From: Gammaproteobacteria bacterium
GTDB lineage: Bacteria > Pseudomonadota > Gammaproteobacteria > SZUA-152
Length of the DNA: 64,000 nt
Reading direction: 5' to 3'
Assembly: GCA_032250735.1 (NCBI GenBank)
Contig: JAVVEP010000002.1
Span: 189,293-253,292 of the forward strand
The position numbers and the translations under genes are program-made. Below are positions 1 through 64,000 of the stretch, one piece after another (position 1 is the first letter of the stretch; each line of letters opens with the position of its first letter). The notes below the pieces were generated by a model. The model saw only the letters and a list, made by a program, of their open reading frames with translations, had not been told where the DNA came from and did not search any database.

Positions 1-1
1 T

Positions 2-1393
2 TTATTACAAAAACTTCTGCGTGAAATTGGCTCGGGTAATGTCGATCATCGCATTCACCAGCTGGATTTCTCTGATCAGAACGATGAGCCGGTGTTTCCC
101 TGGCTAGGTCAATCCGTTCAAGACCTCGAACATAATGATGCGATATTATTGATCGGATCGAATATCCGCAAGGATCAGCCCATTGCAGGCCATAGACTGC
201 GAAATGCGGCATTGCAGGGCGCCGCGGTGATGGTTGTCAATCAGATTGATTACGATTTCAATTTCCCCCTGCTGGCAAAGAAAATCGGCAGTCCGGTGAA
301 GCTTTTGAGTGAATTAGGCGCAATCCTGAAGGCTGTGTGCACGTTTACGTCGGTTGACCTACCTGCTGGACTGGCGGATCTGCTGGCGAATGTTTCCGTT
401 GATGACACGCATGAGACGATTGCACGTCAATTGCAGACCGCCAATAACGCTTCAGTACTCGTGGGGCACGATGCCTATGCGCATGCACATTTTTCGGCGA
501 TACGGGCAATGGCCGGCCAGATTGCGAAACTGACATCCAGCAAGCTGGGTTATCTGTCTGACGGCTGCAACAGCGCAGGGGCGAGTCTCGCGGGCGCTGT
601 ACCACATCGTGCTGCTGGCGGCGCTAATGCTGCGTTGAAGGGCAAAAATACCGGCGAGATGCTGGATGCCCAGCTGGCCGCGTATATTCTGATGGGCATC
701 GAGCCGGAAGTGGATTGTGCCAATCCATCGCGTGCGCTCGCGGCGGTGAATGCCGCAGATTTTGTTGTGGTACTGAATGCCTTCAGCAGCGACAAGATGA
801 AAGAGTATGCTGATGTGATCTTGCCGATATCACCTTTTTCGGAGACCTCGGGCACCTTTGTCAATGTGGAAGGTCGCTGGCAAAGTTTCGAAGCGGTTGT
901 TGAACCCCTGGGCGATGCCAGACCCGCCTGGAAAGTGTTGCGCGTACTGGGTAACTTGTTTGACTGCGACGGTTTTGACTATGTCTCAAGCCGGGATGTA
1001 CGCGAAGAACTGAAGTCACTGACGCAAAATGTGGTGCTGACGAATGACATGGAATGGCGCTGTCCTTCGACACTCGCTACCGATAGTCAGGGTATTGAAG
1101 GTATTTCGGATCAAAATATGTATGCCATCGACGGTCTTGTGCGCCGGGCAAACAGTCTGCAACAGGTTGCTCATGTCGATATGCAGGCAATCAGAGTCAA
1201 TCAGTCCGTAGCGACGACTGCGGGATTAACCGATGGGCAGCAGGCGAAAGCTAGGAAAAATAATATTGAAATAATTCTCCCGGTCGTCATCGATGATCGC
1301 GTGCCTGACAATAGTGCGTTGATGCCGGGAGTCACAACAGCCTCGCTTATGCACGGCGCGTCGATAGGGGAAGTGACTTTATCGCGCGTTTGA
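2..1393 (+). CDS. nuoG: NADH-quinone oxidoreductase subunit G, 3' part
   Basis: This is the C-terminal part of the large peripheral-arm subunit of respiratory complex I. The reading frame is open from base 2 with no start, so the gene begins upstream of the window. The visible part is the molybdopterin-oxidoreductase-like region: GSGNVDHR near the left edge, LIGSNIRKDQP, and the late signature ILPISPFSETSGTF followed by NVEGRWQ, both typical of NuoG. The N-terminal [2Fe-2S] and [4Fe-4S] domains lie outside the window. It is followed 40 bases later by nuoH in normal nuo order. The first in-frame ATG in the window (92) is internal to the family domain and is not the start. Confidence 0.95.
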   Translation, partial: LLQKLLREIGSGNVDHRIHQLDFSDQNDEPVFPWLGQSVQDLEHNDAILLIGSNIRKDQPIAGHRLRNAALQGAAVMVVNQIDYDFNFPLLAKKIGSPVKLLSELGAILKAVCTFTSVDLPAGLADLLANVSVDDTHETIARQLQTANNASVLVGHDAYAHAHFSAIRAMAGQIAKLTSSKLGYLSDGCNSAGASLAGAVPHRAAGGANAALKGKNTGEMLDAQLAAYILMGIEPEVDCANPSRALAAVNAADFVVVLNAFSSDKMKEYADVILPISPFSETSGTFVNVEGRWQSFEAVVEPLGDARPAWKVLRVLGNLFDCDGFDYVSSRDVREELKSLTQNVVLTNDMEWRCPSTLATDSQGIEGISDQNMYAIDGLVRRANSLQQVAHVDMQAIRVNQSVATTAGLTDGQQAKARKNNIEIILPVVIDDRVPDNSALMPGVTTASLMHGASIGEVTLSRV

Positions 1394-1433
1394 ATGCTAA
1401 CGCATGATATGTGACAAAATTTGAGATACGTGA

Positions 1434-2519
1434 ATGCTTGAATCGATTGAATCAGCACTGAGTTTTTTACCGCCAGGTCTTGTGGCGATGATTGTTATCG
1501 TCGGCAAGATTCTGTTGCTGGTATTGCCCCTGATGGGTGCGGTAGCTTATCTGACCTTGGCTGAGCGGAAAGTTATCGGTTATATGCAGGTGCGTATCGG
1601 GCCGAATCGAGTAGGTCCACGAGGACTGTTGCAGCCGATTGCTGATGCCGTGAAATTGATGTTCAAGGAAACCATCTTTCCTGCCAACTCCAACCGGTTT
1701 TTGTTTATCGCCGCGCCTGTTTTAACCCTGGCGCCATCATTAGCCGCATGGGCCGTTGTGCCATTTAATGACACGCTGGTTATTTCCAACATTGACGCCT
1801 CAATACTCTACATCCTGGCAATGACATCCTTGGGTGTTTATGGCGTAATCATCGCAGGTTGGGCATCAAATTCGAAATACGCTTTTCTGGGCGCGCTGCG
1901 TTCCGCGGCGCAGATTGTGTCGTATGAAATCGCGATGGGTTTTGCGCTGGTTGGTGTCCTGATCGCTGCCGGCAGTTTGAATCTGGGGCAGATTGTTGAT
2001 GGACAGCGGGGCGACCTCGGTGTGCTCAACTGGTATCTGATTCCTTTGCTGCCATTGTTTATGGTGTATTTTATCTCCGGCGTAGCGGAAACCAACCGTG
2101 CTCCGTTTGATGTTGCGGAAGGTGAGTCTGAGATCGTTGCCGGTTTCCATGTTGAATATTCCAGCATGACATTCTCGGTTTTCTTCCTGGCGGAATACGC
2201 CAACATGATCTTGATTGCGTTGTTGACCTCGCTCATGTTCCTGGGCGGATGGTTATCCCCGCTGAACGGGATTCTTCCGGCGAGCCTATTGGCAGGTGAG
2301 GGGATAGTCAGCACCCTGCTGGGTGACGGTATCCATTGGCTGCTTGCCAAGACATCCTTCTTCCTGTTTCTGTTTTTATGGTTCCGGGCGACGTTTCCTC
2401 GTTATCGCTATGACCAGATTATGCGCCTGGGCTGGAAGGTGTTTATCCCGATCACCATTGTCTGGTTGTTGGTGGTTGCCGCCCTGGTCGTTGCACATAT
2501 CGGCCCATGGTTTGATTGA
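1434..2519 (+). CDS. nuoH: NADH-quinone oxidoreductase subunit H
   Basis: Membrane subunit of complex I at the junction with the peripheral arm, forming much of the quinone-binding chamber. The 361-residue length is normal for the family. The signature [20 protein letters not shown] is present near residues 43-62, followed by the [12 protein letters not shown] segment. The acidic loop [19 protein letters not shown], which lines the quinone site, is intact near residues 225-245. About eight hydrophobic segments are visible. It sits between nuoG and nuoI, so it is transcribed with the rest of the operon. No unusual residues were noticed. Confidence 0.97.
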
Positions 2520-2571
2520 TGGTGTTTTTAATGAATGACTGTAGGCGTAATGATTTCGGGATGAATTGTTT

Positions 2572-3060
2572 ATGACATCAATTTCGAACTATTTTAAGAG
2601 CCTTATCCTGGCCGAACTATTCCGGGGGCTGCTGCTCACGGGCAAGTATTTCTTCCGCAAAAAAATCACGGTGCAGTATCCGGAAGAAAAAACGCCTATG
2701 TCACCACGCTTCCGGGGACTGCATGCACAGCGCCGTTACCCCAATGGCGAGGAGCGCTGCATTGCCTGCAAACTGTGTGAGGCAGTGTGTCCGGCCCTGG
2801 CCATCACCATTGATTCAGAAGAGCGAGACGATGGCACACGCCGCACAACCCGCTATGACATTGATCTGACCAAATGTATTTTTTGTGGATTCTGCGAAGA
2901 GGCCTGCCCGGTCGACGCGATTGTTGAAACGCGTCATTTTGAGTATCACGGAGAAGAGAAGGGTGATCTTTATATGACGAAAGACAAACTTCTCGCTGTC
3001 GGTGACAAAATGGAAAAACAGATTGCCGCAGACCGTGCCAGTGATGCGCGTTACCGCTAG
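2572..3060 (+). CDS. nuoI: NADH-quinone oxidoreductase subunit I, two [4Fe-4S] clusters
   Basis: Peripheral-arm subunit that passes electrons through two tetranuclear iron-sulfur clusters towards N2 and quinone. Two complete ferredoxin motifs are visible: [16 protein letters not shown] and [17 protein letters not shown]. About 162 residues from the ATG at 2572, a normal length. An in-frame TTG lies six bases upstream (2566), but the ATG is preferred because the N-terminus then reads [16 protein letters not shown], as in relatives. The spacer after nuoH is short and the next gene is nuoJ. Confidence 0.96.
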
Positions 3061-3114
3061 TCGTCACCGAATCGATTAATAACCTATAAAAACATAAAGC
3101 AAGAATCTATCAAT

Positions 3115-3741
3115 ATGGGATTAGAACAAATCATTTTTTATGTGTTTGCAGCGATACTCATCGGGTCCGCAACCCTGGTGGTGACATTGCGCAATCCCGT
3201 TTTTTGCGCGCTGGCATTGGTGCTCGCATTCTTTACCAGTGCCGGACTCTGGATAATGCTGGAGGCGGAATTTCTCGCCCTGACCTTGATACTGGTCTAT
3301 GTCGGTGCGGTTATGGTGTTGTTCCTGTTTGTGGTGATGATGCTTGATATCAACCTGACGGTACTGCGCGAAGGCTTTGCCCGATATCTGCCGCTGGGTC
3401 TGGTGGTTGCCATTATTCTGGTGGCAGAGCTGGCCTTGATTGTCGGACCGGAACAGTTCGGTCTGGAAGCGATGCCTGCACCGGCGGCTCATCCCGAGGG
3501 TTATAGCAATACCAAAGAAATTGGTTCTGTTCTCTATACCGTCTATCTGTACCCGTTCGAGATTGCTGCCGTGATTCTGGTGGTGGCGATTGTGGCGGCG
3601 ATATCGTTGACACTGCGTCGTCGCACTACACGCGAGTTTATGAAACCTGAGGCGCAGGTGGCAGTACGGCGCAAAGATAGGGTACGACTGGTGAAAATGT
3701 CGTCAGAACCCACAGAAATAACGAATAAAACAGCCGAATAA
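3115..3741 (+). CDS. nuoJ: NADH-quinone oxidoreductase subunit J
   Basis: Membrane-arm subunit of complex I. The 208-residue protein has five hydrophobic segments. The conserved region [20 protein letters not shown] near residues 56-75 contains the TM3 pi-bulge seen in NuoJ proteins. The C-terminal tail is hydrophilic and rich in Arg, Lys and Glu, extending past the last membrane helix. It lies between nuoI and nuoK, with 20 bases before the nuoK start. Confidence 0.95.
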
Positions 3742-3761
3742 TTCCTGTCTCCGGGGGGAGC

Positions 3762-4067
3762 ATGATTTCAATTTCTCATTTTCTAGTGCTGGGCGCGATC
3801 CTGTTTTGTATCAGCGTGGCCGGCATATTTCTGAACCGGAAAAATATCATTATCCTGCTAATGGCAATCGAGATTATGCTGCTGGCGGTTAATATGAATT
3901 TTGTCGCCTTTTCGCACTATCTTGGCGATATTGCCGGACAGGTATTTGTGTTTTTCATTCTGACTGTTGCAGCGGCGGAGGCAGCCATCGGTCTCGCGAT
4001 TCTGGTCGTGTTGTTTCGCAATCGTCGCACCATAAATGTTGAAGAACTGGATTCCCTTAAAGGGTAG
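3762..4067 (+). CDS. nuoK: NADH-quinone oxidoreductase subunit K
   Basis: Small three-helix proton-channel subunit of complex I, 101 residues, the usual length. The conserved acidic residues sit in [20 protein letters not shown] and in [15 protein letters not shown], matching the two membrane glutamates essential in the family. A very strong ribosome-binding sequence, GGGGGGAGC, directly precedes the ATG. It is followed 17 bases later by nuoL. Confidence 0.97.
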
Positions 4068-4084
4068 CGCGGAGCTTTTTGATA

Positions 4085-6037
4085 ATGGAAAAAATTTACC
4101 TGACCATTGCTCTGGCCCCGCTTGCAGGCGCGATCCTGGCCGGCTTTTTTGGCCAGAAGATTGGTCGCTCCGGCTCTCACTGGGTCACTAGCATCGGCGT
4201 TGCCATTTCCTTTGTGCTATCCGTCTTTGTCTTTAAGGATGTGATTGTTGATGGCGCCGCAGTGTTTAATGCCACCGTGTACACCTGGGCGGTGAGTGAC
4301 GGCATTCAGTTTGAAGTCGGCTTTCTGGTGGATTCATTAACCGCGGTTATGCTTGTCGTGGTCACCTTTGTGTCACTGATGGTGCATATCTACACCATTG
4401 GCTATATGCAAGACGACGATGGCTACCAGCGTTTTTTCAGCTATATCTCGCTGTTCACGTTCTCGATGCTGATGCTGGTGATGTCCAACAACTTCATGCA
4501 GTTATTCTTCGGCTGGGAAGCGGTGGGCCTGGTGTCATACCTTCTTATCGGCTTCTGGTTTAAGCGCGAAACGGCAATCTATGCAAACATGAAGGCCTTC
4601 CTGGTCAACCGGGTCGGTGACTTTGGTTTTATATTGGGCATCGCCGCTGTGCTGATGTATTTCAATAGTCTGGATTACGCCGATGTATTCAAGGCAGCGC
4701 CGGCGATGGCTAACCTGACGATTGAACTGATTCCCGGCACGGAATGGTCTTTGATGACGGTGATTTGCATCTTGCTGTTTATCGGCGCCATGGGTAAGTC
4801 CGCGCAGGTACCCTTGCACGTATGGTTGCCGGATTCGATGGAAGGCCCCACGCCCATTTCCGCGCTGATTCATGCCGCCACCATGGTGACCGCAGGTATC
4901 TTTATGGTTGCCCGGATGTCGCCCTTGTTCGAGTTGTCCGAAACGGCATTGAGTTTTGTACTGGTGATCGGTGCGATTACGGCCTTGTTTATGGGCCTGC
5001 TGGGCATCATCCAGAACGACATCAAACGCGTTATTGCCTACTCCACGTTGTCACAGCTGGGTTACATGACGGTGGCCCTCGGCGTGTCGGCCTATGCGGC
5101 CGGTATCTTCCACCTGATGACGCATGCTGCCTTCAAGGCACTGTTATTCCTCGGCGCCGGTTCTGTGATTATCGCCATGCACCACAAGCAGGACATCCGC
5201 GAAATGGGCGGACTCCGCAAATATATGCCCGTCACTTACATATGTATGTTGATTGGTTCCTTGGCACTGATCGGTTTCCCTGGCTTCGCCGGCTTCTTTT
5301 CCAAGGATGCCATTATCGAAGCGGTGCATGCCTCGACAATTCCCGGTTCAAGCTTTGCCTACTTCGCAGTCGTGGCCGGGGTATTCATCACTGCCTTCTA
5401 TAGCTTCCGCATGTTCTTCCTGGTTTTCCATGGCAAAGAACGCATGGACCACCACACCCGGGAACATCTGCACGAATCACCCAAGGTGGTCACCGTCCCC
5501 TTGATGCTATTGGCAATCCCATCGGTGCTGGCCGGTGCGTTTTATATCGAACCGATGTTGTTCGGCGATCTGTTTGCGGATGCCATTTTCGTCAAGCCGG
5601 AACACGATGTGCTGGCGACAATAGGGGAGCACTACACCGGCATCGGCGGCTTTTTGTCACACGGTGTGATGGCGTTTCCGTTCTGGCTGTCGTTGGCGGG
5701 ACTGGGACTGGCGGCCTTCTTCTATCTCAAACGCCCGGATATCCCGGCCATGATCAAGGACAAATTCTCGCTCGTGTACACCGTGCTGGGTCGTAAATAT
5801 GGCTTTGACGATTTCTACGACACCTTTTTCGCCGGTGGCGCACGTCGACTGGGTCAGCTGCTGTGGAACTTCGGCGACATGAAATTGATCGATGGCCTGA
5901 TGGTGAACGGCACCGCCAGGGGCATAGGCTGGGTCTCCGGTAAGATCCGTGCAGCACAGACCGGGTATTTGTATCATTACGCGTTTGTGATGATTATCGG
6001 CCTGGTGGCAATGGTTAGCTGGATATCGATCGCCTGA
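4085..6037 (+). CDS. nuoL: NADH-quinone oxidoreductase subunit L, antiporter-like
   Basis: Distal proton-pumping subunit of complex I. About 650 residues with many membrane helices. Family signatures are GWEAVGLVSYLLIGFW, NRVGDFGF, GAMGKSAQVPLHVWLPDSME and the histidine region ALIHAATMVTAG. The C-terminal part includes the long lateral helix and final membrane helix expected of NuoL. The ATG at 4085 is preferred over the in-frame TTG at 4079 because GGAG at 4071-4074 is correctly spaced from the ATG and too close to the TTG. About 100 gene-free bases follow before nuoM. Confidence 0.96.
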   Translation: MEKIYLTIALAPLAGAILAGFFGQKIGRSGSHWVTSIGVAISFVLSVFVFKDVIVDGAAVFNATVYTWAVSDGIQFEVGFLVDSLTAVMLVVVTFVSLMVHIYTIGYMQDDDGYQRFFSYISLFTFSMLMLVMSNNFMQLFFGWEAVGLVSYLLIGFWFKRETAIYANMKAFLVNRVGDFGFILGIAAVLMYFNSLDYADVFKAAPAMANLTIELIPGTEWSLMTVICILLFIGAMGKSAQVPLHVWLPDSMEGPTPISALIHAATMVTAGIFMVARMSPLFELSETALSFVLVIGAITALFMGLLGIIQNDIKRVIAYSTLSQLGYMTVALGVSAYAAGIFHLMTHAAFKALLFLGAGSVIIAMHHKQDIREMGGLRKYMPVTYICMLIGSLALIGFPGFAGFFSKDAIIEAVHASTIPGSSFAYFAVVAGVFITAFYSFRMFFLVFHGKERMDHHTREHLHESPKVVTVPLMLLAIPSVLAGAFYIEPMLFGDLFADAIFVKPEHDVLATIGEHYTGIGGFLSHGVMAFPFWLSLAGLGLAAFFYLKRPDIPAMIKDKFSLVYTVLGRKYGFDDFYDTFFAGGARRLGQLLWNFGDMKLIDGLMVNGTARGIGWVSGKIRAAQTGYLYHYAFVMIIGLVAMVSWISIA

Positions 6038-6137
6038 TGGTGTCGTTGTGATGCGCCTGTATTTCTCAGAACGCTCCATAAAAACCGTAAAAAAACAAAC
6101 TTAAAAACAGACGAAAAAGAATAAAAGGTTATTTTGC

Positions 6138-7655
6138 ATGCTGGCTGATTTGCCTCTCTTAAGCTTGGTAATATGGGCGCCCATTATTGGTGGCGTGTTG
6201 GTGCTGTTTGCGAGTAAAGAAGAGCAGGTGACCACGGCGAAGATACTCGCGCTTGCCGTCGCTGTCCTCACCTTCCTGCTCACCATCCCCTTGTACACGG
6301 GGTTTGACGTTTCCACCTACCAGATGCAGTTTGCTGAAAAGCTGAACTGGATACCTCTGTTTAATATCAATTATCACCTTGGTGTTGATGGTATCTCCAT
6401 GCCGTTAATCCTCTTGACCTCGTTCACCACGGTGCTGGTGGTGATTGCCGGCTGGGAGGTCATCAAGGTAAAAACGGCGCAGTACATGGCCGCCTTCCTG
6501 ATCATGGACGGCCTGATGATCGGCGTGTTCTCGGCGCTGGACTCGGTGCTGTTTTACGTCTTCTGGGAAGCGATGCTGATACCGATGTTTCTGATTATCG
6601 GTATCTGGGGTGGAGAGCGGCGAGTGTATGCCACCATCAAGTTCTTTATATACACCTTCCTGGGTTCCGTCTTCATGTTGGTCGCACTGATCTACATGTA
6701 TACCCAATCCGGCTCATTCGGCATTCTGGACTTCCACGATATCAAGCTTGGCATGACCGAGCAGACGCTGATCTTCATCGCCTTCCTGTTGGCCTTTGCG
6801 GTAAAGGTGCCGATGTGGCCGGTACACACCTGGTTGCCCGATGCCCACGTTGAGGCACCGACCGGCGGCTCAGTGATTCTGGCGGCAATCATGCTGAAAA
6901 TGGGTGCCTATGGTTTTGTGCGCTTCAGCATGCCAATTACCCCCGATGCCTCGCATGCCCTCGACTGGTTGATGATCACGCTGTCATTGATCGCAGTGGT
7001 GTATATCGCCTTCGTCGCACTGGTGCAAAGGGACATGAAGAAGCTGATCGCCTATTCATCCATCTCTCACATGGGTTTTGTGACCCTGGGCTTCTTTATA
7101 GTCTATTCGATCATCGACAACACCGGCAGCCCGCAGGGCGCCGCCATGGGCATCGAGGGCGCCCTGGTGCAGATGATTTCACACGGCTTTATTTCGGGCG
7201 CCCTGTTCCTGTGTATCGGCGTCATGTATGACAGAATGCACAGCCGTTTGATCGGTGACTACGGCGGTGTGGCTAACACTATGCCGGTGTTTGCCGCCTT
7301 CATGGTGTTCTTTGCCATGGCCAATGCGGGCCTGCCGGGCACGTCTGCCTTTGTCGGTGAGTTTTTCGTGATCCTGGCCTCTTACAAGGCCAACTTCTGG
7401 CTGGCCTTTTTGGCCGCCACCACCCTTGTGTTTGGCGCCGCCTACACACTGTGGATGGTGAAGCGGGTGATCTTTGGTGAGGTTGCCAATGACAATGTGG
7501 CTGCTCTCAAGGACATCAATAACCGCGAATTCTTTATCCTGGGAACACTTGCCGTTGCCGTGTTGGCGTTAGGTTTATGGCCGGCTCCTTTGCTTGATGT
7601 CATGCATGTCACCGTAGACCATCTTGTGCAACAAATCACACAATCGAAATTATAA
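6138..7655 (+). CDS. nuoM: NADH-quinone oxidoreductase subunit M, antiporter-like
   Basis: Proton-pumping membrane subunit of complex I, 505 residues. Signatures include [38 protein letters not shown], the channel segment [20 protein letters not shown] and [15 protein letters not shown]. Fourteen or so hydrophobic segments can be traced. The gene ends two bases before the nuoN start codon, so the two are probably translationally coupled. Confidence 0.97.
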
Positions 7656-7657
7656 TT

Positions 7658-9103
7658 ATGCAAACTAGTTTTCAGATGCCCAATTTAATGCCCGCGGTGC
7701 CGGAGATCTTTCTGCTCTCCATGACCTGTATTATCTTGCTCGCGGTTCCCTATCTTGCCGACAAAAACCGTATCTTTATCTACCTGATGACGCTGGCCAG
7801 CCTGGCAGTGACCGCAGCCCTGACCGTGGCCATGCACAACCCTGTGACGGTTTACACCTTCGATGGCTCATTTGTGAGCGATACCATGGGTGACGTACTG
7901 AAGATGTTTGTGTATCTGGTGTCTGCGGTCGTGTTTATCTATTCACGAAAATATTTGCTCGATCGAGCCATCTTCAAGGGCGAGTTTTACGTGCTGGGGT
8001 TGTTTGCCGTGCTCGGGATGATGGTGCTGATCTCGGCCCACAGCATGTTGACCATGTACCTCGGTCTGGAGTTGTTGTCACTCTCACTGTATGCACTGGT
8101 TGCCTTTCATCGGGACTCAAAGGATGCCACTGAAGCTGCCATGAAATATTTTATTTTGGGCGCCCTGGCCTCGGGCATGTTGCTGTATGGCATGTCGCTG
8201 TTATATGGCATAACCGGCACCCTTGATATCGGTGGGGTGCAGACCGCCATTGCGGGCCTGGAAGACTCCAAGAAAATGGTATTGGGGCTGGGTCTTGTAC
8301 TGGTGATTGTCGGCCTGGCCTTCAAGCTGGGCGCGGTTCCCTTTCATATGTGGATTCCCGATGTGTATCACGGGGCGCCAACGGCCGTCACCCTGTTTAT
8401 TGGCACCGCGCCGAAAATCGCCGCCTTCGCCATGGTCATGCGACTGCTGGTCGAAGGCCTGGGCGACATGCATGACCAGTGGCAGGATATTTTGATTATC
8501 ATGGCGGTGCTCTCGATGGCGATAGGTAATGTGATTGCCATTGCACAGGCGAACATTAAACGTATGTTGGCCTATTCGACGATCTCCCACGTAGGATTTC
8601 TATTGCTTGGCATACTCGCCGGTAGCCAGGTGGGTTATACCGCTTCCATGTTCTATGCCATCGTCTATGCGCTGATGGCGATGGGCGGATTTGGGATGGT
8701 CATCCTGCTGAGCCGGGCGGGTTTTGAGGCCGATCAGCTATCGGACTTCAAGGGACTTAGCCAGCGCAGCCCCTGGTTTGCGTTCATTATGATGATTCTG
8801 ATGTTCTCCATGGCCGGTGTGCCGCCGACTATTGGCTTCTACGCGAAATTTGCCGTGTTGCAGGCGGTGGTGGATGTCGGCCTGACATGGCTGGCGGTGA
8901 CGGCGGTGATCTTTTCGATTATCGGCGTATTTTATTACCTGCGTATCGTCAAGCTCATGTACTTCGACAAACCTGAAGATACCCAGCCGATTGAATCGTG
9001 CACCGATATGAAACTGGTTTTATCCGCCAATGGTCTCGGTGTCCTGTTGCTTGGGCTGGCCCCCGGCAGTCTGATGGCTATGTGTGCCGCGGCGATAGGT
9101 TAG
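7658..9103 (+). CDS. nuoN: NADH-quinone oxidoreductase subunit N, antiporter-like
   Basis: Third antiporter-like subunit of the complex I membrane arm and last gene of the nuo operon here. 481 residues. Signatures are [18 protein letters not shown], the lysine-containing [20 protein letters not shown] and [17 protein letters not shown]. The gene is convergent with moeA, with 87 bases between their stop codons. No convincing intrinsic terminator was found there: there is a short T run just after the stop but no stable stem before it. Confidence 0.97.
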
Positions 9104-9190
9104 GCTTTTTTAAATCGCCAACTGTCGTTAGGGCGGATCGGCAGTGTGGCTGCCTCTGTTATACGGACACCCAATACCCGTTTGAAAAGT

Positions 9191-10456
9191 CTAGACCATT
9201 CCGGCAAAGGGCTGCACCCTGACGTAGTCGCCGACTTCCACCACACTGGTCTCCAGTGGCAACTCGATAAAGCAATTCGCCTTACTCATCGAGCTCAGGA
9301 TTCCCGATCCCTGGGCGCCCACGCTGCTGACCACCATCTCCCCATTGCTGTCGGTTGTTATCATGCCGCGCTGAAACTCAAGGCGTCCCGGGCGTTTTTT
9401 GAGCGGGCTGGCGGTCTTTAATAGCAGAAATTTCGGCACCACGTCTTCGATGCCCATCATGCGCAGAATGGCCGGTTGTACAAACTGGTAGAAGGTGACC
9501 ATCGCCGAGACGGGGTTGCCCGGTAGCCCAAAGAACTGGCAGGCCTCGATCTGTCCAAAGGCCAGTGGACGGCCGGGTTTCATGGCAATTTTCCAGAAAC
9601 CCACCTGGCCCAGTTTTTCCAGCGTTTCCTTGACGAAATCCGCTTCGCCCACGGAGACGCCCCCGGTGGTGATCAGTATATCCGCCTGTTCTGCGGCGCT
9701 GGTGAAGGCCGCTTCAATCAGCCCGCGATCATCGGGGATGACGCCCATATCGATAGCCTCAACCTCCAGCCGCCGCAGCATACCATCCAGGGTGTAACGA
9801 TTGCTGTCGTAAATCTGGCCATCGCCCAGGGCTTGTCCGACACTGCACAGCTCATCGCCGGTTGAGAAAAAGGCGACCCTGGGTTTTCGAAACACCGTCA
9901 CGGTTGCATCGCCGATGGAGGCCAGCATACCGATGTCAGCGGGGGTCAGACGCCGGCCGGGCACAAAGACCGTTTCACCGCTGGCGAGATCTTCTCCGGC
10001 CTGGCGTACGTTTTCGCCGGCTTTATGCGCCGGGGTAATGGTGATGCTGTTGTCATGACGTTGCACCTTTTCCTGCATGATCACGGTATCCGTACCCGCC
10101 GGCATTTTCCCACCGGTCATGATGCGCGCGCATTCACCGGAGGAAATGCGGATCGCCAGCGGCTTTCCCGCCATAACGCTGCCCACAACGGTCAGCTCCC
10201 GGGTCCCGTCGGTGGGGATGTCGGCGCCGCACATCGCATAGCCATCCATGGCGGAATTGGTATGGGCCGGCACATTGATGGATGATCTCACTGTTTCCGC
10301 GAGGACACGATTTAATGCCTCGCGAATGGGGAGCGTCTCCACCTCGGTAACGGGCTTGACCGTCTCGAGTATTTTATTGCGGGCCTGATCGACCGTCAGT
10401 GCATGGGTGTCGAATTCATCACAACAGCTGGCGGCGGGGGACGGTTGGTTGGTCAT
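9191..10456 (-). CDS. moeA: Molybdopterin molybdenumtransferase MoeA
   Basis: Inserts molybdate into adenylylated molybdopterin to complete the molybdenum cofactor. 421 residues. Typical elements in order: N-terminal PIREALNRVLAE, NSAMDGYAM near residue 67, TGGKMPAGTD, the MogA-like domain with FSTGDEL and TTGGVSVGEADFV, then FGLPGNPVSAMV and a C-terminal beta-barrel. It is the last gene of a leftward cluster mobA-mobB-moeA with gaps of one to seven bases, so all three are cofactor maturation genes in one transcript. No molybdoenzyme gene is seen in the window. Confidence 0.95.
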   Translation of the reverse strand: MTNQPSPAASCCDEFDTHALTVDQARNKILETVKPVTEVETLPIREALNRVLAETVRSSINVPAHTNSAMDGYAMCGADIPTDGTRELTVVGSVMAGKPLAIRISSGECARIMTGGKMPAGTDTVIMQEKVQRHDNSITITPAHKAGENVRQAGEDLASGETVFVPGRRLTPADIGMLASIGDATVTVFRKPRVAFFSTGDELCSVGQALGDGQIYDSNRYTLDGMLRRLEVEAIDMGVIPDDRGLIEAAFTSAAEQADILITTGGVSVGEADFVKETLEKLGQVGFWKIAMKPGRPLAFGQIEACQFFGLPGNPVSAMVTFYQFVQPAILRMMGIEDVVPKFLLLKTASPLKKRPGRLEFQRGMITTDSNGEMVVSSVGAQGSGILSSMSKANCFIELPLETSVVEVGDYVRVQPFAGMV

Positions 10457-10463
10457 GGTGATA

Positions 10464-11027
10464 TCAATCCTTGTCAGGGTGGTAATGGCTGGCGTCAGAC
10501 GTGGCTAGATTGAAATAGCGGATGATGAAGCGAAGAATCTGTTCGGCATCATTCAGATCCAGGCAGGGTAGTTCACACCCGGGTTCATCAGGGTCATCCG
10601 TGGCGATGGCGATGATGTCAGGATCAGCGGCCGCCAGCGACAGTCGATGGTGCGGCGCACGAAGCAGTTCAATCTTTGGAAAATGCTCCTGCTTGAAGCC
10701 TTCCACCAGGATAAGGTCTAGCTGATTCTGATCCAGATTCAGGAGCAGGCTGTTCAGGTCGACCTCATTAGCGTCACAACAGGATTCGGAAATCAGTGCC
10801 CATCGATACCTTGAGGCAATCAGCATCTGCTCGGCACCGGCCTTGCGCAGTTCGTAACTGTCCTTTCCCGGTGTGTCTATCTCAAAATCATGGTGGGAGT
10901 GTTTGATCACGGCAAGTCGAATATCTTTTGCCTTACACAGGGCGATCAGTGTTTTTAACAGCGTGGTCTTGCCGGTGCCGCTGGGGGCGACAAAGCCGAG
11001 AATCGGTATTGATGCATTGTCTAACAT
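10464..11027 (-). CDS. mobB: Molybdopterin-guanine dinucleotide biosynthesis adapter MobB
   Basis: GTP-binding adapter that helps MobA attach GMP to molybdopterin. The P-loop GFVAPSGTGKTTLLKTLI is at residues 11-28, followed by VIKHSHHDFEIDTPGKDS and the family sequence LDLILVEGFKQEHFPKIEL. 187 residues, slightly longer than the E. coli protein (about 170). It starts one base after the mobA stop and ends seven bases before the moeA start. Confidence 0.93.
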   Translation of the reverse strand: MLDNASIPILGFVAPSGTGKTTLLKTLIALCKAKDIRLAVIKHSHHDFEIDTPGKDSYELRKAGAEQMLIASRYRWALISESCCDANEVDLNSLLLNLDQNQLDLILVEGFKQEHFPKIELLRAPHHRLSLAAADPDIIAIATDDPDEPGCELPCLDLNDAEQILRFIIRYFNLATSDASHYHPDKD

Positions 11028-11028
11028 G

Positions 11029-11652
11029 TTATAGGTTGATCCGCCGTGTTTCCAGAAGGGATTGTGCCGTCTGTAGATCGGTCTCGGTATTGATGTTCAT
11101 GAACACCTCGCTCTCGTTGGAAAAATCGACGATCACCGGCTGCAGGGTATTGACCCAGGTTTCCACTTTCCTCTGACCGGACTCGAGATAGTCTGTTAAC
11201 GATGAAAGCACAGTAGGGCTATAAAGGCCAAACAGGGTCTGTAGGCGGCTGCCGTCGTGGGGGATAACGGCCGATGTGGCCCCTTCGATATAGGCCTCCC
11301 GCAGGCGCGCGGCCAGTTGCGTCGGGAACAAGGGCGCATCACAGGGGACCACGAGCACCGGCATACCGTCTGCCTGCTCCAGTGCGCGCAACAGACCGGC
11401 CAGCGGACCTGCAAAGTGACCAAAGCGGTCTTCCAGTACCGGCAAGCCGTATCGGACATAGTGTTCGATGTTGCGGTTGGCGCTGATAAAGATCCGCGCC
11501 ACTTGCGGTCGCAGGCGGGCGATGGCGTGTTCGATCAGGCAGTTGCCAGCGAAGGGGATCAGGCCCTTATCGATGCCGCCCATGCGGGTTGCGCGGCCGC
11601 CTGCCAGGATCAGTCCGTTCAGTGCGGTGTTATCGGGGGAGTTTTCTGGCAT
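11029..11652 (-). CDS. mobA: Molybdenum cofactor guanylyltransferase MobA
   Basis: Transfers GMP from GTP to molybdopterin to make the MGD form of the cofactor. 207 residues. The nucleotide-binding signature LILAGGRATRMGGIDKGLIP is at residues 14-33, and the metal-binding VLVVPCDAPLFPT is present near residue 98. Seven bases separate it from the upstream greB stop, so all four leftward genes may share a transcript although greB is functionally unrelated. Confidence 0.93.
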   Translation of the reverse strand: MPENSPDNTALNGLILAGGRATRMGGIDKGLIPFAGNCLIEHAIARLRPQVARIFISANRNIEHYVRYGLPVLEDRFGHFAGPLAGLLRALEQADGMPVLVVPCDAPLFPTQLAARLREAYIEGATSAVIPHDGSRLQTLFGLYSPTVLSSLTDYLESGQRKVETWVNTLQPVIVDFSNESEVFMNINTETDLQTAQSLLETRRINL

Positions 11653-11659
11653 AACCGTG

Positions 11660-12184
11660 CTAAGGGCCTGGCGGGGAATGGTCGTCTGCGCGGTAATGCA
11701 CCGCGCTAATATACATCACCACCTCACCCCTGGGGGTGTTGACGGTGACTTCATCATCCACGGATTTCTTCATCAAGGCCCTGGCAACGGGCGAATCCAT
11801 GCTGATATAGCCGGGCCCGGGGTCGATCTCATCCGGGCCGACAATACGGTATGTCAGGCTATTGCCGTCATCGTCCTCCAGCTCCACCCAGGCCCCGAAA
11901 TAGATGCGGCGCTGATCACTCGGCGGCCTGTCGACCACCGTGATGTTGTCCAGCCGCTGGCGCAGAAACCGCACCCGCCGGTCGATCTCCCGCAGCCGCT
12001 TTTTGCCGTAGATATAATCGGCATTTTCGGAACGGTCGCCCTGAGCGGCCGCCTCGCGAACCGCCTGGGTGACCCTGGGGCGTTCCTGCTTCCACAGAAC
12101 ATCGAGCTCTTCCTGCAGACGGCAAAAACCCTCGCGCGTAATATATTTGGAACCCGGTTGTTGTGGAGGGCGATAGCGTCCCAT
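11660..12184 (-). CDS. greB: Transcript cleavage factor GreB
   Basis: Rescues backtracked RNA polymerase by stimulating transcript cleavage. From the chosen ATG the protein is 174 residues. It has the N-terminal coiled-coil with SKYITREGFCRLQEELDVLW, the tip acidic region QGDRSENADYIYGKKRLREI containing the Asp-Glu pair, and a C-terminal FKBP-like domain. The wording fits GreB better than GreA (KRLREIDRRVRFL). The open frame extends 22 codons further upstream, but MGRYRPPQQPG is preferred because AGAAGG lies six bases before that ATG. It is divergent from the ggt gene. Confidence 0.93.
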   Translation of the reverse strand: MGRYRPPQQPGSKYITREGFCRLQEELDVLWKQERPRVTQAVREAAAQGDRSENADYIYGKKRLREIDRRVRFLRQRLDNITVVDRPPSDQRRIYFGAWVELEDDDGNSLTYRIVGPDEIDPGPGYISMDSPVARALMKKSVDDEVTVNTPRGEVVMYISAVHYRADDHSPPGP

Positions 12185-12333
12185 CGGCGGCCTTCTGTGC
12201 TGAAACAAGGTGGCTATTCTAAAGCGTTTGCGTCTCAATGGCGCAGGCATCCGTTGCGCGAGTTACGAACACTTTGCAAAATCGGCGGTATATTCTAGCA
12301 TCAAGTCACCATCATCCTTTTGGCGAAAAAACT

Positions 12334-14052
12334 ATGTTGAGACATTACCGGATACGATTCACTGTTGCTGCCGTGGGCGTAACGATCGCCTTAGCGCTGT
12401 GGCTTGCCCCCGTTGCCCTGGCCGACAAGCCACCCCATGCGGCCATCGCCACGGCCCATCCCGAGGCGACCGCGGCCGGCCATGAGATTCTGGCACTGGG
12501 CGGCAACGCCTTTGATGCCGCGGTGGCCATTACTGCGGTAATCGGTGTGGTGGAACCCTATGGCTCCGGACTCGGGGGCGGGGGCTTCTGGTTGTTGCAC
12601 CGTCAGTCCGATGGCTACCAGACCCTGCTGGATGGGCGGGAAAAGGCCCCGGCCGCGGCGCATCGCGACATGTACCTTGATGCGGAGGGCAATGTGATCG
12701 ACGGCGCCGCGATCAATGGCCCCCTGGCCGCGGGCATCCCCGGCGTGCCGGCGGCCATGGTGCATCTGGCCAAAAACTATGGGCGCCTGCCGCTGCAGAA
12801 AAGCCTGGCACCCGCCATTCGCGTTGCCAGCAACGGCTTTGCGGTCGACGAACAGTATCGGCGTTACGCCACGATGCGCCTGAAGACCCTGCAACAGTAT
12901 CCCGCCACTGCGGAGATTTTTCTGGAAAATGGCGCCGTGCCGCCGCTGGGTCACCGGTTACGGCAGCCGGACCTTGCCCGTACCCTGGAGACGATTGCGC
13001 AACAGGGCAATGCCGGTTTTTATCAGGGTACGATGGCCAGGCGGATCGTCGCCGGGGTCAAACAGGCCGGTGGCCTCTGGAGCCTGGCGGATCTGGAAAA
13101 CTATCGGGTCATCGAACGGGAGCCGATCAGGGTGGACTATCAGGGGATGACCCTGATCTCCGCACCGCTACCATCATCCGGCGGGATTGTGCTTGCCGGC
13201 ATCCTGAATATGTTAAGCCAGTATGATGTCGCGACCATGGACCGCGTTGACCGGACCCATGTCACCCTCGAGGCGATGCGGCGCGCCTATCGTGACCGGG
13301 CGGAATACCTGGGCGACAGTGATTTTGTGGAGGTGCCGGTCGCGCGACTGCTGAGCCGTGAGCACAGCCGGCAGCTGGTCCGTGATCTGCAGCTGGACCG
13401 GGCCACGCCCAGCGAGGAGCTGGCCCCGGTGGGCGATCCCGGCGGCGCGGGCGCGGATACCACCCACTTTTCCGTGCTGGATAAAGACGGTAACCGTGTG
13501 GCGGCGACGCTGAGCGTGAATTACCTGTTCGGTTCCTGTTATGTCGTGCCCGGCACCGGTTTTTTACTCAATGACGAGATGGACGATTTTTCCGCCAAGC
13601 CCGGTGTACCCAATGCCTATGGCCTGGTGGGAGCGGAGGCCAATGCGATAGCGCCCGGCAAACGGCCGCTGTCCAGCATGTCGCCCACCTTCATCGAGAA
13701 TGACCGGGGTGTCGCCTTGTTGGGCACACCGGGCGGTAGCCGGATCATTACCATGGTGCTGTTGGGGGCGTTGGAGTACGACAAGGGCGGGGACGCACCG
13801 GACATTGTGAAGCGGCCGCGCTTTCATCATCAATACCTGCCCGATCTCGTCATGTATGAAAACGAGGCCTTTGATGCAGAGCTGGAGCAGGAGCTGGCCT
13901 TGCGGGGGCATGTGCTGAAAAAACAGATGTCGCCCTATGGCGGCGGCTTTGGCCATTACGGCAATATGCAGGCCGTGGTGTGGGACAAGTCCAGGAACAC
14001 GGTCAGCGCGGCCAGCGACCCGCGGGGCATCGGTGCCGCGACGCTCAAATAA
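12334..14052 (+). CDS. ggt: Gamma-glutamyltransferase, exported
   Basis: Periplasmic or secreted enzyme that cleaves glutathione and other gamma-glutamyl compounds. It self-processes into two subunits. About 572 residues from the ATG at 12334, close to E. coli Ggt. A signal peptide is visible (hydrophobic core VAAVGVTIALALWLAPVALA). The processing threonine is the first Thr of DTTHFSVLDKDGN, near residue 375, and becomes the nucleophile. GSGLGGGGFW and PLPSSGGIVLAG are also present. The open frame runs 32 codons further upstream, but only the later start gives a normal signal peptide. It stands alone between divergent greB and the second EF-G gene. Confidence 0.93.
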   Translation: MLRHYRIRFTVAAVGVTIALALWLAPVALADKPPHAAIATAHPEATAAGHEILALGGNAFDAAVAITAVIGVVEPYGSGLGGGGFWLLHRQSDGYQTLLDGREKAPAAAHRDMYLDAEGNVIDGAAINGPLAAGIPGVPAAMVHLAKNYGRLPLQKSLAPAIRVASNGFAVDEQYRRYATMRLKTLQQYPATAEIFLENGAVPPLGHRLRQPDLARTLETIAQQGNAGFYQGTMARRIVAGVKQAGGLWSLADLENYRVIEREPIRVDYQGMTLISAPLPSSGGIVLAGILNMLSQYDVATMDRVDRTHVTLEAMRRAYRDRAEYLGDSDFVEVPVARLLSREHSRQLVRDLQLDRATPSEELAPVGDPGGAGADTTHFSVLDKDGNRVAATLSVNYLFGSCYVVPGTGFLLNDEMDDFSAKPGVPNAYGLVGAEANAIAPGKRPLSSMSPTFIENDRGVALLGTPGGSRIITMVLLGALEYDKGGDAPDIVKRPRFHHQYLPDLVMYENEAFDAELEQELALRGHVLKKQMSPYGGGFGHYGNMQAVVWDKSRNTVSAASDPRGIGAATLK

Positions 14053-14419
14053 TCCTCTACGCCAGGCGGGTGTCGGGTTTCACCCTGCCTGTAAGCATAA
14101 GCTGTTGAATAGGCTTGTCTTATTTTCGCCCCTCGGTTTTTCGGTTGCCGGCCCCATATCGGATCCGTCAATGGTCCAGTTCTTTGCGGGCCGAAGATAT
14201 TCCCGCTGCCGACCACCCACATGACGAATGTTTAGGTTATAATGCGCGGTTTGGCGACCCCGGGCTTCCCGTTACAAGGGACTGAGGCTGCCAGTCGAGG
14301 GCCGCTTTGGAATTTTTAGGGTTTTCGTTACACCGCTGCAGGTAGGTGAGTGGACGGAACAATCTGTAACCAATGTGCAACCAATGTGTAAATGCATTTT
14401 CAACTTTTAGAGTACTGAC
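14053..14419 (+). other. Intergenic region between ggt and fusA2
   Basis: 367 gene-free bases. Just after ggt there is an imperfect hairpin (arms 14063-14072 and 14081-14091, CAGGCGGGTG against CACCCTGCCTG), but no T run follows, so an intrinsic terminator is doubtful. A TATAAT at 14238-14243 is the best -10 box; its -35 is poor. Two direct copies of AACCAATGTG occur at 14368-14377 and 14379-14388, about 30 bases before the fusA2 start. No RNA gene was recognised. Confidence 0.5.
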
Positions 14420-16504
14420 ATGACCGATCTAAGCCACTACAGAAATATTGGTATCTTTGCGCACGTCGACGCGGGTAAAACCACCACGACGGAACGAATT
14501 CTCAAACTCACCGGCAAGATCCACAAGATCGGTGAAGTGCATGACGGTGAAACAACCACCGACTTTATGGATCAAGAACGTGAGCGCGGGATCACCATTC
14601 AGTCCGCCGCCACCTCCTGTTTTTGGAAGGATTATCGCTTCAACATCATCGATACCCCTGGACACGTGGACTTTACCATCGAGGTATATCGTTCATTGAA
14701 AGTGCTCGACGGCGGTGTGGGCGTGTTCTGTGGATCCGGCGGTGTGGAACCGCAATCCGAAACCAACTGGCGTTATGCGAATGATTCTGAAGTTGCCCGC
14801 GTTATTTTGGTGAACAAACTGGATCGTCTGGGTGCCAATTTCTATCGCGTCGTCAAGCAGGTTGAAGATGTACTTGGTGCGAACCCACTCGTCATGGTGC
14901 TGCCCATCGGTGAAGAAGAAGATTTTGTGGGTGTTGTCGATTTACTGACCCGCAAGGCCTGGGTTTGGGATAACTCTGGTGACCCCAATAACTACGTCAT
15001 TGAAGATGTGCCTGCCAATATGACCGATTTGGTTGAAGAGTGGCGTGAAAAACTCATCGAAACCGCATTGGATCAGGACGATGCGCTGATGGAGAAGTAT
15101 CTGGAAGGTGAAGAGCCTGCGCTGGAAGATGTCAAAAAATGTATTCGCAAGGGCACTATCGCCCTGGACTTCTTCCCCACTTATTGTGGTTCAGCGTTCA
15201 AGAATAAAGGTATTCAGTTGGTATTGGATGCCGTGGTTGATTACCTGCCCAATCCGACCGAAGTGAAACCTCAGCCGGAAACCGATGAGGAAGGTAACGA
15301 GACGGGCAAATTTGCCATTGTCGATCCCGCGAAACCTTTCCGCGCATTGGCGTTTAAAGTCATGGATGACCGTTTTGGCGCCTTGACCTTTATGCGTATC
15401 TATTCAGGCACGTTGCACAAGGGCGATACCGTCCTTAATACCTTTACCGGCAAGAATGAGCGTATTGGTCGTATTGTCGAGATGCACGCAGATGATCGTA
15501 TCGAGCGGGATTCTTGCACCGCGGGTGACATCGTGGCCTTTATCGGTCTGAAGAACACCCAGACCGGCCACACATTGAGCGATCTAAAAGATGTCGGCAC
15601 GCTGGAGCCGATGGTATTCCCTGAGCCGGTTATCTCCATCGCCATCAAGCCGAAAGACAAGGGCGGCGCGGAAAAAATGGGTCTGGCCATAAACAAAATG
15701 ATTGCCGAGGATCCGTCCTTCCGTGTTGAAACAGACGAAGACTCTGGCGAAACCATTATCAAGGGCATGGGCGAGCTGCATCTGGATATCAAGGTCGATA
15801 TCCTCCGACGTACCCACGGCATTGATGTGGAAGTGGGTAAACCGCAGGTGGCCTATCGTGAAACCATCACCCAGCGGGTGGAGGACAGCTATACCCACAA
15901 GAAACAATCCGGTGGTTCCGGTCAATTTGCGAAGATCGACTACATCATCGAGCCGGGCGAACAGAACAGTGGCTTCACCTTTGAGTCCACGGTTACCGGT
16001 GGTAATGTGCCGCGCGAATACTGGCCTGCGGTGCAGAAGGGCTTTAACAGCATGATGAACCAGGGTGTATTGGCCGGGTTCCCTGTGCTGGACGTCCATG
16101 TCAATCTCACGGACGGTGGTTTCCACGCAGTGGACTCCTCGGCCATCGCCTTTGAAATCGCCGGTAAATCCGCTTTTCGTCAGAGTATTCCGAAGGCTGG
16201 CGCACAGCTGCTGGAGCCCATCATGAAGGTGGATGTGTTCACACCTGAAGACCATGTGGGTGACGTGATTGGTGACCTTAACCGTCGTCGCGGCATGATT
16301 GCCGGTCAGGAACCCGGTCCCACCGGTGTGCGTATCAAGGCCAATGCGCCATTGGCGGAGATGTTTGGTTACATCGGCGATCTGCGTACCATGACCTCGG
16401 GTCGTGGCCAGTTCTCCATGGAATTCGCACACTATGCACCGTGTCCGAAGAATGTGGCCGATGCCGTGATCAAGGAAGTACAGGAACGTAACGCCAAGAA
16501 GTAG
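14420..16504 (+). CDS. Elongation factor G, second (FusA2-type) paralogue
   Basis: Translational GTPase, 694 residues, with all five EF-G domains. G1 is [15 protein letters not shown] near residue 14, G3 is DTPGHVDF and G4 is NKLD. Compared with the housekeeping EF-G, the sequence reads [16 protein letters not shown] and [11 protein letters not shown] where FusA normally has VFCAVGGVQPQSETVW and VNKMDRMGANF. It also stands alone, without rpsL, rpsG or tuf. Both points suggest the second EF-G found in many gammaproteobacteria. The role of such paralogues (alternative translocase or recycling factor) is less certain than that of FusA. It is followed by a strong terminator. Confidence 0.85.
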
Positions 16505-16538
16505 TGATAATACGGCCGCGCTGGTCAGGCGGTTTGTC

Positions 16539-16577
16539 AAAAAAGGCCGGATGAGTTTTCATCCGGCCTTTTTTTTC
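16539..16577 (+). terminator. Intrinsic terminator after the EF-G gene
   Basis: A perfect stem of GGCCGGATGA and TCATCCGGCC encloses a four-base loop, is preceded by an A run and followed by eight T residues. Because A and T runs flank both sides it could also stop transcription coming from the right, serving the leftward yaeQ gene. Confidence 0.93.
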
Positions 16578-16635
16578 GACCCCATCATTTTTTATTATCG
16601 AGTCACATGAAAAGAATACCTTCCCATACGCCTCG

Positions 16636-17184
16636 TTACGAGGAAGGGTCTTTCCAGATCTTTTTTTCGATCGCCAGGGTCAATGCATTATTGGACAGCC
16701 AGACCTGGCCGTCCTGCAGAGTGCACTGCAACTCGATGTTGCGATCCACCATCGCTTCAAGCTCATCGCTATCGGCGACTGATAGATTGATGACGCTCAG
16801 GTTCCGGAAGCGTTTCAGCCTGGGCTCGATTTGTGACCACCATATCGCGGAGGATCGCTGATTGTAGGTATAAATGATGACGGACTTTGCCTTGCCACAG
16901 GCCTGGCGAATCCGTTTTTCATCGGGTTGACCGAGATCAATCCATAGCAGGATTTCATTGGTCAGGTTTTTTTCCCAGATATCCGGCTCATCATCGGTAC
17001 TGAGTCCCTTGGTGAAGCTCAGCGCATCCGAGGCGTGTAGGGCGAAGGCGACGATGCGCATTAGCATGCGTGCATTCGTTTCGGAAGGGTGACGTGCCAG
17101 GGTCAACTGGTGGGTCTGGTAGTAATGCCGGTCGAGATCCGAGATCTGCAGATCCAGTTTAAAAACCGTCGATTTTAATGCCAC
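16636..17184 (-). CDS. yaeQ: YaeQ family protein
   Basis: 182 residues, the usual size of YaeQ, a proteobacterial family with a PD-(D/E)XK nuclease-like fold and uncertain cellular role. Recognised from the N-terminus MALKSTVFKLDLQISDLDRH and the central EPDIWEKNL and ILLWIDLGQPDEKRI segments, all characteristic of the family. The gene is monocistronic, facing the EF-G terminator, and divergent from the GIY-YIG gene with a 79-base gap. Confidence 0.9.
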   Translation of the reverse strand: MALKSTVFKLDLQISDLDRHYYQTHQLTLARHPSETNARMLMRIVAFALHASDALSFTKGLSTDDEPDIWEKNLTNEILLWIDLGQPDEKRIRQACGKAKSVIIYTYNQRSSAIWWSQIEPRLKRFRNLSVINLSVADSDELEAMVDRNIELQCTLQDGQVWLSNNALTLAIEKKIWKDPSS

Positions 17185-17263
17185 TCGTCTTCCTTTTGCC
17201 TCAGCTGCATCGGGCGCTTAATATGTCACATGATAAGCCTATTTCATCACGAGATCTGTTGCC

Positions 17264-17551
17264 GTGAAACCAGAAACTAATCCCTGGTACGTTTATATCA
17301 TCGTGTGCTCTGACACCTCTCTTTACACCGGGATCAGCACCGATGTCGAGCGTCGGTTTCTGGAACATAAACATCATAAAGGCGCCAAATATTTCCGTGC
17401 GCGCTCCCCAGAAGAGATGGTCTATGTGGAGGGCGGTCATACCCGATCCACCGCCAGCCAGCGTGAGGCAGTGATCAAAAAACTGGATCGGCAGGAAAAG
17501 CTCTCCCTAATCAACTCGGACCGGAATACGCTTCCTAGGTCGCGACAATGA
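17264..17551 (+). CDS. GIY-YIG domain nuclease, YhbQ-like
   Basis: 95-residue single-domain protein. The motif appears as WYVYIIVCSDTSLYTGIS (the Y-x-Y-I...Y-T-G form of GIY-YIG), with the catalytic Arg in DVERRFLEHK and the region GAKYFRARSPEEMVYVE. Small YhbQ/UPF0213-type members are thought to act on nicked or branched DNA, but function here is inferred only. The start is a GTG; there is no better in-frame ATG. The last 17 bases overlap the 3' end of the convergent rapA gene. Confidence 0.85.
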   Translation: MKPETNPWYVYIIVCSDTSLYTGISTDVERRFLEHKHHKGAKYFRARSPEEMVYVEGGHTRSTASQREAVIKKLDRQEKLSLINSDRNTLPRSRQ

Positions 17552-20471
17552 TGCGTAGCGCATCCAGACGCACCGTTGCCGAGGCCAGTGCGCGATTGAC
17601 CGCATCTCGCTGAGCGACAAAGAAGTCGATCTCTTCGCTGCGCACATTGGGATTGTGCGCCTTGAGCCCCCGCAGGCGTGCAATCTCCGGCTCCAGTGTT
17701 TCCACAATCAGTTTTCTGGCGCCGTCGATGAGACTCGGTTTCTGCGCCAGAGCCAACTGTTCGCTGGCCTCCACCATCAATTTTATCTCTCGGGTTTGTG
17801 AACGGATCACGGCATTGGCGGTTTCGGTATCGACCGGGATCAGCGATTGATTGATGTCGCCATGCTTGAGACTGCCGGTCACATTTTTCCCGCGCTGATC
17901 GAGGACCAGTCGAATCGCAGTCGGGGGGAGATAGCGTTTTGATTGCAGCGTGTTGTCGGCAACGGGCTCGAGGATGTACACGCACTCCAGATACATCGTG
18001 CCTGTCGACAGCTGTGGGTATTTTATGGCGACCAGCGAAGTGTTGCCGGTCTGGTTGCTGAGCACCAGATCCAGTGCGCCGGTGGCAAGTGGGTGCTCCC
18101 AGGTAATAAAGTGCATGTCTTCATTGGAGAGTGCCAGATCACGACGGTAGGTGACCTTCATGCCGTCACTTTCAAGTCCGGGAAAATGCGAGTGCATGTG
18201 CTCGCCCGGCCGGACAATGTAACAGTCGGTACTGTGAATTTCGGTATCGACACCAAAGCAGTCAAAGACCTTTTCCAGATAATCCTGGATAGCGGTGTTT
18301 TCATCGCTGGATTGCGCTCGTTCCTGCAATTTTTTGGCGGCCGCGGGTATACAGGAATTGTATTCCAGCAATATGTCCCGGCCCTTATGCAGTTTTTCAT
18401 TGAGCGCGGCCGACAGTTCCCTGGCCTGGCTGATCAGTGTGGCGTGGCGTTCGGTCTGTTGCAGGCAGGCCAGTTCCTGCAGAAATTCATCCTCCAGTTG
18501 CTGGAACACATTGGGTCCTACCGGGCAGGTCTTTTCGAACGCGGACAGCCCCTGCTGATACCAGTGGAACATCAGGCTCTGTGGACTCTCCGTAAAATAG
18601 GGTGCATGAATCTGGATGGTCTGTGTCTGGCCGATGCGATCCAGGCGACCGATCCGCTGTTCCAGCAGATCCGGGTTCAACGGTAGATCAAATAGTACCA
18701 GGTGATGCGAAAACTGGAAGTTGCGACCCTCGCTGCCGATCTCCGAGCAGATCAGAATCTGCCCACCGTTTTCCATATCGGCAAAATGGGCGGCGGCCCG
18801 GTCACGTTCGATGATACTGAGGTTTTCGTGGAACACCGGTGCATGCAGTCCTGTCCGGGTCTTGAGTGCCTGTGCGATCCCCAGGGCCGTCGATGTGTTG
18901 GCGGCGATGACCAGGATCTTTGCTGGCCGGTAGTGCCGGATGGTGTCCAGCAGCCAGTCGATCCTCGGGTCGAAGGATGTCCACACCGCCTGCTCGGCTT
19001 TCGCCGGCGGCAATATATCCGGACACAGCAACGACCTTGCGCTGGATAGATCGAGCGGTTGATGGGCGTCGATGAAGGTTTGGTAGTTGTCGGCGTAGGC
19101 TGCGGGCAGCGGCAGAGGGTAGGCGTTGAGCTGTCGTCCCGGAAAGCCTTTGACCGCCGCGCGCGTATTGCGAAACAGTACCCGACCCGTGCCATGGCGA
19201 TCCAGCAGCATATCCACAAGTCGCTGCTTGATGTCCTGCCGGCGAGCCCCCGCGGCATCGCTGCCGTTATCATCGGCGGTCAGACACTGGATCAGGGCGG
19301 CATTACTGGCATCATCGTTCTCCACCAGCACCTGCTGCAGGGTCGCCTGTGTTGCCGGCGATATTTTTTCATCGCTGGTTAATGTGCGCAGCAGTTCTTC
19401 CACGGCCTCGGCGACAGGACGGTAATGCTTTTCCTCCTCAAGGAATGCATCAAAATCCGGGAACCGGTCAGGGTCCAGCAGCCGCAGCCGCGCGAAATGA
19501 CTCTCCTTGCCGAGCTGCTCCGGGGTTGCCGTCAGTAACAGAACCCCCTTGGTCTCGGCCGCCAGCGCCTCGATCAACGCATATTCCGGGCTGCTGTTGC
19601 CGGGTGACCATTGCAGGTGATGCGCCTCATCCACCACCAGAAGATCCCATTCACCGGCCAGCACCTGTTCCACCCGGCGGGAATTGGTCGACAAGAAACC
19701 CTGGCTGCACAAGATGAGCTGTTCGGTCTGGAAGGGGTTTACCTGTTCGGTGCCTTCCTCCAGGTCCGCGCAGCGTTCTTCATCAAACACACTGAAGTAG
19801 AGATTGAAGCGGCGCAGCATCTCGACCAGCCACTGATGCACCAGGCTTTCAGGGACAATGATCAACACCCGTCTGGCCCGTTCCGTCAACAATTGCTGAT
19901 GCAGGATCAGACCGGCCTCAATGGTTTTGCCCAGACCAACCTCGTCCGCCAGCAGCACGCGCGGGGCGTAACGGTGCGCCACCTCATGGGCGATAAAAAG
20001 CTGATGGGGTATGAGACTGGTACGCACACCGATCAGGCCATAGAGGTCGGAATGGGCGAGGCGGTTGGCATAGCGCAGGCTCTGGTAGCGCAGCTCGAAC
20101 CACTTGTTGGCATCAAGCTGGCCGGCAAACAGCCGCTCGGTGGGGCGGTTTAATTGAATGGCGTTGTCCAGCTGCGTCTCCGGCCAGGCCAGGGTTTCGC
20201 CCCGCGCACCCTTGCCGCGATAGATCAGCAGGCCAGCCTGTTCGCTCACGGACTCCACATGCAGGATCTCACCGGCCTGGTTGTGGACGCTGTCGCCGGG
20301 CCCGAATCTGACGCGGGTCAGGGGTGCGGTCTGTTTTGCATAGATGCGGGTCTCGCCGGTGGCGAGAAAGTCCACGGTAATGGTGCGATGCTCAACGGCG
20401 ACGATGGTGCCCAGGCCCATGTCCGCCTCGGTGTCACTGATCCAGCGTTGGCCGACGGTTATTTCTTGCAC
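17535..20471 (-). CDS. rapA: RNA polymerase-associated ATP-dependent translocase RapA
   Basis: Swi2/Snf2-family ATPase that binds RNA polymerase and helps it recycle after transcription. 978 residues against 968 in E. coli. N-terminal Tudor-like domains are followed by the helicase core: Walker A in LADEVGLGKTIEAGLILH near residue 175, the DEAH box VVDEAHHLQW near residue 280 and LLTATP. The second RecA lobe has CSEIGSEGRNFQFSHHLVLF and EQRIGRLDRIGQ, and the C-terminal part is the RapA-specific domain. The gene stands alone, overlapping the GIY-YIG gene tail to tail. Confidence 0.96.
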   Translation of the reverse strand: MQEITVGQRWISDTEADMGLGTIVAVEHRTITVDFLATGETRIYAKQTAPLTRVRFGPGDSVHNQAGEILHVESVSEQAGLLIYRGKGARGETLAWPETQLDNAIQLNRPTERLFAGQLDANKWFELRYQSLRYANRLAHSDLYGLIGVRTSLIPHQLFIAHEVAHRYAPRVLLADEVGLGKTIEAGLILHQQLLTERARRVLIIVPESLVHQWLVEMLRRFNLYFSVFDEERCADLEEGTEQVNPFQTEQLILCSQGFLSTNSRRVEQVLAGEWDLLVVDEAHHLQWSPGNSSPEYALIEALAAETKGVLLLTATPEQLGKESHFARLRLLDPDRFPDFDAFLEEEKHYRPVAEAVEELLRTLTSDEKISPATQATLQQVLVENDDASNAALIQCLTADDNGSDAAGARRQDIKQRLVDMLLDRHGTGRVLFRNTRAAVKGFPGRQLNAYPLPLPAAYADNYQTFIDAHQPLDLSSARSLLCPDILPPAKAEQAVWTSFDPRIDWLLDTIRHYRPAKILVIAANTSTALGIAQALKTRTGLHAPVFHENLSIIERDRAAAHFADMENGGQILICSEIGSEGRNFQFSHHLVLFDLPLNPDLLEQRIGRLDRIGQTQTIQIHAPYFTESPQSLMFHWYQQGLSAFEKTCPVGPNVFQQLEDEFLQELACLQQTERHATLISQARELSAALNEKLHKGRDILLEYNSCIPAAAKKLQERAQSSDENTAIQDYLEKVFDCFGVDTEIHSTDCYIVRPGEHMHSHFPGLESDGMKVTYRRDLALSNEDMHFITWEHPLATGALDLVLSNQTGNTSLVAIKYPQLSTGTMYLECVYILEPVADNTLQSKRYLPPTAIRLVLDQRGKNVTGSLKHGDINQSLIPVDTETANAVIRSQTREIKLMVEASEQLALAQKPSLIDGARKLIVETLEPEIARLRGLKAHNPNVRSEEIDFFVAQRDAVNRALASATVRLDALRIIVAT

Positions 20472-20660
20472 GATATTGCGTCTCTGGGGTTAGAAATTTC
20501 ATTCGTTAGGGGCGGCGTATAGTAGATGAAACAGGCGTCGATTCCCACCGCAAACCCCGCCGCGCCCGCGGCAGACATGCCCCGCTGCATGCCGGTTCAG
20601 GCCTGTTAGTCGCCGTGCTGGGCGCGCCTCCTTCTCCCTACGTTCGGCCAGCCCCCTTGT

Positions 20661-20677
20661 TTGGCATTAAACCTGCA
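20661..20677 (+). promoter_or_regulatory. Possible sigma-54 promoter for tpsB-tpsA
   Basis: TTGGCATTAAACCTGCA has the GG-N10-GC spacing and the TTGGCA and TGCA elements of -24/-12 promoters, with one departure from the usual TTGCA. It lies about 160 bases before the tpsB start. No enhancer-binding protein gene is nearby, so this is a suggestion only. Confidence 0.35.
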
Positions 20678-20683
20678 TATTCC

Positions 20684-20700
20684 CTGTGCAATGCGCACAG
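20684..20700 (+). promoter_or_regulatory. Dyad just after the putative -12 element
   Basis: CTGTGC and GCACAG form a perfect six-base inverted repeat with a five-base centre, beginning eight bases after the GC of the putative -12 element. A regulator could bind here; none can be named. Confidence 0.35.
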
Positions 20701-20751
20701 GCGTGGCTCACCACGGCCTGATGATGTCATCGCCAGCGCCGCTATGAGGCA

Positions 20752-20808
20752 GGGTTTTATGGGTTATCGATGGGTTTTATCAATGGGTCTATCACTGGGT
20801 TTATCAAT
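20752..20808 (+). repeat. Degenerate 9-13 bp tandem repeats in the tpsB leader
   Basis: Five successive units follow the pattern GGGT(T)TTATCAAT with length and base changes, starting at 20752, 20761, 20772, 20785 and 20797. They end 27 bases before the assigned start codon. Unit length is irregular, so they are not a simple phase-variable tract. Confidence 0.6.
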
Positions 20809-20835
20809 GCGTAATCAAACACGCTGGATCGTGAT

Positions 20836-22806
20836 TTGCTGAATCTTTCCGTTTTTCAAGCGTGGCCACACGCGCCGCATCGGCCGACCAGGGCGATGTT
20901 CGTGGTCGCGATGCTGTGCGCGTGCTGCGCCAGTCGTGTAGTGGTGGCGGCAGAGCTGCCGGATGCCTCAAAACCCGGCGGGGCGCAGGCCGGTAGCGAG
21001 TTAAGGATGCCGGTTCCGCCCAATATGCGCCGTTTTTTGGCGACGCCCGAGGCGGAGCAGGCCCCGAAACCGGTGCCGGCCGGGACGCAGATCGAGGTCA
21101 CTGCCATCGTGCTGGAGGGCGTGGTGGAGCGCCCGGAACACGATATTCGGCTGGCCGAACTGAACGCCTTTGTGGAGCAACAACGTCAGCGGCTGTTGGC
21201 GCCGCCGAGCGCGGTAGAGGCGGCGGACAAGGCGGCCCCCCTGTCCGCACAAGACCGGGGTAAGCTGCTGAAAAAACTGGACAATGCCGATGGACAAAAA
21301 AGCGCGGATGACACCCTGCAAGAACTGGAACAGACGATCCAGGATTTTCGCCGCAAATCCGGCCCGAGCAATGAGCTGAGCCTCGCGCAACTGCAAGAGA
21401 TTGCCGCCCAGGTGGCTCAATATTACCAGCAGCGGGGGTTTATCCTGGTGCGGGCGGTGATTCCGCCGCAGACGATCCAGGAGGGCCGCGTCCATATCCG
21501 CGTGCTGGAGGGGATTCTGGGCAATGTCAGCATCGAGAAAAACCGGGACTACAACCGGGAACAGATGCTGCGCCCGTTCACGGATCTGGTGGGACAACCC
21601 GTCACCCGGCAGGCGATTGAGGAGGCGATGCTGCTGCTCAACGATTACCCCGGGCTGGAGACCTTCGCGGTATTCCGCCCCGGCCTGCATCCGGGCGAAA
21701 CGGATCTGCTGGTCTCGGTGCTGGCGGAAAAGACCCTCAACACCAACCTGCACTTTGACAACTATGGCTCGGAATACACCGGTGAATACCGCACCCGGCT
21801 GGATGTGGAATGGAACAATCTCTCCAGCGCGATCGACAGACTGCGGGCAAGTTACTCGAAGACCTATGACCCCCAGAACGGCAGCTATGGCTCCCTGTAT
21901 TATGAACGCATGGCCTTCGGCCCCCGGAATCTGCTGGGCGTGGGCGCCAGCAGCAACCACTATAGCCTCGGCTCCATCCTCGAGCCCTTCGGCATCTCCG
22001 GCACCACCACCCTGGCCCAGGCCTACTGGCGGCGTGCATTTCACCGCAGCCGATTACTTAATAGCTATGGCTTACTTCAACTCAGCCGCAAATCCGCCAA
22101 ACTTGATGTCACCGAAGGCGAAGACCGGGCCGATGAATTGACCGTGTTCAGTCTGGAGAGTGGTTTTAATTGGGCCGGCAGTTCACGGCGACACATGGCC
22201 AATGGCCGGCTCCACTACCACCAGGGCGTTGAAGGCCTGCTGGGGGCGATGGAGGCAACCAGTGATCCCGCGCTGACCGAGGCCAGTCGTCGCGGCGGTT
22301 CGGGGGCCTTTGCCGGTGGTGGATTTTCCAAACTCAATCTGGATTACGACCACTGGTACAGCATGACGCCAGGACACATGTTGCATCTCTCGTTGCGCGG
22401 TCAGCACTCGCAGGATCTGTTGACCTCGCTGGAACAAATGGCCATTGGTGGGCCCAATAGCGTGCGGGCCTATCCCACGGCGGCCTTTTTGCGGGATTCG
22501 GCCGTCTCCACCAGCATCGAATGGCTGATGCAGGCCCCCGGTTTTTCCCAGTGGAAGGCCTTCGGCAATAAGCGCTGGGGCGAGGTGTTGCAGGTTTCGC
22601 TGTTTATGGATTATGCCAAGGGCTGGTTGAATGACCCCCTGGCGAGCGACCGTGAGGTGGTCAGTATCAGCGGCATCGGCGCCGGGCTGCGTTTTAATTA
22701 TGAAACATTTTCCGCACGTTTTGAGTTTGCCTCGCCACTGGGTGATGAACCGCCGGACAATGACCGAGACCCGCAATATTTCCTGGAAATGAATTATGGA
22801 TTTTAA
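20836..22806 (+). CDS. TpsB outer-membrane transporter (ShlB/FhaC/HecB family)
   Basis: Omp85-superfamily pore that exports the adjacent TpsA protein. 656 residues from the TTG start. Order: signal peptide (core MFVVAMLCACCASRVVVAA), proline-rich linker, POTRA 1, POTRA 2 and a 16-strand barrel. POTRA 1 begins at IEVTAIVLEGVVERPEH and resumes with LSLAQLQEIAAQVAQYYQQR then GFILVRAVIPPQTIQEG. Between these lie about 70 extra charged, helix-prone residues. The barrel loop 6 motif is MAIGGPNSVRAYP, with VRAY in place of the usual VRGY. The start could instead be ATG at 20896, but the TTG start supplies the basic n-region of the signal peptide. Its last four codons overlap the start of tpsA. Confidence 0.9.
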   Translation: MLNLSVFQAWPHAPHRPTRAMFVVAMLCACCASRVVVAAELPDASKPGGAQAGSELRMPVPPNMRRFLATPEAEQAPKPVPAGTQIEVTAIVLEGVVERPEHDIRLAELNAFVEQQRQRLLAPPSAVEAADKAAPLSAQDRGKLLKKLDNADGQKSADDTLQELEQTIQDFRRKSGPSNELSLAQLQEIAAQVAQYYQQRGFILVRAVIPPQTIQEGRVHIRVLEGILGNVSIEKNRDYNREQMLRPFTDLVGQPVTRQAIEEAMLLLNDYPGLETFAVFRPGLHPGETDLLVSVLAEKTLNTNLHFDNYGSEYTGEYRTRLDVEWNNLSSAIDRLRASYSKTYDPQNGSYGSLYYERMAFGPRNLLGVGASSNHYSLGSILEPFGISGTTTLAQAYWRRAFHRSRLLNSYGLLQLSRKSAKLDVTEGEDRADELTVFSLESGFNWAGSSRRHMANGRLHYHQGVEGLLGAMEATSDPALTEASRRGGSGAFAGGGFSKLNLDYDHWYSMTPGHMLHLSLRGQHSQDLLTSLEQMAIGGPNSVRAYPTAAFLRDSAVSTSIEWLMQAPGFSQWKAFGNKRWGEVLQVSLFMDYAKGWLNDPLASDREVVSISGIGAGLRFNYETFSARFEFASPLGDEPPDNDRDPQYFLEMNYGF

Positions 22807-25800
22807 CCGCATGGCATCTCGTTTCGGACCGTATCGACTATTAGTGGCGACCAGCGTGTTATTCAGCACGCCGTGTTTTTCCGCACCAGTGGGTGGCGAG
22901 ATCACCGCCGGCACCGGACAGATCCAGACCCTCAGCGACACCACGACACTGGTCACCCAGCAGAGCAATGTGCTGTCCATAAACTGGCAGAGCCTCAACC
23001 TCGGTACCGATGAATTGCTGCGTTTCGAGCAGCCTTCCGCACAGTCAGCGGCCCTGAACAGCATCCTCGACCAGCAGCCCTCCCTGATCTTCGGCAAAAT
23101 CGAGGCCAATGGTCGTGTGTTTCTGATGAACCCCAACGGCATGATCTTTGGTGAATCCGCGCGCATCAATGTCGGCGCATTGGGCGCGGGCGCCTTTCAA
23201 ATGGAGGCCGGTTCATTCAACGACAATGGCGGTTTCTCGTTTACCACGGGCGCGGGGCGGGTGGAGAATGCCGGCCAGATCACGGTGCCGGAGGGTGGCT
23301 CGGTTGCCCTGATCGGACAGACGGTGAGTAACAACGGACAGATCAGCGCCCGGCTGGGCAAGATTCATCTGCTGAGCGCGGATGCCGCCAGCCTGAGCTT
23401 TGACAACGACGGCCTGATCCAGTTTGCGCTCAGCAGGGACACGGTGGAAAACGCCCTCAACAGTGAATCTGCCGTGCATAACAACGGCGTGCTACAGGCC
23501 GATGGCGGTTATGTCGTGCTGGAGGCCCACGCCGCCCGCAACGTCTACCACAACGTGGTGAATAATGAGGGCCTGATCCAGGCCAGCCGTATCCGCAATG
23601 AGGGTGGTGTGATTCGCCTGGAAGGCAGCGGCGGCAATGTCATTAATTCCGGCGAGCTTAACGCGACCGGTTTAGATGAAGGTCAGACGGGTGGCGAGAT
23701 CACGATGATGGGCGATCGCGTCGGGGTGTTCGGGGATGCCCGCATCGATGTCTCCGGTGCGGAGGGTGGCGGCAGCATCGCCATCGGCGGCTATCGCAAG
23801 GGCGCCGGCGAGAACACGGCCGCGTTTACCCAGGTGGGCGCGGACACCGATCTGCGGGCGGATGCCATCAGCCGTGGCGATGGCGGTGAGATTGTCGTCT
23901 GGGCGGATGACACCAGCTGGGCCGCGGGCACAGTGTCCGCCACCGGCGGGGCGCTCGGCGGTGACGGGGGCTTTGTGGAGATCTCCGGCAGGCAGGGCCT
24001 GGTGTTGTCGGCCGGGGTGGACCTGAGTGCGGCCAGGGGTTCGCTGGGCACTCTACTGTTGGATCCAACCGACATCATTATTCACGATCAGGCCGATGGG
24101 GCACAGGGCAATGACGGGCTATTACCGGACCTGTCCGACGCAACACAGGGCGCAGGCAGCTTTGACATCGGCGAACTGGCGCTGGAGGCGCTGGGCTTCA
24201 ATAGCAACCTGGTTCTGGAGGCCACCAACAATATTACGATCAATGACCTCGCCGACAATAGCCTGGACTTTCTCATCAACAGCGGCGGCTCCATCACCAT
24301 GACCGCCGACGCCGGTGTCCCCGATGGGGTGGGCAGCCTGACGATGAACACCGGCGACGCCATCACCACACAGGGCAGCGCGCTGACCCTGTCCGGCGCC
24401 GGCATCACCCTCGGCAGCCTGAGCACGGGCGACGGGGCGATAACCATAAATAGTACAAGAAGTGTCGACATGGGTGCGGCCACCAGTGCCACCAACACAA
24501 TCAATGTCACCGTGGACAGCGACAACAATGGCGCAGAGACCCTGACCCTGCGCGGCGCATTATCCGGCAGCACGGTGAACCTTCTGGGCGGAAGCAATGG
24601 CGGTGACACGCTGATTGCGCCGGATTCCATCAACGCCTGGACGGTCAGCGCCCTCAACGCCGGCACGCTCAATGGCGCGGCCTTCTCACAGTTCCCCAAT
24701 CTCACCGGCGGCAGCCTGGACGACACCTTTGCACTGAGCGGTACGGGAAGCATCGCCGGCGTGTTCGACGGGGCGGGCCATAGTGTAGGCGACACGGTCG
24801 ATTACTCGGGACGACCGGGTGGGATCTTTTCGGTCACCCTGGATGGCAATGTGCAGAATATCGAAAATCTCATCGGCAATGGTAACGACAACTCGACATT
24901 GATCGCCGCTGATGTGGCGAATACCTGGATGATCACCGCCGAAAATGACGGCACGGTGGCGGGAGTTGCCTTTACCAATTTTAAAAATATCACCGGCGGC
25001 AGTGATACCGATGACTTCATACTCAGCGGTGGATCGGTAACGGGCACCGTCGATGGTGGTGGCGGCATCAATAGCCTGACCGCCAACGATACGGACAATG
25101 ACTGGAATATCCTGTCTGCCGATGGTGGCAATATTGTCGCCTCGGTGTTTGCCTTTACCAATATCGCCAACCTGATCGGTGGTGGGCTGGTTGACAGCTT
25201 TCTGATCAATGCCGGATCCATCAGTGGCACGATTGATGGTGGTGCCGGCAGTGATGCACTGTCCGCCGCTAATGTGGCCAATGTCTGGACGATCACCAAT
25301 AATGATGCAGGCACTGTTACCAATGTGAATGCCTTCCAGAGCATCGAAAATCTTATCGGCAGAACCAGTACCGATGATTTCACCCTTGCCGTCGGCGTAA
25401 CGATGAGCGGCACCATAGATGGGGGAGGGGGAGACGATAGCATCGACCTTTCCGCCCAGATAGGTACGGTGGTGGATCTGGCCGGTAGCAGTTATGCCAA
25501 TATCGAGCAATATACCGGTAATGCAACCGACAGCACCCTGATCGGGGCGGACACCCCGAATGTATGGACCATCAATGGCAGTCTTGATGGCATCGATGAC
25601 GGCACCGTGGGGCTGATCAGCTTTACCAATTTTAACAATCTCACCGGCGGCACGGACACGGACACCTTTACCTTATCGGGTGGCACCCTCAGCGGCACCC
25701 TGGACGGCGGCGGCGGCACTGACACCCTGGTGGGCGACAACCTGCCCAATACCTGGAATATATCGTCAGCCGATGCCGGTACGGCAACGGGCATCGGTGG

Positions 25801-28800
25801 AGGATTTTCCAGTATCGAAAACCTGACCGGCAATGCCAATACGGACGACTTTATCTTTGCCGATGGCAGCAGTCTGTCGGGCGTCATCAATGGCGCCACC
25901 GGTAGCGATCGCGTCGACTTTTCTGCGGAGTCTGCTGCGGTTGTCGTCACCATGGGCGCGGCGGGTTTTGCGAACATAGAGAGCTTTGAAGGCAATAATA
26001 CTGACAGCACCATCATCGGAGACAATGTGGCAAACGACTGGGTGATTAATGGCGACAATGATGGCACGGTCAGCTATTTTACCGGCAGCACCGCCTTCAG
26101 CAATTTTACCAATCTCACCGGCGGCTCGGATACGGACAGCTTCCGGCTCTCGGGTGGCAGCATCATTGTGCAGATTGATGGTGGCGGTGGGGTGAATACC
26201 CTGATTGGCTATAATCAGGTGAATGACTGGGCCATCAGTGGCGCCAATGCCGGCACTGTTACCGGCGTCGTCGGCTTTAGCAATATTGAAAACCTGACAG
26301 GTGGCTCTGACACCGACAACTTCGTATTTGCGGATCCCGGTTCCATCAGCGGCGTGATCAATGGCGCGGCGGGGACGGACGAGGTTAGTTATGCGGCAAA
26401 AACCGCTGCGGTGGTGGTCGATATCGCGGACAGCAATTTTTTGAGCATCGAGTCCTTCATCGGTAATGATACGGACAGCACACTGCTGGGGGATAATACG
26501 CTCAATGCCTGGAGCATCACCGGCGCCAATAGCGGCACCGTCGGCATTGTCTCGTTTGCAGGCTTCAATCATCTCACCGGCAACGACGCGGCCGATACCT
26601 TCCAGTTTTCGGTCGGTGGCAGTCTTGCTGGCAGCATCACCGGCACTGGCAGCATCACCGGTGGTCTGGGCAATGACACCCTACAGGGTAAGGATACGGA
26701 CAATAGCTGGGCTATTACCGGTGCCGATACGGGTACCCTCAATAGCGTGGTGGCATTCTCGGAATTAGAATCCCTGCTCGGCGGCAATGCGGTGGATACC
26801 TTCACCTTCGCTGACGGCAGCAGTTTTGGCGGTGTCATCAATGGCGGGGCGGGCAGTGATGTGGTCAATCAGGCGGCGATCACTACCCCCGTCAATATCA
26901 ACCTGGCATCCGCCTCGTTCGCCAGCATCGAGAGTTTTATCGGCAACGGTACCAACAGCTCCCTGTCAGGCCCCGCCGTGAACAGTACCTGGCTGGTGAC
27001 AGCAATCGACAGCGGTACGGTAAACGGCATCAACTTCAGCGGTTTTAATAACATCACGGGCAATACCCAAACAGACACCTTTCAGATTACTAGCGGGGAG
27101 ATAACCGGCATTATATCTGGTGGGCTGGGGATAGACACCCTCACCGCACGCGATGTCGCCAATACCTGGAATATCAGCGGCACCGATACGGGCAATGTCA
27201 CCGATGTGGCGAGCTTTTCGCAGATAGAGAATCTGACGGGTGGCAGCACAACCGATACCTTTGTGTTTGGTGCGGTGGGGGACGTGAGCGGCAATATTAA
27301 TGGTGGGGCCGGCGCGGATACCGTTGACCTCGCGAACAAATCCGGAGCGGTAGCGATCGACCTGGCATCCAGCCGATTCACCAATATCGAGACATTTATT
27401 GGTAATAACATTAACAGCACGCTCACTGGCCCCGCCAGTTTAAATACCTGGCAGATTACCGGCAATAACGATGGCAGTGTCGGTGGCATCGCCTTTAATA
27501 ATTTCAATAACCTCGTCGGCAATATCAACGTGGATGTTTTCTTGTTTCAGAATGGTGGCGCCATCACCGGCATTGTAGACGGTGGCTCGGGTCAGGATAC
27601 CGTCGATTTCACACTGGAGAGCGGCGTAGTGGATGTAGTTCTCGGATCCACCAACTACGCCCGGATAGAGACCTTCGTCGGTAACAATGTTTCCAGCACG
27701 CTGACCGGCGATGCACTCGCCAATACCTGGGTCATCACCGACGTCAATGAGGGGACTCTCGGGACAATCAGCTTCAGTGATTTTAATAATCTTGTGGGCA
27801 ACTCCGGCAGCGATCATTTTACACTGAACGGTGGCAGCATTACGGGTACGGTTGACGGGGCCGCTGGCGCCAACACGATTACGGCGGATAATACCGCAAA
27901 CAGCTGGACCATCACCGCAGCGGATGCCGGCAGTGTCACCGGCATATCGGCATTCTCCAATATCGAAAATCTGAACGGCAATGCCGGCACGGATGGCTTC
28001 ACGTTTGCGGATGGCGGTAGTATCTCCGGTGTGGTGAACGGTGCCGGAGGAGTTGATGTGGTGGATCAGTCGGCGCAATCCGGATTCGTCAATCTGCTGC
28101 TGGGTAGCAGTGGCTATACCAATATCGAGAGTTTTATCGGTAACGGTGGCAATAGCACCCTGACCGGCGATAACACGATCAACACCTGGACCCTTACCGG
28201 GCCGGATACCGGCACCGTCGGTTCCGTGAACTTCGCCAATATCAGTAATCTCCAGGGCGGCAGCAATGATGACAGCTTCACCACCAACGGTGGAACGGTC
28301 ACCGGACAAATCAACGGCGGTAGTGGCAATGATCTCATTCTGGCCGAAAATGTGATCAACACCTGGAACATCACCGGCGCCAACACCGGCAACGTCAATG
28401 GGATTAATAGTTTTACTGACATCGAAAACCTGCTGGGCAACGCCAGCGTCGATAACTATATCTTTGCCGATGGCAGCAGCTTCAGCGGGGTGATTGATGG
28501 GGCAGGCGGATCCGATGTGGTGGACCACTCTTCGGAAACCAATGCGGTTATCGTCTCTCTGGCCAGCGGCCAATACCAGAACATTGAATTATTCGTCGGC
28601 AATACTACCAACAGTACCCTGGTGGGCGACAACACCACCAATGCCTGGTCGATCACGGGCGGCAATGCCGGTGCGGTGAACAGCATCAACTTTACCGGGT
28701 ACAACAATGTCACGGGCAATGCGAGTGCCGATACCTTTACGCTTGCCGGTGGCAACATCACCGGTACCATTGATGGCGGTTCCGGCAATGACAGCATTCA

Positions 28801-31063
28801 GGCCGAAAATATCACCAACACCTGGAATGTCACCGCGCAGGATGCCGGCAATCTCACCCAGGTCAACGCCTTTCAGAATATCGACAACCTGCTGGGGGGC
28901 AGCGCCGTTGACACCTTCAACCTCGATGCGAATCTGTCAGGCATGGTGAGCGGCGGCGGGGGAGACGATCTTGTCAATCTGGGTGGGCTGGTGACCATCG
29001 GTGGCGGGCTGATCGGTGGAACCAGCACGGATACGCTGACCGGCCCGGACCAGAATAGTAGCTGGATCATTGCCGGCCTTGACAGTGGCTTTGTGAACGG
29101 CACTGCCTTCTCGCAGATAGAATCCCTCAACGGCGGAATAGGGAATGACAGCTTTAATATCAGCAATGCCGCCGCCGCGGGCATCTCTGGCGGCATCGCG
29201 GGCGGGGCAGGCGACGACAACCTCGCGGTGGACTATGTCGCCGCCTCATCACGCAATATCACGTTTGATGGCGGCACCGGGACCGACAGCATCAGCCTGA
29301 CCGGTACGGCTAGCGGATTGATCAATACATTTACATTTGGACCCGCCAGTGATGCCGTGATGATCACCAGCAACAGCGGTAGTATCAACCAGACAGTAAC
29401 AGGCTCTGGCGTTGAAGCAGCCAACGACAGCATGACCGCCGACACCATCAATCTGCTGGGCTCTACCGGCGACGATGTCATGCAGTTGTCACCGGGATCG
29501 ATCGGCGGTTCACAACCAGTCAGCTTTCAGATTAGCGGAATGCCCGCGCTGCAGTTTTCAAACAAAACCGATCTCGCTATCAATGCCGGTGCGGGAAGCG
29601 ATTCGGTTACCATCACCGGGGCCGTGACGCTGGCCGGTGATATCACGCTTGCCGCCGAATCCGTCGTCCAAGGCGCCGGCGGACAGTTGGGGGCGGACAC
29701 GCTAACTCTCGCCGATGTTGCCAGTATCGGGTCATCCTCTAATCCACTGGCCACCTCGGTCAACACTCTGGACATCACAGGGGCTACAGTAGACGCCTAT
29801 GTTTTAGAGTCCAACGGCCTGGCAGCATCGGCCGAGAACGTCAGCGGAGTCCTGTCGATCACCACCAATGCCGGGAACATTACCTCATCGGGCCGTTTTA
29901 ACGTGACCGGCACATCGGCCTTCGCGGTGGCGGACGGTGGCTCCATCATTCTGGATGATGCGGCAAACCTGTTCTCCGGCACGCCGGGCTTTTCATCGTC
30001 CGGCACCATCCATCACCTGTTATTGACCGACAACAGCGCGGTGGATATTCCCAGCCTCACTCTTACGGGTGATCTGGAAATACTCGCCACGGGTATGGTT
30101 ACCCAGGCGGGGGCACTGAACATACAGGGCAACACCATCATCGATGCCAATACCAGCACGATTACCTTGACCGACGCCGGCAACGATTTCGCCGGTAGCG
30201 TCAGCCTGCGCAATAGCGGACAGGCAAACACCGCCATCACCGATGCCAACAGTCTGCAGCTGGCCGCCTCCAGTGTGGGCAGCGGTACGCTCAACATCAG
30301 CGCCGGGGCCATCAGCCAGTCCGGCTCGCTGGTGCAGGCTGCCGGTGCGGGCACGGCCACCTTCACCGCCGACAGCGGTGATATCGCGCTGACCAATGGA
30401 GGCAACGAATTTACCGGCGCCGTGGTGATCAACAACACAGGTCCCGGCGATAGCGCCTTGACCGACAGCAGCGGACTGACCCTGGCGGCATCGACCACCA
30501 GCGGCGGCGACCTCACGATTATCGCCAATGACACGATCAACCTCAGCGGCACAACTACATCCAATAATGGCGATATCAGCATTACCGCCAACACCGGCGA
30601 TATCCAGTTAGGTCTCCTGAATGCCGGTTCAGGCAGGCTAACTATCAACGCCGCCAGCGGCAATGTGATCGGCGATACCAGCACGATCACCAACCCGAAT
30701 CTCAGCAGTCAGACCCTTGAGATATTCGCCGGCGAGACCATCGGCAGTTTCAACAATCCCATTTCCGTCAATGTCGCCTCAGGTGGCACCAGCCTGTTCA
30801 TCGCCGGTGAGGGGTCGGCGAATATCATCGGCCTACCCGGCACGATTCTCCCAGGCTCGGTACTGGTAAACGACGTCACCACCACCAATATCGCCGTCGG
30901 CAAAGGCCAAAGCGTCTCCTTCATCGAAAACACCATCCGCCCCACACAGGCATTCCTCTCGCCGCTGTACGACATCTCCAGTGGTGGCCTCCACCTGTAC
31001 GACTATGAGTACAACCGCGAACCGGATGAGAAAGCCAAACGGAGAACGGATCGGCGCAAGTAA
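22796..31063 (+). CDS. Giant TpsA exoprotein, filamentous-haemagglutinin-like, with alternating repeats
   Basis: Secreted two-partner-system protein of 2755 residues. Order: signal peptide (LLVATSVLFSTPCFSAPVGG); TPS secretion domain, about residues 32-280, with NPNGMIFG near residue 112 as in FHA-family N-termini; a beta-helix linker with GGFVEISGRQGLVLSAG and LLLDPTDIIIHD; about 20 repeats from residue 613 to 2148 (see repeat entry); and a further beta-helix region rich in Asn, Gly and Thr. It ends in a short basic tail. There is no VENN motif or recognisable toxin domain and no immunity gene, so a large adhesin or matrix protein is more likely than a contact-dependent toxin. The start overlaps tpsB by 11 bases, implying translational coupling. 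ATG 22811 is an alternative start. Confidence 0.9.
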   Translation: MDFNRMASRFGPYRLLVATSVLFSTPCFSAPVGGEITAGTGQIQTLSDTTTLVTQQSNVLSINWQSLNLGTDELLRFEQPSAQSAALNSILDQQPSLIFGKIEANGRVFLMNPNGMIFGESARINVGALGAGAFQMEAGSFNDNGGFSFTTGAGRVENAGQITVPEGGSVALIGQTVSNNGQISARLGKIHLLSADAASLSFDNDGLIQFALSRDTVENALNSESAVHNNGVLQADGGYVVLEAHAARNVYHNVVNNEGLIQASRIRNEGGVIRLEGSGGNVINSGELNATGLDEGQTGGEITMMGDRVGVFGDARIDVSGAEGGGSIAIGGYRKGAGENTAAFTQVGADTDLRADAISRGDGGEIVVWADDTSWAAGTVSATGGALGGDGGFVEISGRQGLVLSAGVDLSAARGSLGTLLLDPTDIIIHDQADGAQGNDGLLPDLSDATQGAGSFDIGELALEALGFNSNLVLEATNNITINDLADNSLDFLINSGGSITMTADAGVPDGVGSLTMNTGDAITTQGSALTLSGAGITLGSLSTGDGAITINSTRSVDMGAATSATNTINVTVDSDNNGAETLTLRGALSGSTVNLLGGSNGGDTLIAPDSINAWTVSALNAGTLNGAAFSQFPNLTGGSLDDTFALSGTGSIAGVFDGAGHSVGDTVDYSGRPGGIFSVTLDGNVQNIENLIGNGNDNSTLIAADVANTWMITAENDGTVAGVAFTNFKNITGGSDTDDFILSGGSVTGTVDGGGGINSLTANDTDNDWNILSADGGNIVASVFAFTNIANLIGGGLVDSFLINAGSISGTIDGGAGSDALSAANVANVWTITNNDAGTVTNVNAFQSIENLIGRTSTDDFTLAVGVTMSGTIDGGGGDDSIDLSAQIGTVVDLAGSSYANIEQYTGNATDSTLIGADTPNVWTINGSLDGIDDGTVGLISFTNFNNLTGGTDTDTFTLSGGTLSGTLDGGGGTDTLVGDNLPNTWNISSADAGTATGIGGGFSSIENLTGNANTDDFIFADGSSLSGVINGATGSDRVDFSAESAAVVVTMGAAGFANIESFEGNNTDSTIIGDNVANDWVINGDNDGTVSYFTGSTAFSNFTNLTGGSDTDSFRLSGGSIIVQIDGGGGVNTLIGYNQVNDWAISGANAGTVTGVVGFSNIENLTGGSDTDNFVFADPGSISGVINGAAGTDEVSYAAKTAAVVVDIADSNFLSIESFIGNDTDSTLLGDNTLNAWSITGANSGTVGIVSFAGFNHLTGNDAADTFQFSVGGSLAGSITGTGSITGGLGNDTLQGKDTDNSWAITGADTGTLNSVVAFSELESLLGGNAVDTFTFADGSSFGGVINGGAGSDVVNQAAITTPVNINLASASFASIESFIGNGTNSSLSGPAVNSTWLVTAIDSGTVNGINFSGFNNITGNTQTDTFQITSGEITGIISGGLGIDTLTARDVANTWNISGTDTGNVTDVASFSQIENLTGGSTTDTFVFGAVGDVSGNINGGAGADTVDLANKSGAVAIDLASSRFTNIETFIGNNINSTLTGPASLNTWQITGNNDGSVGGIAFNNFNNLVGNINVDVFLFQNGGAITGIVDGGSGQDTVDFTLESGVVDVVLGSTNYARIETFVGNNVSSTLTGDALANTWVITDVNEGTLGTISFSDFNNLVGNSGSDHFTLNGGSITGTVDGAAGANTITADNTANSWTITAADAGSVTGISAFSNIENLNGNAGTDGFTFADGGSISGVVNGAGGVDVVDQSAQSGFVNLLLGSSGYTNIESFIGNGGNSTLTGDNTINTWTLTGPDTGTVGSVNFANISNLQGGSNDDSFTTNGGTVTGQINGGSGNDLILAENVINTWNITGANTGNVNGINSFTDIENLLGNASVDNYIFADGSSFSGVIDGAGGSDVVDHSSETNAVIVSLASGQYQNIELFVGNTTNSTLVGDNTTNAWSITGGNAGAVNSINFTGYNNVTGNASADTFTLAGGNITGTIDGGSGNDSIQAENITNTWNVTAQDAGNLTQVNAFQNIDNLLGGSAVDTFNLDANLSGMVSGGGGDDLVNLGGLVTIGGGLIGGTSTDTLTGPDQNSSWIIAGLDSGFVNGTAFSQIESLNGGIGNDSFNISNAAAAGISGGIAGGAGDDNLAVDYVAASSRNITFDGGTGTDSISLTGTASGLINTFTFGPASDAVMITSNSGSINQTVTGSGVEAANDSMTADTINLLGSTGDDVMQLSPGSIGGSQPVSFQISGMPALQFSNKTDLAINAGAGSDSVTITGAVTLAGDITLAAESVVQGAGGQLGADTLTLADVASIGSSSNPLATSVNTLDITGATVDAYVLESNGLAASAENVSGVLSITTNAGNITSSGRFNVTGTSAFAVADGGSIILDDAANLFSGTPGFSSSGTIHHLLLTDNSAVDIPSLTLTGDLEILATGMVTQAGALNIQGNTIIDANTSTITLTDAGNDFAGSVSLRNSGQANTAITDANSLQLAASSVGSGTLNISAGAISQSGSLVQAAGAGTATFTADSGDIALTNGGNEFTGAVVINNTGPGDSALTDSSGLTLAASTTSGGDLTIIANDTINLSGTTTSNNGDISITANTGDIQLGLLNAGSGRLTINAASGNVIGDTSTITNPNLSSQTLEIFAGETIGSFNNPISVNVASGGTSLFIAGEGSANIIGLPGTILPGSVLVNDVTTTNIAVGKGQSVSFIENTIRPTQAFLSPLYDISSGGLHLYDYEYNREPDEKAKRRTDRRK
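24632..29239 (+). repeat. About 20 imperfect repeats of two alternating sizes inside tpsA
   Basis: Each unit starts near Asn-x-Trp (NTW, NDW, NAW, NVW) followed by I-T-G-x-D-x-G-T-V, then an F-x-N-I/F-x-N-L-T-G-G segment, then T-D-x-F-x-F/L, then GSISG-x-I-x-GG-x-G-x-D. Short units are about 59 residues and stop there. Long units are about 94 residues and add a V-V-x-L-A-S-S-x-F-x-N-I-E-S-F-I-G-N block. They mostly alternate short, long, short, long. Exceptions are two short units in succession early in the array (second and third units) and two long units in the middle (twelfth and thirteenth). A composite period is therefore about 153 residues or 460 bases. Divergence is high enough that the DNA is not a simple tandem array. 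Confidence 0.88.
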
Positions 31064-31220
31064 TCGGATTGCCGAACATTTCGGAGTTCACCTTGCAACG
31101 ATCGGACGGATTGTTCGGGTGAGGATATTACAATACGAAACTAATCCCGTCCCCCTGACCTCTCTTCCTCTAACCCCGTTTCCTCTAACCCGTTTCCAAC
31201 TGGACCCCATTCCCAAATGA
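31064..31220 (+). pseudogene. 3' remnant of a transposase-like gene
   Basis: Immediately after the tpsA stop, another frame reads RIAEHFGVHLATIGRIVR, then LQYETNPVPL, and ends LDPIPK before a stop at 31218-31220. The first part resembles the C-terminal helix-turn-helix of REP-associated (Y1) transposases. There is no upstream domain and no start, so this is a decayed 3' end. The downstream bases include short pyrimidine-rich repeats of TCCTCTAACCC. Identification is from memory of the motif and is uncertain. Confidence 0.45.
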
Positions 31221-31281
31221 AATCATTTTTTGTAAAAAGCATAAAGGTTTGCCAAACATCTTTTATGTGTAAATCTCCATT

Positions 31282-34200
31282 ATGCTAAACCCACCCAGCC
31301 CAGCCCTATCTTCCCGCGCTGTGAATAAAGCGTTACGGGCATCCGAAAGTCGCTATCGTCGTCTATTCGAAACGGCTCAAAACGGAATCCTGCTTCTCAA
31401 CGCTGAAACTGCACAGGTCGAAGACCTCAATCTCTACTTGATCGAACTTCTTGGCTACTCGCATGCAGAGTCCCTGGGGAAAAAGCTATGGGAGATGGGC
31501 CCGTTTTCGGAAAGTGCCGAGTTCAGGGAAATGTTTTCGGAGCTGCAAACGAATGGACATGTCCGATACGAAGACCTTCCACTCAAAACCAGATCCGGTG
31601 CTAGAATGCAGGTCGAATTCGTAGGCAATATTTACGACTGCGAAGGCGTCAAGGTCGTTCAGTGCAACATTCACGATATAACCGAACGCAAGGCAGCCGA
31701 AGCAAAATTCCAGCGTCAAAAGCAACTCTATGCTGCACTGAGCCAGTGTAACCATGCCATTGTGCACTGCGACAACGAGGAAGAGTTGTTCCTGCAGATC
31801 TGCCGCGTAGCGGTGCAATTCGGCGGCATGAAAATGGCCTGGATCGGTTTGGCCGACAATAAGACTCTCAAGGTTAGGCCAGCGGCCAGTTTTGGCGATC
31901 ACACCGAATACCTGAAAGACATCCATGTCTCTGTGGATGCCGATAGCCCGTTTGGACGAGGCCCGATTGGCACGGCAATTCGCGACAACCGTTTGTACTG
32001 GTGTCAGGATTTCCTGGCTGACCCGGCAACCGTTCCCTGGCGTGAGCGCGCCTTGTCCGCTGGCCTGGCCGCAGCCGCCGCGTTGCCGCTGCACAGGGAA
32101 GGCGTTGCCATCGGCACTTTTACCCTGTATTCCGCAGAGCCCAACGCCTTCGACGAAGAGGCGAGAAACCTGCTGATGGAAATGGCGACGGATATCAGCT
32201 TTGCGCTCGACAAATTCGCCCGCGAATCTCAGTACAAGCGAGAGAAAAAGGAAATGGCATTCAAGAGCATGATGCTCCAGACTCAGCTGGAGACTTCGCT
32301 TGATGCCATTCTCGTGGTCGGCAAGAATGAGCAAATCATCTCCTACAATCAACAGTTCATCGTTCTGTGGAAACTGTCCCCACTGCTTGTGAGTGAGGGT
32401 CTGAATACTCCTGTGCTTCAGTCAGTTGTTGACCAAATAAAAAATCCGGAAGAATTTGCCGTTCGTATCCGATATTTGTACGAGCACCGCGAGGAAAAGA
32501 GTCACGAGGAGATATCGCTAAAAGATGGGAGAATAATCGATCGGTATTCGGCTCCAGTCACTGGCACAGACGGCAAGTATTACGGACGCGCCTGGTATTT
32601 CCGTGACATCACCGAACGCAAAAAGTCCAGTCAGAGGTTCAGGGATCTACTGGAATCTGCGCCTGATGCAATGGTCATTGTCGACCACAACGCCGAAATA
32701 GTGCTGGTCAACTCACAGGCCGTTAATCTGTTTGGCTGGACAAGAGAGGAACTGCTGGAGCACAAGATCGAAATACTCGTACCTGAAAGCAACCGCGGCG
32801 CTCACCGGGTATCCCTGAACGGTTTTTTCACCCAACCGAGTGCACGAACAATGGGCGCGGGACGGGAACTGTTTGGCCTGCACAAGGACGGCACCGAATT
32901 CCCGGTAGAAATCAGCCTAAGCCCACTGGAGACAGACGAAGTCCCCGTGGTGATATTCACCATTCGCGACATTACTGAGCGCAAGCGGGCGGACATTGCG
33001 CTGCGCAAGAGCGAAGAACGATTCAAGACCATGTTTCAGCAGGCGCCGTTGGGAATTTCCGTGATCGATTCAATCTCGGGACATATCTACGAAACCAACC
33101 AACGCTTTGCCGAGATTGCCGGCAGGTCAATGGAAGAGTTGGCGAATATTGACTGGTTGCAAATCACTCACCCCGACGATATGCAGGTGGACCTGGATAA
33201 TATGGCGTTGTTGACTTCCGGGAAGCTAAACAGATTCCAGATGGAAAAGCGTTATCTTCGCCCCGATGGCTCAGACGTCTGGATCGACATGACGGTCAGC
33301 CCGTTGAAGGTCGAAAATAGAACCCGTCCACACCACCTCTGCATGATCCAGGATATTACAGAACGCAAGGCAGTGGAGAGCAGGGTCGCATACCTCAACC
33401 GCGTATATGCAATGCTGGGCAGTATCAATACGCTAATCGTGCGTGTGCACAGCCACGATGAACTGTTTAATGAGGCGTGCCGGGTCGCGGTGGAGATAGG
33501 TGGGTTTCGCATGGCCATGATAGCCACGGTGGATGCGAGCCCGATGACGATTGTCCCGCGGGCCACGGCAGGTAAGGACGAAGCGCTCCTTGGCGACATA
33601 AAAAACATCTTGTCGTCTCCTGAGCGTGCATCAGCCACCATGGTTTCACGGGCGATAAGAGAGAAAAGAATCATTGTCTCCAATGACTCGCAAAGCGATC
33701 CCCAGGTGTTATTCGATACGAAATATGCCGAAAACGGTGTTCACTCAATCATCATTTTGCCCTTGATCGTTTCAGATGAAGCCATTGGCACGCTCGCGCT
33801 ATACGCGAACGAGAAAAATTTCTTTCATGAAGAAGAGGTGAAACTGCTGACTGATCTGGCCGGCGATATTTCCTATGCCATGGCCTATTTGAAGGCTGAG
33901 GCGGCGCTGCGTAACCTCAACGAAGAACTGGAAGAAAAGGTAGCGACACGCACCGCCGATCTGGAACAGGCACGGCTCGCGGCCGATCAGGCCAACCAGG
34001 CCAAGTCACGCTTTCTTGCCACCATGAGCCACGAGATACGTACTCCAATGAACGGTGTGATCGGCATGGCCGACGTGCTGCAGCAGACCAGTCTTAATGA
34101 CCAGCAGATGGAGATGGTCGACCTTATCCACGAATCGGCACATTCGCTATTGTCGGTCATCGACGACATTCTCGATTTTTCCAAGATCGAGGCCGGGCGG

Positions 34201-37191
34201 ATGGATATCGAACAGGTACCCATCTCGTTGGCCGACGTGATGGAAAAGGCCTGTAGTATGCTGGATGAACTGGCCATTAACAAAAACGTGGTGCTCACTG
34301 TGTTCGTCGATCCCACGATTCCTGAAATGGTCATGGGCGACGATCTACGGTTACGTCAGGTGCTGCTGAATCTTGTTGGCAACGCCATCAAGTTTTCGGG
34401 TAGCCGCCGGCAAGCGGGCAGGGTGTCGGTTCGCGCCGTGCAAATCGAGCGTTCCCAGAAGCAGGCGGTCGTGGAAATCCATGTTGAAGACAATGGCATC
34501 GGAATGGATGAAGCGACGCAACAGCGGATGTTCACTGCATTCACCCAGGCCGACACGTCGACTACCCGGCGCTTCGGTGGCACTGGGATGGGGCTGGTTA
34601 TTTCGCGTCATCTGGTCGAACTGATGGGCGGCCATTTAATGGTGCAAAGCACGCTTGGGCAGAGCTCGACGTTCACCGTGCATCTGAATTTCCCTCTGCA
34701 GCAACACCAAGGGGTAATCGTCAAGTCTATATCGGAAGTGGCGGGACTCTCCTGTCTCGTGGTAGGCATCACGGGCGGCCTGGCCGAAGACATTGCTGCG
34801 TATCTGACGCACGGTGAGGCGCGTGTCGCGCGGGCAGACGACCTGGCGGCGGCACGTACCCTGATGCACAGTTTGCCGCCAGGGCTCTGGAGCTGGATCA
34901 TCGATGCTGTCGATATTCCGCTAGCGCTAAATAATTTCCACATCCTTGCCAGCAATCTGCCGAACCAGGAAATACGCATTATTGCCATTGGGCGCGGATC
35001 GCGAAGGGAGCCGCGTGTGAACGATATCGATGTGGTATTGCTGGATGGGAACGTACTGACGCGTCACCGACTCTTTAAAGCGGTTGCTATTTCCGCAGGA
35101 CGAATACCCGCCGAACAACAAACGCCGCACTCGGACAAGAGCGAGAGGGTATTCAAACCGCCATCTCGCGACGAGGCCCTGCGCAATGGTCGGCTAATTC
35201 TGGTTGCCGAGGACAACGAGACCAACCAGAAGGTGATCCTGTGGCAGCTTGGACTGCTCGGATTTGCTGCCGATGTGGCCGACAATGGTCGTCTGGCACT
35301 GGAACACTGGCAAAGCGGCGACTACGCGTTGCTGCTCACTGATTTGCATATGCCGGAGATGGATGGTTATGCATTGACTGCCGGGATTCGTGCACAGGAG
35401 CAGGGTTCTCGACACATCCCGATCGTGGCGCTGACTGCCAACGCGCTCAGATACGAGGCTGATCGCTGCCGGGCAGCCGGCATGGACGATTATCTAAGCA
35501 AGCCGTTGCAACTGGAAGATCTTAGACAAATCCTGCTAACGTGGTTGCCGACCTCTATACCCAGTCTGGATACCTACAATGTAATCCCGCGAATCGCCGC
35601 CACTCGGGCGGTAGATGTGAGTGTGCTCGAGGGTCTGGTCGGTAATGACCCTGTAGTGATAGACAGGTTCCTGAATGACTTTCGGTCCAGTGCAACAAAC
35701 ATAGCGGCCGAATTAAAAACGGCTTGCGCCGATCATCAGCCGGTGCAGGCAGGAGAGCTGGCGCATAAACTCAAGTCTTCGGCGCGCACCGTGGGCGCCC
35801 TTGCGCTGGGGGAATTGTGCGAAGAGATGGAGACTGCGGGTAAAGCGGGCAGCAATGAAACGCTGGCATTGCAATTGCCGAAGTTTGAGCGCGAATTCGA
35901 TGCGGTTATCATCTTTATCGAGTCCTTACAGGGGCAGGGTGCAGACACCGACAACGATATATATGAAGCCGTACAAATGAACAAATCAACAATCCGGATC
36001 CTGGTACTGGACGATGAGTCATTCACGCTCATATTGCTCGCCAACATGCTGGACGGATTGGGCTTCACCTCGGTGACGACTTGCGACAATGGATCTGAAG
36101 CTCTGCAATGGGTCAGCGCCAGTGCCAACCCACACAATTTGATTCTGCTGGATTTGCAAATGCCAGAGATGGATGGAATCGAATTCGTCCGTAAGCTGGT
36201 CGAGCATAACTACAGCGGAAATCTCATTCTGGTCAGTGGCGAAGACGAACGTGTGCTGCAAATGGCAGAGAAACTGATTCAGGCACACCGCATCACGGTG
36301 CTGGGTCATCTGAAAAAACCCGTTTCAGTGGCTCATTTAACCATGCTGATGAATAAGACGATGCACATGCAAAATGCGCCGCCATCGACAAGGCAGGCTT
36401 ATGGCGTAGACGAACTGCGCACCGCCATCGCCAATGGTGAACTGGTTAATTACTACCAGCCCAAAGTTTCCGTCAGCACCGGCGCGGTCGTCGGTATGGA
36501 AACCCTGGTGCGCTGGCGTCATCCGGTGGACGGGATGGTATTCCCTGACCAGTTCATTGGCATCGCCGAAGAGCATGGTTTGATTGATGATTTGACGCGT
36601 GTGGTGCTGATCGGTGCATTGTCCCAAAGCAAGGCCTGGCAGCAGGCTGGGCTGAGGCTGCGGATGGCGGTTAACGTATCGATGGACAATCTTAGCTCGG
36701 TGGCTTTTGTGGATTTCGTCGCAGATGCAGCCAATGCAGCGGGGGTGACACCGCAGGATATCGTTCTGGAAGTAACGGAAAGCCGGCTCATGCTGGACCA
36801 GCGCGCGCCGCTTGAGGTCCTGACCCGATTGCGCCTGAAACGCTTTCGCCTTTCAATCGATGATTTTGGCACGGGCCATTCTTCGTTTACCCAGTTACGC
36901 GACATTCCTTTTGATGAGCTCAAGATCGACAAAAGCTTTGTTCGCGGCGCATGGCATGATGACACCGCTCGCGCGATCTTTGACGCCAGCCTGAGTCTGG
37001 GCAAGCAACTCGGAATGGAAGTGGTCGCCGAAGGCGTGGAAGATCGCAATGACTGGGACATGGTGCGGCGTACGAAATGCGATATAGCCCAGGGGTATTT
37101 CATTGCAAAGCCAATGCCTGCCGGTGATTTGCCAGCCTGGATCGAGTCGTGGAACGAACGCATGCAACATTTACAGGCGGATTTATTATGA
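31282..37191 (+). CDS. Multidomain PAS/GAF hybrid histidine kinase with HPt, receivers and C-terminal EAL
   Basis: 1969 residues. Domains with rough positions: PAS 22-135, GAF 150-312, PAS 335-445, PAS 452-570, PAS 577-698, GAF 707-870, coiled coil 870-905, HisKA 907-975 (His 917 in [11 protein letters not shown]), HATPase 1022-1145 (DNGIG, GGTGMGL). Then come a degenerate receiver 1153-1265, receiver 1304-1420 (Asp 1354 in [10 protein letters not shown]), HPt 1455-1540 (His 1495 in [13 protein letters not shown]), receiver 1569-1690 (Asp 1624) and EAL 1705-1950. No membrane segment is evident, so it is probably cytoplasmic. The signature EAL reads ETL (1740-1742), while ECVTES-like [26 protein letters not shown] and VVAEGVED are kept, so c-di-GMP phosphodiesterase activity is plausible. 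An internal ATG (35977, residue 1566) begins what looks like a free-standing receiver-EAL protein. Confidence 0.9.
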
Positions 37192-38381
37192 ACGCTGAGC
37201 CCGCTGCACTCATCAAGCCAGCCGAAGCCCGAGCCATGATACTTGTTGTATCGGACATTCTTAGTGATGCGGCGTTGGTAAAAAAGCTGCTCACTCAGGA
37301 ATTTGAACAGGTCTTCCTTTCCACCAATCCTGATCTGGCAGTGAAAGATTTTGAGAGCAACGCCCCGGACGTGCTGGTGCTCGCGTTCAATACTCTGGCA
37401 AAGGCCGAGCGCTATTACCTCGGGCTTTATCGTATAAGCGGCAATATTCATCTACAGCCGCATCGTACAGTCGTACTGTGCAACAAGGATGAAGTCAGTC
37501 AGGCTTATCAGGCGTGTCGAAAACAATACTTCGATGATTACATCCTGTTCTGGCCGATTACATACGATGCGCCACGCATACTGATGTCAGTGCATCATTC
37601 GCTACGCGATTTGACTGCAATCAGTGAAGGCGGCCCGTCGGCGGCAGAATTTGCCGCCCAGGCACGTCGCCTGACTGAGTTGGGACACATGCTGGATCAA
37701 CATGTTGTGCAAGGCAGTCAGAGAATTGAAGGAGCCAGTCGCGCCATGGCACAGGCGGAGCAGGATATCGACGCGGCCTTGGATGGATTTTCCAACAAAC
37801 TCGCGCAAGGCAATCTACCTGGCGTATCCAGAATCAGCGATATCTCCGGCCTGGAGCGGGAGATTAAACGGCTCAAGCAGGAGGAGGTCGGACAACGCTT
37901 TCGTAAAATCGCCGAATCTGTACAGCCCATGAAGCAATGGACCGACGATTTCAGGAAAGGGATTGAGCCTCACATTGAATCAGCGCGCACATTGAGTGCC
38001 ATGGCAGACGCCATTCGGCCAATGATTTTAATAGTGGATGACGATGATTTTCAGAGCAATATCGTGAGCACACTGCTTGCCGCAGAGAATTATCGCCTGG
38101 TATTTGCCGGCGGCGGCGTTGAGGCATTGAATATCTTACGCAAGATGCAACCCGACTTGATCCTTATGGACATCATGATGCCGGATCTGGATGGTATAGA
38201 AACAACGCGTCGTCTCAAGGCCATGCCGCAATACACACATGTGCCGGTGATCATGTTAACGGGAAAAAACGAGGAAGCTGCCGTGCACGACAGCATAAAA
38301 TCCGGCGCTGTCGATTACATCGTCAAGCCATTTGACCGTGACACGTTGTTGGGGAAGGTTGCCCATGCGTTGCACCCGTAG
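37188..38381 (+). CDS. Response regulator with two receiver domains and a coiled coil
   Basis: About 397 residues from the ATG that overlaps the kinase stop as ATGA. The N-terminal receiver-like domain (residues 14-130) has [18 protein letters not shown] but VLVLAFNTL where the phosphate-accepting Asp should be, so it is probably inactive. Residues 150-270 are helical, with heptad-like stretches ([32 protein letters not shown]). The C-terminal receiver has VDDDD, the acceptor Asp 328 in [12 protein letters not shown], and MLTGKN, and looks functional. There is no output domain. The overlap with the kinase gene suggests it is the partner of that kinase. The open frame runs 13 codons further upstream, inside the kinase gene. 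Confidence 0.88.
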
Positions 38382-38464
38382 TGCCTTCTCCAGGCGGTAT
38401 GGGCTTCGGGTAGTCAACTATGTGTGAGAGGACGCCATCAAGCAGAAGCTGATTATCAATAATG

Positions 38465-38515
38465 GGCGCGGTCATCGCGCCACATATCTGGCGCGATTTA
38501 TTTATTGCGCCAGAT
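38465..38515. repeat. Two adjacent inverted repeats sharing GGCGCG
   Basis: GGCGCG and CGCGCC flank GTCAT at 38465-38481. ATCTGGCGC and GCGCCAGAT flank a 12-base AT-rich loop at 38486-38515. Both stems are perfect. No T run follows on either strand, so a terminator is doubtful; an operator or an element end is possible. Confidence 0.6.
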
Positions 38516-38596
38516 AAAGTCATAATCAGGCCATGCCCTTACAAATTTCACCTCATGAACTGAGTGCTGTCACCGATGCCGTGTGCCCCATACACT

Positions 38597-38624
38597 ATTT
38601 AACATAATATACATTATGCGTAGT
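38597..38624 (-). other. dif: dif site for XerC/XerD chromosome dimer resolution
   Basis: Read on the minus strand, the XerC arm is ACTACGCATAA, the six-base centre is TGTATA and the XerD arm is TTATGTTAAAT. The centre and XerD arm are identical to the E. coli dif site. The XerC arm differs from E. coli GGTGCGCATAA only in its outer four bases, where the family varies. XerC/D with FtsK resolve chromosome dimers at such a site in the terminus. It could also be a duplicate copy made by an element that integrates at dif. Only one copy was found in the window. Confidence 0.9.
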
Positions 38625-38694
38625 CAATGATGGGGTGTCAGAGTATATACGGAGTTGGCTATCGAATGGCGCTTCTGGAATAGACCTACCTGGC

Positions 38695-39126
38695 CTATAG
38701 TGTTTCTGAAGGTCTTATCGTCGCTTCCGTGCCCAGGGCCTCAATAAGCGCACAGTGAATGTCGCCTCTATCCGCCACTTCGCATTGGGAAAGCAGGTCT
38801 AGCAAAGCGGCATGCATGGATTGAAGGTCTCGCAGGCGTTCTTCGATTTTCTCCACTTTCAACCGCGCCAATTGTTGCACCTCCTGGCAATGACCATCGC
38901 CAAGCTCCAGCAACTCGCCAATCTCTTTGAGGGTGAAACCGAGCTGCTGCGCGCGCCGGATAAAAAGCACGCGCGCGATATCGGCAACCGGATATTGTCG
39001 GAAACCTTGTGCGGGTTTCGGCGGTTCCTGGATCAAGCACAGGCGTTGATAGTAACGGATGGTCTCGATGTTGACGCCCGATCGGTCGGCCAGTTTGCCG
39101 ATGGTAAGTGATTTTGCTGAATCCAT
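38695..39126 (-). CDS. merR: Mercury-responsive regulator MerR
   Basis: 143-residue MerR-family activator/repressor. The N-terminal winged helix begins SLTIGKLADRSGVNIETIRYYQ. The three Hg(II) ligands of MerR are in place at Cys 80 (DGHCQEV), Cys 115 (LLSQCEVA) and Cys 125 (GDIHCALIEALG), close to positions 82, 117 and 126 of the Tn501 protein. It should act on the promoter before merT. Unusually it is the last gene of the mer operon and in the same direction, 15 bases after merA, rather than divergent. It ends about 70 bases from the dif site. Confidence 0.93.
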   Translation of the reverse strand: MDSAKSLTIGKLADRSGVNIETIRYYQRLCLIQEPPKPAQGFRQYPVADIARVLFIRRAQQLGFTLKEIGELLELGDGHCQEVQQLARLKVEKIEERLRDLQSMHAALLDLLSQCEVADRGDIHCALIEALGTEATIRPSETL

Positions 39127-39141
39127 GTTGTGTTTATAGCG

Positions 39142-40880
<1,739 letters not shown>

Positions 40881-40924
40881 AACGTCATTCCTCAATAGTG
40901 TTTACCGTGTTAACGAAAAATCCA

Positions 40925-41338
40925 TCAATCCAGCAGATAAGGCCCGTACCAGGGGAAACTGATCACCACCAGCACGAACACGCTCACGACCCAAAAGGTG
41001 ATGCGCTGCTTGCGCAGATTGGAGGGCCGGGCGCAAGGCGCGTCCACGGCGCAGGCCTGGGGCGTGAGATAAAGTTTGCGGAAGGCCAGGCCCAGAAATA
41101 GCAGGGTCAGGCCGATGAAAATGGGGCGTACCGATTCCAGGGCGCTGAGGTTGCCGATCCACGAGCCGCTGATACCCAGGGTCAGCAACACCAGCGGGCC
41201 GATGCAGCAGGTAGAGGCGGCAATGCCCGCGATGATGCCGCCGATCAGGGTGCCTTTGCTCAGATTCGTGGATTGGCTGGCCGGATTTTCTGCCTTTCCC
41301 GACTGCCCCGACTGCATTGAGGTCTGTGATGTATCCAT
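40925..41338 (-). CDS. merT: Mercuric transport protein MerT
   Basis: Inner-membrane Hg(II) importer, 137 residues. Three hydrophobic segments are visible. The first carries the vicinal Cys pair in AGIAASTCCIGPLVLLTLG, and a second pair lies in the cytoplasmic loop QACAVDAPCARPS. The hydrophilic N-terminus of about 28 residues (MDTSQTSMQSG onward) is longer than in Tn21 MerT. It is the first gene after the mer promoter, with CAGGAG before the ATG. Confidence 0.95.
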   Translation of the reverse strand: MDTSQTSMQSGQSGKAENPASQSTNLSKGTLIGGIIAGIAASTCCIGPLVLLTLGISGSWIGNLSALESVRPIFIGLTLLFLGLAFRKLYLTPQACAVDAPCARPSNLRKQRITFWVVSVFVLVVISFPWYGPYLLD

Positions 41339-41367
41339 TACCCGCTCCTGTTGATTACGATAAGGGA

Positions 41368-41399
41368 ATTCTAGGCTCCGTACCTAACAACGGAGTCAA
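41368..41399 (-). promoter_or_regulatory. MerR-type promoter and operator of merT-merP-merA-merR
   Basis: On the minus strand, TTGACT (-35) and TAGAAT (-10) are 20 bases apart, longer than the usual 17, as in promoters that MerR proteins untwist. Between them CTCCGT and ACGGAG form a perfect six-base dyad with an eight-base centre, like known mer operators. Confidence 0.85.
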
Positions 41400-41459
41400 G
41401 TAGAAAATCGATTTTTTTTACCTGCTCACTTTTATTTGAAAAATTCCATCAAAAAGCGC

Positions 41460-41490
41460 TTGACATGGAGTCAACTCCAGAGTTTAGGCT
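41460..41490 (+). promoter_or_regulatory. Second MerR-family promoter, rightward
   Basis: TTGACA and TAGGCT are separated by 19 bases. The spacer contains TGGAGTCAACTCCA, a near-perfect palindrome resembling operators of ZntR/PbrR/CadR-type regulators rather than the mer operator next to it. It faces the operon starting at 41531, whose fifth gene encodes a MerR-family regulator. Confidence 0.8.
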
Positions 41491-41530
41491 CTACCCCAAT
41501 ATCCATGAATCCATAACAGGAGCAAATAAA

Positions 41531-42364
41531 ATGAAGCATTTTTCGTGGCCGGCCCTGCCTGGCGCGATAACGGTGGTACTGCTCGCGTTTGGCAGCAATG
41601 CCGCTCTGGCCCACGACCCCATCTTCGGCATCGGCCCCCATGTGCTGTACAAGGGCGGGGTTGAAACCTCCGTCCACCTGCACCGGGAAAAGGCCGGCGA
41701 GGAAACGGAAAACGAACTGGCCCTGGAACTGGTCTACGGCCTCACCGGGGACTGGGCGGCGGGCATCGAACTGCCCTACGCCAGCAAAGAGGAAAATGCG
41801 GAATCCTCCAATGGCCCCGCGGACATCAAGCTGTTCACCAAATACCGCTTCTGGCGCGAGGATTCCTTAGGGCTTCAGGAATCGGCCGCCGTGCTGCTGG
41901 CGGTGAATATGGACAACGGTGACGAAACCCAAAGCCCGCCCCTGGGCAACGGCGCCACGGATGTCCTTGCCGGACTCACTTACGGCTATGAGGGCCTCCA
42001 GTGGTACCGCTGGGCAGCCGCCCGCTACCTGCGCCCCGGCGAGAACGAAGCTGGTTTGCGGATGGGCGAAAAATGGTTCATTGACTTCGTCGGCGGCTGG
42101 CGCCCCACGCCGCCGGAATACCGCAGGCCGGACACGGTCTGGCTGCTGGAACTCAATGGCGAGTTCGCTGAGAAAGCCACGTTGAATGGCAGCGACCTCG
42201 CCAACAGTGGCGGCACGCAGTTGTTCCTCTCCCCCGGCATCTTCTGGACCACCCGCAATTTCGCCATCAAGGCCGGCGTGCAGATACCCATTGCCAGTGA
42301 TCTGAATGGCACGCAGGACAAAACCGACTACCGCGCCAGCGCCAGCTTCGAATGGCACTTTTAA
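41531..42364 (+). CDS. Outer-membrane beta-barrel protein of the metal operon
   Basis: About 277 residues. A signal peptide is present (MKHFSWPALPGAITVVLLAF then SNAALAHDP). The rest alternates polar and hydrophobic residues, with aromatic girdle-like ends and a terminal Phe (ASFEWHF), as in outer-membrane barrels. No precise family can be named; it resembles uncharacterised transporter-type barrels found with metal and hydrocarbon genes. The ATG at 41531 is chosen because AGGAG precedes it; the open frame extends upstream into the -35/-10 region. It is first in an operon controlled by the second MerR-type promoter. Confidence 0.75.
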   Translation: MKHFSWPALPGAITVVLLAFGSNAALAHDPIFGIGPHVLYKGGVETSVHLHREKAGEETENELALELVYGLTGDWAAGIELPYASKEENAESSNGPADIKLFTKYRFWREDSLGLQESAAVLLAVNMDNGDETQSPPLGNGATDVLAGLTYGYEGLQWYRWAAARYLRPGENEAGLRMGEKWFIDFVGGWRPTPPEYRRPDTVWLLELNGEFAEKATLNGSDLANSGGTQLFLSPGIFWTTRNFAIKAGVQIPIASDLNGTQDKTDYRASASFEWHF

Positions 42365-42394
42365 TCCATGAATTCTATTTGAGGAGCACACACC

Positions 42395-42691
42395 ATGGAG
42401 CATTTCGTTCACCTCACTGCTGTCGTCACCCTACTGTGGAGCGGCCTCGCATTCGCCGCCGGCACCCAATACGACCTGCGCGTGGACGGCCTCGCCTGCC
42501 CCTTCTGCGCCTACGGCATCGAAAAGAAGTTCACCAAAACCGAGGGCGTGGCGTCGGTGGACATCGACCTCAAAAACGGCCTGGTGATCGTGAAAACCGC
42601 CGAGGGCAAGACCTTCACCGAGGATGAATTGAAAACCCTCATCAACGACGCCGGCTTCACAATGAAGAGTATGACGGAGAAACCCTTATGA
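42395..42691 (+). CDS. Exported HMA-domain metal-binding protein
   Basis: 98 residues with a short signal peptide (VHLTAVVTLLWSGLAFAAG) and one heavy-metal-associated domain. The site reads DGLACPFCAYGIEKKF, a CPFC variant of the M-x-C-x-x-C motif. It is MerP-like in layout but clearly distinct from the MerP across the promoter. The last four bases overlap the next start (ATGA). It probably binds a soft metal ion in the periplasm; which metal is not shown by the sequence. Confidence 0.85.
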   Translation: MEHFVHLTAVVTLLWSGLAFAAGTQYDLRVDGLACPFCAYGIEKKFTKTEGVASVDIDLKNGLVIVKTAEGKTFTEDELKTLINDAGFTMKSMTEKPL

Positions 42692-43656
42692 GCCGGATTC
42701 GATGGATGTCAGTGGGTGTGGCCATGACCATCCTCACTACGCTCAGTGCCGGCTGCTCCCTCTGGTCGCCCACGCCACAAGAACCGCCTTACCAACTCAT
42801 CAATACCTGGGGTGGCAAAGGCGCGAACCCCGGCTGGTTCAACGAGCCCACCGGCATCGCCGTGTTTGGCAACGAGGTCTTCGTCAGCGACTCGCGCAAC
42901 GCCCGCATCCAGGTGTTCGATCTCGACGGCAACTACAAACGCGCCTTCGGCGAGGCGGGTGAGGCGCCCGGGCAACTGGGCCGTCCGATGAACCTGAGCG
43001 CCGCCCGCGGCGAACTTTATGTGACGGATTACTTCAACGACCGGATACAGGTCTACTCGCTGGACGGTCGCTTCCTGCGCAAGATCGGCAAGGCGGGCAG
43101 CGGCCCGGGTGAATTCGACGCACCCGGCGGCATAACCGTGGCGGGCAACGGCGACGTGTATGTAGCTGACTTTTACAATCAGCGCGTGCAACACCTGAAT
43201 GCCGATGGCGGATTCGTGCGCCAATGGGGCGTAACCCGCGAGGCGGGCATGCTCGGCGGCAAGCTCGGCTATCCCACCGACGTGGCGCTGAGTGCGGACG
43301 GAACGCTGTTCATCGCCGACGGTTACAATGACCGCGTGCTCGCTTTTGGGCCTAACGGAGAGTTGGCGGCCAAATGGGGCGGCCCCTTCGCCATGAACAT
43401 CCACGGCCCGTGGCATGGCTGGTTCGCCACCGTCACCGGCATCACCGTGGGACCTAAAGGCAACGTGTATGTCGCCGATTTCTACAACGACCGCGTGCAG
43501 AAATTCACCCCCGAGGGAGAATTCCTCAACGCCTTCGGCCTCCCCGGCGACGGGACCACGCACACCGCCATCGCCGTGGCGGTGAGTCATGACGGCAGCG
43601 TATTCGTGGCTGACTACGCCAACCATCAAATCCAGCAGTGGAGACGGGATGAGTAA
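42688..43656 (+). CDS. NHL-repeat lipoprotein
   Basis: 322 residues. A lipoprotein signal ends in the lipobox LSAGC (Cys about residue 23). About six NHL-type blades follow, each with phrases such as FNEPTGIAVFGNEVFVSDSR, QVYSLDGRFLRKIG and GNVYVADFYNDRVQKFTPEG, giving a predicted six-bladed propeller. Its orientation in the envelope and its ligand are unknown. Both ends overlap neighbours, so it belongs firmly to this operon. Confidence 0.87.
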   Translation: MSRIRWMSVGVAMTILTTLSAGCSLWSPTPQEPPYQLINTWGGKGANPGWFNEPTGIAVFGNEVFVSDSRNARIQVFDLDGNYKRAFGEAGEAPGQLGRPMNLSAARGELYVTDYFNDRIQVYSLDGRFLRKIGKAGSGPGEFDAPGGITVAGNGDVYVADFYNQRVQHLNADGGFVRQWGVTREAGMLGGKLGYPTDVALSADGTLFIADGYNDRVLAFGPNGELAAKWGGPFAMNIHGPWHGWFATVTGITVGPKGNVYVADFYNDRVQKFTPEGEFLNAFGLPGDGTTHTAIAVAVSHDGSVFVADYANHQIQQWRRDE

Positions 43657-43918
43657 GACCAGTAACATCGAAATCTTCACTGCGTCTCAATGCAACCAGT
43701 GCAGCCGCGCCGTGACCCTGGTGCAGTCCGTGATGGAAGAAATCGGCAATGACTGGATACAGTGGTGCCGGGTGGACGTGGTCGCCGAACTGGATTACGC
43801 GGTGTCCATGGGCGTGCGCGCCACGCCGGCCATTGCCATCGACGGTAAACTGGTGTTTACCGCGCTGCCGGCGCGCGACAAACTTTTACAGACTCTACAA
43901 AACGTCCGTAAATCATGA
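43649..43918 (+). CDS. Small thioredoxin-like protein, CNQC
   Basis: About 89 residues. A thioredoxin-fold start IEIFTASQCNQCSRAVTLV holds the CxxC pair, and VRATPAIAIDGKLVFTALP supplies the cis-proline (T-P) region. No signal peptide is seen, so it is probably cytoplasmic. The ATG at 43649 is chosen from family alignment by eye; the frame is open 20 codons further upstream inside the NHL gene. It ends in an ATGA overlap with the MerR-family gene. It could supply reducing power to, or take metal from, an operon partner. Confidence 0.85.
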   Translation: MSKTSNIEIFTASQCNQCSRAVTLVQSVMEEIGNDWIQWCRVDVVAELDYAVSMGVRATPAIAIDGKLVFTALPARDKLLQTLQNVRKS

Positions 43919-44349
43919 CGTATCGCATCGGCGACATCACCCAGCAGCTCGGCCTCTCCGCCGACACCCTGCGCTATTACGAAAAGATCGGGCTGCTGCC
44001 GAAGGTCAACCGCACGGCGTCGGGCATCCGCGTCTACAGCGACAAAGACATCTCCCGGCTCAGGTTCATTCAGCGCGCGCAAAAGATGAACTTCTCCCTC
44101 GCCGAAATCAAAGACCTGCTCGCCATGCGCACAGACCCGCAACACGCCCGCACCGAGGTGCGCGAACTGACGCGAAAGAAACTGACCGAGATCGAAGACC
44201 ACCTGCAAGACCTCACCACCCTGCGCAATGAACTGACCCTGTTGACCAACCTATGCGCCGCCAGTGAAGAGGGTTGCCCGATTATCGAGGGAATAGAGGA
44301 CAATGAGCGGAAGCAGCGGGCTGAGATCGACCCACACGCGCGACGATGA
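43915..44349 (+). CDS. MerR-family metal regulator of the rightward operon
   Basis: 144 residues. N-terminal MerR helix-turn-helix YRIGDITQQLGLSADTLRYY, then the dimerisation helix and a C-terminal metal loop NLCAASEEGCPIIEG with Cys 114 and Cys 121, as in CueR/CadR/ZntR relatives. Near residues 74-80, where Hg, Cd and Zn sensors have a Cys, it has DPQHART with no Cys, so its ligand set differs from the MerR at 38695. It is embedded in the operon it probably controls, with ATGA overlaps on both sides. Confidence 0.88.
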   Translation: MTYRIGDITQQLGLSADTLRYYEKIGLLPKVNRTASGIRVYSDKDISRLRFIQRAQKMNFSLAEIKDLLAMRTDPQHARTEVRELTRKKLTEIEDHLQDLTTLRNELTLLTNLCAASEEGCPIIEGIEDNERKQRAEIDPHARR

Positions 44350-45011
44350 AACCCTCACTTGCTGTCGCCCGGTTGTTGCTCCTCGGTGCCATCGTCGCCG
44401 CGCTGATCGGCGGCTATCTGCTGCTTGCGCGCACCGGCGCCCTCGCCTTTCTGGAAAACGGCCCCGCGCTGCAAGCGTGGCTGCAAGGATTGGGCATCAT
44501 CGGCCCGCTGGCCATCATCGGTCTGATGACCCTGGCCATTGTCATGAGCCCCATCCCCAGCGCACCCATCGCGCTGGCTGCGGGCGCGGCCTACGGCCAC
44601 ACGGCGGGTACGGCATACGTGCTCATCGGCGCGGAACTGGGCGCCGTCATCGCCTTCACCCTCGGCCGCCTCGCTGGCCTGGCCGCCGTGCAAAAGTGGC
44701 TGGGATCACAAATCATGCAACGCCTGCACGGCTCGCAAAACATGCTCATGCTGATCGTGTTCGGCTCCCGCCTGCTACCGTTCATTTCCTTTGACCTGGT
44801 GAGCTACGCCGCGGGCGTCACGCCTTTGCGCTTCTGGCGCTTCTGCCTCGCCACCCTCGCCGGCATCATCCCCACCAGCTTCCTGCTCGCCCACTTCGGC
44901 GCCGAGATGGCCTCGGGCGAGAGCGAACGCATCGGCACGACGCTATTGTTGCTCGGCATCGTGTCGCTGCTCGTCATCCTGCTACAGCGGTATTCGAAAC
45001 GCCGACAATAA
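44346..45011 (+). CDS. TVP38/TMEM64 (DedA-like) membrane protein
   Basis: 221 residues with about six hydrophobic segments. The VTT-domain signatures are LAAGAAYGHTAGTAYVLIGA with ELGAVIAFTLGR, and GSRLLPFISFDLVSYAAG, with the conserved Arg and Pro. Such proteins are inner-membrane and have been linked to lipid scrambling and metal stress, but no activity can be deduced here. It closes the operon; 59 bases follow before the glucosidase gene. Confidence 0.85.
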   Translation: MKPSLAVARLLLLGAIVAALIGGYLLLARTGALAFLENGPALQAWLQGLGIIGPLAIIGLMTLAIVMSPIPSAPIALAAGAAYGHTAGTAYVLIGAELGAVIAFTLGRLAGLAAVQKWLGSQIMQRLHGSQNMLMLIVFGSRLLPFISFDLVSYAAGVTPLRFWRFCLATLAGIIPTSFLLAHFGAEMASGESERIGTTLLLLGIVSLLVILLQRYSKRRQ

Positions 45012-45085
45012 ACGCCACCCACGTGTAAGAAAACCGGCCTACCGGCGACTACCACTGAAATCGTCAAAGTATGAAGGAGACGCCA

Positions 45086-47745
<2,660 letters not shown>

Positions 47746-47749
<4 letters not shown>

Positions 47750-48600
47750 GCGAACCAGATCAGCCACTACCCCCCGTCGAAATGCCCCACCCGCCGCACC
47801 GCAACCTGCTGCGCGGCCAGAAGGCGCTGGTGACCGGTGCCAGTTCCGGCATCGGCAAGAGCGTGGCCATCTATCTGGCGCAGGAGGGCGCGGACGTGGT
47901 GGTCAATTATTCCGGTAACGACAGCGCTGCGGCCGCGGTGGTGGACGAGATCAAGGCCAAGGGCGGCCACGCCATCGCCATCAAGGCCGATGTCTCGAAA
48001 GAGGACCAGGTGCAGGCCATGTTCCGACAGATGTTCGACGCCTTCGGCACCATCGACGTGCTGGTCAACAACGCCGGCCTGCAACAGGACGCCCCCTTCG
48101 ACGAAATGACCCTGGCCCAGTGGCAGCGGGTCATCGACGTCAACCTCACCGGCCAGTTCCTCTGCGCCCGCGAGGCCATCCGCGAATTCAAACGCCGCGG
48201 CGTGGTGGCGGAGATCTCCTGCGCCGCCGGCAAGATCATTTCCATGAGTTCGGTGCACGAGGTCATTCCGTGGGCCGGGCACGTCAACTACGCCGCGTCC
48301 AAGGGCGGCGTGATGCTCATGACCAAGAGCATCGCCCAGGAGGTCGCACCCTGGCGCATCCGCGTCAACAGCGTCTGCCCCGGCGCCATCCGCACGCCCA
48401 TCAACCGAGCGGCGTGGGAGACCCAGGAGGCCCACGACGACCTGATGCGCCTGATTCCCTACAAGCGCATCGGCGAGCCGGAAGAGATCGGCCGCGCCGT
48501 GGTGTGGCTGGCCTCCGATGACGCCGACTACATCAACGGCATCAGCCTGTTCATCGACGGGGGGATGACGCTGTATCCGGGATTCGCCACGGGTGGCTAA
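47746..48600 (+). CDS. Short-chain dehydrogenase, glucose 1-dehydrogenase-like
   Basis: 284 residues. NAD(P)-binding motif [20 protein letters not shown], structural VNNAG, and catalytic Ser-Tyr-Lys in [11 protein letters not shown] and YAASKGG. The insert [17 protein letters not shown] and the C-terminus [18 protein letters not shown] fit glucose 1-dehydrogenases of the Bacillus type, which oxidise beta-D-glucose to gluconolactone. It follows the glucosidase with a four-base overlap, so released glucose is a natural substrate. The N-terminal 25 residues are a proline-rich extension. Confidence 0.88.
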
Positions 48601-49378
48601 CAGGGAGTTGCGCGCCCACTGGCCCGAATACCTGATGGAGGCCTGGGGACTGGGCACCTTCATGCTGATGGCCGGAGTCTGCGTGACCCTGCTGGAGGCG
48701 GCCGGCTCGCCGCTGCGCGAGTGGCTGCCGAACGCCGATGCCCGCCGCGCCCTCGTCGGCCTGGCCATGGGACTGACCGCCGTGGGCATCATCTACTCGC
48801 CCTGGGGCCGGCGCTCCGGCGCCCACATCAACCCGGCGGTGACCCTTAGCTTTTTGCGCCTGGGCAAGATCGCCCGCACCGACGCGCTGTTCTACATCCT
48901 CGCCCAGTTCGCGGGCGGCACGGCGGGGGTGCTCGCCGCCTGGGCGCTGCTCGGCCAGCGCTTCGCCGCGTCGCCGGTCAGTTATGTCACCACCGTGCCC
49001 GGACCGGCCGGCGCAGGCATCGCCTTCGCCGCCGAATTCGCCATTTCGGCGGGCCTGATGCTGGCGGTGTTGTGGTTCCTGAACCACGCCCGCCTCGCCC
49101 GCTTCACCGGCCTGGCGGCGGGCATTCTCGTCGCCACCTACATCACGGTCGAAGCCCCGCTGTCGGGCATGAGCATGAACCCTGCGCGCAGCTTCGCCTC
49201 CGCCCTTCCCGGCGCGCACTGGACCGCGCTGTGGCTGTATTTCACCGCACCGGTGCTGGGCATGCTCGCCGCCGTCGAGGTCTACCGGCGCTGTAGCTCC
49301 ACGCGCCCCATGTGCGCCAAGCTCGACCACCCGGACAATAAACCGTGCATCCATTGCGGCCAGAAAGGCCGGTCATGA
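48593..49378 (+). CDS. Aquaporin/glycerol facilitator family (MIP) channel
   Basis: 261 residues with six membrane helices and the two half-helix NPA motifs: GAHINPAVTLSFL and GMSMNPARSFASA. A C-terminal extension after the last helix has four Cys (RRCSSTRPMCAKLDHPDNK, then CIHCGQKG), which suggests metal binding and is not usual for the family. The GTG start overlaps the end of the SDR gene by eight bases. Whether it passes water, glycerol or another small solute is not clear from the selectivity residues I could place. Confidence 0.9.
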   Translation: MANRELRAHWPEYLMEAWGLGTFMLMAGVCVTLLEAAGSPLREWLPNADARRALVGLAMGLTAVGIIYSPWGRRSGAHINPAVTLSFLRLGKIARTDALFYILAQFAGGTAGVLAAWALLGQRFAASPVSYVTTVPGPAGAGIAFAAEFAISAGLMLAVLWFLNHARLARFTGLAAGILVATYITVEAPLSGMSMNPARSFASALPGAHWTALWLYFTAPVLGMLAAVEVYRRCSSTRPMCAKLDHPDNKPCIHCGQKGRS

Positions 49379-50805
49379 ACCACGACTTCGACGCCATCGT
49401 CATCGGCTCCGGTGCGGGGGGCAGCGCCACGGCCTATCAACTGGCACGCCACGGCAAGCGCGTGCTGGTGCTGGAAAAGGGCGGGCGGCTACCACGCGAC
49501 GGCAGCACCCTCGACGTCCGCCAGGTGTTCGGCGAGGGCCGCTTCGGCAACAAACAGATCTGGCGCGACGGCCGGGGCGAAGTCTTCACCCCCGGCGAGT
49601 TCTACAACCTGGGCGGCAAGACCAAGTGGTACGGCGCAGCCCTGTTGCGCTTCATGCCCCACGAGTTCAAGGCCGACGCGGCACACCAATGCCTGCCCTG
49701 GCCCATCGGCTACGACGTTCTCGCGCCCTGGTACGACGAGGCCGAGCGCCTGCTCGGCGTACGCCACTTCGAACACGAGGCCGATTTGCGGCGCCTGATC
49801 GCGGGCATCACGGCACAGGGCGATTGGCGGGCCGAATCGCTGCCCCTCGGGCTTCGCCCCGCCATAATTTCCGACCTGCGTGAAGCCAAACATTTTGACG
49901 GCTTCGCCTCCGTGGCCGGCCACAAGGCCGACGCCGAGCGCAGCCTGTTGGAAAGCGTAACGACGACACCCGGCTGCGCGGTGAAACTCAACTATAAGGC
50001 CATTGGCTTCAGCCACGCCGACGGCGACCCCGCCACCCTCACCGGCGTGAACTGCCTGGGAGGCGCCCATTTCACCGCCCCGACCATCATCCTCGCCGCC
50101 GGAGCCATGAGTTCGCCACGGCTGCTGCAGGCCTATTTCAGTCACACTGGTCTGGAGGCCACCCTGCCCTCCGCGCGGCAGGCCGGCGCCCATTTCAAGA
50201 TGCACGTCAACAGCGCCCTGCTGGCCTTCGCGCCGCGCAAGTTTCGCGACGCGCTGCGCAAGACGGCTATCTTCTTCAACGACGCCTTTCCGCACAGCTC
50301 GGTGCAACCGCTGGGCTGGCTGGACGGCGAGATCCTCGCCACCCAACTGCCCGGCTTCGTGCCGGGTTTCGTCACGAAAGCGCTGGGCGCGCGGGCCTAC
50401 GGCTTTTTCGTCACCACCGAAGACGGCTCCACCCCCGACAACCGCATCACCGAGGGCACCGACGGCCCGGTGATGGACTACGACCTGGCCCGCCTCGGCC
50501 CGGCACGGACCGAACACCGCGCCGTGCTGCGCGCCTTCAAACGGGCGCTGCTGCGCCGCGGCCTGCTGAGCGCGGCGCGCCACATGGGTCCCGCCGGCAC
50601 CGCCCACGCCCTGGGCAGCCTGGTGATGGGCGACGATCCCGCACATTCCGTCGTCGATGCCCACGGCCGCGTCCACGGTCTGCGCAATCTATACGTCGCC
50701 GACGGCAGCGTCCTGCCGCGCTCCAGCCGGGTCAATCCGGCGCTGACCATCTACGCCTGGGGCCTGCGCCTGGGCGAGCATCTCGCCCCGGAGAACTCCG
50801 CATGA
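49375..50805 (+). CDS. GMC-family FAD-dependent oxidoreductase
   Basis: About 476 residues. The FAD-binding start is DAIVIGSGAGGSATAYQLAR with VLVLEKGG. A mid-region TIILAAGAMSSPRLLQ and the C-terminal LYVADGSVLPRSSRVNPALT are GMC signatures. Members oxidise alcohols or sugars; the substrate is unknown. The frame is open upstream to 49345 but the ATG at 49375 overlaps the aquaporin stop as ATGA and starts cleanly at the FAD motif. It ends in another ATGA overlap with the VOC gene. Confidence 0.88.
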   Translation: MNHDFDAIVIGSGAGGSATAYQLARHGKRVLVLEKGGRLPRDGSTLDVRQVFGEGRFGNKQIWRDGRGEVFTPGEFYNLGGKTKWYGAALLRFMPHEFKADAAHQCLPWPIGYDVLAPWYDEAERLLGVRHFEHEADLRRLIAGITAQGDWRAESLPLGLRPAIISDLREAKHFDGFASVAGHKADAERSLLESVTTTPGCAVKLNYKAIGFSHADGDPATLTGVNCLGGAHFTAPTIILAAGAMSSPRLLQAYFSHTGLEATLPSARQAGAHFKMHVNSALLAFAPRKFRDALRKTAIFFNDAFPHSSVQPLGWLDGEILATQLPGFVPGFVTKALGARAYGFFVTTEDGSTPDNRITEGTDGPVMDYDLARLGPARTEHRAVLRAFKRALLRRGLLSAARHMGPAGTAHALGSLVMGDDPAHSVVDAHGRVHGLRNLYVADGSVLPRSSRVNPALTIYAWGLRLGEHLAPENSA

Positions 50806-51827
50806 GAAAAAATGTTTCCCGCGCCGCAGGGCTGTTATTCCTGCTGTTGTTCCTTGCGCCTCTACACGCTGCGCCCCTGCATGCCGCGCCGGTCGTGCGC
50901 GCGGTGGATGCCGTGGGCATCACCGTCAGCGACCTGGAGCGCTCTCTGGCCTTTTACACCGGCGTGTTGTCCTTCGAGAAAGTGGGCGAGGTCGAGGCGG
51001 CCGGCACCGGCATCGAACGCCTCACCGGCGTGTTCGGCGCGCGGATAAAAACGGCGCGCCTGCGCCTGGGCGACGAATCCATCGAACTCATCGAATTCCT
51101 CGCGCCGCAGGGCCGCCCCATCCCGCCCGACTCGCGCAGCAACGACCGCTGGTTCCAGCACATCGCCATCATCGTCAGCGACATGCCGCGGGCCTACGCC
51201 CACTTGCGCAAGCATCGCGTGCGGCACGCCTCGCCCGGCCCCCAGCGCCTGCCGGACTGGAACCCCGATGCCGGCGGCATCGAGGCCTTTTATTTCCGCG
51301 ACCCCGACGGCAACCACCTGGAGATCCTGCATTTCCCGCCGGACAAGGGCGACCCCAAATGGCGCCGCGACGACGGCCGTCTGTTCCTCGGCATCGACCA
51401 CACCGCCATCGTGGTGGCCGACACCGACGCCAGCCTGCGCCTCTACCGCGACGCACTCGGCCTACGCGTCGCCGGCACGGCCGAGAATCACGGCATCGAG
51501 CAGGAGCGCCTCAACAACGTTTTCGGCGCGCGGCTGCGCATCACGGCGCTGAAGGCGGCGGTCGGGCCGGGCATCGAACTGCTGGAATACCTGGCGCCGC
51601 AAACCGGCCGACCCATGCCCGCCGATACCCGGGCCAACGATTTATGGCACTGGCAGACCCATCTCACGGTGGACAAGCCCGGCGACGCCGGCGCGGACTT
51701 GCGGCACAGCGGTGGGCACTGGGTCTCGCCGGGGGCGGTGGACACGGGCGGCGCCGGACTGGGATTTGACCACGGGCTGCTGGCGCACGACGCCGATGGC
51801 CACGGCCTGTTACTGATCGCCAAATAA
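50802..51827 (+). CDS. Exported protein with two VOC (glyoxalase-like) domains
   Basis: 341 residues. The signal peptide core LLFLLLFLAPLHAAPLHAAP includes a short repeat (PLHAA twice). Two vicinal-oxygen-chelate domains follow: residues 31-175 (VDAVGITVSDLERSLAFYTG ... FRDPDGNHLEILHFP) and 195-341 (IDHTAIVVADTDASLRLYRD ... HDADGHGLLLIAK). The metal ligands His/Glu can be placed in the first domain; the second lacks the final Glu of NHLEI. The reaction is unknown. It is translationally coupled to the GMC oxidoreductase. Confidence 0.85.
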   Translation: MRKNVSRAAGLLFLLLFLAPLHAAPLHAAPVVRAVDAVGITVSDLERSLAFYTGVLSFEKVGEVEAAGTGIERLTGVFGARIKTARLRLGDESIELIEFLAPQGRPIPPDSRSNDRWFQHIAIIVSDMPRAYAHLRKHRVRHASPGPQRLPDWNPDAGGIEAFYFRDPDGNHLEILHFPPDKGDPKWRRDDGRLFLGIDHTAIVVADTDASLRLYRDALGLRVAGTAENHGIEQERLNNVFGARLRITALKAAVGPGIELLEYLAPQTGRPMPADTRANDLWHWQTHLTVDKPGDAGADLRHSGGHWVSPGAVDTGGAGLGFDHGLLAHDADGHGLLLIAK

Positions 51828-51854
51828 ATAAACCTAAAAAAGAGGAGCCGACCC

Positions 51855-53969
51855 ATGGCCGTGCGCAAAGCCACTCCCAAAAAACAAACCCCTCCGCCCG
51901 ACCGCGGGGCCCCGCCTCTCATCCGCTTCGGCCGCGAGACCTGCGGCGACCTGGCCCAGGCCGAGCGCCGCGAGTGGTGGCTGAGCAACGGCCGCGGCGG
52001 CTACGCGGCGGGCACCCTCGCGCACACGCTGACGCGCCGCTATCACGGCCTGCTCATCGCGCCCGTCGAGCCGCCGCTGGGCCGCCACCTGGTGCTGGCC
52101 AAGGCCGACGCCACCCTCATCGACGGCGAACGCGAATGGCCCCTGTTCAGCAACCGCTGGACCGGCGGTGCGGTCGCGCCCGCGGGCCACGTGCATATCG
52201 AATCCTTTCATCTCGACGGCCGCCTGCCGGTATGGCGCTACGCCCTCGGCGACGTGGTTATCGAACAGCGCATCTGGATGGAGCACGGCCGCGACGCCAC
52301 CTGTGTCGCCTGGCGGCTACTGGGTAAACCGGGCCGCCCGCTGGCGCTGCGCGTGAGCCTGCTGGCCAATGCGCGCGACCATCACCATGTCATGGCGGCG
52401 GGCGGATTCGCGCCGAATATCCGGGTGGAGGGTACGGGCCTGCGGGTCACGCACCACGATCACTTCACCCTGAATCTGCTCCCCGAGGGTGGTACGCTGG
52501 AGGCGGACGCCACCTGGATCGAAGGCGTCGATCTGCCCGCCGAGCACGAGCGGGGCCTGGAGGACCGCGACAATCATCTGCGCGTGGGCACTCTGCATAT
52601 CGAATTGAAACCCGGCCACTGGACCGGGCTGACCGCCGTCCTCGACGGCGAACCCGCCATCGCCCTCGCCGAGTCCCTCGCCCAGGCGCGGGCGCGCGAC
52701 GCCGCGCTGTTGCAACAGGCGCGGCCGGCGTTGCCGGACGCGCCGGCGTGGATCGACCAGCTCGTGCTCGCCGCCGACAACTTTGTATTTGCCCGTCCCG
52801 CAAAAGAAGCGGCCGCCGACCGCAGCCTTTTCCCTTCTCCCCCCGGGAGAAGGTGGCCCGCAGGGCCGGATGAGGGCGATCCCAACGGAGAATCCATCAT
52901 CGCCGGCTACCCCTGGTTCGGCGACTGGGGCCGCGACACCATGATCGCACTGCCCGGCCTGGCGCTGGCCACCGGCCGCTTCGACACGGCCAAACGCATC
53001 CTCGCCACCTTCGCCCGCTTCGTGGACGGCGGCATGCTGCCCAACGTCTTCCCCGGCGCGGGCGGAACGGCGGAATACAACACGGTGGACGCGGCGCTAT
53101 GGTACGTCGAGGCGTGGCGCGCCTATGTCGAGGCCAGCGGCGACGATGCCACCCTGGCGGAGGTGTTTCCCGTCCTGGCGGAGATCATCGATGCCCACGT
53201 CCACGGCACCCGCTACGGCATCGGCGTCGACCCCGCAGACGGCCTGCTGCGCGCCGGCGAGCCCGGCGTGCAACTGACCTGGATGGACGCCAAGGTCGGC
53301 GACTGGGTGGTGACGCCGCGCATGGGCAAGCCGGTGGAGATCAACGCGCTCTGGTACAACGCGCTGTGCTGCATGGCCGATTTTGCGAAGCAACTGGGCC
53401 AGAACGTTAAGCCCTATACCGCGCTGGTGAAACGCACCAAGGCCGGGTTCCGGCGTTTCGTCAGTGCCGATGGCGGCGGCCTGCTGGACGTGCTCGACGG
53501 CCCGCACGGCGACGACGCCAGCATTCGTCCGAACCAGATCCTCGCCGTCAGCCTGCCCCACTCGCCGCTGACCAAAAAACAGCAACAGGCCGTGGTCGCC
53601 GTCTGCGCCCGGGTGCTGCTGACCTCGTATGGACTGCGCTCGCTGTCGCCCGGCCATCCCGATTATCGGCCATATTATTCAGGCGGCGTCTGGGAACGCG
53701 ACGGCGCCTATCACCAGGGCACGGTCTGGGCCTGGCTGCTGGGCCATTACGCCCTCGCCGAACACCGCGTCACCGGCGACGCCGCCCTGGCGCTGTCGCG
53801 CCTCGAACCGCTGGCCGATCACCTGCGCGACGCCGGGCTCGGCACTGTCAGCGAAATCTTCGACGCCGACCCGCCCCACCACCCGCGCGGCGCGCCGGCC
53901 CAGGCCTGGTCGGTGGCTTGCGCGCTGGAGGCGTGGTGGCGGATTTCGGCGTTGAACGGCCGGAAGTGA
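51855..53969 (+). CDS. Glycogen debranching-like enzyme (amylo-alpha-1,6-glucosidase)
   Basis: 704 residues with an N-terminal beta domain (EWWLSNGRGGYAAGTLAHTL then TRRYHGLLIAP, the GDE_N signature) and a C-terminal (alpha/alpha)6 domain with AGYPWFGDWGRDTMIALPGL, TYGIGVD-like RYGIGVDPADGLLRAG, WMDAKVGDWVVTPRMGKPVE and EIFDADPPHHPRGAPAQAWS. It should hydrolyse alpha-1,6 or related glucosidic bonds. A strong GAGGAG-type ribosome-binding site lies before the ATG, 27 bases after the VOC gene. Residues about 326-341 (FPSPPGRRWPAGPDEG) are encoded by an inserted palindromic repeat, described separately. Confidence 0.9.
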   Translation: MAVRKATPKKQTPPPDRGAPPLIRFGRETCGDLAQAERREWWLSNGRGGYAAGTLAHTLTRRYHGLLIAPVEPPLGRHLVLAKADATLIDGEREWPLFSNRWTGGAVAPAGHVHIESFHLDGRLPVWRYALGDVVIEQRIWMEHGRDATCVAWRLLGKPGRPLALRVSLLANARDHHHVMAAGGFAPNIRVEGTGLRVTHHDHFTLNLLPEGGTLEADATWIEGVDLPAEHERGLEDRDNHLRVGTLHIELKPGHWTGLTAVLDGEPAIALAESLAQARARDAALLQQARPALPDAPAWIDQLVLAADNFVFARPAKEAAADRSLFPSPPGRRWPAGPDEGDPNGESIIAGYPWFGDWGRDTMIALPGLALATGRFDTAKRILATFARFVDGGMLPNVFPGAGGTAEYNTVDAALWYVEAWRAYVEASGDDATLAEVFPVLAEIIDAHVHGTRYGIGVDPADGLLRAGEPGVQLTWMDAKVGDWVVTPRMGKPVEINALWYNALCCMADFAKQLGQNVKPYTALVKRTKAGFRRFVSADGGGLLDVLDGPHGDDASIRPNQILAVSLPHSPLTKKQQQAVVAVCARVLLTSYGLRSLSPGHPDYRPYYSGGVWERDGAYHQGTVWAWLLGHYALAEHRVTGDAALALSRLEPLADHLRDAGLGTVSEIFDADPPHHPRGAPAQAWSVACALEAWWRISALNGRK
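52831..52876 (+). repeat. Palindromic REP-like element inserted in frame in the debranching gene
   Basis: A perfect nine-base stem CCTTCTCCC/GGGAGAAGG with a three-base loop (52833-52853) is followed by GGCCC/GGGCC around GCA (52855-52867) and then CGGATGAGGG. This two-hairpin plus GGATGAGGG layout is that of a widespread proteobacterial intergenic repeat. The frame stays open through it. One copy was noticed in the window. Confidence 0.75.
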
Positions 53970-53983
53970 GGAGGCGATAAGCG

Positions 53984-54274
53984 ATGGAACACCGACTGCA
54001 CCAACGGATTCAGACCCATCTCGCGGCAGTGATTCACAACCACGTACCGTTGAAAAAAATCGTGGTGGTGCGCAATCTATCGCCGGACGGCGCCTTTCTG
54101 GAATTCGAGGACGGAGAGGGCCTGCCAACCAGCACAGGCCTCACCATTGAGTTCACCGATGCCGCGCTGGACGGCCTGCGCCTGGGCGCGCTGGTCGTAC
54201 ACGCCACGGGCCGCGGCATCGGCGTCATCTTCCACCACCGCAGCCCGCGCCTGGCCGAGTATTACGGCGCGTAA
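53984..54274 (+). CDS. PilZ-like domain protein
   Basis: 96 residues. The segment VVVRNLSPDGAFLEFEDGEG matches the (D/N)-x-S-x-x-G core of PilZ domains, and HQRIQTHLAAVIH could supply the RxxxR-type region, though that motif is weak. The rest forms a small beta-barrel pattern ending VIFHHRSPRLAEYYG. If genuine it may bind c-di-GMP, which would fit the EAL and HD-GYP proteins in this window. It begins 15 bases after the debranching gene and is probably co-transcribed. Confidence 0.7.
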   Translation: MEHRLHQRIQTHLAAVIHNHVPLKKIVVVRNLSPDGAFLEFEDGEGLPTSTGLTIEFTDAALDGLRLGALVVHATGRGIGVIFHHRSPRLAEYYGA

Positions 54275-54285
54275 TCTGTGACCCG

Positions 54286-55365
54286 TCAGCTCGTCGCCAA
54301 CACCGGATAGTCCGTGTAGCCGTGCGCATCGCCGCCGTAAAACGTGGCGGGGTCCGGCGTGTTCAGGGGCGCGCCGGTTCGGAGACGTTGGGGCAGGTCC
54401 GGATTGGCCAGGCACAACTGGCCGAAGGCCACGGCATCGGCCGCTCCCTCGGCGATGGCGTCGTCAGCCCGGGCGCGATCATAACCGCCGTTGGTGATCA
54501 GCACGCCCGGCCAGGCTTCGCGCAGCACGTTCGGCTCGAAGTCCGGCCCCGCCGCACCGGGTGCGTCCCGGCCCATTTCGGTGAGGTGCAGGTAGGCCAG
54601 CTTGTAACCGGCCAGCGCCTGGACGGCATAACTGAAAGTGGCCTGCGGATCGGAGTCGGCCATGTCGTTGAACGGCTGCCAGGGCGACAGGCGCACGCCG
54701 ACGCAGCCGTCGATCCATTCGCCCGCCACCGCCTCGGTCACTTCCAGCAACAAACGCGCGCGGTTTTCGATGCTGCCGCCATACTCATCGCTGCGCCGGT
54801 TGCTGCCATCGCGCAGGAACTGGTCGATGAGGTAGCCGTTGGCCCCGTGTATCTCCACGCCGTCGAAGCCGGCGGCGCGGGCGTTGGCGGCGGCGCGGCG
54901 GAAGTCCTCGACGATGCCGGGAATCTCTTCAATCTCCAGCGCGCGCGGCTTCACGAAGGGCTGCATGCCCTGGTAGGTCACCGCCTCGCCTTTCGGCGCG
55001 ATGGCGGAAGGCGCGACCGTCAATATGCCATCGTGATAGCTGGGGTGCGAAATCCGCCCCACGTGCCACAGTTGCAGGAAGATGCGCCCGCCTGCTTCAT
55101 GCACGGCGCCGGTGACGGCCTTCCAGGCCTCCGTCTGCTCGGGCGAATGGATGCCCGGCGTCGCCGGATAACCCACGCCCTGCGGCGATACCTGGCTGGC
55201 CTCGGTGACGATCAGGCCCACGGAGGCACGCTGCCGGTAGTACTCGGCCATCAGCGAGTTGGGCACGCAGCCCGGCGCGCGGTTGCGGGTTAGGGGCGCC
55301 ATGACGATGCGGTTGGGAAGCTCAAGGGGCCCCATTTTCAACGGGGTAAACAGGCCGGTGCTCAT
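54286..55365 (-). CDS. Alkene reductase, Old Yellow Enzyme family (NemA-like)
   Basis: 359-residue FMN enzyme reducing activated C=C bonds and nitro compounds with NADPH. Family signatures: FTPLKMGPLELPNRIVMAPL, the TEASQVSPQGVGYPATPGIH flavin region, LQLWHVGRISHPSY, the catalytic-site GVEIHGANGYLIDQFLRDGS then NRRSDEYGGSIENR, and ITNGGYDRARADDAI. It is the second gene of a leftward pair with the AhpD-like protein, nine bases apart. Control by the adjacent NemR-like repressor is indicated by the operator at 55977-55992. Confidence 0.93.
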   Translation of the reverse strand: MSTGLFTPLKMGPLELPNRIVMAPLTRNRAPGCVPNSLMAEYYRQRASVGLIVTEASQVSPQGVGYPATPGIHSPEQTEAWKAVTGAVHEAGGRIFLQLWHVGRISHPSYHDGILTVAPSAIAPKGEAVTYQGMQPFVKPRALEIEEIPGIVEDFRRAAANARAAGFDGVEIHGANGYLIDQFLRDGSNRRSDEYGGSIENRARLLLEVTEAVAGEWIDGCVGVRLSPWQPFNDMADSDPQATFSYAVQALAGYKLAYLHLTEMGRDAPGAAGPDFEPNVLREAWPGVLITNGGYDRARADDAIAEGAADAVAFGQLCLANPDLPQRLRTGAPLNTPDPATFYGGDAHGYTDYPVLATS

Positions 55366-55374
55366 GATTCCTCC

Positions 55375-55944
55375 TCAGACGTTCCAGGTGCGGTGTTCGA
55401 ACATGCCGTCCACCGGCGTGTGGAACAGGTGATTGGAATAGTTACTGATGGTCTTCACCGCGATGGCAAGCACGATGTCCAGGATGTGGTTTTCAGTGTA
55501 ACCGGCGGCGAGAAAGGCATCGACGTCCGCGCGCGACGGCAGGCCGCGCTTGTCGACCATGATGCGGGTGAACGCGTGCAATGCAGCCAGTTTCGGATCA
55601 CCCACCGGCTTCCCGTCGCGGATGGCGTCGGTCACCGCCGGCGGCACCTTGGACATGGCGTCCGCCAGGAAGCTGTGCGCTGCGACGCAGTAGCGGCAGC
55701 CGTTCTCGCGGCTGACGGTGAGCAGTACTACCTCCTGCTCCGCCGGCGAGAACCCGGAATCCTCGCGGAACAGGGTGTAGCCGTGGGCGTAGGTATCCAG
55801 CAGGCCGGGGCAGTTGGCCATGCCGCCGTACATGTTGGGCACGAAACCCAGTTTGGCGTGCGTGGCCTCCATCACCGCTTTGGCGCGCGGCGCGGCGGTT
55901 TCGAGGGTCTTTGGTGTCAACGGGATTTTGTATTCGGTGCTCAT
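55375..55944 (-). CDS. Carboxymuconolactone decarboxylase/AhpD-like protein
   Basis: 189 residues. The alkylhydroperoxidase signature is ENGCRYCVAAHSFLA, with the CxxC pair and the following His. KLGFVPNMYGGMANCPGLLDTY at the start and the C-terminal AVKTISNYSNHLFHTPVD are typical of the CMD family. It is probably a thiol-dependent peroxidase or electrophile-handling protein, consistent with its pairing with an OYE under a NemR-type regulator. AGGAG precedes its ATG. Confidence 0.9.
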   Translation of the reverse strand: MSTEYKIPLTPKTLETAAPRAKAVMEATHAKLGFVPNMYGGMANCPGLLDTYAHGYTLFREDSGFSPAEQEVVLLTVSRENGCRYCVAAHSFLADAMSKVPPAVTDAIRDGKPVGDPKLAALHAFTRIMVDKRGLPSRADVDAFLAAGYTENHILDIVLAIAVKTISNYSNHLFHTPVDGMFEHRTWNV

Positions 55945-55976
55945 GGCAGTGCTCCTAGGGTTGTGGTGATTAATAC

Positions 55977-55992
55977 TGGACCATGCGGTCCA
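55977..55992. promoter_or_regulatory. NemR-type operator before the AhpD-like/OYE operon
   Basis: TGGACCATGCGGTCCA is a perfect six-base inverted repeat with a four-base centre, resembling the known NemR-box form GACC-N4-GGTC. It lies about 30 bases before the leftward ATG at 55944 and between that gene and its repressor. Confidence 0.8.
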
Positions 55993-56009
55993 TAATTGGC
56001 GAAAAAAAA

Positions 56010-56597
56010 TCAGCGCAGGGCTTTCATGGTGACATCAATGACGCCTTCCACGGTGGCGGCGCTCGCCCCCGCCTTGACCATGGTGCGCAGACCGCTGATG
56101 GAAGTGACCAAATAATCGGCCAGCACCTGGGGATCTTGCTTGTCATCGATTTCACCGGCCTGTTGCGCCTGTTGTACGGCTTTCAGAAAAACCTTCCTGA
56201 AGCTCGTCAGTCCCGACGTGACCCGCCGGGCCACTTTGGGATCGCTCTGGGAAAATTCGTTGGCGGTGTTCATGATCAGGCAGCCGCGTGTCTTTTTCTT
56301 GTTATGCGCCTCGGCAACGATTGAGCGCAGTACGCCCTCGATGAACGCGAGCCCCGACCCGGCCCCGCGCAGACCTTCGGTCAACTGCCCCGTAACCTGG
56401 TCGCGGTAGCGCTCCAGGCAACGTTCGAACAACGCATGCTTGCTCTGAAAGGCCTGATAGAAGCTGCTCTTCGACAGCCCCATGGACTGGAGCAGATCTT
56501 GCAACGACGCGGCCTCATAGCCCTGGGACCAGAATACCGCCAGGGCGGAGTCCAGGGCTTGTTCGGGATCGAATTCCAGTGGGCGGCCTATACTCAT
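56010..56597 (-). CDS. TetR-family repressor, NemR-like
   Basis: About 195 residues. The N-terminal HTH is FDPEQALDSALAVFWSQGYE then SLQDLLQSMGLSKSSFYQAF. The ligand domain contains RGCLIMNTANEFSQSDPKV, a Cys-containing segment also seen in NemR/YcdC-type proteins that sense electrophiles. The start at 56597 (MSIGRP) suits the family. An ATG at 56609 and a TTG at 56627 are in frame, but they overlap the putative -10 box and operator. Two matching operators, one in its own promoter and one before the AhpD-like gene, indicate control of both. Confidence 0.87.
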   Translation of the reverse strand: MSIGRPLEFDPEQALDSALAVFWSQGYEAASLQDLLQSMGLSKSSFYQAFQSKHALFERCLERYRDQVTGQLTEGLRGAGSGLAFIEGVLRSIVAEAHNKKKTRGCLIMNTANEFSQSDPKVARRVTSGLTSFRKVFLKAVQQAQQAGEIDDKQDPQVLADYLVTSISGLRTMVKAGASAATVEGVIDVTMKALR

Positions 56598-56605
56598 AAC
56601 GCTTG

Positions 56606-56634
56606 ACATTAGGACCGTTTGGTACAAAAGTCAA
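56606..56634 (-). promoter_or_regulatory. Promoter and autoregulatory operator of the TetR gene
   Basis: On the minus strand TTGACT and TAATGT are 17 bases apart. The operator-like dyad at 56611-56626 (AGGACC, centre GTTT, GGTACA on the plus strand; one mismatch) lies in the spacer, so bound repressor would block polymerase. The predicted transcript start falls within a few bases of the ATG at 56597. Confidence 0.7.
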
Positions 56635-56724
56635 CGCTTAGCAACGGCGGGTGTAACAAAACCGGCGGCAATGGGATCTTTGAATAGAACAACTACAAAC
56701 TGACAACCAGATTGGAGCCAAAAT

Positions 56725-57186
56725 ATGACGGATACAAGACAGGTACTGCTCGCTCGCCCACATCCCTTCATTGTCGCCGAGATGCTGCCCTTGCTGACGC
56801 AAGGTGGCTATTCCGCCGTAAAACTGGAACGCCTCGCCGACCTGCCGCAGCAGGCCAAGGGCGCAAAAGGCGCGGTGATTTCCCTCGCCCTCGCCTCGTC
56901 CATTGCCGAATCGCCTGAACAGGTGTTCGCCAAACTGCGCCGCAGCGCACCGTCCGTGCCAGTGCTGTTCGCCGCCATGCTGGATTACTCCATGGTGTCG
57001 CGCAAACTGGAGGATATCGCCCAACATGCGGGGGTACGCGCCACCATCATTGATATCGAAGGGGCCGGCAAAAACCCCGCCGCACTGGGGAAACCGCAGA
57101 CCTTTCTTTATGTAAGCAAGGACGATCTCGCCTTACCGCAACGCAAGGCGCTGACGGCACGCATGATTCTACAGCATTTCGAATAA
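56725..57186 (+). CDS. Protein of unknown function, receiver-like without acceptor Asp
   Basis: 153 residues, not recognised. The N-terminus RQVLLARPHPFIVAEMLPLL and the alternation VISLALASS, VPVLFAAMLDY, ATIIDIEG suggest a receiver-like alpha/beta fold, but the Asp-Asp cluster and phospho-acceptor Asp are absent. GGAG lies seven bases before the ATG. It directly precedes the HD-GYP gene (27-base gap) and is probably co-transcribed, so a regulatory role towards that protein is possible. Confidence 0.75.
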   Translation: MTDTRQVLLARPHPFIVAEMLPLLTQGGYSAVKLERLADLPQQAKGAKGAVISLALASSIAESPEQVFAKLRRSAPSVPVLFAAMLDYSMVSRKLEDIAQHAGVRATIIDIEGAGKNPAALGKPQTFLYVSKDDLALPQRKALTARMILQHFE

Positions 57187-57213
57187 CCCCGGCGGGACAA
57201 CAGGGAGAACATC

Positions 57214-58146
57214 ATGCCTGAATCAAACATCAATATTACCGATGATCGCCCCGGCGGCGACGCTTTCGACAGCCTGCTGGCGAGCCTGCTCACCATGGCC
57301 TGGTTCGTGGAGGCGCGCGACCCGTACACCGGCGGCCATTTGTGGCGGGTGTCGCGTTATGCCCGACTGCTGGCCGAGGCCGCCGGCGTCCCGGAAGCGG
57401 AGGCGGCGCGCATCGGCCTGGGCGGTTTCCTGCACGACCTGGGCAAGGTGGGCGTGCCCGACGCTATCCTGCGCAAGCCGGGCGCGCTGAGCGGCGAGGA
57501 ATACGCGATCATCCAGACCCACCCCGCCGTGGGCATGCGCATGCTGGCGGCGCACCCACTGGCGAAGCTGGTGGGCGATGCCGTGCTGTTGCACCACGAA
57601 CGCCCCGACGGCACGGGCTATCCCCATGGATTGCCCGGCGAGGACGTGCCCGCCATCGCGCGCATGGTCGGCATCTGTGACGCCTTCGACGCCATGACCA
57701 GCCACCGCCCCTACCGTGCCGGGATGCCGCGCGATAAGGCGCTCGCCATCATCGCGAAACTGCGCGGCGTGCAATTCGACGCGCAATACGCCGATGCCTT
57801 CCTCGCCCTCGGCGAAGCAGGCGAGCTCGACCAATTCATCCGCCACAGCGACGATGGCATCCCCCTCCAAACCTGTCCCATGTGCGGCCCCACCCTGGTG
57901 GTGCAGCGCGACCAGCAGGTGGGCGATCATCTCTACTGCCGCAATTGCGGCGGTGAATTCGTGTTGGAGCCGGAAAACGCCCACCTCACCGCCCGCCCCA
58001 CCGGCGGTAAGGGGAACCCGCAGGCGCTCGCGCCTCAAGTGGATACGGCGCTGATCGCGGAGACTGTGCACAGCGCCGCCGCGGCCTTGTCGGCGAACGG
58101 ATTGGGCGCGGAATTCACCGGGCAACAGCATAAGGAGAATAGGTAA
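57214..58146 (+). CDS. HD-GYP domain protein with C-terminal zinc ribbon
   Basis: 310 residues. The HD-GYP core includes GGHLWRVSRYA, the metal-binding LHDLGKVGVPDAIL, QTHPAVGMRML, LHHERPDGTGYPHGLPG (the GYP motif) and ARMVGICDAFDAMTSHRPY, all intact, so c-di-GMP phosphodiesterase activity is likely. No receiver or sensor precedes it. After the core, CPMCG and CRNCGG (about residues 223-250) form a zinc-ribbon not usual for the family. It lies between the pseudo-receiver gene and nrtS-like gene. Confidence 0.9.
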   Translation: MPESNINITDDRPGGDAFDSLLASLLTMAWFVEARDPYTGGHLWRVSRYARLLAEAAGVPEAEAARIGLGGFLHDLGKVGVPDAILRKPGALSGEEYAIIQTHPAVGMRMLAAHPLAKLVGDAVLLHHERPDGTGYPHGLPGEDVPAIARMVGICDAFDAMTSHRPYRAGMPRDKALAIIAKLRGVQFDAQYADAFLALGEAGELDQFIRHSDDGIPLQTCPMCGPTLVVQRDQQVGDHLYCRNCGGEFVLEPENAHLTARPTGGKGNPQALAPQVDTALIAETVHSAAAALSANGLGAEFTGQQHKENR

Positions 58147-58153
58147 TCAACCC

Positions 58154-58378
58154 ATGAAGTCATTGTTCAACGTCGCGTGCTCCGGCCGCATCGCCCGCAG
58201 CGCGCTTATGGTTTCCGCCGTGGTCGGCACTATCCTGAATCTCATCAACCAGGGCGAGGCGCTGCTCGCCGGCACCGCCATTTCCTGGTTCCACTTATCC
58301 CTGAACTACGCCGTGCCCTATTGTGTGGCCAGCTACAGTGCGGCAAAAAATGAACTGTCAAAAAGGGGGGACGAATAA
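58154..58378 (+). CDS. NrtS-like small membrane protein
   Basis: 74 residues with two hydrophobic segments. The phrases RSALMVSAVVGTILNLINQG and LNYAVPYCVASYSAAK match the small family annotated as nitrate/nitrite transporter NrtS. The functional assignment of that family is thin, so only membership is claimed. Its stop overlaps the sigma factor start (TAATG). Confidence 0.75.
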   Translation: MKSLFNVACSGRIARSALMVSAVVGTILNLINQGEALLAGTAISWFHLSLNYAVPYCVASYSAAKNELSKRGDE

Positions 58379-58992
58379 TGGAAGCCGCACTCACGGCGAA
58401 GCGTCCACCGACAGACGAAACCCACGCGCTCACGGACCCGGCCTTCCTGGAAGACGTGCGCCGCCAGATGCTCAAATTCGCCACCTTGCAATTGGGTGAT
58501 GGCCAACTGGCGGAGGACGCCGTGCAGGAGGCGCTGCTGGGGGCGCTAAAGAATGCCCGCTCCTTCGGCGGCAATGCGGCGCTCAAGACCTGGGTGTTCG
58601 CCATCCTCAAGCACAAGATCACCGATGTCCTGCGCCAGAAACAGCGCCGGGAGGATACCGGCCACCTGCCGCGCGAGGACGACAACATCGAAGACCGGCT
58701 CTTCGACCAGCGGGGTTCCTGGCGCCCGGAGGCGCGGCCGCAGGACTGGGGCGACCCGGAGGCCTCCTTCCAGCAGGCCCAGTTCTGGCGCGTGTTCGAG
58801 GCCTGCCTCGACGGCCTGCCGCCCCAACAAGCCAGGGTGTTTATGATGCGCGAATTCATCGGCCTGGAAACCGGAGAGATCTGCGCGGCGACGGAGCTGT
58901 CCGCCAGCAACCTGTTCGTGCTGTTGCACCGCGCCCGCCTGCGACTGGGCAAGTGCCTGGAGCACAACTGGTTTGAGGGCATGTCATGCTGA
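58378..58992 (+). CDS. ECF-type RNA polymerase sigma factor
   Basis: 204 residues. Region 2 includes LGDGQLAEDAVQEALLGALK and ALKTWVFAILKHKITDVLRQ, and region 4 includes LDGLPPQQARVFMMREFIGL then ETGEICAATELSASNLFVLL. A negatively charged, Arg-rich linker lies between them. It overlaps the following zinc-finger gene by seven bases, the usual pairing of an ECF sigma factor with its anti-sigma. The regulon is not visible, although its own operon is a likely target. Confidence 0.9.
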   Translation: MEAALTAKRPPTDETHALTDPAFLEDVRRQMLKFATLQLGDGQLAEDAVQEALLGALKNARSFGGNAALKTWVFAILKHKITDVLRQKQRREDTGHLPREDDNIEDRLFDQRGSWRPEARPQDWGDPEASFQQAQFWRVFEACLDGLPPQQARVFMMREFIGLETGEICAATELSASNLFVLLHRARLRLGKCLEHNWFEGMSC

Positions 58993-59198
58993 CCTGCCGC
59001 GAGGCCACCCGGCTGTTTTCCGAATCCCAGGAACGCCCGCTCACCCTGCGCGAGAAAACCGCGCTACGCCTGCACACCGCAATGTGCGCCGGCTGCCGCC
59101 ATTGCCAGCGACATATGGACACCTTGCGTCAGGCGGCACGGGGATTTGCCGAAGGTGCGGGGGAGAACGAAAATAAAGAAAACGAGAATGAAAAATAA
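58986..59198 (+). CDS. Small zinc-finger (ZAS-type) anti-sigma factor
   Basis: 70 residues. It begins MLTCREATRLFSESQERPLT and has the H-x3-C-x2-C zinc motif in LHTAMCAGCRHCQRHM. There is no membrane segment, so it is a soluble, possibly redox- or metal-sensitive anti-sigma. The C-terminal tail is Glu/Asn/Lys repeats (ENENKENENEK). It overlaps the sigma factor gene and ends the operon, facing the leftward aldehyde dehydrogenase gene 33 bases away. Confidence 0.87.
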   Translation: MLTCREATRLFSESQERPLTLREKTALRLHTAMCAGCRHCQRHMDTLRQAARGFAEGAGENENKENENEK

Positions 59199-59230
59199 GG
59201 GCGGCGAGGCGCTGGCCGCGCGGAGCGGCA

Positions 59231-60619
59231 TCAGGCCCTGATCACCAACAACTTGTCCTGCATCATGTCTTCCACGGTATAGGCAATGCCGCCGACCCCT
59301 AATCCCGACGTACGGCGGCCGGCGAAGGGCATCCAGTCGACACGGAACGCGGTGTGGTCGTTGACCATGACGGCTGAGGCGTCGAGCGCTTGCGCGGTGT
59401 GGACGGCGAAATCAATGTTCGTGGTAAAGACCGCTGCCTGGAAGGCGACGGGCAAGGCATTGGCCTGCCGGATGGCGTCTTGCACATCGTCGTATCCGTA
59501 GACGCAGACGACCGGGCCAAAGATTTCCCGGCTGGAAACCCTGGCGTCAACAGGCGGATCCACCAGCACGGTGGGGGTGAAAAAATACCGATCCAGGCGC
59601 TTGCCGCCGAGCACGCAGACCGCGCCCTGCTCCACCGCTTCATTGACCCACGCTTCCACGCGGTCCACCTCGGACGGTCGAATGAGCGGCCCCACCTCCA
59701 TCGCCGCATCCGTTGGATCACCCACGTGAAGGCTGGCCACCTGTTCAACCAAGCTGTCAACGAAAGCTGACTTGATGCTGTTATCCACAAACACCCGCTG
59801 CACCGACACGCACACCTGACCGGCGTGATAAAACCCGCCCTTGACCAGCAACGGCATGGCCTGTTCCATATCCGCATCGGCCGCAACGATCACCGGCGCC
59901 GCGCCGCCGTGTTCCAGGGCGCAACGGGTTCCCGCGGCCAATTGGCTGCGCAACTTCCAACCCACCTCTGCGGAACCGATAAAACTGACAAACGCTATGC
60001 GTGAATCCGCCACCAGTTTGCCGATGGTATCCCGGTCGCACACGCAGGCCCGGCACCAGGGCTCGGGCAGGCCCGCCAGACGCACCAGCTCCACGAAGCG
60101 CAGACAACTCAACGGGGTATAAGCCGCCGGCTTGACGATCACGGGGCAGCCCGCGGCAATGGCCGGCACCACCTGATGCACGATCAGATTCAAGGGATGG
60201 TTGAAAGCGCTGATGGCCAGCACCACGCCGATAGGCTCTTTTTGGGTAAAGGCCAGCCTGCCGGCGCCGGCGGCGGAGAGATCCATGGGGATCTGCTCCC
60301 CCTTGAGCTGGCCGATGGCCTCTATCGCCAGTTCCACACCGGAAATGGCGCGCGCCACTTCGACCCGCGCATCCGTTAAGGGCTTGCCGCCCTCGCGGGC
60401 GATCAACAGGGCCAGCGCCTCGTCCTCGTTGCGCATCAGTTCGATTAAACGGGTGAGAATTTCCTTGCGCCGGTAGGCCGGCAGCCACTGGCTGCGATCA
60501 CGGTAAAGACGCTCCGCCTCGGCCAACATCGCGCCGGCGCTCGTCTCATCAACGAGGGGCACCTCGTCCATCACCGCGCCATCATGGGCTTGCACGACCG
60601 TTAATGTTGGCTTACTCAT
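59231..60619 (-). CDS. NAD(P)-dependent aldehyde dehydrogenase
   Basis: About 462 residues. ALDH features: INFN-like AISAFNHPLNLIVHQVVPAI, KPAAYTPLSC, FIGSAEVGWKLRSQL, the general base Glu in ALEHGGAAPVIV, the catalytic Cys in HAGQVCVSVQRVFVD, and EIFGPVVCVYGYD. Wording is closest to the lactaldehyde/glyceraldehyde-type branch, but the substrate cannot be fixed. The ATG at 60619 lies two bases after the stop of the upstream TPP enzyme; an in-frame TTG lies 15 bases earlier inside that gene. It is the third gene of a leftward triad. Confidence 0.92.
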   Translation of the reverse strand: MSKPTLTVVQAHDGAVMDEVPLVDETSAGAMLAEAERLYRDRSQWLPAYRRKEILTRLIELMRNEDEALALLIAREGGKPLTDARVEVARAISGVELAIEAIGQLKGEQIPMDLSAAGAGRLAFTQKEPIGVVLAISAFNHPLNLIVHQVVPAIAAGCPVIVKPAAYTPLSCLRFVELVRLAGLPEPWCRACVCDRDTIGKLVADSRIAFVSFIGSAEVGWKLRSQLAAGTRCALEHGGAAPVIVAADADMEQAMPLLVKGGFYHAGQVCVSVQRVFVDNSIKSAFVDSLVEQVASLHVGDPTDAAMEVGPLIRPSEVDRVEAWVNEAVEQGAVCVLGGKRLDRYFFTPTVLVDPPVDARVSSREIFGPVVCVYGYDDVQDAIRQANALPVAFQAAVFTTNIDFAVHTAQALDASAVMVNDHTAFRVDWMPFAGRRTSGLGVGGIAYTVEDMMQDKLLVIRA

Positions 60620-60621
60620 AG

Positions 60622-62283
60622 CTATACCAGGCAAATCTTCTGCGCCAGTTCATCAATGAGAACCCGCTCGTTTTCAGAATAATCCACCGGCACTTCGATC
60701 AAGTGAAGGCCGCCCTCGAAATAACAGCGTTCCAGCAACGGCGCAAAATCATCGGCCGATGCCACGCGATGACCACGCGCCCCGTAGCTTTGCGCATAGG
60801 CGACAAAATCGGGATTGCCGAATTCCAGTCCCCAGTCGGGGAAACCGCTGCCCGCCTGTTTCCAGCGGATCATGCCGTAACTGTCATCGCGCAGCACCAG
60901 GACCACGAGATTCAATTTCAGCCGCACGGCGGTTTCCATCTCCTGGCTGTTCATCATGAAGCCCCCGTCACCGCAGACGGCCATGACCCGGCGCCTGGGG
61001 TAAAGCAGCGCGGCCATCATCGCCGAGGGCAGGCCGGCGCCCATGGTGGCCAGGGCATTATCGAGCAACACGGTGTTGGGCTCGGGGGTCGGGTAATTGC
61101 GGGCGAACCAGATTTTGTACACGCCGTTATCAAGGGCGATGATCCCGTCTTTGGGCATCACCTGACGCACATCGGCCACCAGCCGCTGGGGAATCATGGG
61201 GAATCGCGGGTCACGGCTTCCTTCTTTCGTATGTGCCTGGATATGCTCGCGCACCCGCATGAAGTAACTGAAATCATGGGTAGGCAGCGGTTCCAGTTGT
61301 TCGGTGAGCCGTGTGAACGAGGTGGCGATATCGCCCACCAGCTCCAGTTGCGGGAAATAGACCTGGTCCACGATGGCGGAATTGAAATTGACATGAATCA
61401 CCTGCTTGCCGCCGTGTTCCATAAAGAAGGGCGGCTTCTCCACCACATCATGGCCGGCGTTGATCACCAGGTCGGCCCGGTCGATGGCGCAGTGCAGATA
61501 ATCGCCCGACGACAGGGCCGCTGTCCCCAGATACAAAGGATGGTAGCCGCCGATCACGCCCTTGCCCATTTGCGTATTGAAAAACGGGATGCCGGTTTTC
61601 TCGACAAAGTCTTTCAGGGCATCGACCACGCGTCGGCGGTTGGCGCCCGCACCGATGAGCAGCAAGGGGTGCCGGGCCTTGCGGATCATGTCGGCGGCGC
61701 GCTTGACCGCGCTGCCGTCGGCATCGGGGCGGCAGTAGTTATTCACGGCAAACAGATGCGCCGACTCGACGGTTTCCGCGGAGATATCTTCCGGCAATTC
61801 CAGATGCACGGCGCCGGGGCGTTCTTCTTCCGCGATGCGAAAGGCCTCGCGCACCAAGCCGGGTATGGTGCCGGCGTCAACCACCTGTTTGGCCAGCTTG
61901 GTGATGGGGCGCATCATCTGCACCACGTCGACGATTTGAAAATGACCCTGCTTGCCTTTCTTGATGGGCTTCTGCCCGGTAATCATCAACATGGGCATGG
62001 CGCCCAATTGCGCATAGGCTGCCGCGGTGACCAGGTTGGTGGCGCCGGGTCCGAGGGTGGCCAGGCACACGCCCGCCTTGCCGGTCAAACGCCCGTAGGT
62101 GGCCGCCATGAATCCGGCCCCTTGCTCGTGCCGTGTGAGTATTAATCGAATACTGGAGGTGCGCAGCGATTCCAGCAGATCCAGATTCTCTTCGCCGGGC
62201 ACGCCGAAGATGTACTCCACGCCCTCGTTCTCCAGCGCCTTTACCAATAAATCGGAAGCCTTCATGTTGTTTGTCATATCCAT
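60622..62283 (-). CDS. Acetolactate synthase-like ThDP enzyme
   Basis: 553 residues. The N-terminal domain has GVEYIFGVPGEENLDLLESL with the conserved Glu in TRHEQGAGFMAATYGR, and LGPGATNLVTAAAYAQLG. The ThDP-binding C-terminal domain has VCGDGGFMMNSQEMETAVRL and LRDDSYGMIRWKQ. It resembles catabolic, FAD-independent acetolactate synthases and related enzymes; no small regulatory subunit gene is present. Position between a glutamate-synthase-like gene and an aldehyde dehydrogenase gene, with gaps of two to seven bases, suggests a specialised pathway rather than branched-chain amino acid synthesis. Confidence 0.9.
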   Translation of the reverse strand: MDMTNNMKASDLLVKALENEGVEYIFGVPGEENLDLLESLRTSSIRLILTRHEQGAGFMAATYGRLTGKAGVCLATLGPGATNLVTAAAYAQLGAMPMLMITGQKPIKKGKQGHFQIVDVVQMMRPITKLAKQVVDAGTIPGLVREAFRIAEEERPGAVHLELPEDISAETVESAHLFAVNNYCRPDADGSAVKRAADMIRKARHPLLLIGAGANRRRVVDALKDFVEKTGIPFFNTQMGKGVIGGYHPLYLGTAALSSGDYLHCAIDRADLVINAGHDVVEKPPFFMEHGGKQVIHVNFNSAIVDQVYFPQLELVGDIATSFTRLTEQLEPLPTHDFSYFMRVREHIQAHTKEGSRDPRFPMIPQRLVADVRQVMPKDGIIALDNGVYKIWFARNYPTPEPNTVLLDNALATMGAGLPSAMMAALLYPRRRVMAVCGDGGFMMNSQEMETAVRLKLNLVVLVLRDDSYGMIRWKQAGSGFPDWGLEFGNPDFVAYAQSYGARGHRVASADDFAPLLERCYFEGGLHLIEVPVDYSENERVLIDELAQKICLV

Positions 62284-62290
62284 TATTTAG

Positions 62291-63847
62291 TTACGCTTCT
62301 TCACTCTTTTCGCCTGCATGGCTGTTACCGTTGTTTCCAGCTCGAAATTTTTCCAGCACCTCCGGCACGGGATATAACTCGCTCAGCGGCACTGACTTGC
62401 CGTCCGGCTGGACGATCCGGCAATGTATCCGTGTCAACTCGCGGGGGTGCGACACGCCACAGGAATGGGCGATCAGTCCCGAGCCATAATGGATCTTGCC
62501 GACAAAGTTTTTCACCCGGACGGCCTTTTCCGCCGGGTTCAGTCCCTGTTGCAAATGTTTGTCGTGCGTGGTGATGCCGGTGGGACAGGTGTTTTTGTTG
62601 CACTTGAGGGCCTGGATACAGCCCAGCGCAAACATGAACCCGCGTGCGGAGGCGACAAAGTCCGCGCCGGCGCACAAGGCCCACGCCACACCCGAAGGGG
62701 TAATCAGTTTACCGGAGGCGATGACCTTGATGCGCTCCCGCAAACCGTAGCGGGTCAGTATGTCCACCACCATGGGCAATGCCTCCTTGATGGGCAGGCC
62801 GACATCGTCCATCAGCGGCATGGGGGCGGCGCCCGTGCCGCCGTCAGCGCTGTCGATGGTGATGAAATCCGGCGCGCACGCAATGCCGCAGCGCTGGATT
62901 TCCTCGCACATGTTTTCCAGCCAACCGTAGGCCCCGATCACCGCCTTGAACCCCGTGGGCTTGCCGGTGACGTCGCGCACGTGTTCGATGAAGGCCAGCA
63001 ACTCGGCGAAACTGCCGATCTCCGGGTGCCGGTTGGGCGAGATGGAATCCTTGCCCGGCTCGATGCCGCGAATCCGCGCGATCTCAGCGGTGACCTTTGC
63101 CCCCGGCAGGATACCGCCCTTGCCCGGCTTGGCTCCCTGGCTCATTTTGATCTCGAACATTCGGACTTGCGGGTGGGCGGCGACCTCGCGCAACTTGTTA
63201 TCGTCCAGCTTGCCGTCGGCGGTGCGCACGCCGTATTTGGCCGTACCGATCTGGAACACGATGTCACAGCCGCCCGTCAAATGCGCCGACGCCAGACCGC
63301 CTTCACCGGTGTTCATCCAGCAGCCGGCCAGTTTGGCTCCCATGGACAGGGCGCGAACCGCCGGCTCGGACAGCGCGCCGTAACTCATTGCCGAGATATT
63401 GATCAGCGATGTCGCGTCATAGGGCTCCCTGGCATAGGGGCCGATTCGCACCGATGTCAGGGTTGCGGCATCTTCATCCAGGGTGGGAAACGGGCAATTA
63501 ACGAATAAGGGCGTGCCGGGCGGGCTGATATTTTTGGTGGAGCCAAACGCCACGGTATTGTCCACGCCGGCGGCGGATTTGTAGACCCATCCACGCTCCG
63601 CGCGGTTGAACGGCATTTCCTCGCGGTCCATGGCAAAGAAATACTGCCGGAAAAACTCGCCCAGCGTACTGAAGATATAGCGGAAACGCCCGATGACCGG
63701 GTAATTGTGCAGGATGGCGTCCCGGGTCTGGAACTTGTCCCTAACGAAAAGTAATAAGATAAGAAGAAAAAACAGGCCAACCGTAAATACAAACAGTGAC
63801 GAGAGGAAGGTTATCCCTTGCCCGGAGATGTCCGCCAGAAATGCCAT
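62291..63847 (-). CDS. FMN-binding glutamate synthase family protein, membrane-anchored
   Basis: 518 residues. An N-terminal hydrophobic segment (LFVFTVGLFFLLILLLFVRD) is followed by the FMN-binding synthase domain of GltB: ISAMSYGALSEPAVRALSMG, GEGGLASAHLTGGCDIVFQI, SQGAKPGKGGILPGAKVTAE, SADGGTGAAPMPLMDD and the Cys-rich CIQALKCNKNTCPTGITTHD. The glutaminase domain of true GltB is absent. Proteins of this kind are common but their substrate is uncertain. It is first in the operon; a tandem 16-base repeat lies just before its start. Confidence 0.9.
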   Translation of the reverse strand: MAFLADISGQGITFLSSLFVFTVGLFFLLILLLFVRDKFQTRDAILHNYPVIGRFRYIFSTLGEFFRQYFFAMDREEMPFNRAERGWVYKSAAGVDNTVAFGSTKNISPPGTPLFVNCPFPTLDEDAATLTSVRIGPYAREPYDATSLINISAMSYGALSEPAVRALSMGAKLAGCWMNTGEGGLASAHLTGGCDIVFQIGTAKYGVRTADGKLDDNKLREVAAHPQVRMFEIKMSQGAKPGKGGILPGAKVTAEIARIRGIEPGKDSISPNRHPEIGSFAELLAFIEHVRDVTGKPTGFKAVIGAYGWLENMCEEIQRCGIACAPDFITIDSADGGTGAAPMPLMDDVGLPIKEALPMVVDILTRYGLRERIKVIASGKLITPSGVAWALCAGADFVASARGFMFALGCIQALKCNKNTCPTGITTHDKHLQQGLNPAEKAVRVKNFVGKIHYGSGLIAHSCGVSHPRELTRIHCRIVQPDGKSVPLSELYPVPEVLEKFRAGNNGNSHAGEKSEEA

Positions 63848-63848
63848 G

Positions 63849-63880
63849 ATTGTGACTCTTATAAATTGTGACTCTTATAA
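63849..63880 (-). repeat. Perfect tandem 16-bp duplication before the glutamate-synthase-like gene
   Basis: ATTGTGACTCTTATAA occurs twice in direct succession (63849-63864 and 63865-63880), directly upstream of the leftward ATG at 63847. Each copy carries a TTATAA that could act as a -10 box. The remaining 120 bases to the window end (63881-64000) hold no gene that I can support. Confidence 0.8.
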
Positions 63881-64000
63881 TTTGACGCCCGGTTTTCAGT
63901 CAGTGCCGCTCTTCGGCACGCACTCAACAATCGATGCCCGTTATTTTACTATTAGTTGATTGTTGGTCGTGATACTCGGGAAAATCTTACAAAATTTTTG

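Follow-up and report, generated by a model that had tools for sequence, protein, structure and literature searches.

The question raised by this locus is whether a 28-bp sequence on the minus strand of the 64,000-nucleotide stretch of gammaproteobacterial DNA analysed here (the window) is the ordinary dif site of its chromosome, or whether it represents an attachment site at the end of an element that has integrated at dif, a plasmid-type Xer site or a chance match. A preliminary description had named it a chromosomal dif, and this assignment is supported: given its arms and centre, its non-coding location, its single copy, a skew peak 2.7 kb away and the presence of XerC, XerD and FtsK-gamma genes, 38597-38624 is very probably an ordinary chromosomal dif (probability approximately 0.96), with a predicted function in dimer resolution by XerC/XerD with FtsK. 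As such, the dif of the window is routine.

Sequence and copy number of the site

Read on the minus strand from 38624 to 38597, the sequence is ACTACGCATAATGTATATTATGTTAAAT, in which an 11-bp XerC arm, a 6-bp centre and an 11-bp XerD arm are distinguished, the whole being located in a non-coding gap between two genes with convergent ends:

38597..38624, minus strand: dif site, 28 bp, with three mismatches to E. coli dif and the sole copy in the genome
38614..38624, minus strand: XerC arm, ACTACGCATAA, assigned by register with E. coli dif as we take it to be
38608..38613, minus strand: central hexamer, TGTATA, read from the sequence
38597..38607, minus strand: XerD arm, TTATGTTAAAT, presumably the same as that of E. 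coli
38382..38694, no strand: non-coding gap of 313 bp holding dif, between the convergent ends of a response regulator gene and merR, as judged from the open reading frames and gene families

The reference in this comparison is the 28-mer that we take to be E. coli dif, including its XerD arm and 6-bp centre. Relative to it, three mismatches are present, at positions 1, 2 and 4, all in the outer XerC arm, while positions 5-28 are identical, and the claim in the preliminary description that 24 contiguous bases match, with only the outer XerC arm altered, is true to the base.

The genome to which the window belongs comprises 3,428,433 bp in 61 contigs and is 99.23% complete. A search for further copies, the check proposed alongside that claim, returned a single site, the dif of the window, for the 24-mer at up to three mismatches across the assembled sequence of this 3.43-Mb, 61-contig genome (i.e., outside assembly gaps), and the centre plus XerD half (17 bp) was likewise matched only once in the genome at up to two mismatches, again at dif. 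Twelve genome matches were obtained with the XerC half (dif and 11 others), and since a reversed control pattern yields an equal count (12), the 11 non-dif matches are at chance level. Given the 61 contigs, it is possible that a second dif is hidden in an assembly gap.

At up to 3/24 mismatches, the motif was found in 26 of 40 genomes and, within the family, in 16 of 24 (the genome of the window being included in both counts); the eight family genomes in which it was not matched at this threshold include three of the 15 with a completeness of at least 90%. The first four bases of dif vary across relatives (AGTT, AGTG, ACTT, ATTT, GTTG and TAAA, among others), and the XerD arm varies less. Furthermore, nucleotides 1-4 and 27-28 of dif vary within species according to the accessible text of PMC2731167, and the three altered bases of the window site would fall in this variable part. 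Because positions 1-4 vary even within species in that account, the altered XerC arm (ACTA) is not diagnostic of a foreign half, and its interpretation as a foreign attachment half was rejected on the grounds of this variable end and the lack of a partner site.

Position on the contig and recombination genes

The window corresponds to C2:189293-253292, where C2 is a contig of 253,292 bp that ends where the window ends and has one 100-N gap (47903-48002). Cumulative GC skew was plotted on this contig, not on a closed chromosome, and its maximum lies 2.7 kb from dif (C2:227889), i.e., within the few kilobases that had been anticipated for a chromosomal dif. In 10-kb bins, skew is positive from the contig start to 230 kb and negative beyond; to the left of dif (228 kb) its mean is +0.0645 and to the right (25 kb) -0.0393, the negative value resting on little sequence, since the right arm is short and partly GC-rich (up to 0.70). 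KOPS-like GGGNAGGG motifs on the contig point toward dif in 21 of 24 cases (19/22 on the left and 2/2 on the right), a polarity that represents at most modest support, since mononucleotide content alone predicts approximately 2:1 on the left and the right arm has only two such motifs. The features concerned are:

41280 (C2:230572), no strand: maximum of the cumulative GC skew of the 253-kb contig
25422..25429, plus strand: KOPS-like GGGNAGGG, toward dif, from a motif search
34416..34423, plus strand: KOPS-like GGGNAGGG, toward dif, from a motif search
35932..35939, plus strand: KOPS-like GGGNAGGG, toward dif, from a motif search
49203..49210, minus strand: KOPS-like GGGNAGGG, toward dif, from a motif search
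50162..50169, minus strand: KOPS-like GGGNAGGG, toward dif, from a motif search

Among the relatives, the motif lies 0.2 kb from the skew maximum of a 138-kb contig in G014, 1.2 kb from the contig maximum in G011, 1.1 kb in G096 and 11.7 kb in G016, where skew is +0.0457 and -0.0456 on either side. The distance is approximately 30 kb in G010, with a 53-kb island between, and approximately 27 kb in the outgroup genome G074, whose 36-kb contig has little skew.

Genes for the recombination machinery are present in the genome, namely those for XerD (C16, 382 bits against an NCBIfam cut-off of 330) and XerC (C3, 367 bits against 335), while five more stretches, on C4, C25 and C27, match the XerD model less strongly. 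FtsK_gamma was matched over the Pfam cut-off on C13, and the 562 scanned residues of this FtsK frame match PRK10263 (E. coli-type FtsK) with 753 bits, which is below the whole-protein cut-off of 1566. The types of dif and of FtsK/Xer point to a gammaproteobacterium. By analogy with E. coli, FtsK would load at KOPS motifs, move toward dif and contact XerD; XerD would then perform the first of two strand-pair exchanges and XerC the other, by which a chromosome dimer would be converted to two monomers at division. The locus shares with the E. coli system, as we take it to be, the 24 bases, the arm lengths, the centre, the terminus position and the XerC/XerD/FtsK-gamma genes, and differs from it in the three outer XerC-arm bases and in its neighbours, here a mer operon on one side and a hybrid kinase/response regulator on the other.

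In the accessible text of PMC2731167, proteobacterial dif sites are described as lying in non-coding DNA close to the skew maximum, at a median distance of 7,277 bp, and as better conserved in the XerD arm, single copy being one of the search criteria of that study; the dif of the window, which is non-coding, single-copy and near a skew peak with a conserved XerD arm, fits these traits. In the part of PMC3025954 that is accessible, dif is reported to correlate strongly with the skew shift point, and termination is argued to occur near, not at, dif. The earlier statement that the site locates the terminus to the base is therefore too strong: it holds insofar as the terminus region is marked, but as a placement of the base at which replication forks meet it was overclaimed.

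Neighbouring genes and alternative readings of the site

To the left of dif lie a two-partner-secretion transporter (20836-22806, ShlB/POTRA), an adjoining 2755-aa protein (22796-31063) for which no Pfam match was obtained, a 1969-aa hybrid kinase with GAF, PAS and EAL domains, and a 410-aa response regulator. The other side is occupied by a mercury-resistance operon, which is a neighbour of dif and has no part in its function:

38695..41338, minus strand: merT-merP-merA-merR operon, on the XerC side of dif

MerR and MerT are over their Pfam cut-offs and MerA is over NCBIfam cut-offs, MerR (145.5 bits) being just below its NCBIfam cut-off of 150.85; the assignment of MerP is based on its position and on a resemblance to mer operons. 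Beyond mer, on the plus strand, are genes for a Phenol_MetA_deg-type protein, an NHL-repeat protein, a second MerR and a VTT protein. The DNA of the mer region has at most moderate similarity to plasmid mer operons, and among 4,470 plasmid records with a match there is not one in which a single place accounts for 80% of the region. The frequency of promoter- and terminator-like sites near dif and mer does not exceed that in shuffles, a repeat search returned short imperfect pairs only, and no Rfam match at gathering score was obtained in the window or in L036, L037 and L040.

Of note, the plus-strand gene run at 41465-53969 reaches a GC content of 0.70, compared to 0.557 for the contig, and holds genes for NHL-repeat, second MerR and VTT proteins, GH63-like and glycogen-debranching-like enzymes and a GMC oxidoreductase; it was possibly acquired. 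A MerR-type promoter-like stretch (TTGACATGGAGTCAACTCC...), read by eye, is present at 41460-41490 before the gene run from 41465; the listed start at 41465 is probably too early, and the second MerR (43915-44349) may have this stretch as its target.

In G010, genes corresponding to those at 41465-44349 (65-82% identity) lie on the same side of dif, and in G011 the other side of dif carries counterparts of the secretion pair (62-65%), so that the flanks are partly common to two of the five same-genus genomes compared; mer sits between dif and the flank common to G010. A protein with 62% identity to the 2755-aa protein is encoded close to the second dif-like site of G011. Around dif in G003 and G004, no match to any of the 40 window proteins compared was found, and in G005 only the two MerR were matched. 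In the relatives compared, similarity to the hybrid kinase and the response regulator near dif does not go beyond the domain level, and outside its receiver part the response regulator is matched by no relative among the matches listed. Matches to the hybrid kinase were found at 78 loci in genome contigs (many groups, 33-69% identity), and dif at up to two mismatches is present in 9 of 16 genomes chosen from among these loci.

Elements between two direct dif-like sites, one of which has an altered arm (the IMEX arrangement), were found in G011 and G010. The sites of the former (C85; L035/L036), at 8917 (one XerD-arm change) and 21129 (XerC arm altered), enclose genes for a P2-type capsid protein (PM2 type), a Phage_GPA replication protein and a holin as well as a terminase-family match, and from this gene content G011:C85:8917-21129 is apparently a PM2-type tailless provirus integrated at dif by host Xer. 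The accessible text of PMC9966536 proposes that NO16-type prophages integrate at dif-like sites and notes a presumptive one in PM2. The sites of the latter (C77; L037-L040), at 25628 (altered XerD arm, TTATGTTATGC) and 79019 (intact), are 53 kb apart, and seven of the nine island proteins scanned match TraI_2, a TraD/TrwB-like coupling protein, TraC, TraU, TraG_N, a topoisomerase and a ParA-like ATPase, the remaining two being without a match; a Tn3 transposase is located just outside. This is apparently a conjugative island with F-type conjugation genes integrated at dif, and it resembles the gonococcal genomic island, which is 57 kb in length with a divergent XerD arm according to the accessible text of PMC5357621. 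The CTX phage, the gonococcal genomic island and LME-1, which integrate at dif via host Xer, are like the elements of G010 and G011 but not like the window site, for which a second site was not found in the genome.

It is nevertheless conceivable, though distinctly unlikely, that the dif of the window is itself one end of an integrated element carrying mer, the outer XerC bases being derived from that element and the partner site lying beyond the contig end or having been worn away. The merR stop is only 70 bp from dif, on the side where the XerC arm is altered, two same-genus genomes contain elements between two dif-like sites, and further mer operons also adjoin dif-like sites (see below). 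However, two direct dif-like sites flanking an element were not found in the window: no other position has fewer than 9/24 mismatches to dif in 20000-64000, or fewer than 8/24 on the whole contig, and none has up to 3/24 in the rest of the genome, the last of these being the only bound that applies beyond the contig end. Moreover, since genes 41465-44349 are on the same side of dif in G010, the end of the element is confined to 38.6-41.5 kb, a stretch in which a partner site was not seen, and the ACTA end is, given the within-species variation discussed above, not diagnostic of its origin. Acinetobacter pdif modules, in which adaptive genes are located between Xer sites, are similar in that a resistance operon adjoins a Xer site, but the window has one site, on a chromosomal contig near a skew peak, and no bracketing pair.

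The reading as a Xer site of plasmid type (cer, psi or pdif), borne by a large non-chromosomal replicon, which is the placement that had been named as a refutation of chromosomal dif, is highly improbable and was rejected on the basis of the contig skew. The size of the contig (253 kb), its one-directional skew turning near the site and the core genes of the window (a NuoL-type complex I subunit, EF-G and RapA) favour a chromosome over a plasmid, and the 6-bp centre is like that which we take to be present in E. coli dif. The observation in favour of a plasmid is that both arms are common to plasmid Xer sites, which is established knowledge and is found in the accessible text of PMC6449649. 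Finally, a chance match has a negligible probability and was rejected, since 100 dinucleotide-preserving shuffles of the window gave no match to dif at up to three mismatches and only 2.4e-8 chance copies of the exact 24-mer are expected in 3.43 Mb on both strands.

Mercury-resistance operons beside dif-like sites

A mer operon is present within 5 kb of dif or a dif-like site in five lineages, i.e., those of the window genome, G022, G074, G096 with G232, and G369 (loci 38695-41338, L053, L223, L230, L240 and L245). In G022, which belongs to the same family and another genus, the merR start lies 147 bp from dif on the other side, with the order R-T-P-A, on a contig of only 3.2 kb that limits the view of its flanks; this is the one case among 17 MerT matches in the family, outside the index case, that adjoins dif. 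The MerT match of G016 is 58 kb from dif, and no dif-like site is present near the second mer operon of the window's own genome.

In a survey of the class, a close MerR was found in 62 of 369 genomes (67 matches, two of them in the own genome), and the 65 outside the own genome were taken with flanks of up to 5 kb on each side of MerR, cut at contig ends. A MerT or MerP match is present at 37 of these 65 loci, while eight of the other 28 have a MerA-like match. A dif-like site at up to 5/24 mismatches was found at 4 of the 37 mer loci, three of the four being at up to two mismatches: approximately 150 bp from merR in G074 (two mismatches, on a contig without a skew peak at the site), approximately 4.2 kb away in G096 and G232, which are of one genus (one mismatch each), and 2.6 kb from merR in G369 (five mismatches with an altered centre), where the site may not be a chromosomal dif. 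At L230:4520-4547, an intact XerD arm, with the centre GATGGA in place of TGTATA, adjoins merTPAR on a 5.7-kb contig.

The four sites compare with 0.11 expected under uniform placement and one dif per 3.1 Mb (Poisson P approximately 5e-6, with the loci treated as independent), and because G096 and G232 are of the same genus they represent three independent survey cases, not four. The mismatch cut of five was chosen after the matches had been seen, and the mer pattern had been noticed before testing; the reversed control pattern gave matches in the survey only at six or seven mismatches. None of the 28 MerR loci without MerT or MerP has a dif-like site, which is a weak control since 0.09 were expected. 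In this sample, mer is commoner within 5 kb of dif-like sites than uniform placement predicts, an observation to be regarded as a lead rather than a finding, and a general clustering of acquired genes near the terminus could explain the excess.

The differences between the cases in side, orientation and gene order suggest that mer arrived beside dif on separate occasions. Furthermore, the NHL protein of G369 is 49% identical to that of the window, and mer and NHL genes therefore occur together near a dif-like site in two families. The contigs of G074 (36 kb), G096 (178 kb) and G369 (5.7 kb), searched in full, yielded no second dif-like site, and none was found on the contig of G232 or beside the mer operon of the window. 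A tentative and rather doubtful explanation is that dif is a recurrent landing site for mer in Gammaproteobacteria, where Xer-dependent elements would arrive and subsequently lose one bracket, leaving mer beside dif; as no second site brackets the mer operon of the window, Xer-borne mer is to be considered hypothetical. A literature search for mer with dif or Xer returned no report of mer at dif, although full texts may yet hold one, and the two mentions of mercury in the accessible text of PMC6449649 belong to one reference-list entry.

The ordinary dif of the window orients its contig by marking the replication terminus region, in agreement with the flip in strand composition near 41 kb, and it serves as a warning that nearby accessory genes may have arrived there because dif is known as an integration target. 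If mer truly clusters at dif, the dimer-resolution machinery of the host would constitute a route, of which no report was found, for the spread of metal resistance.
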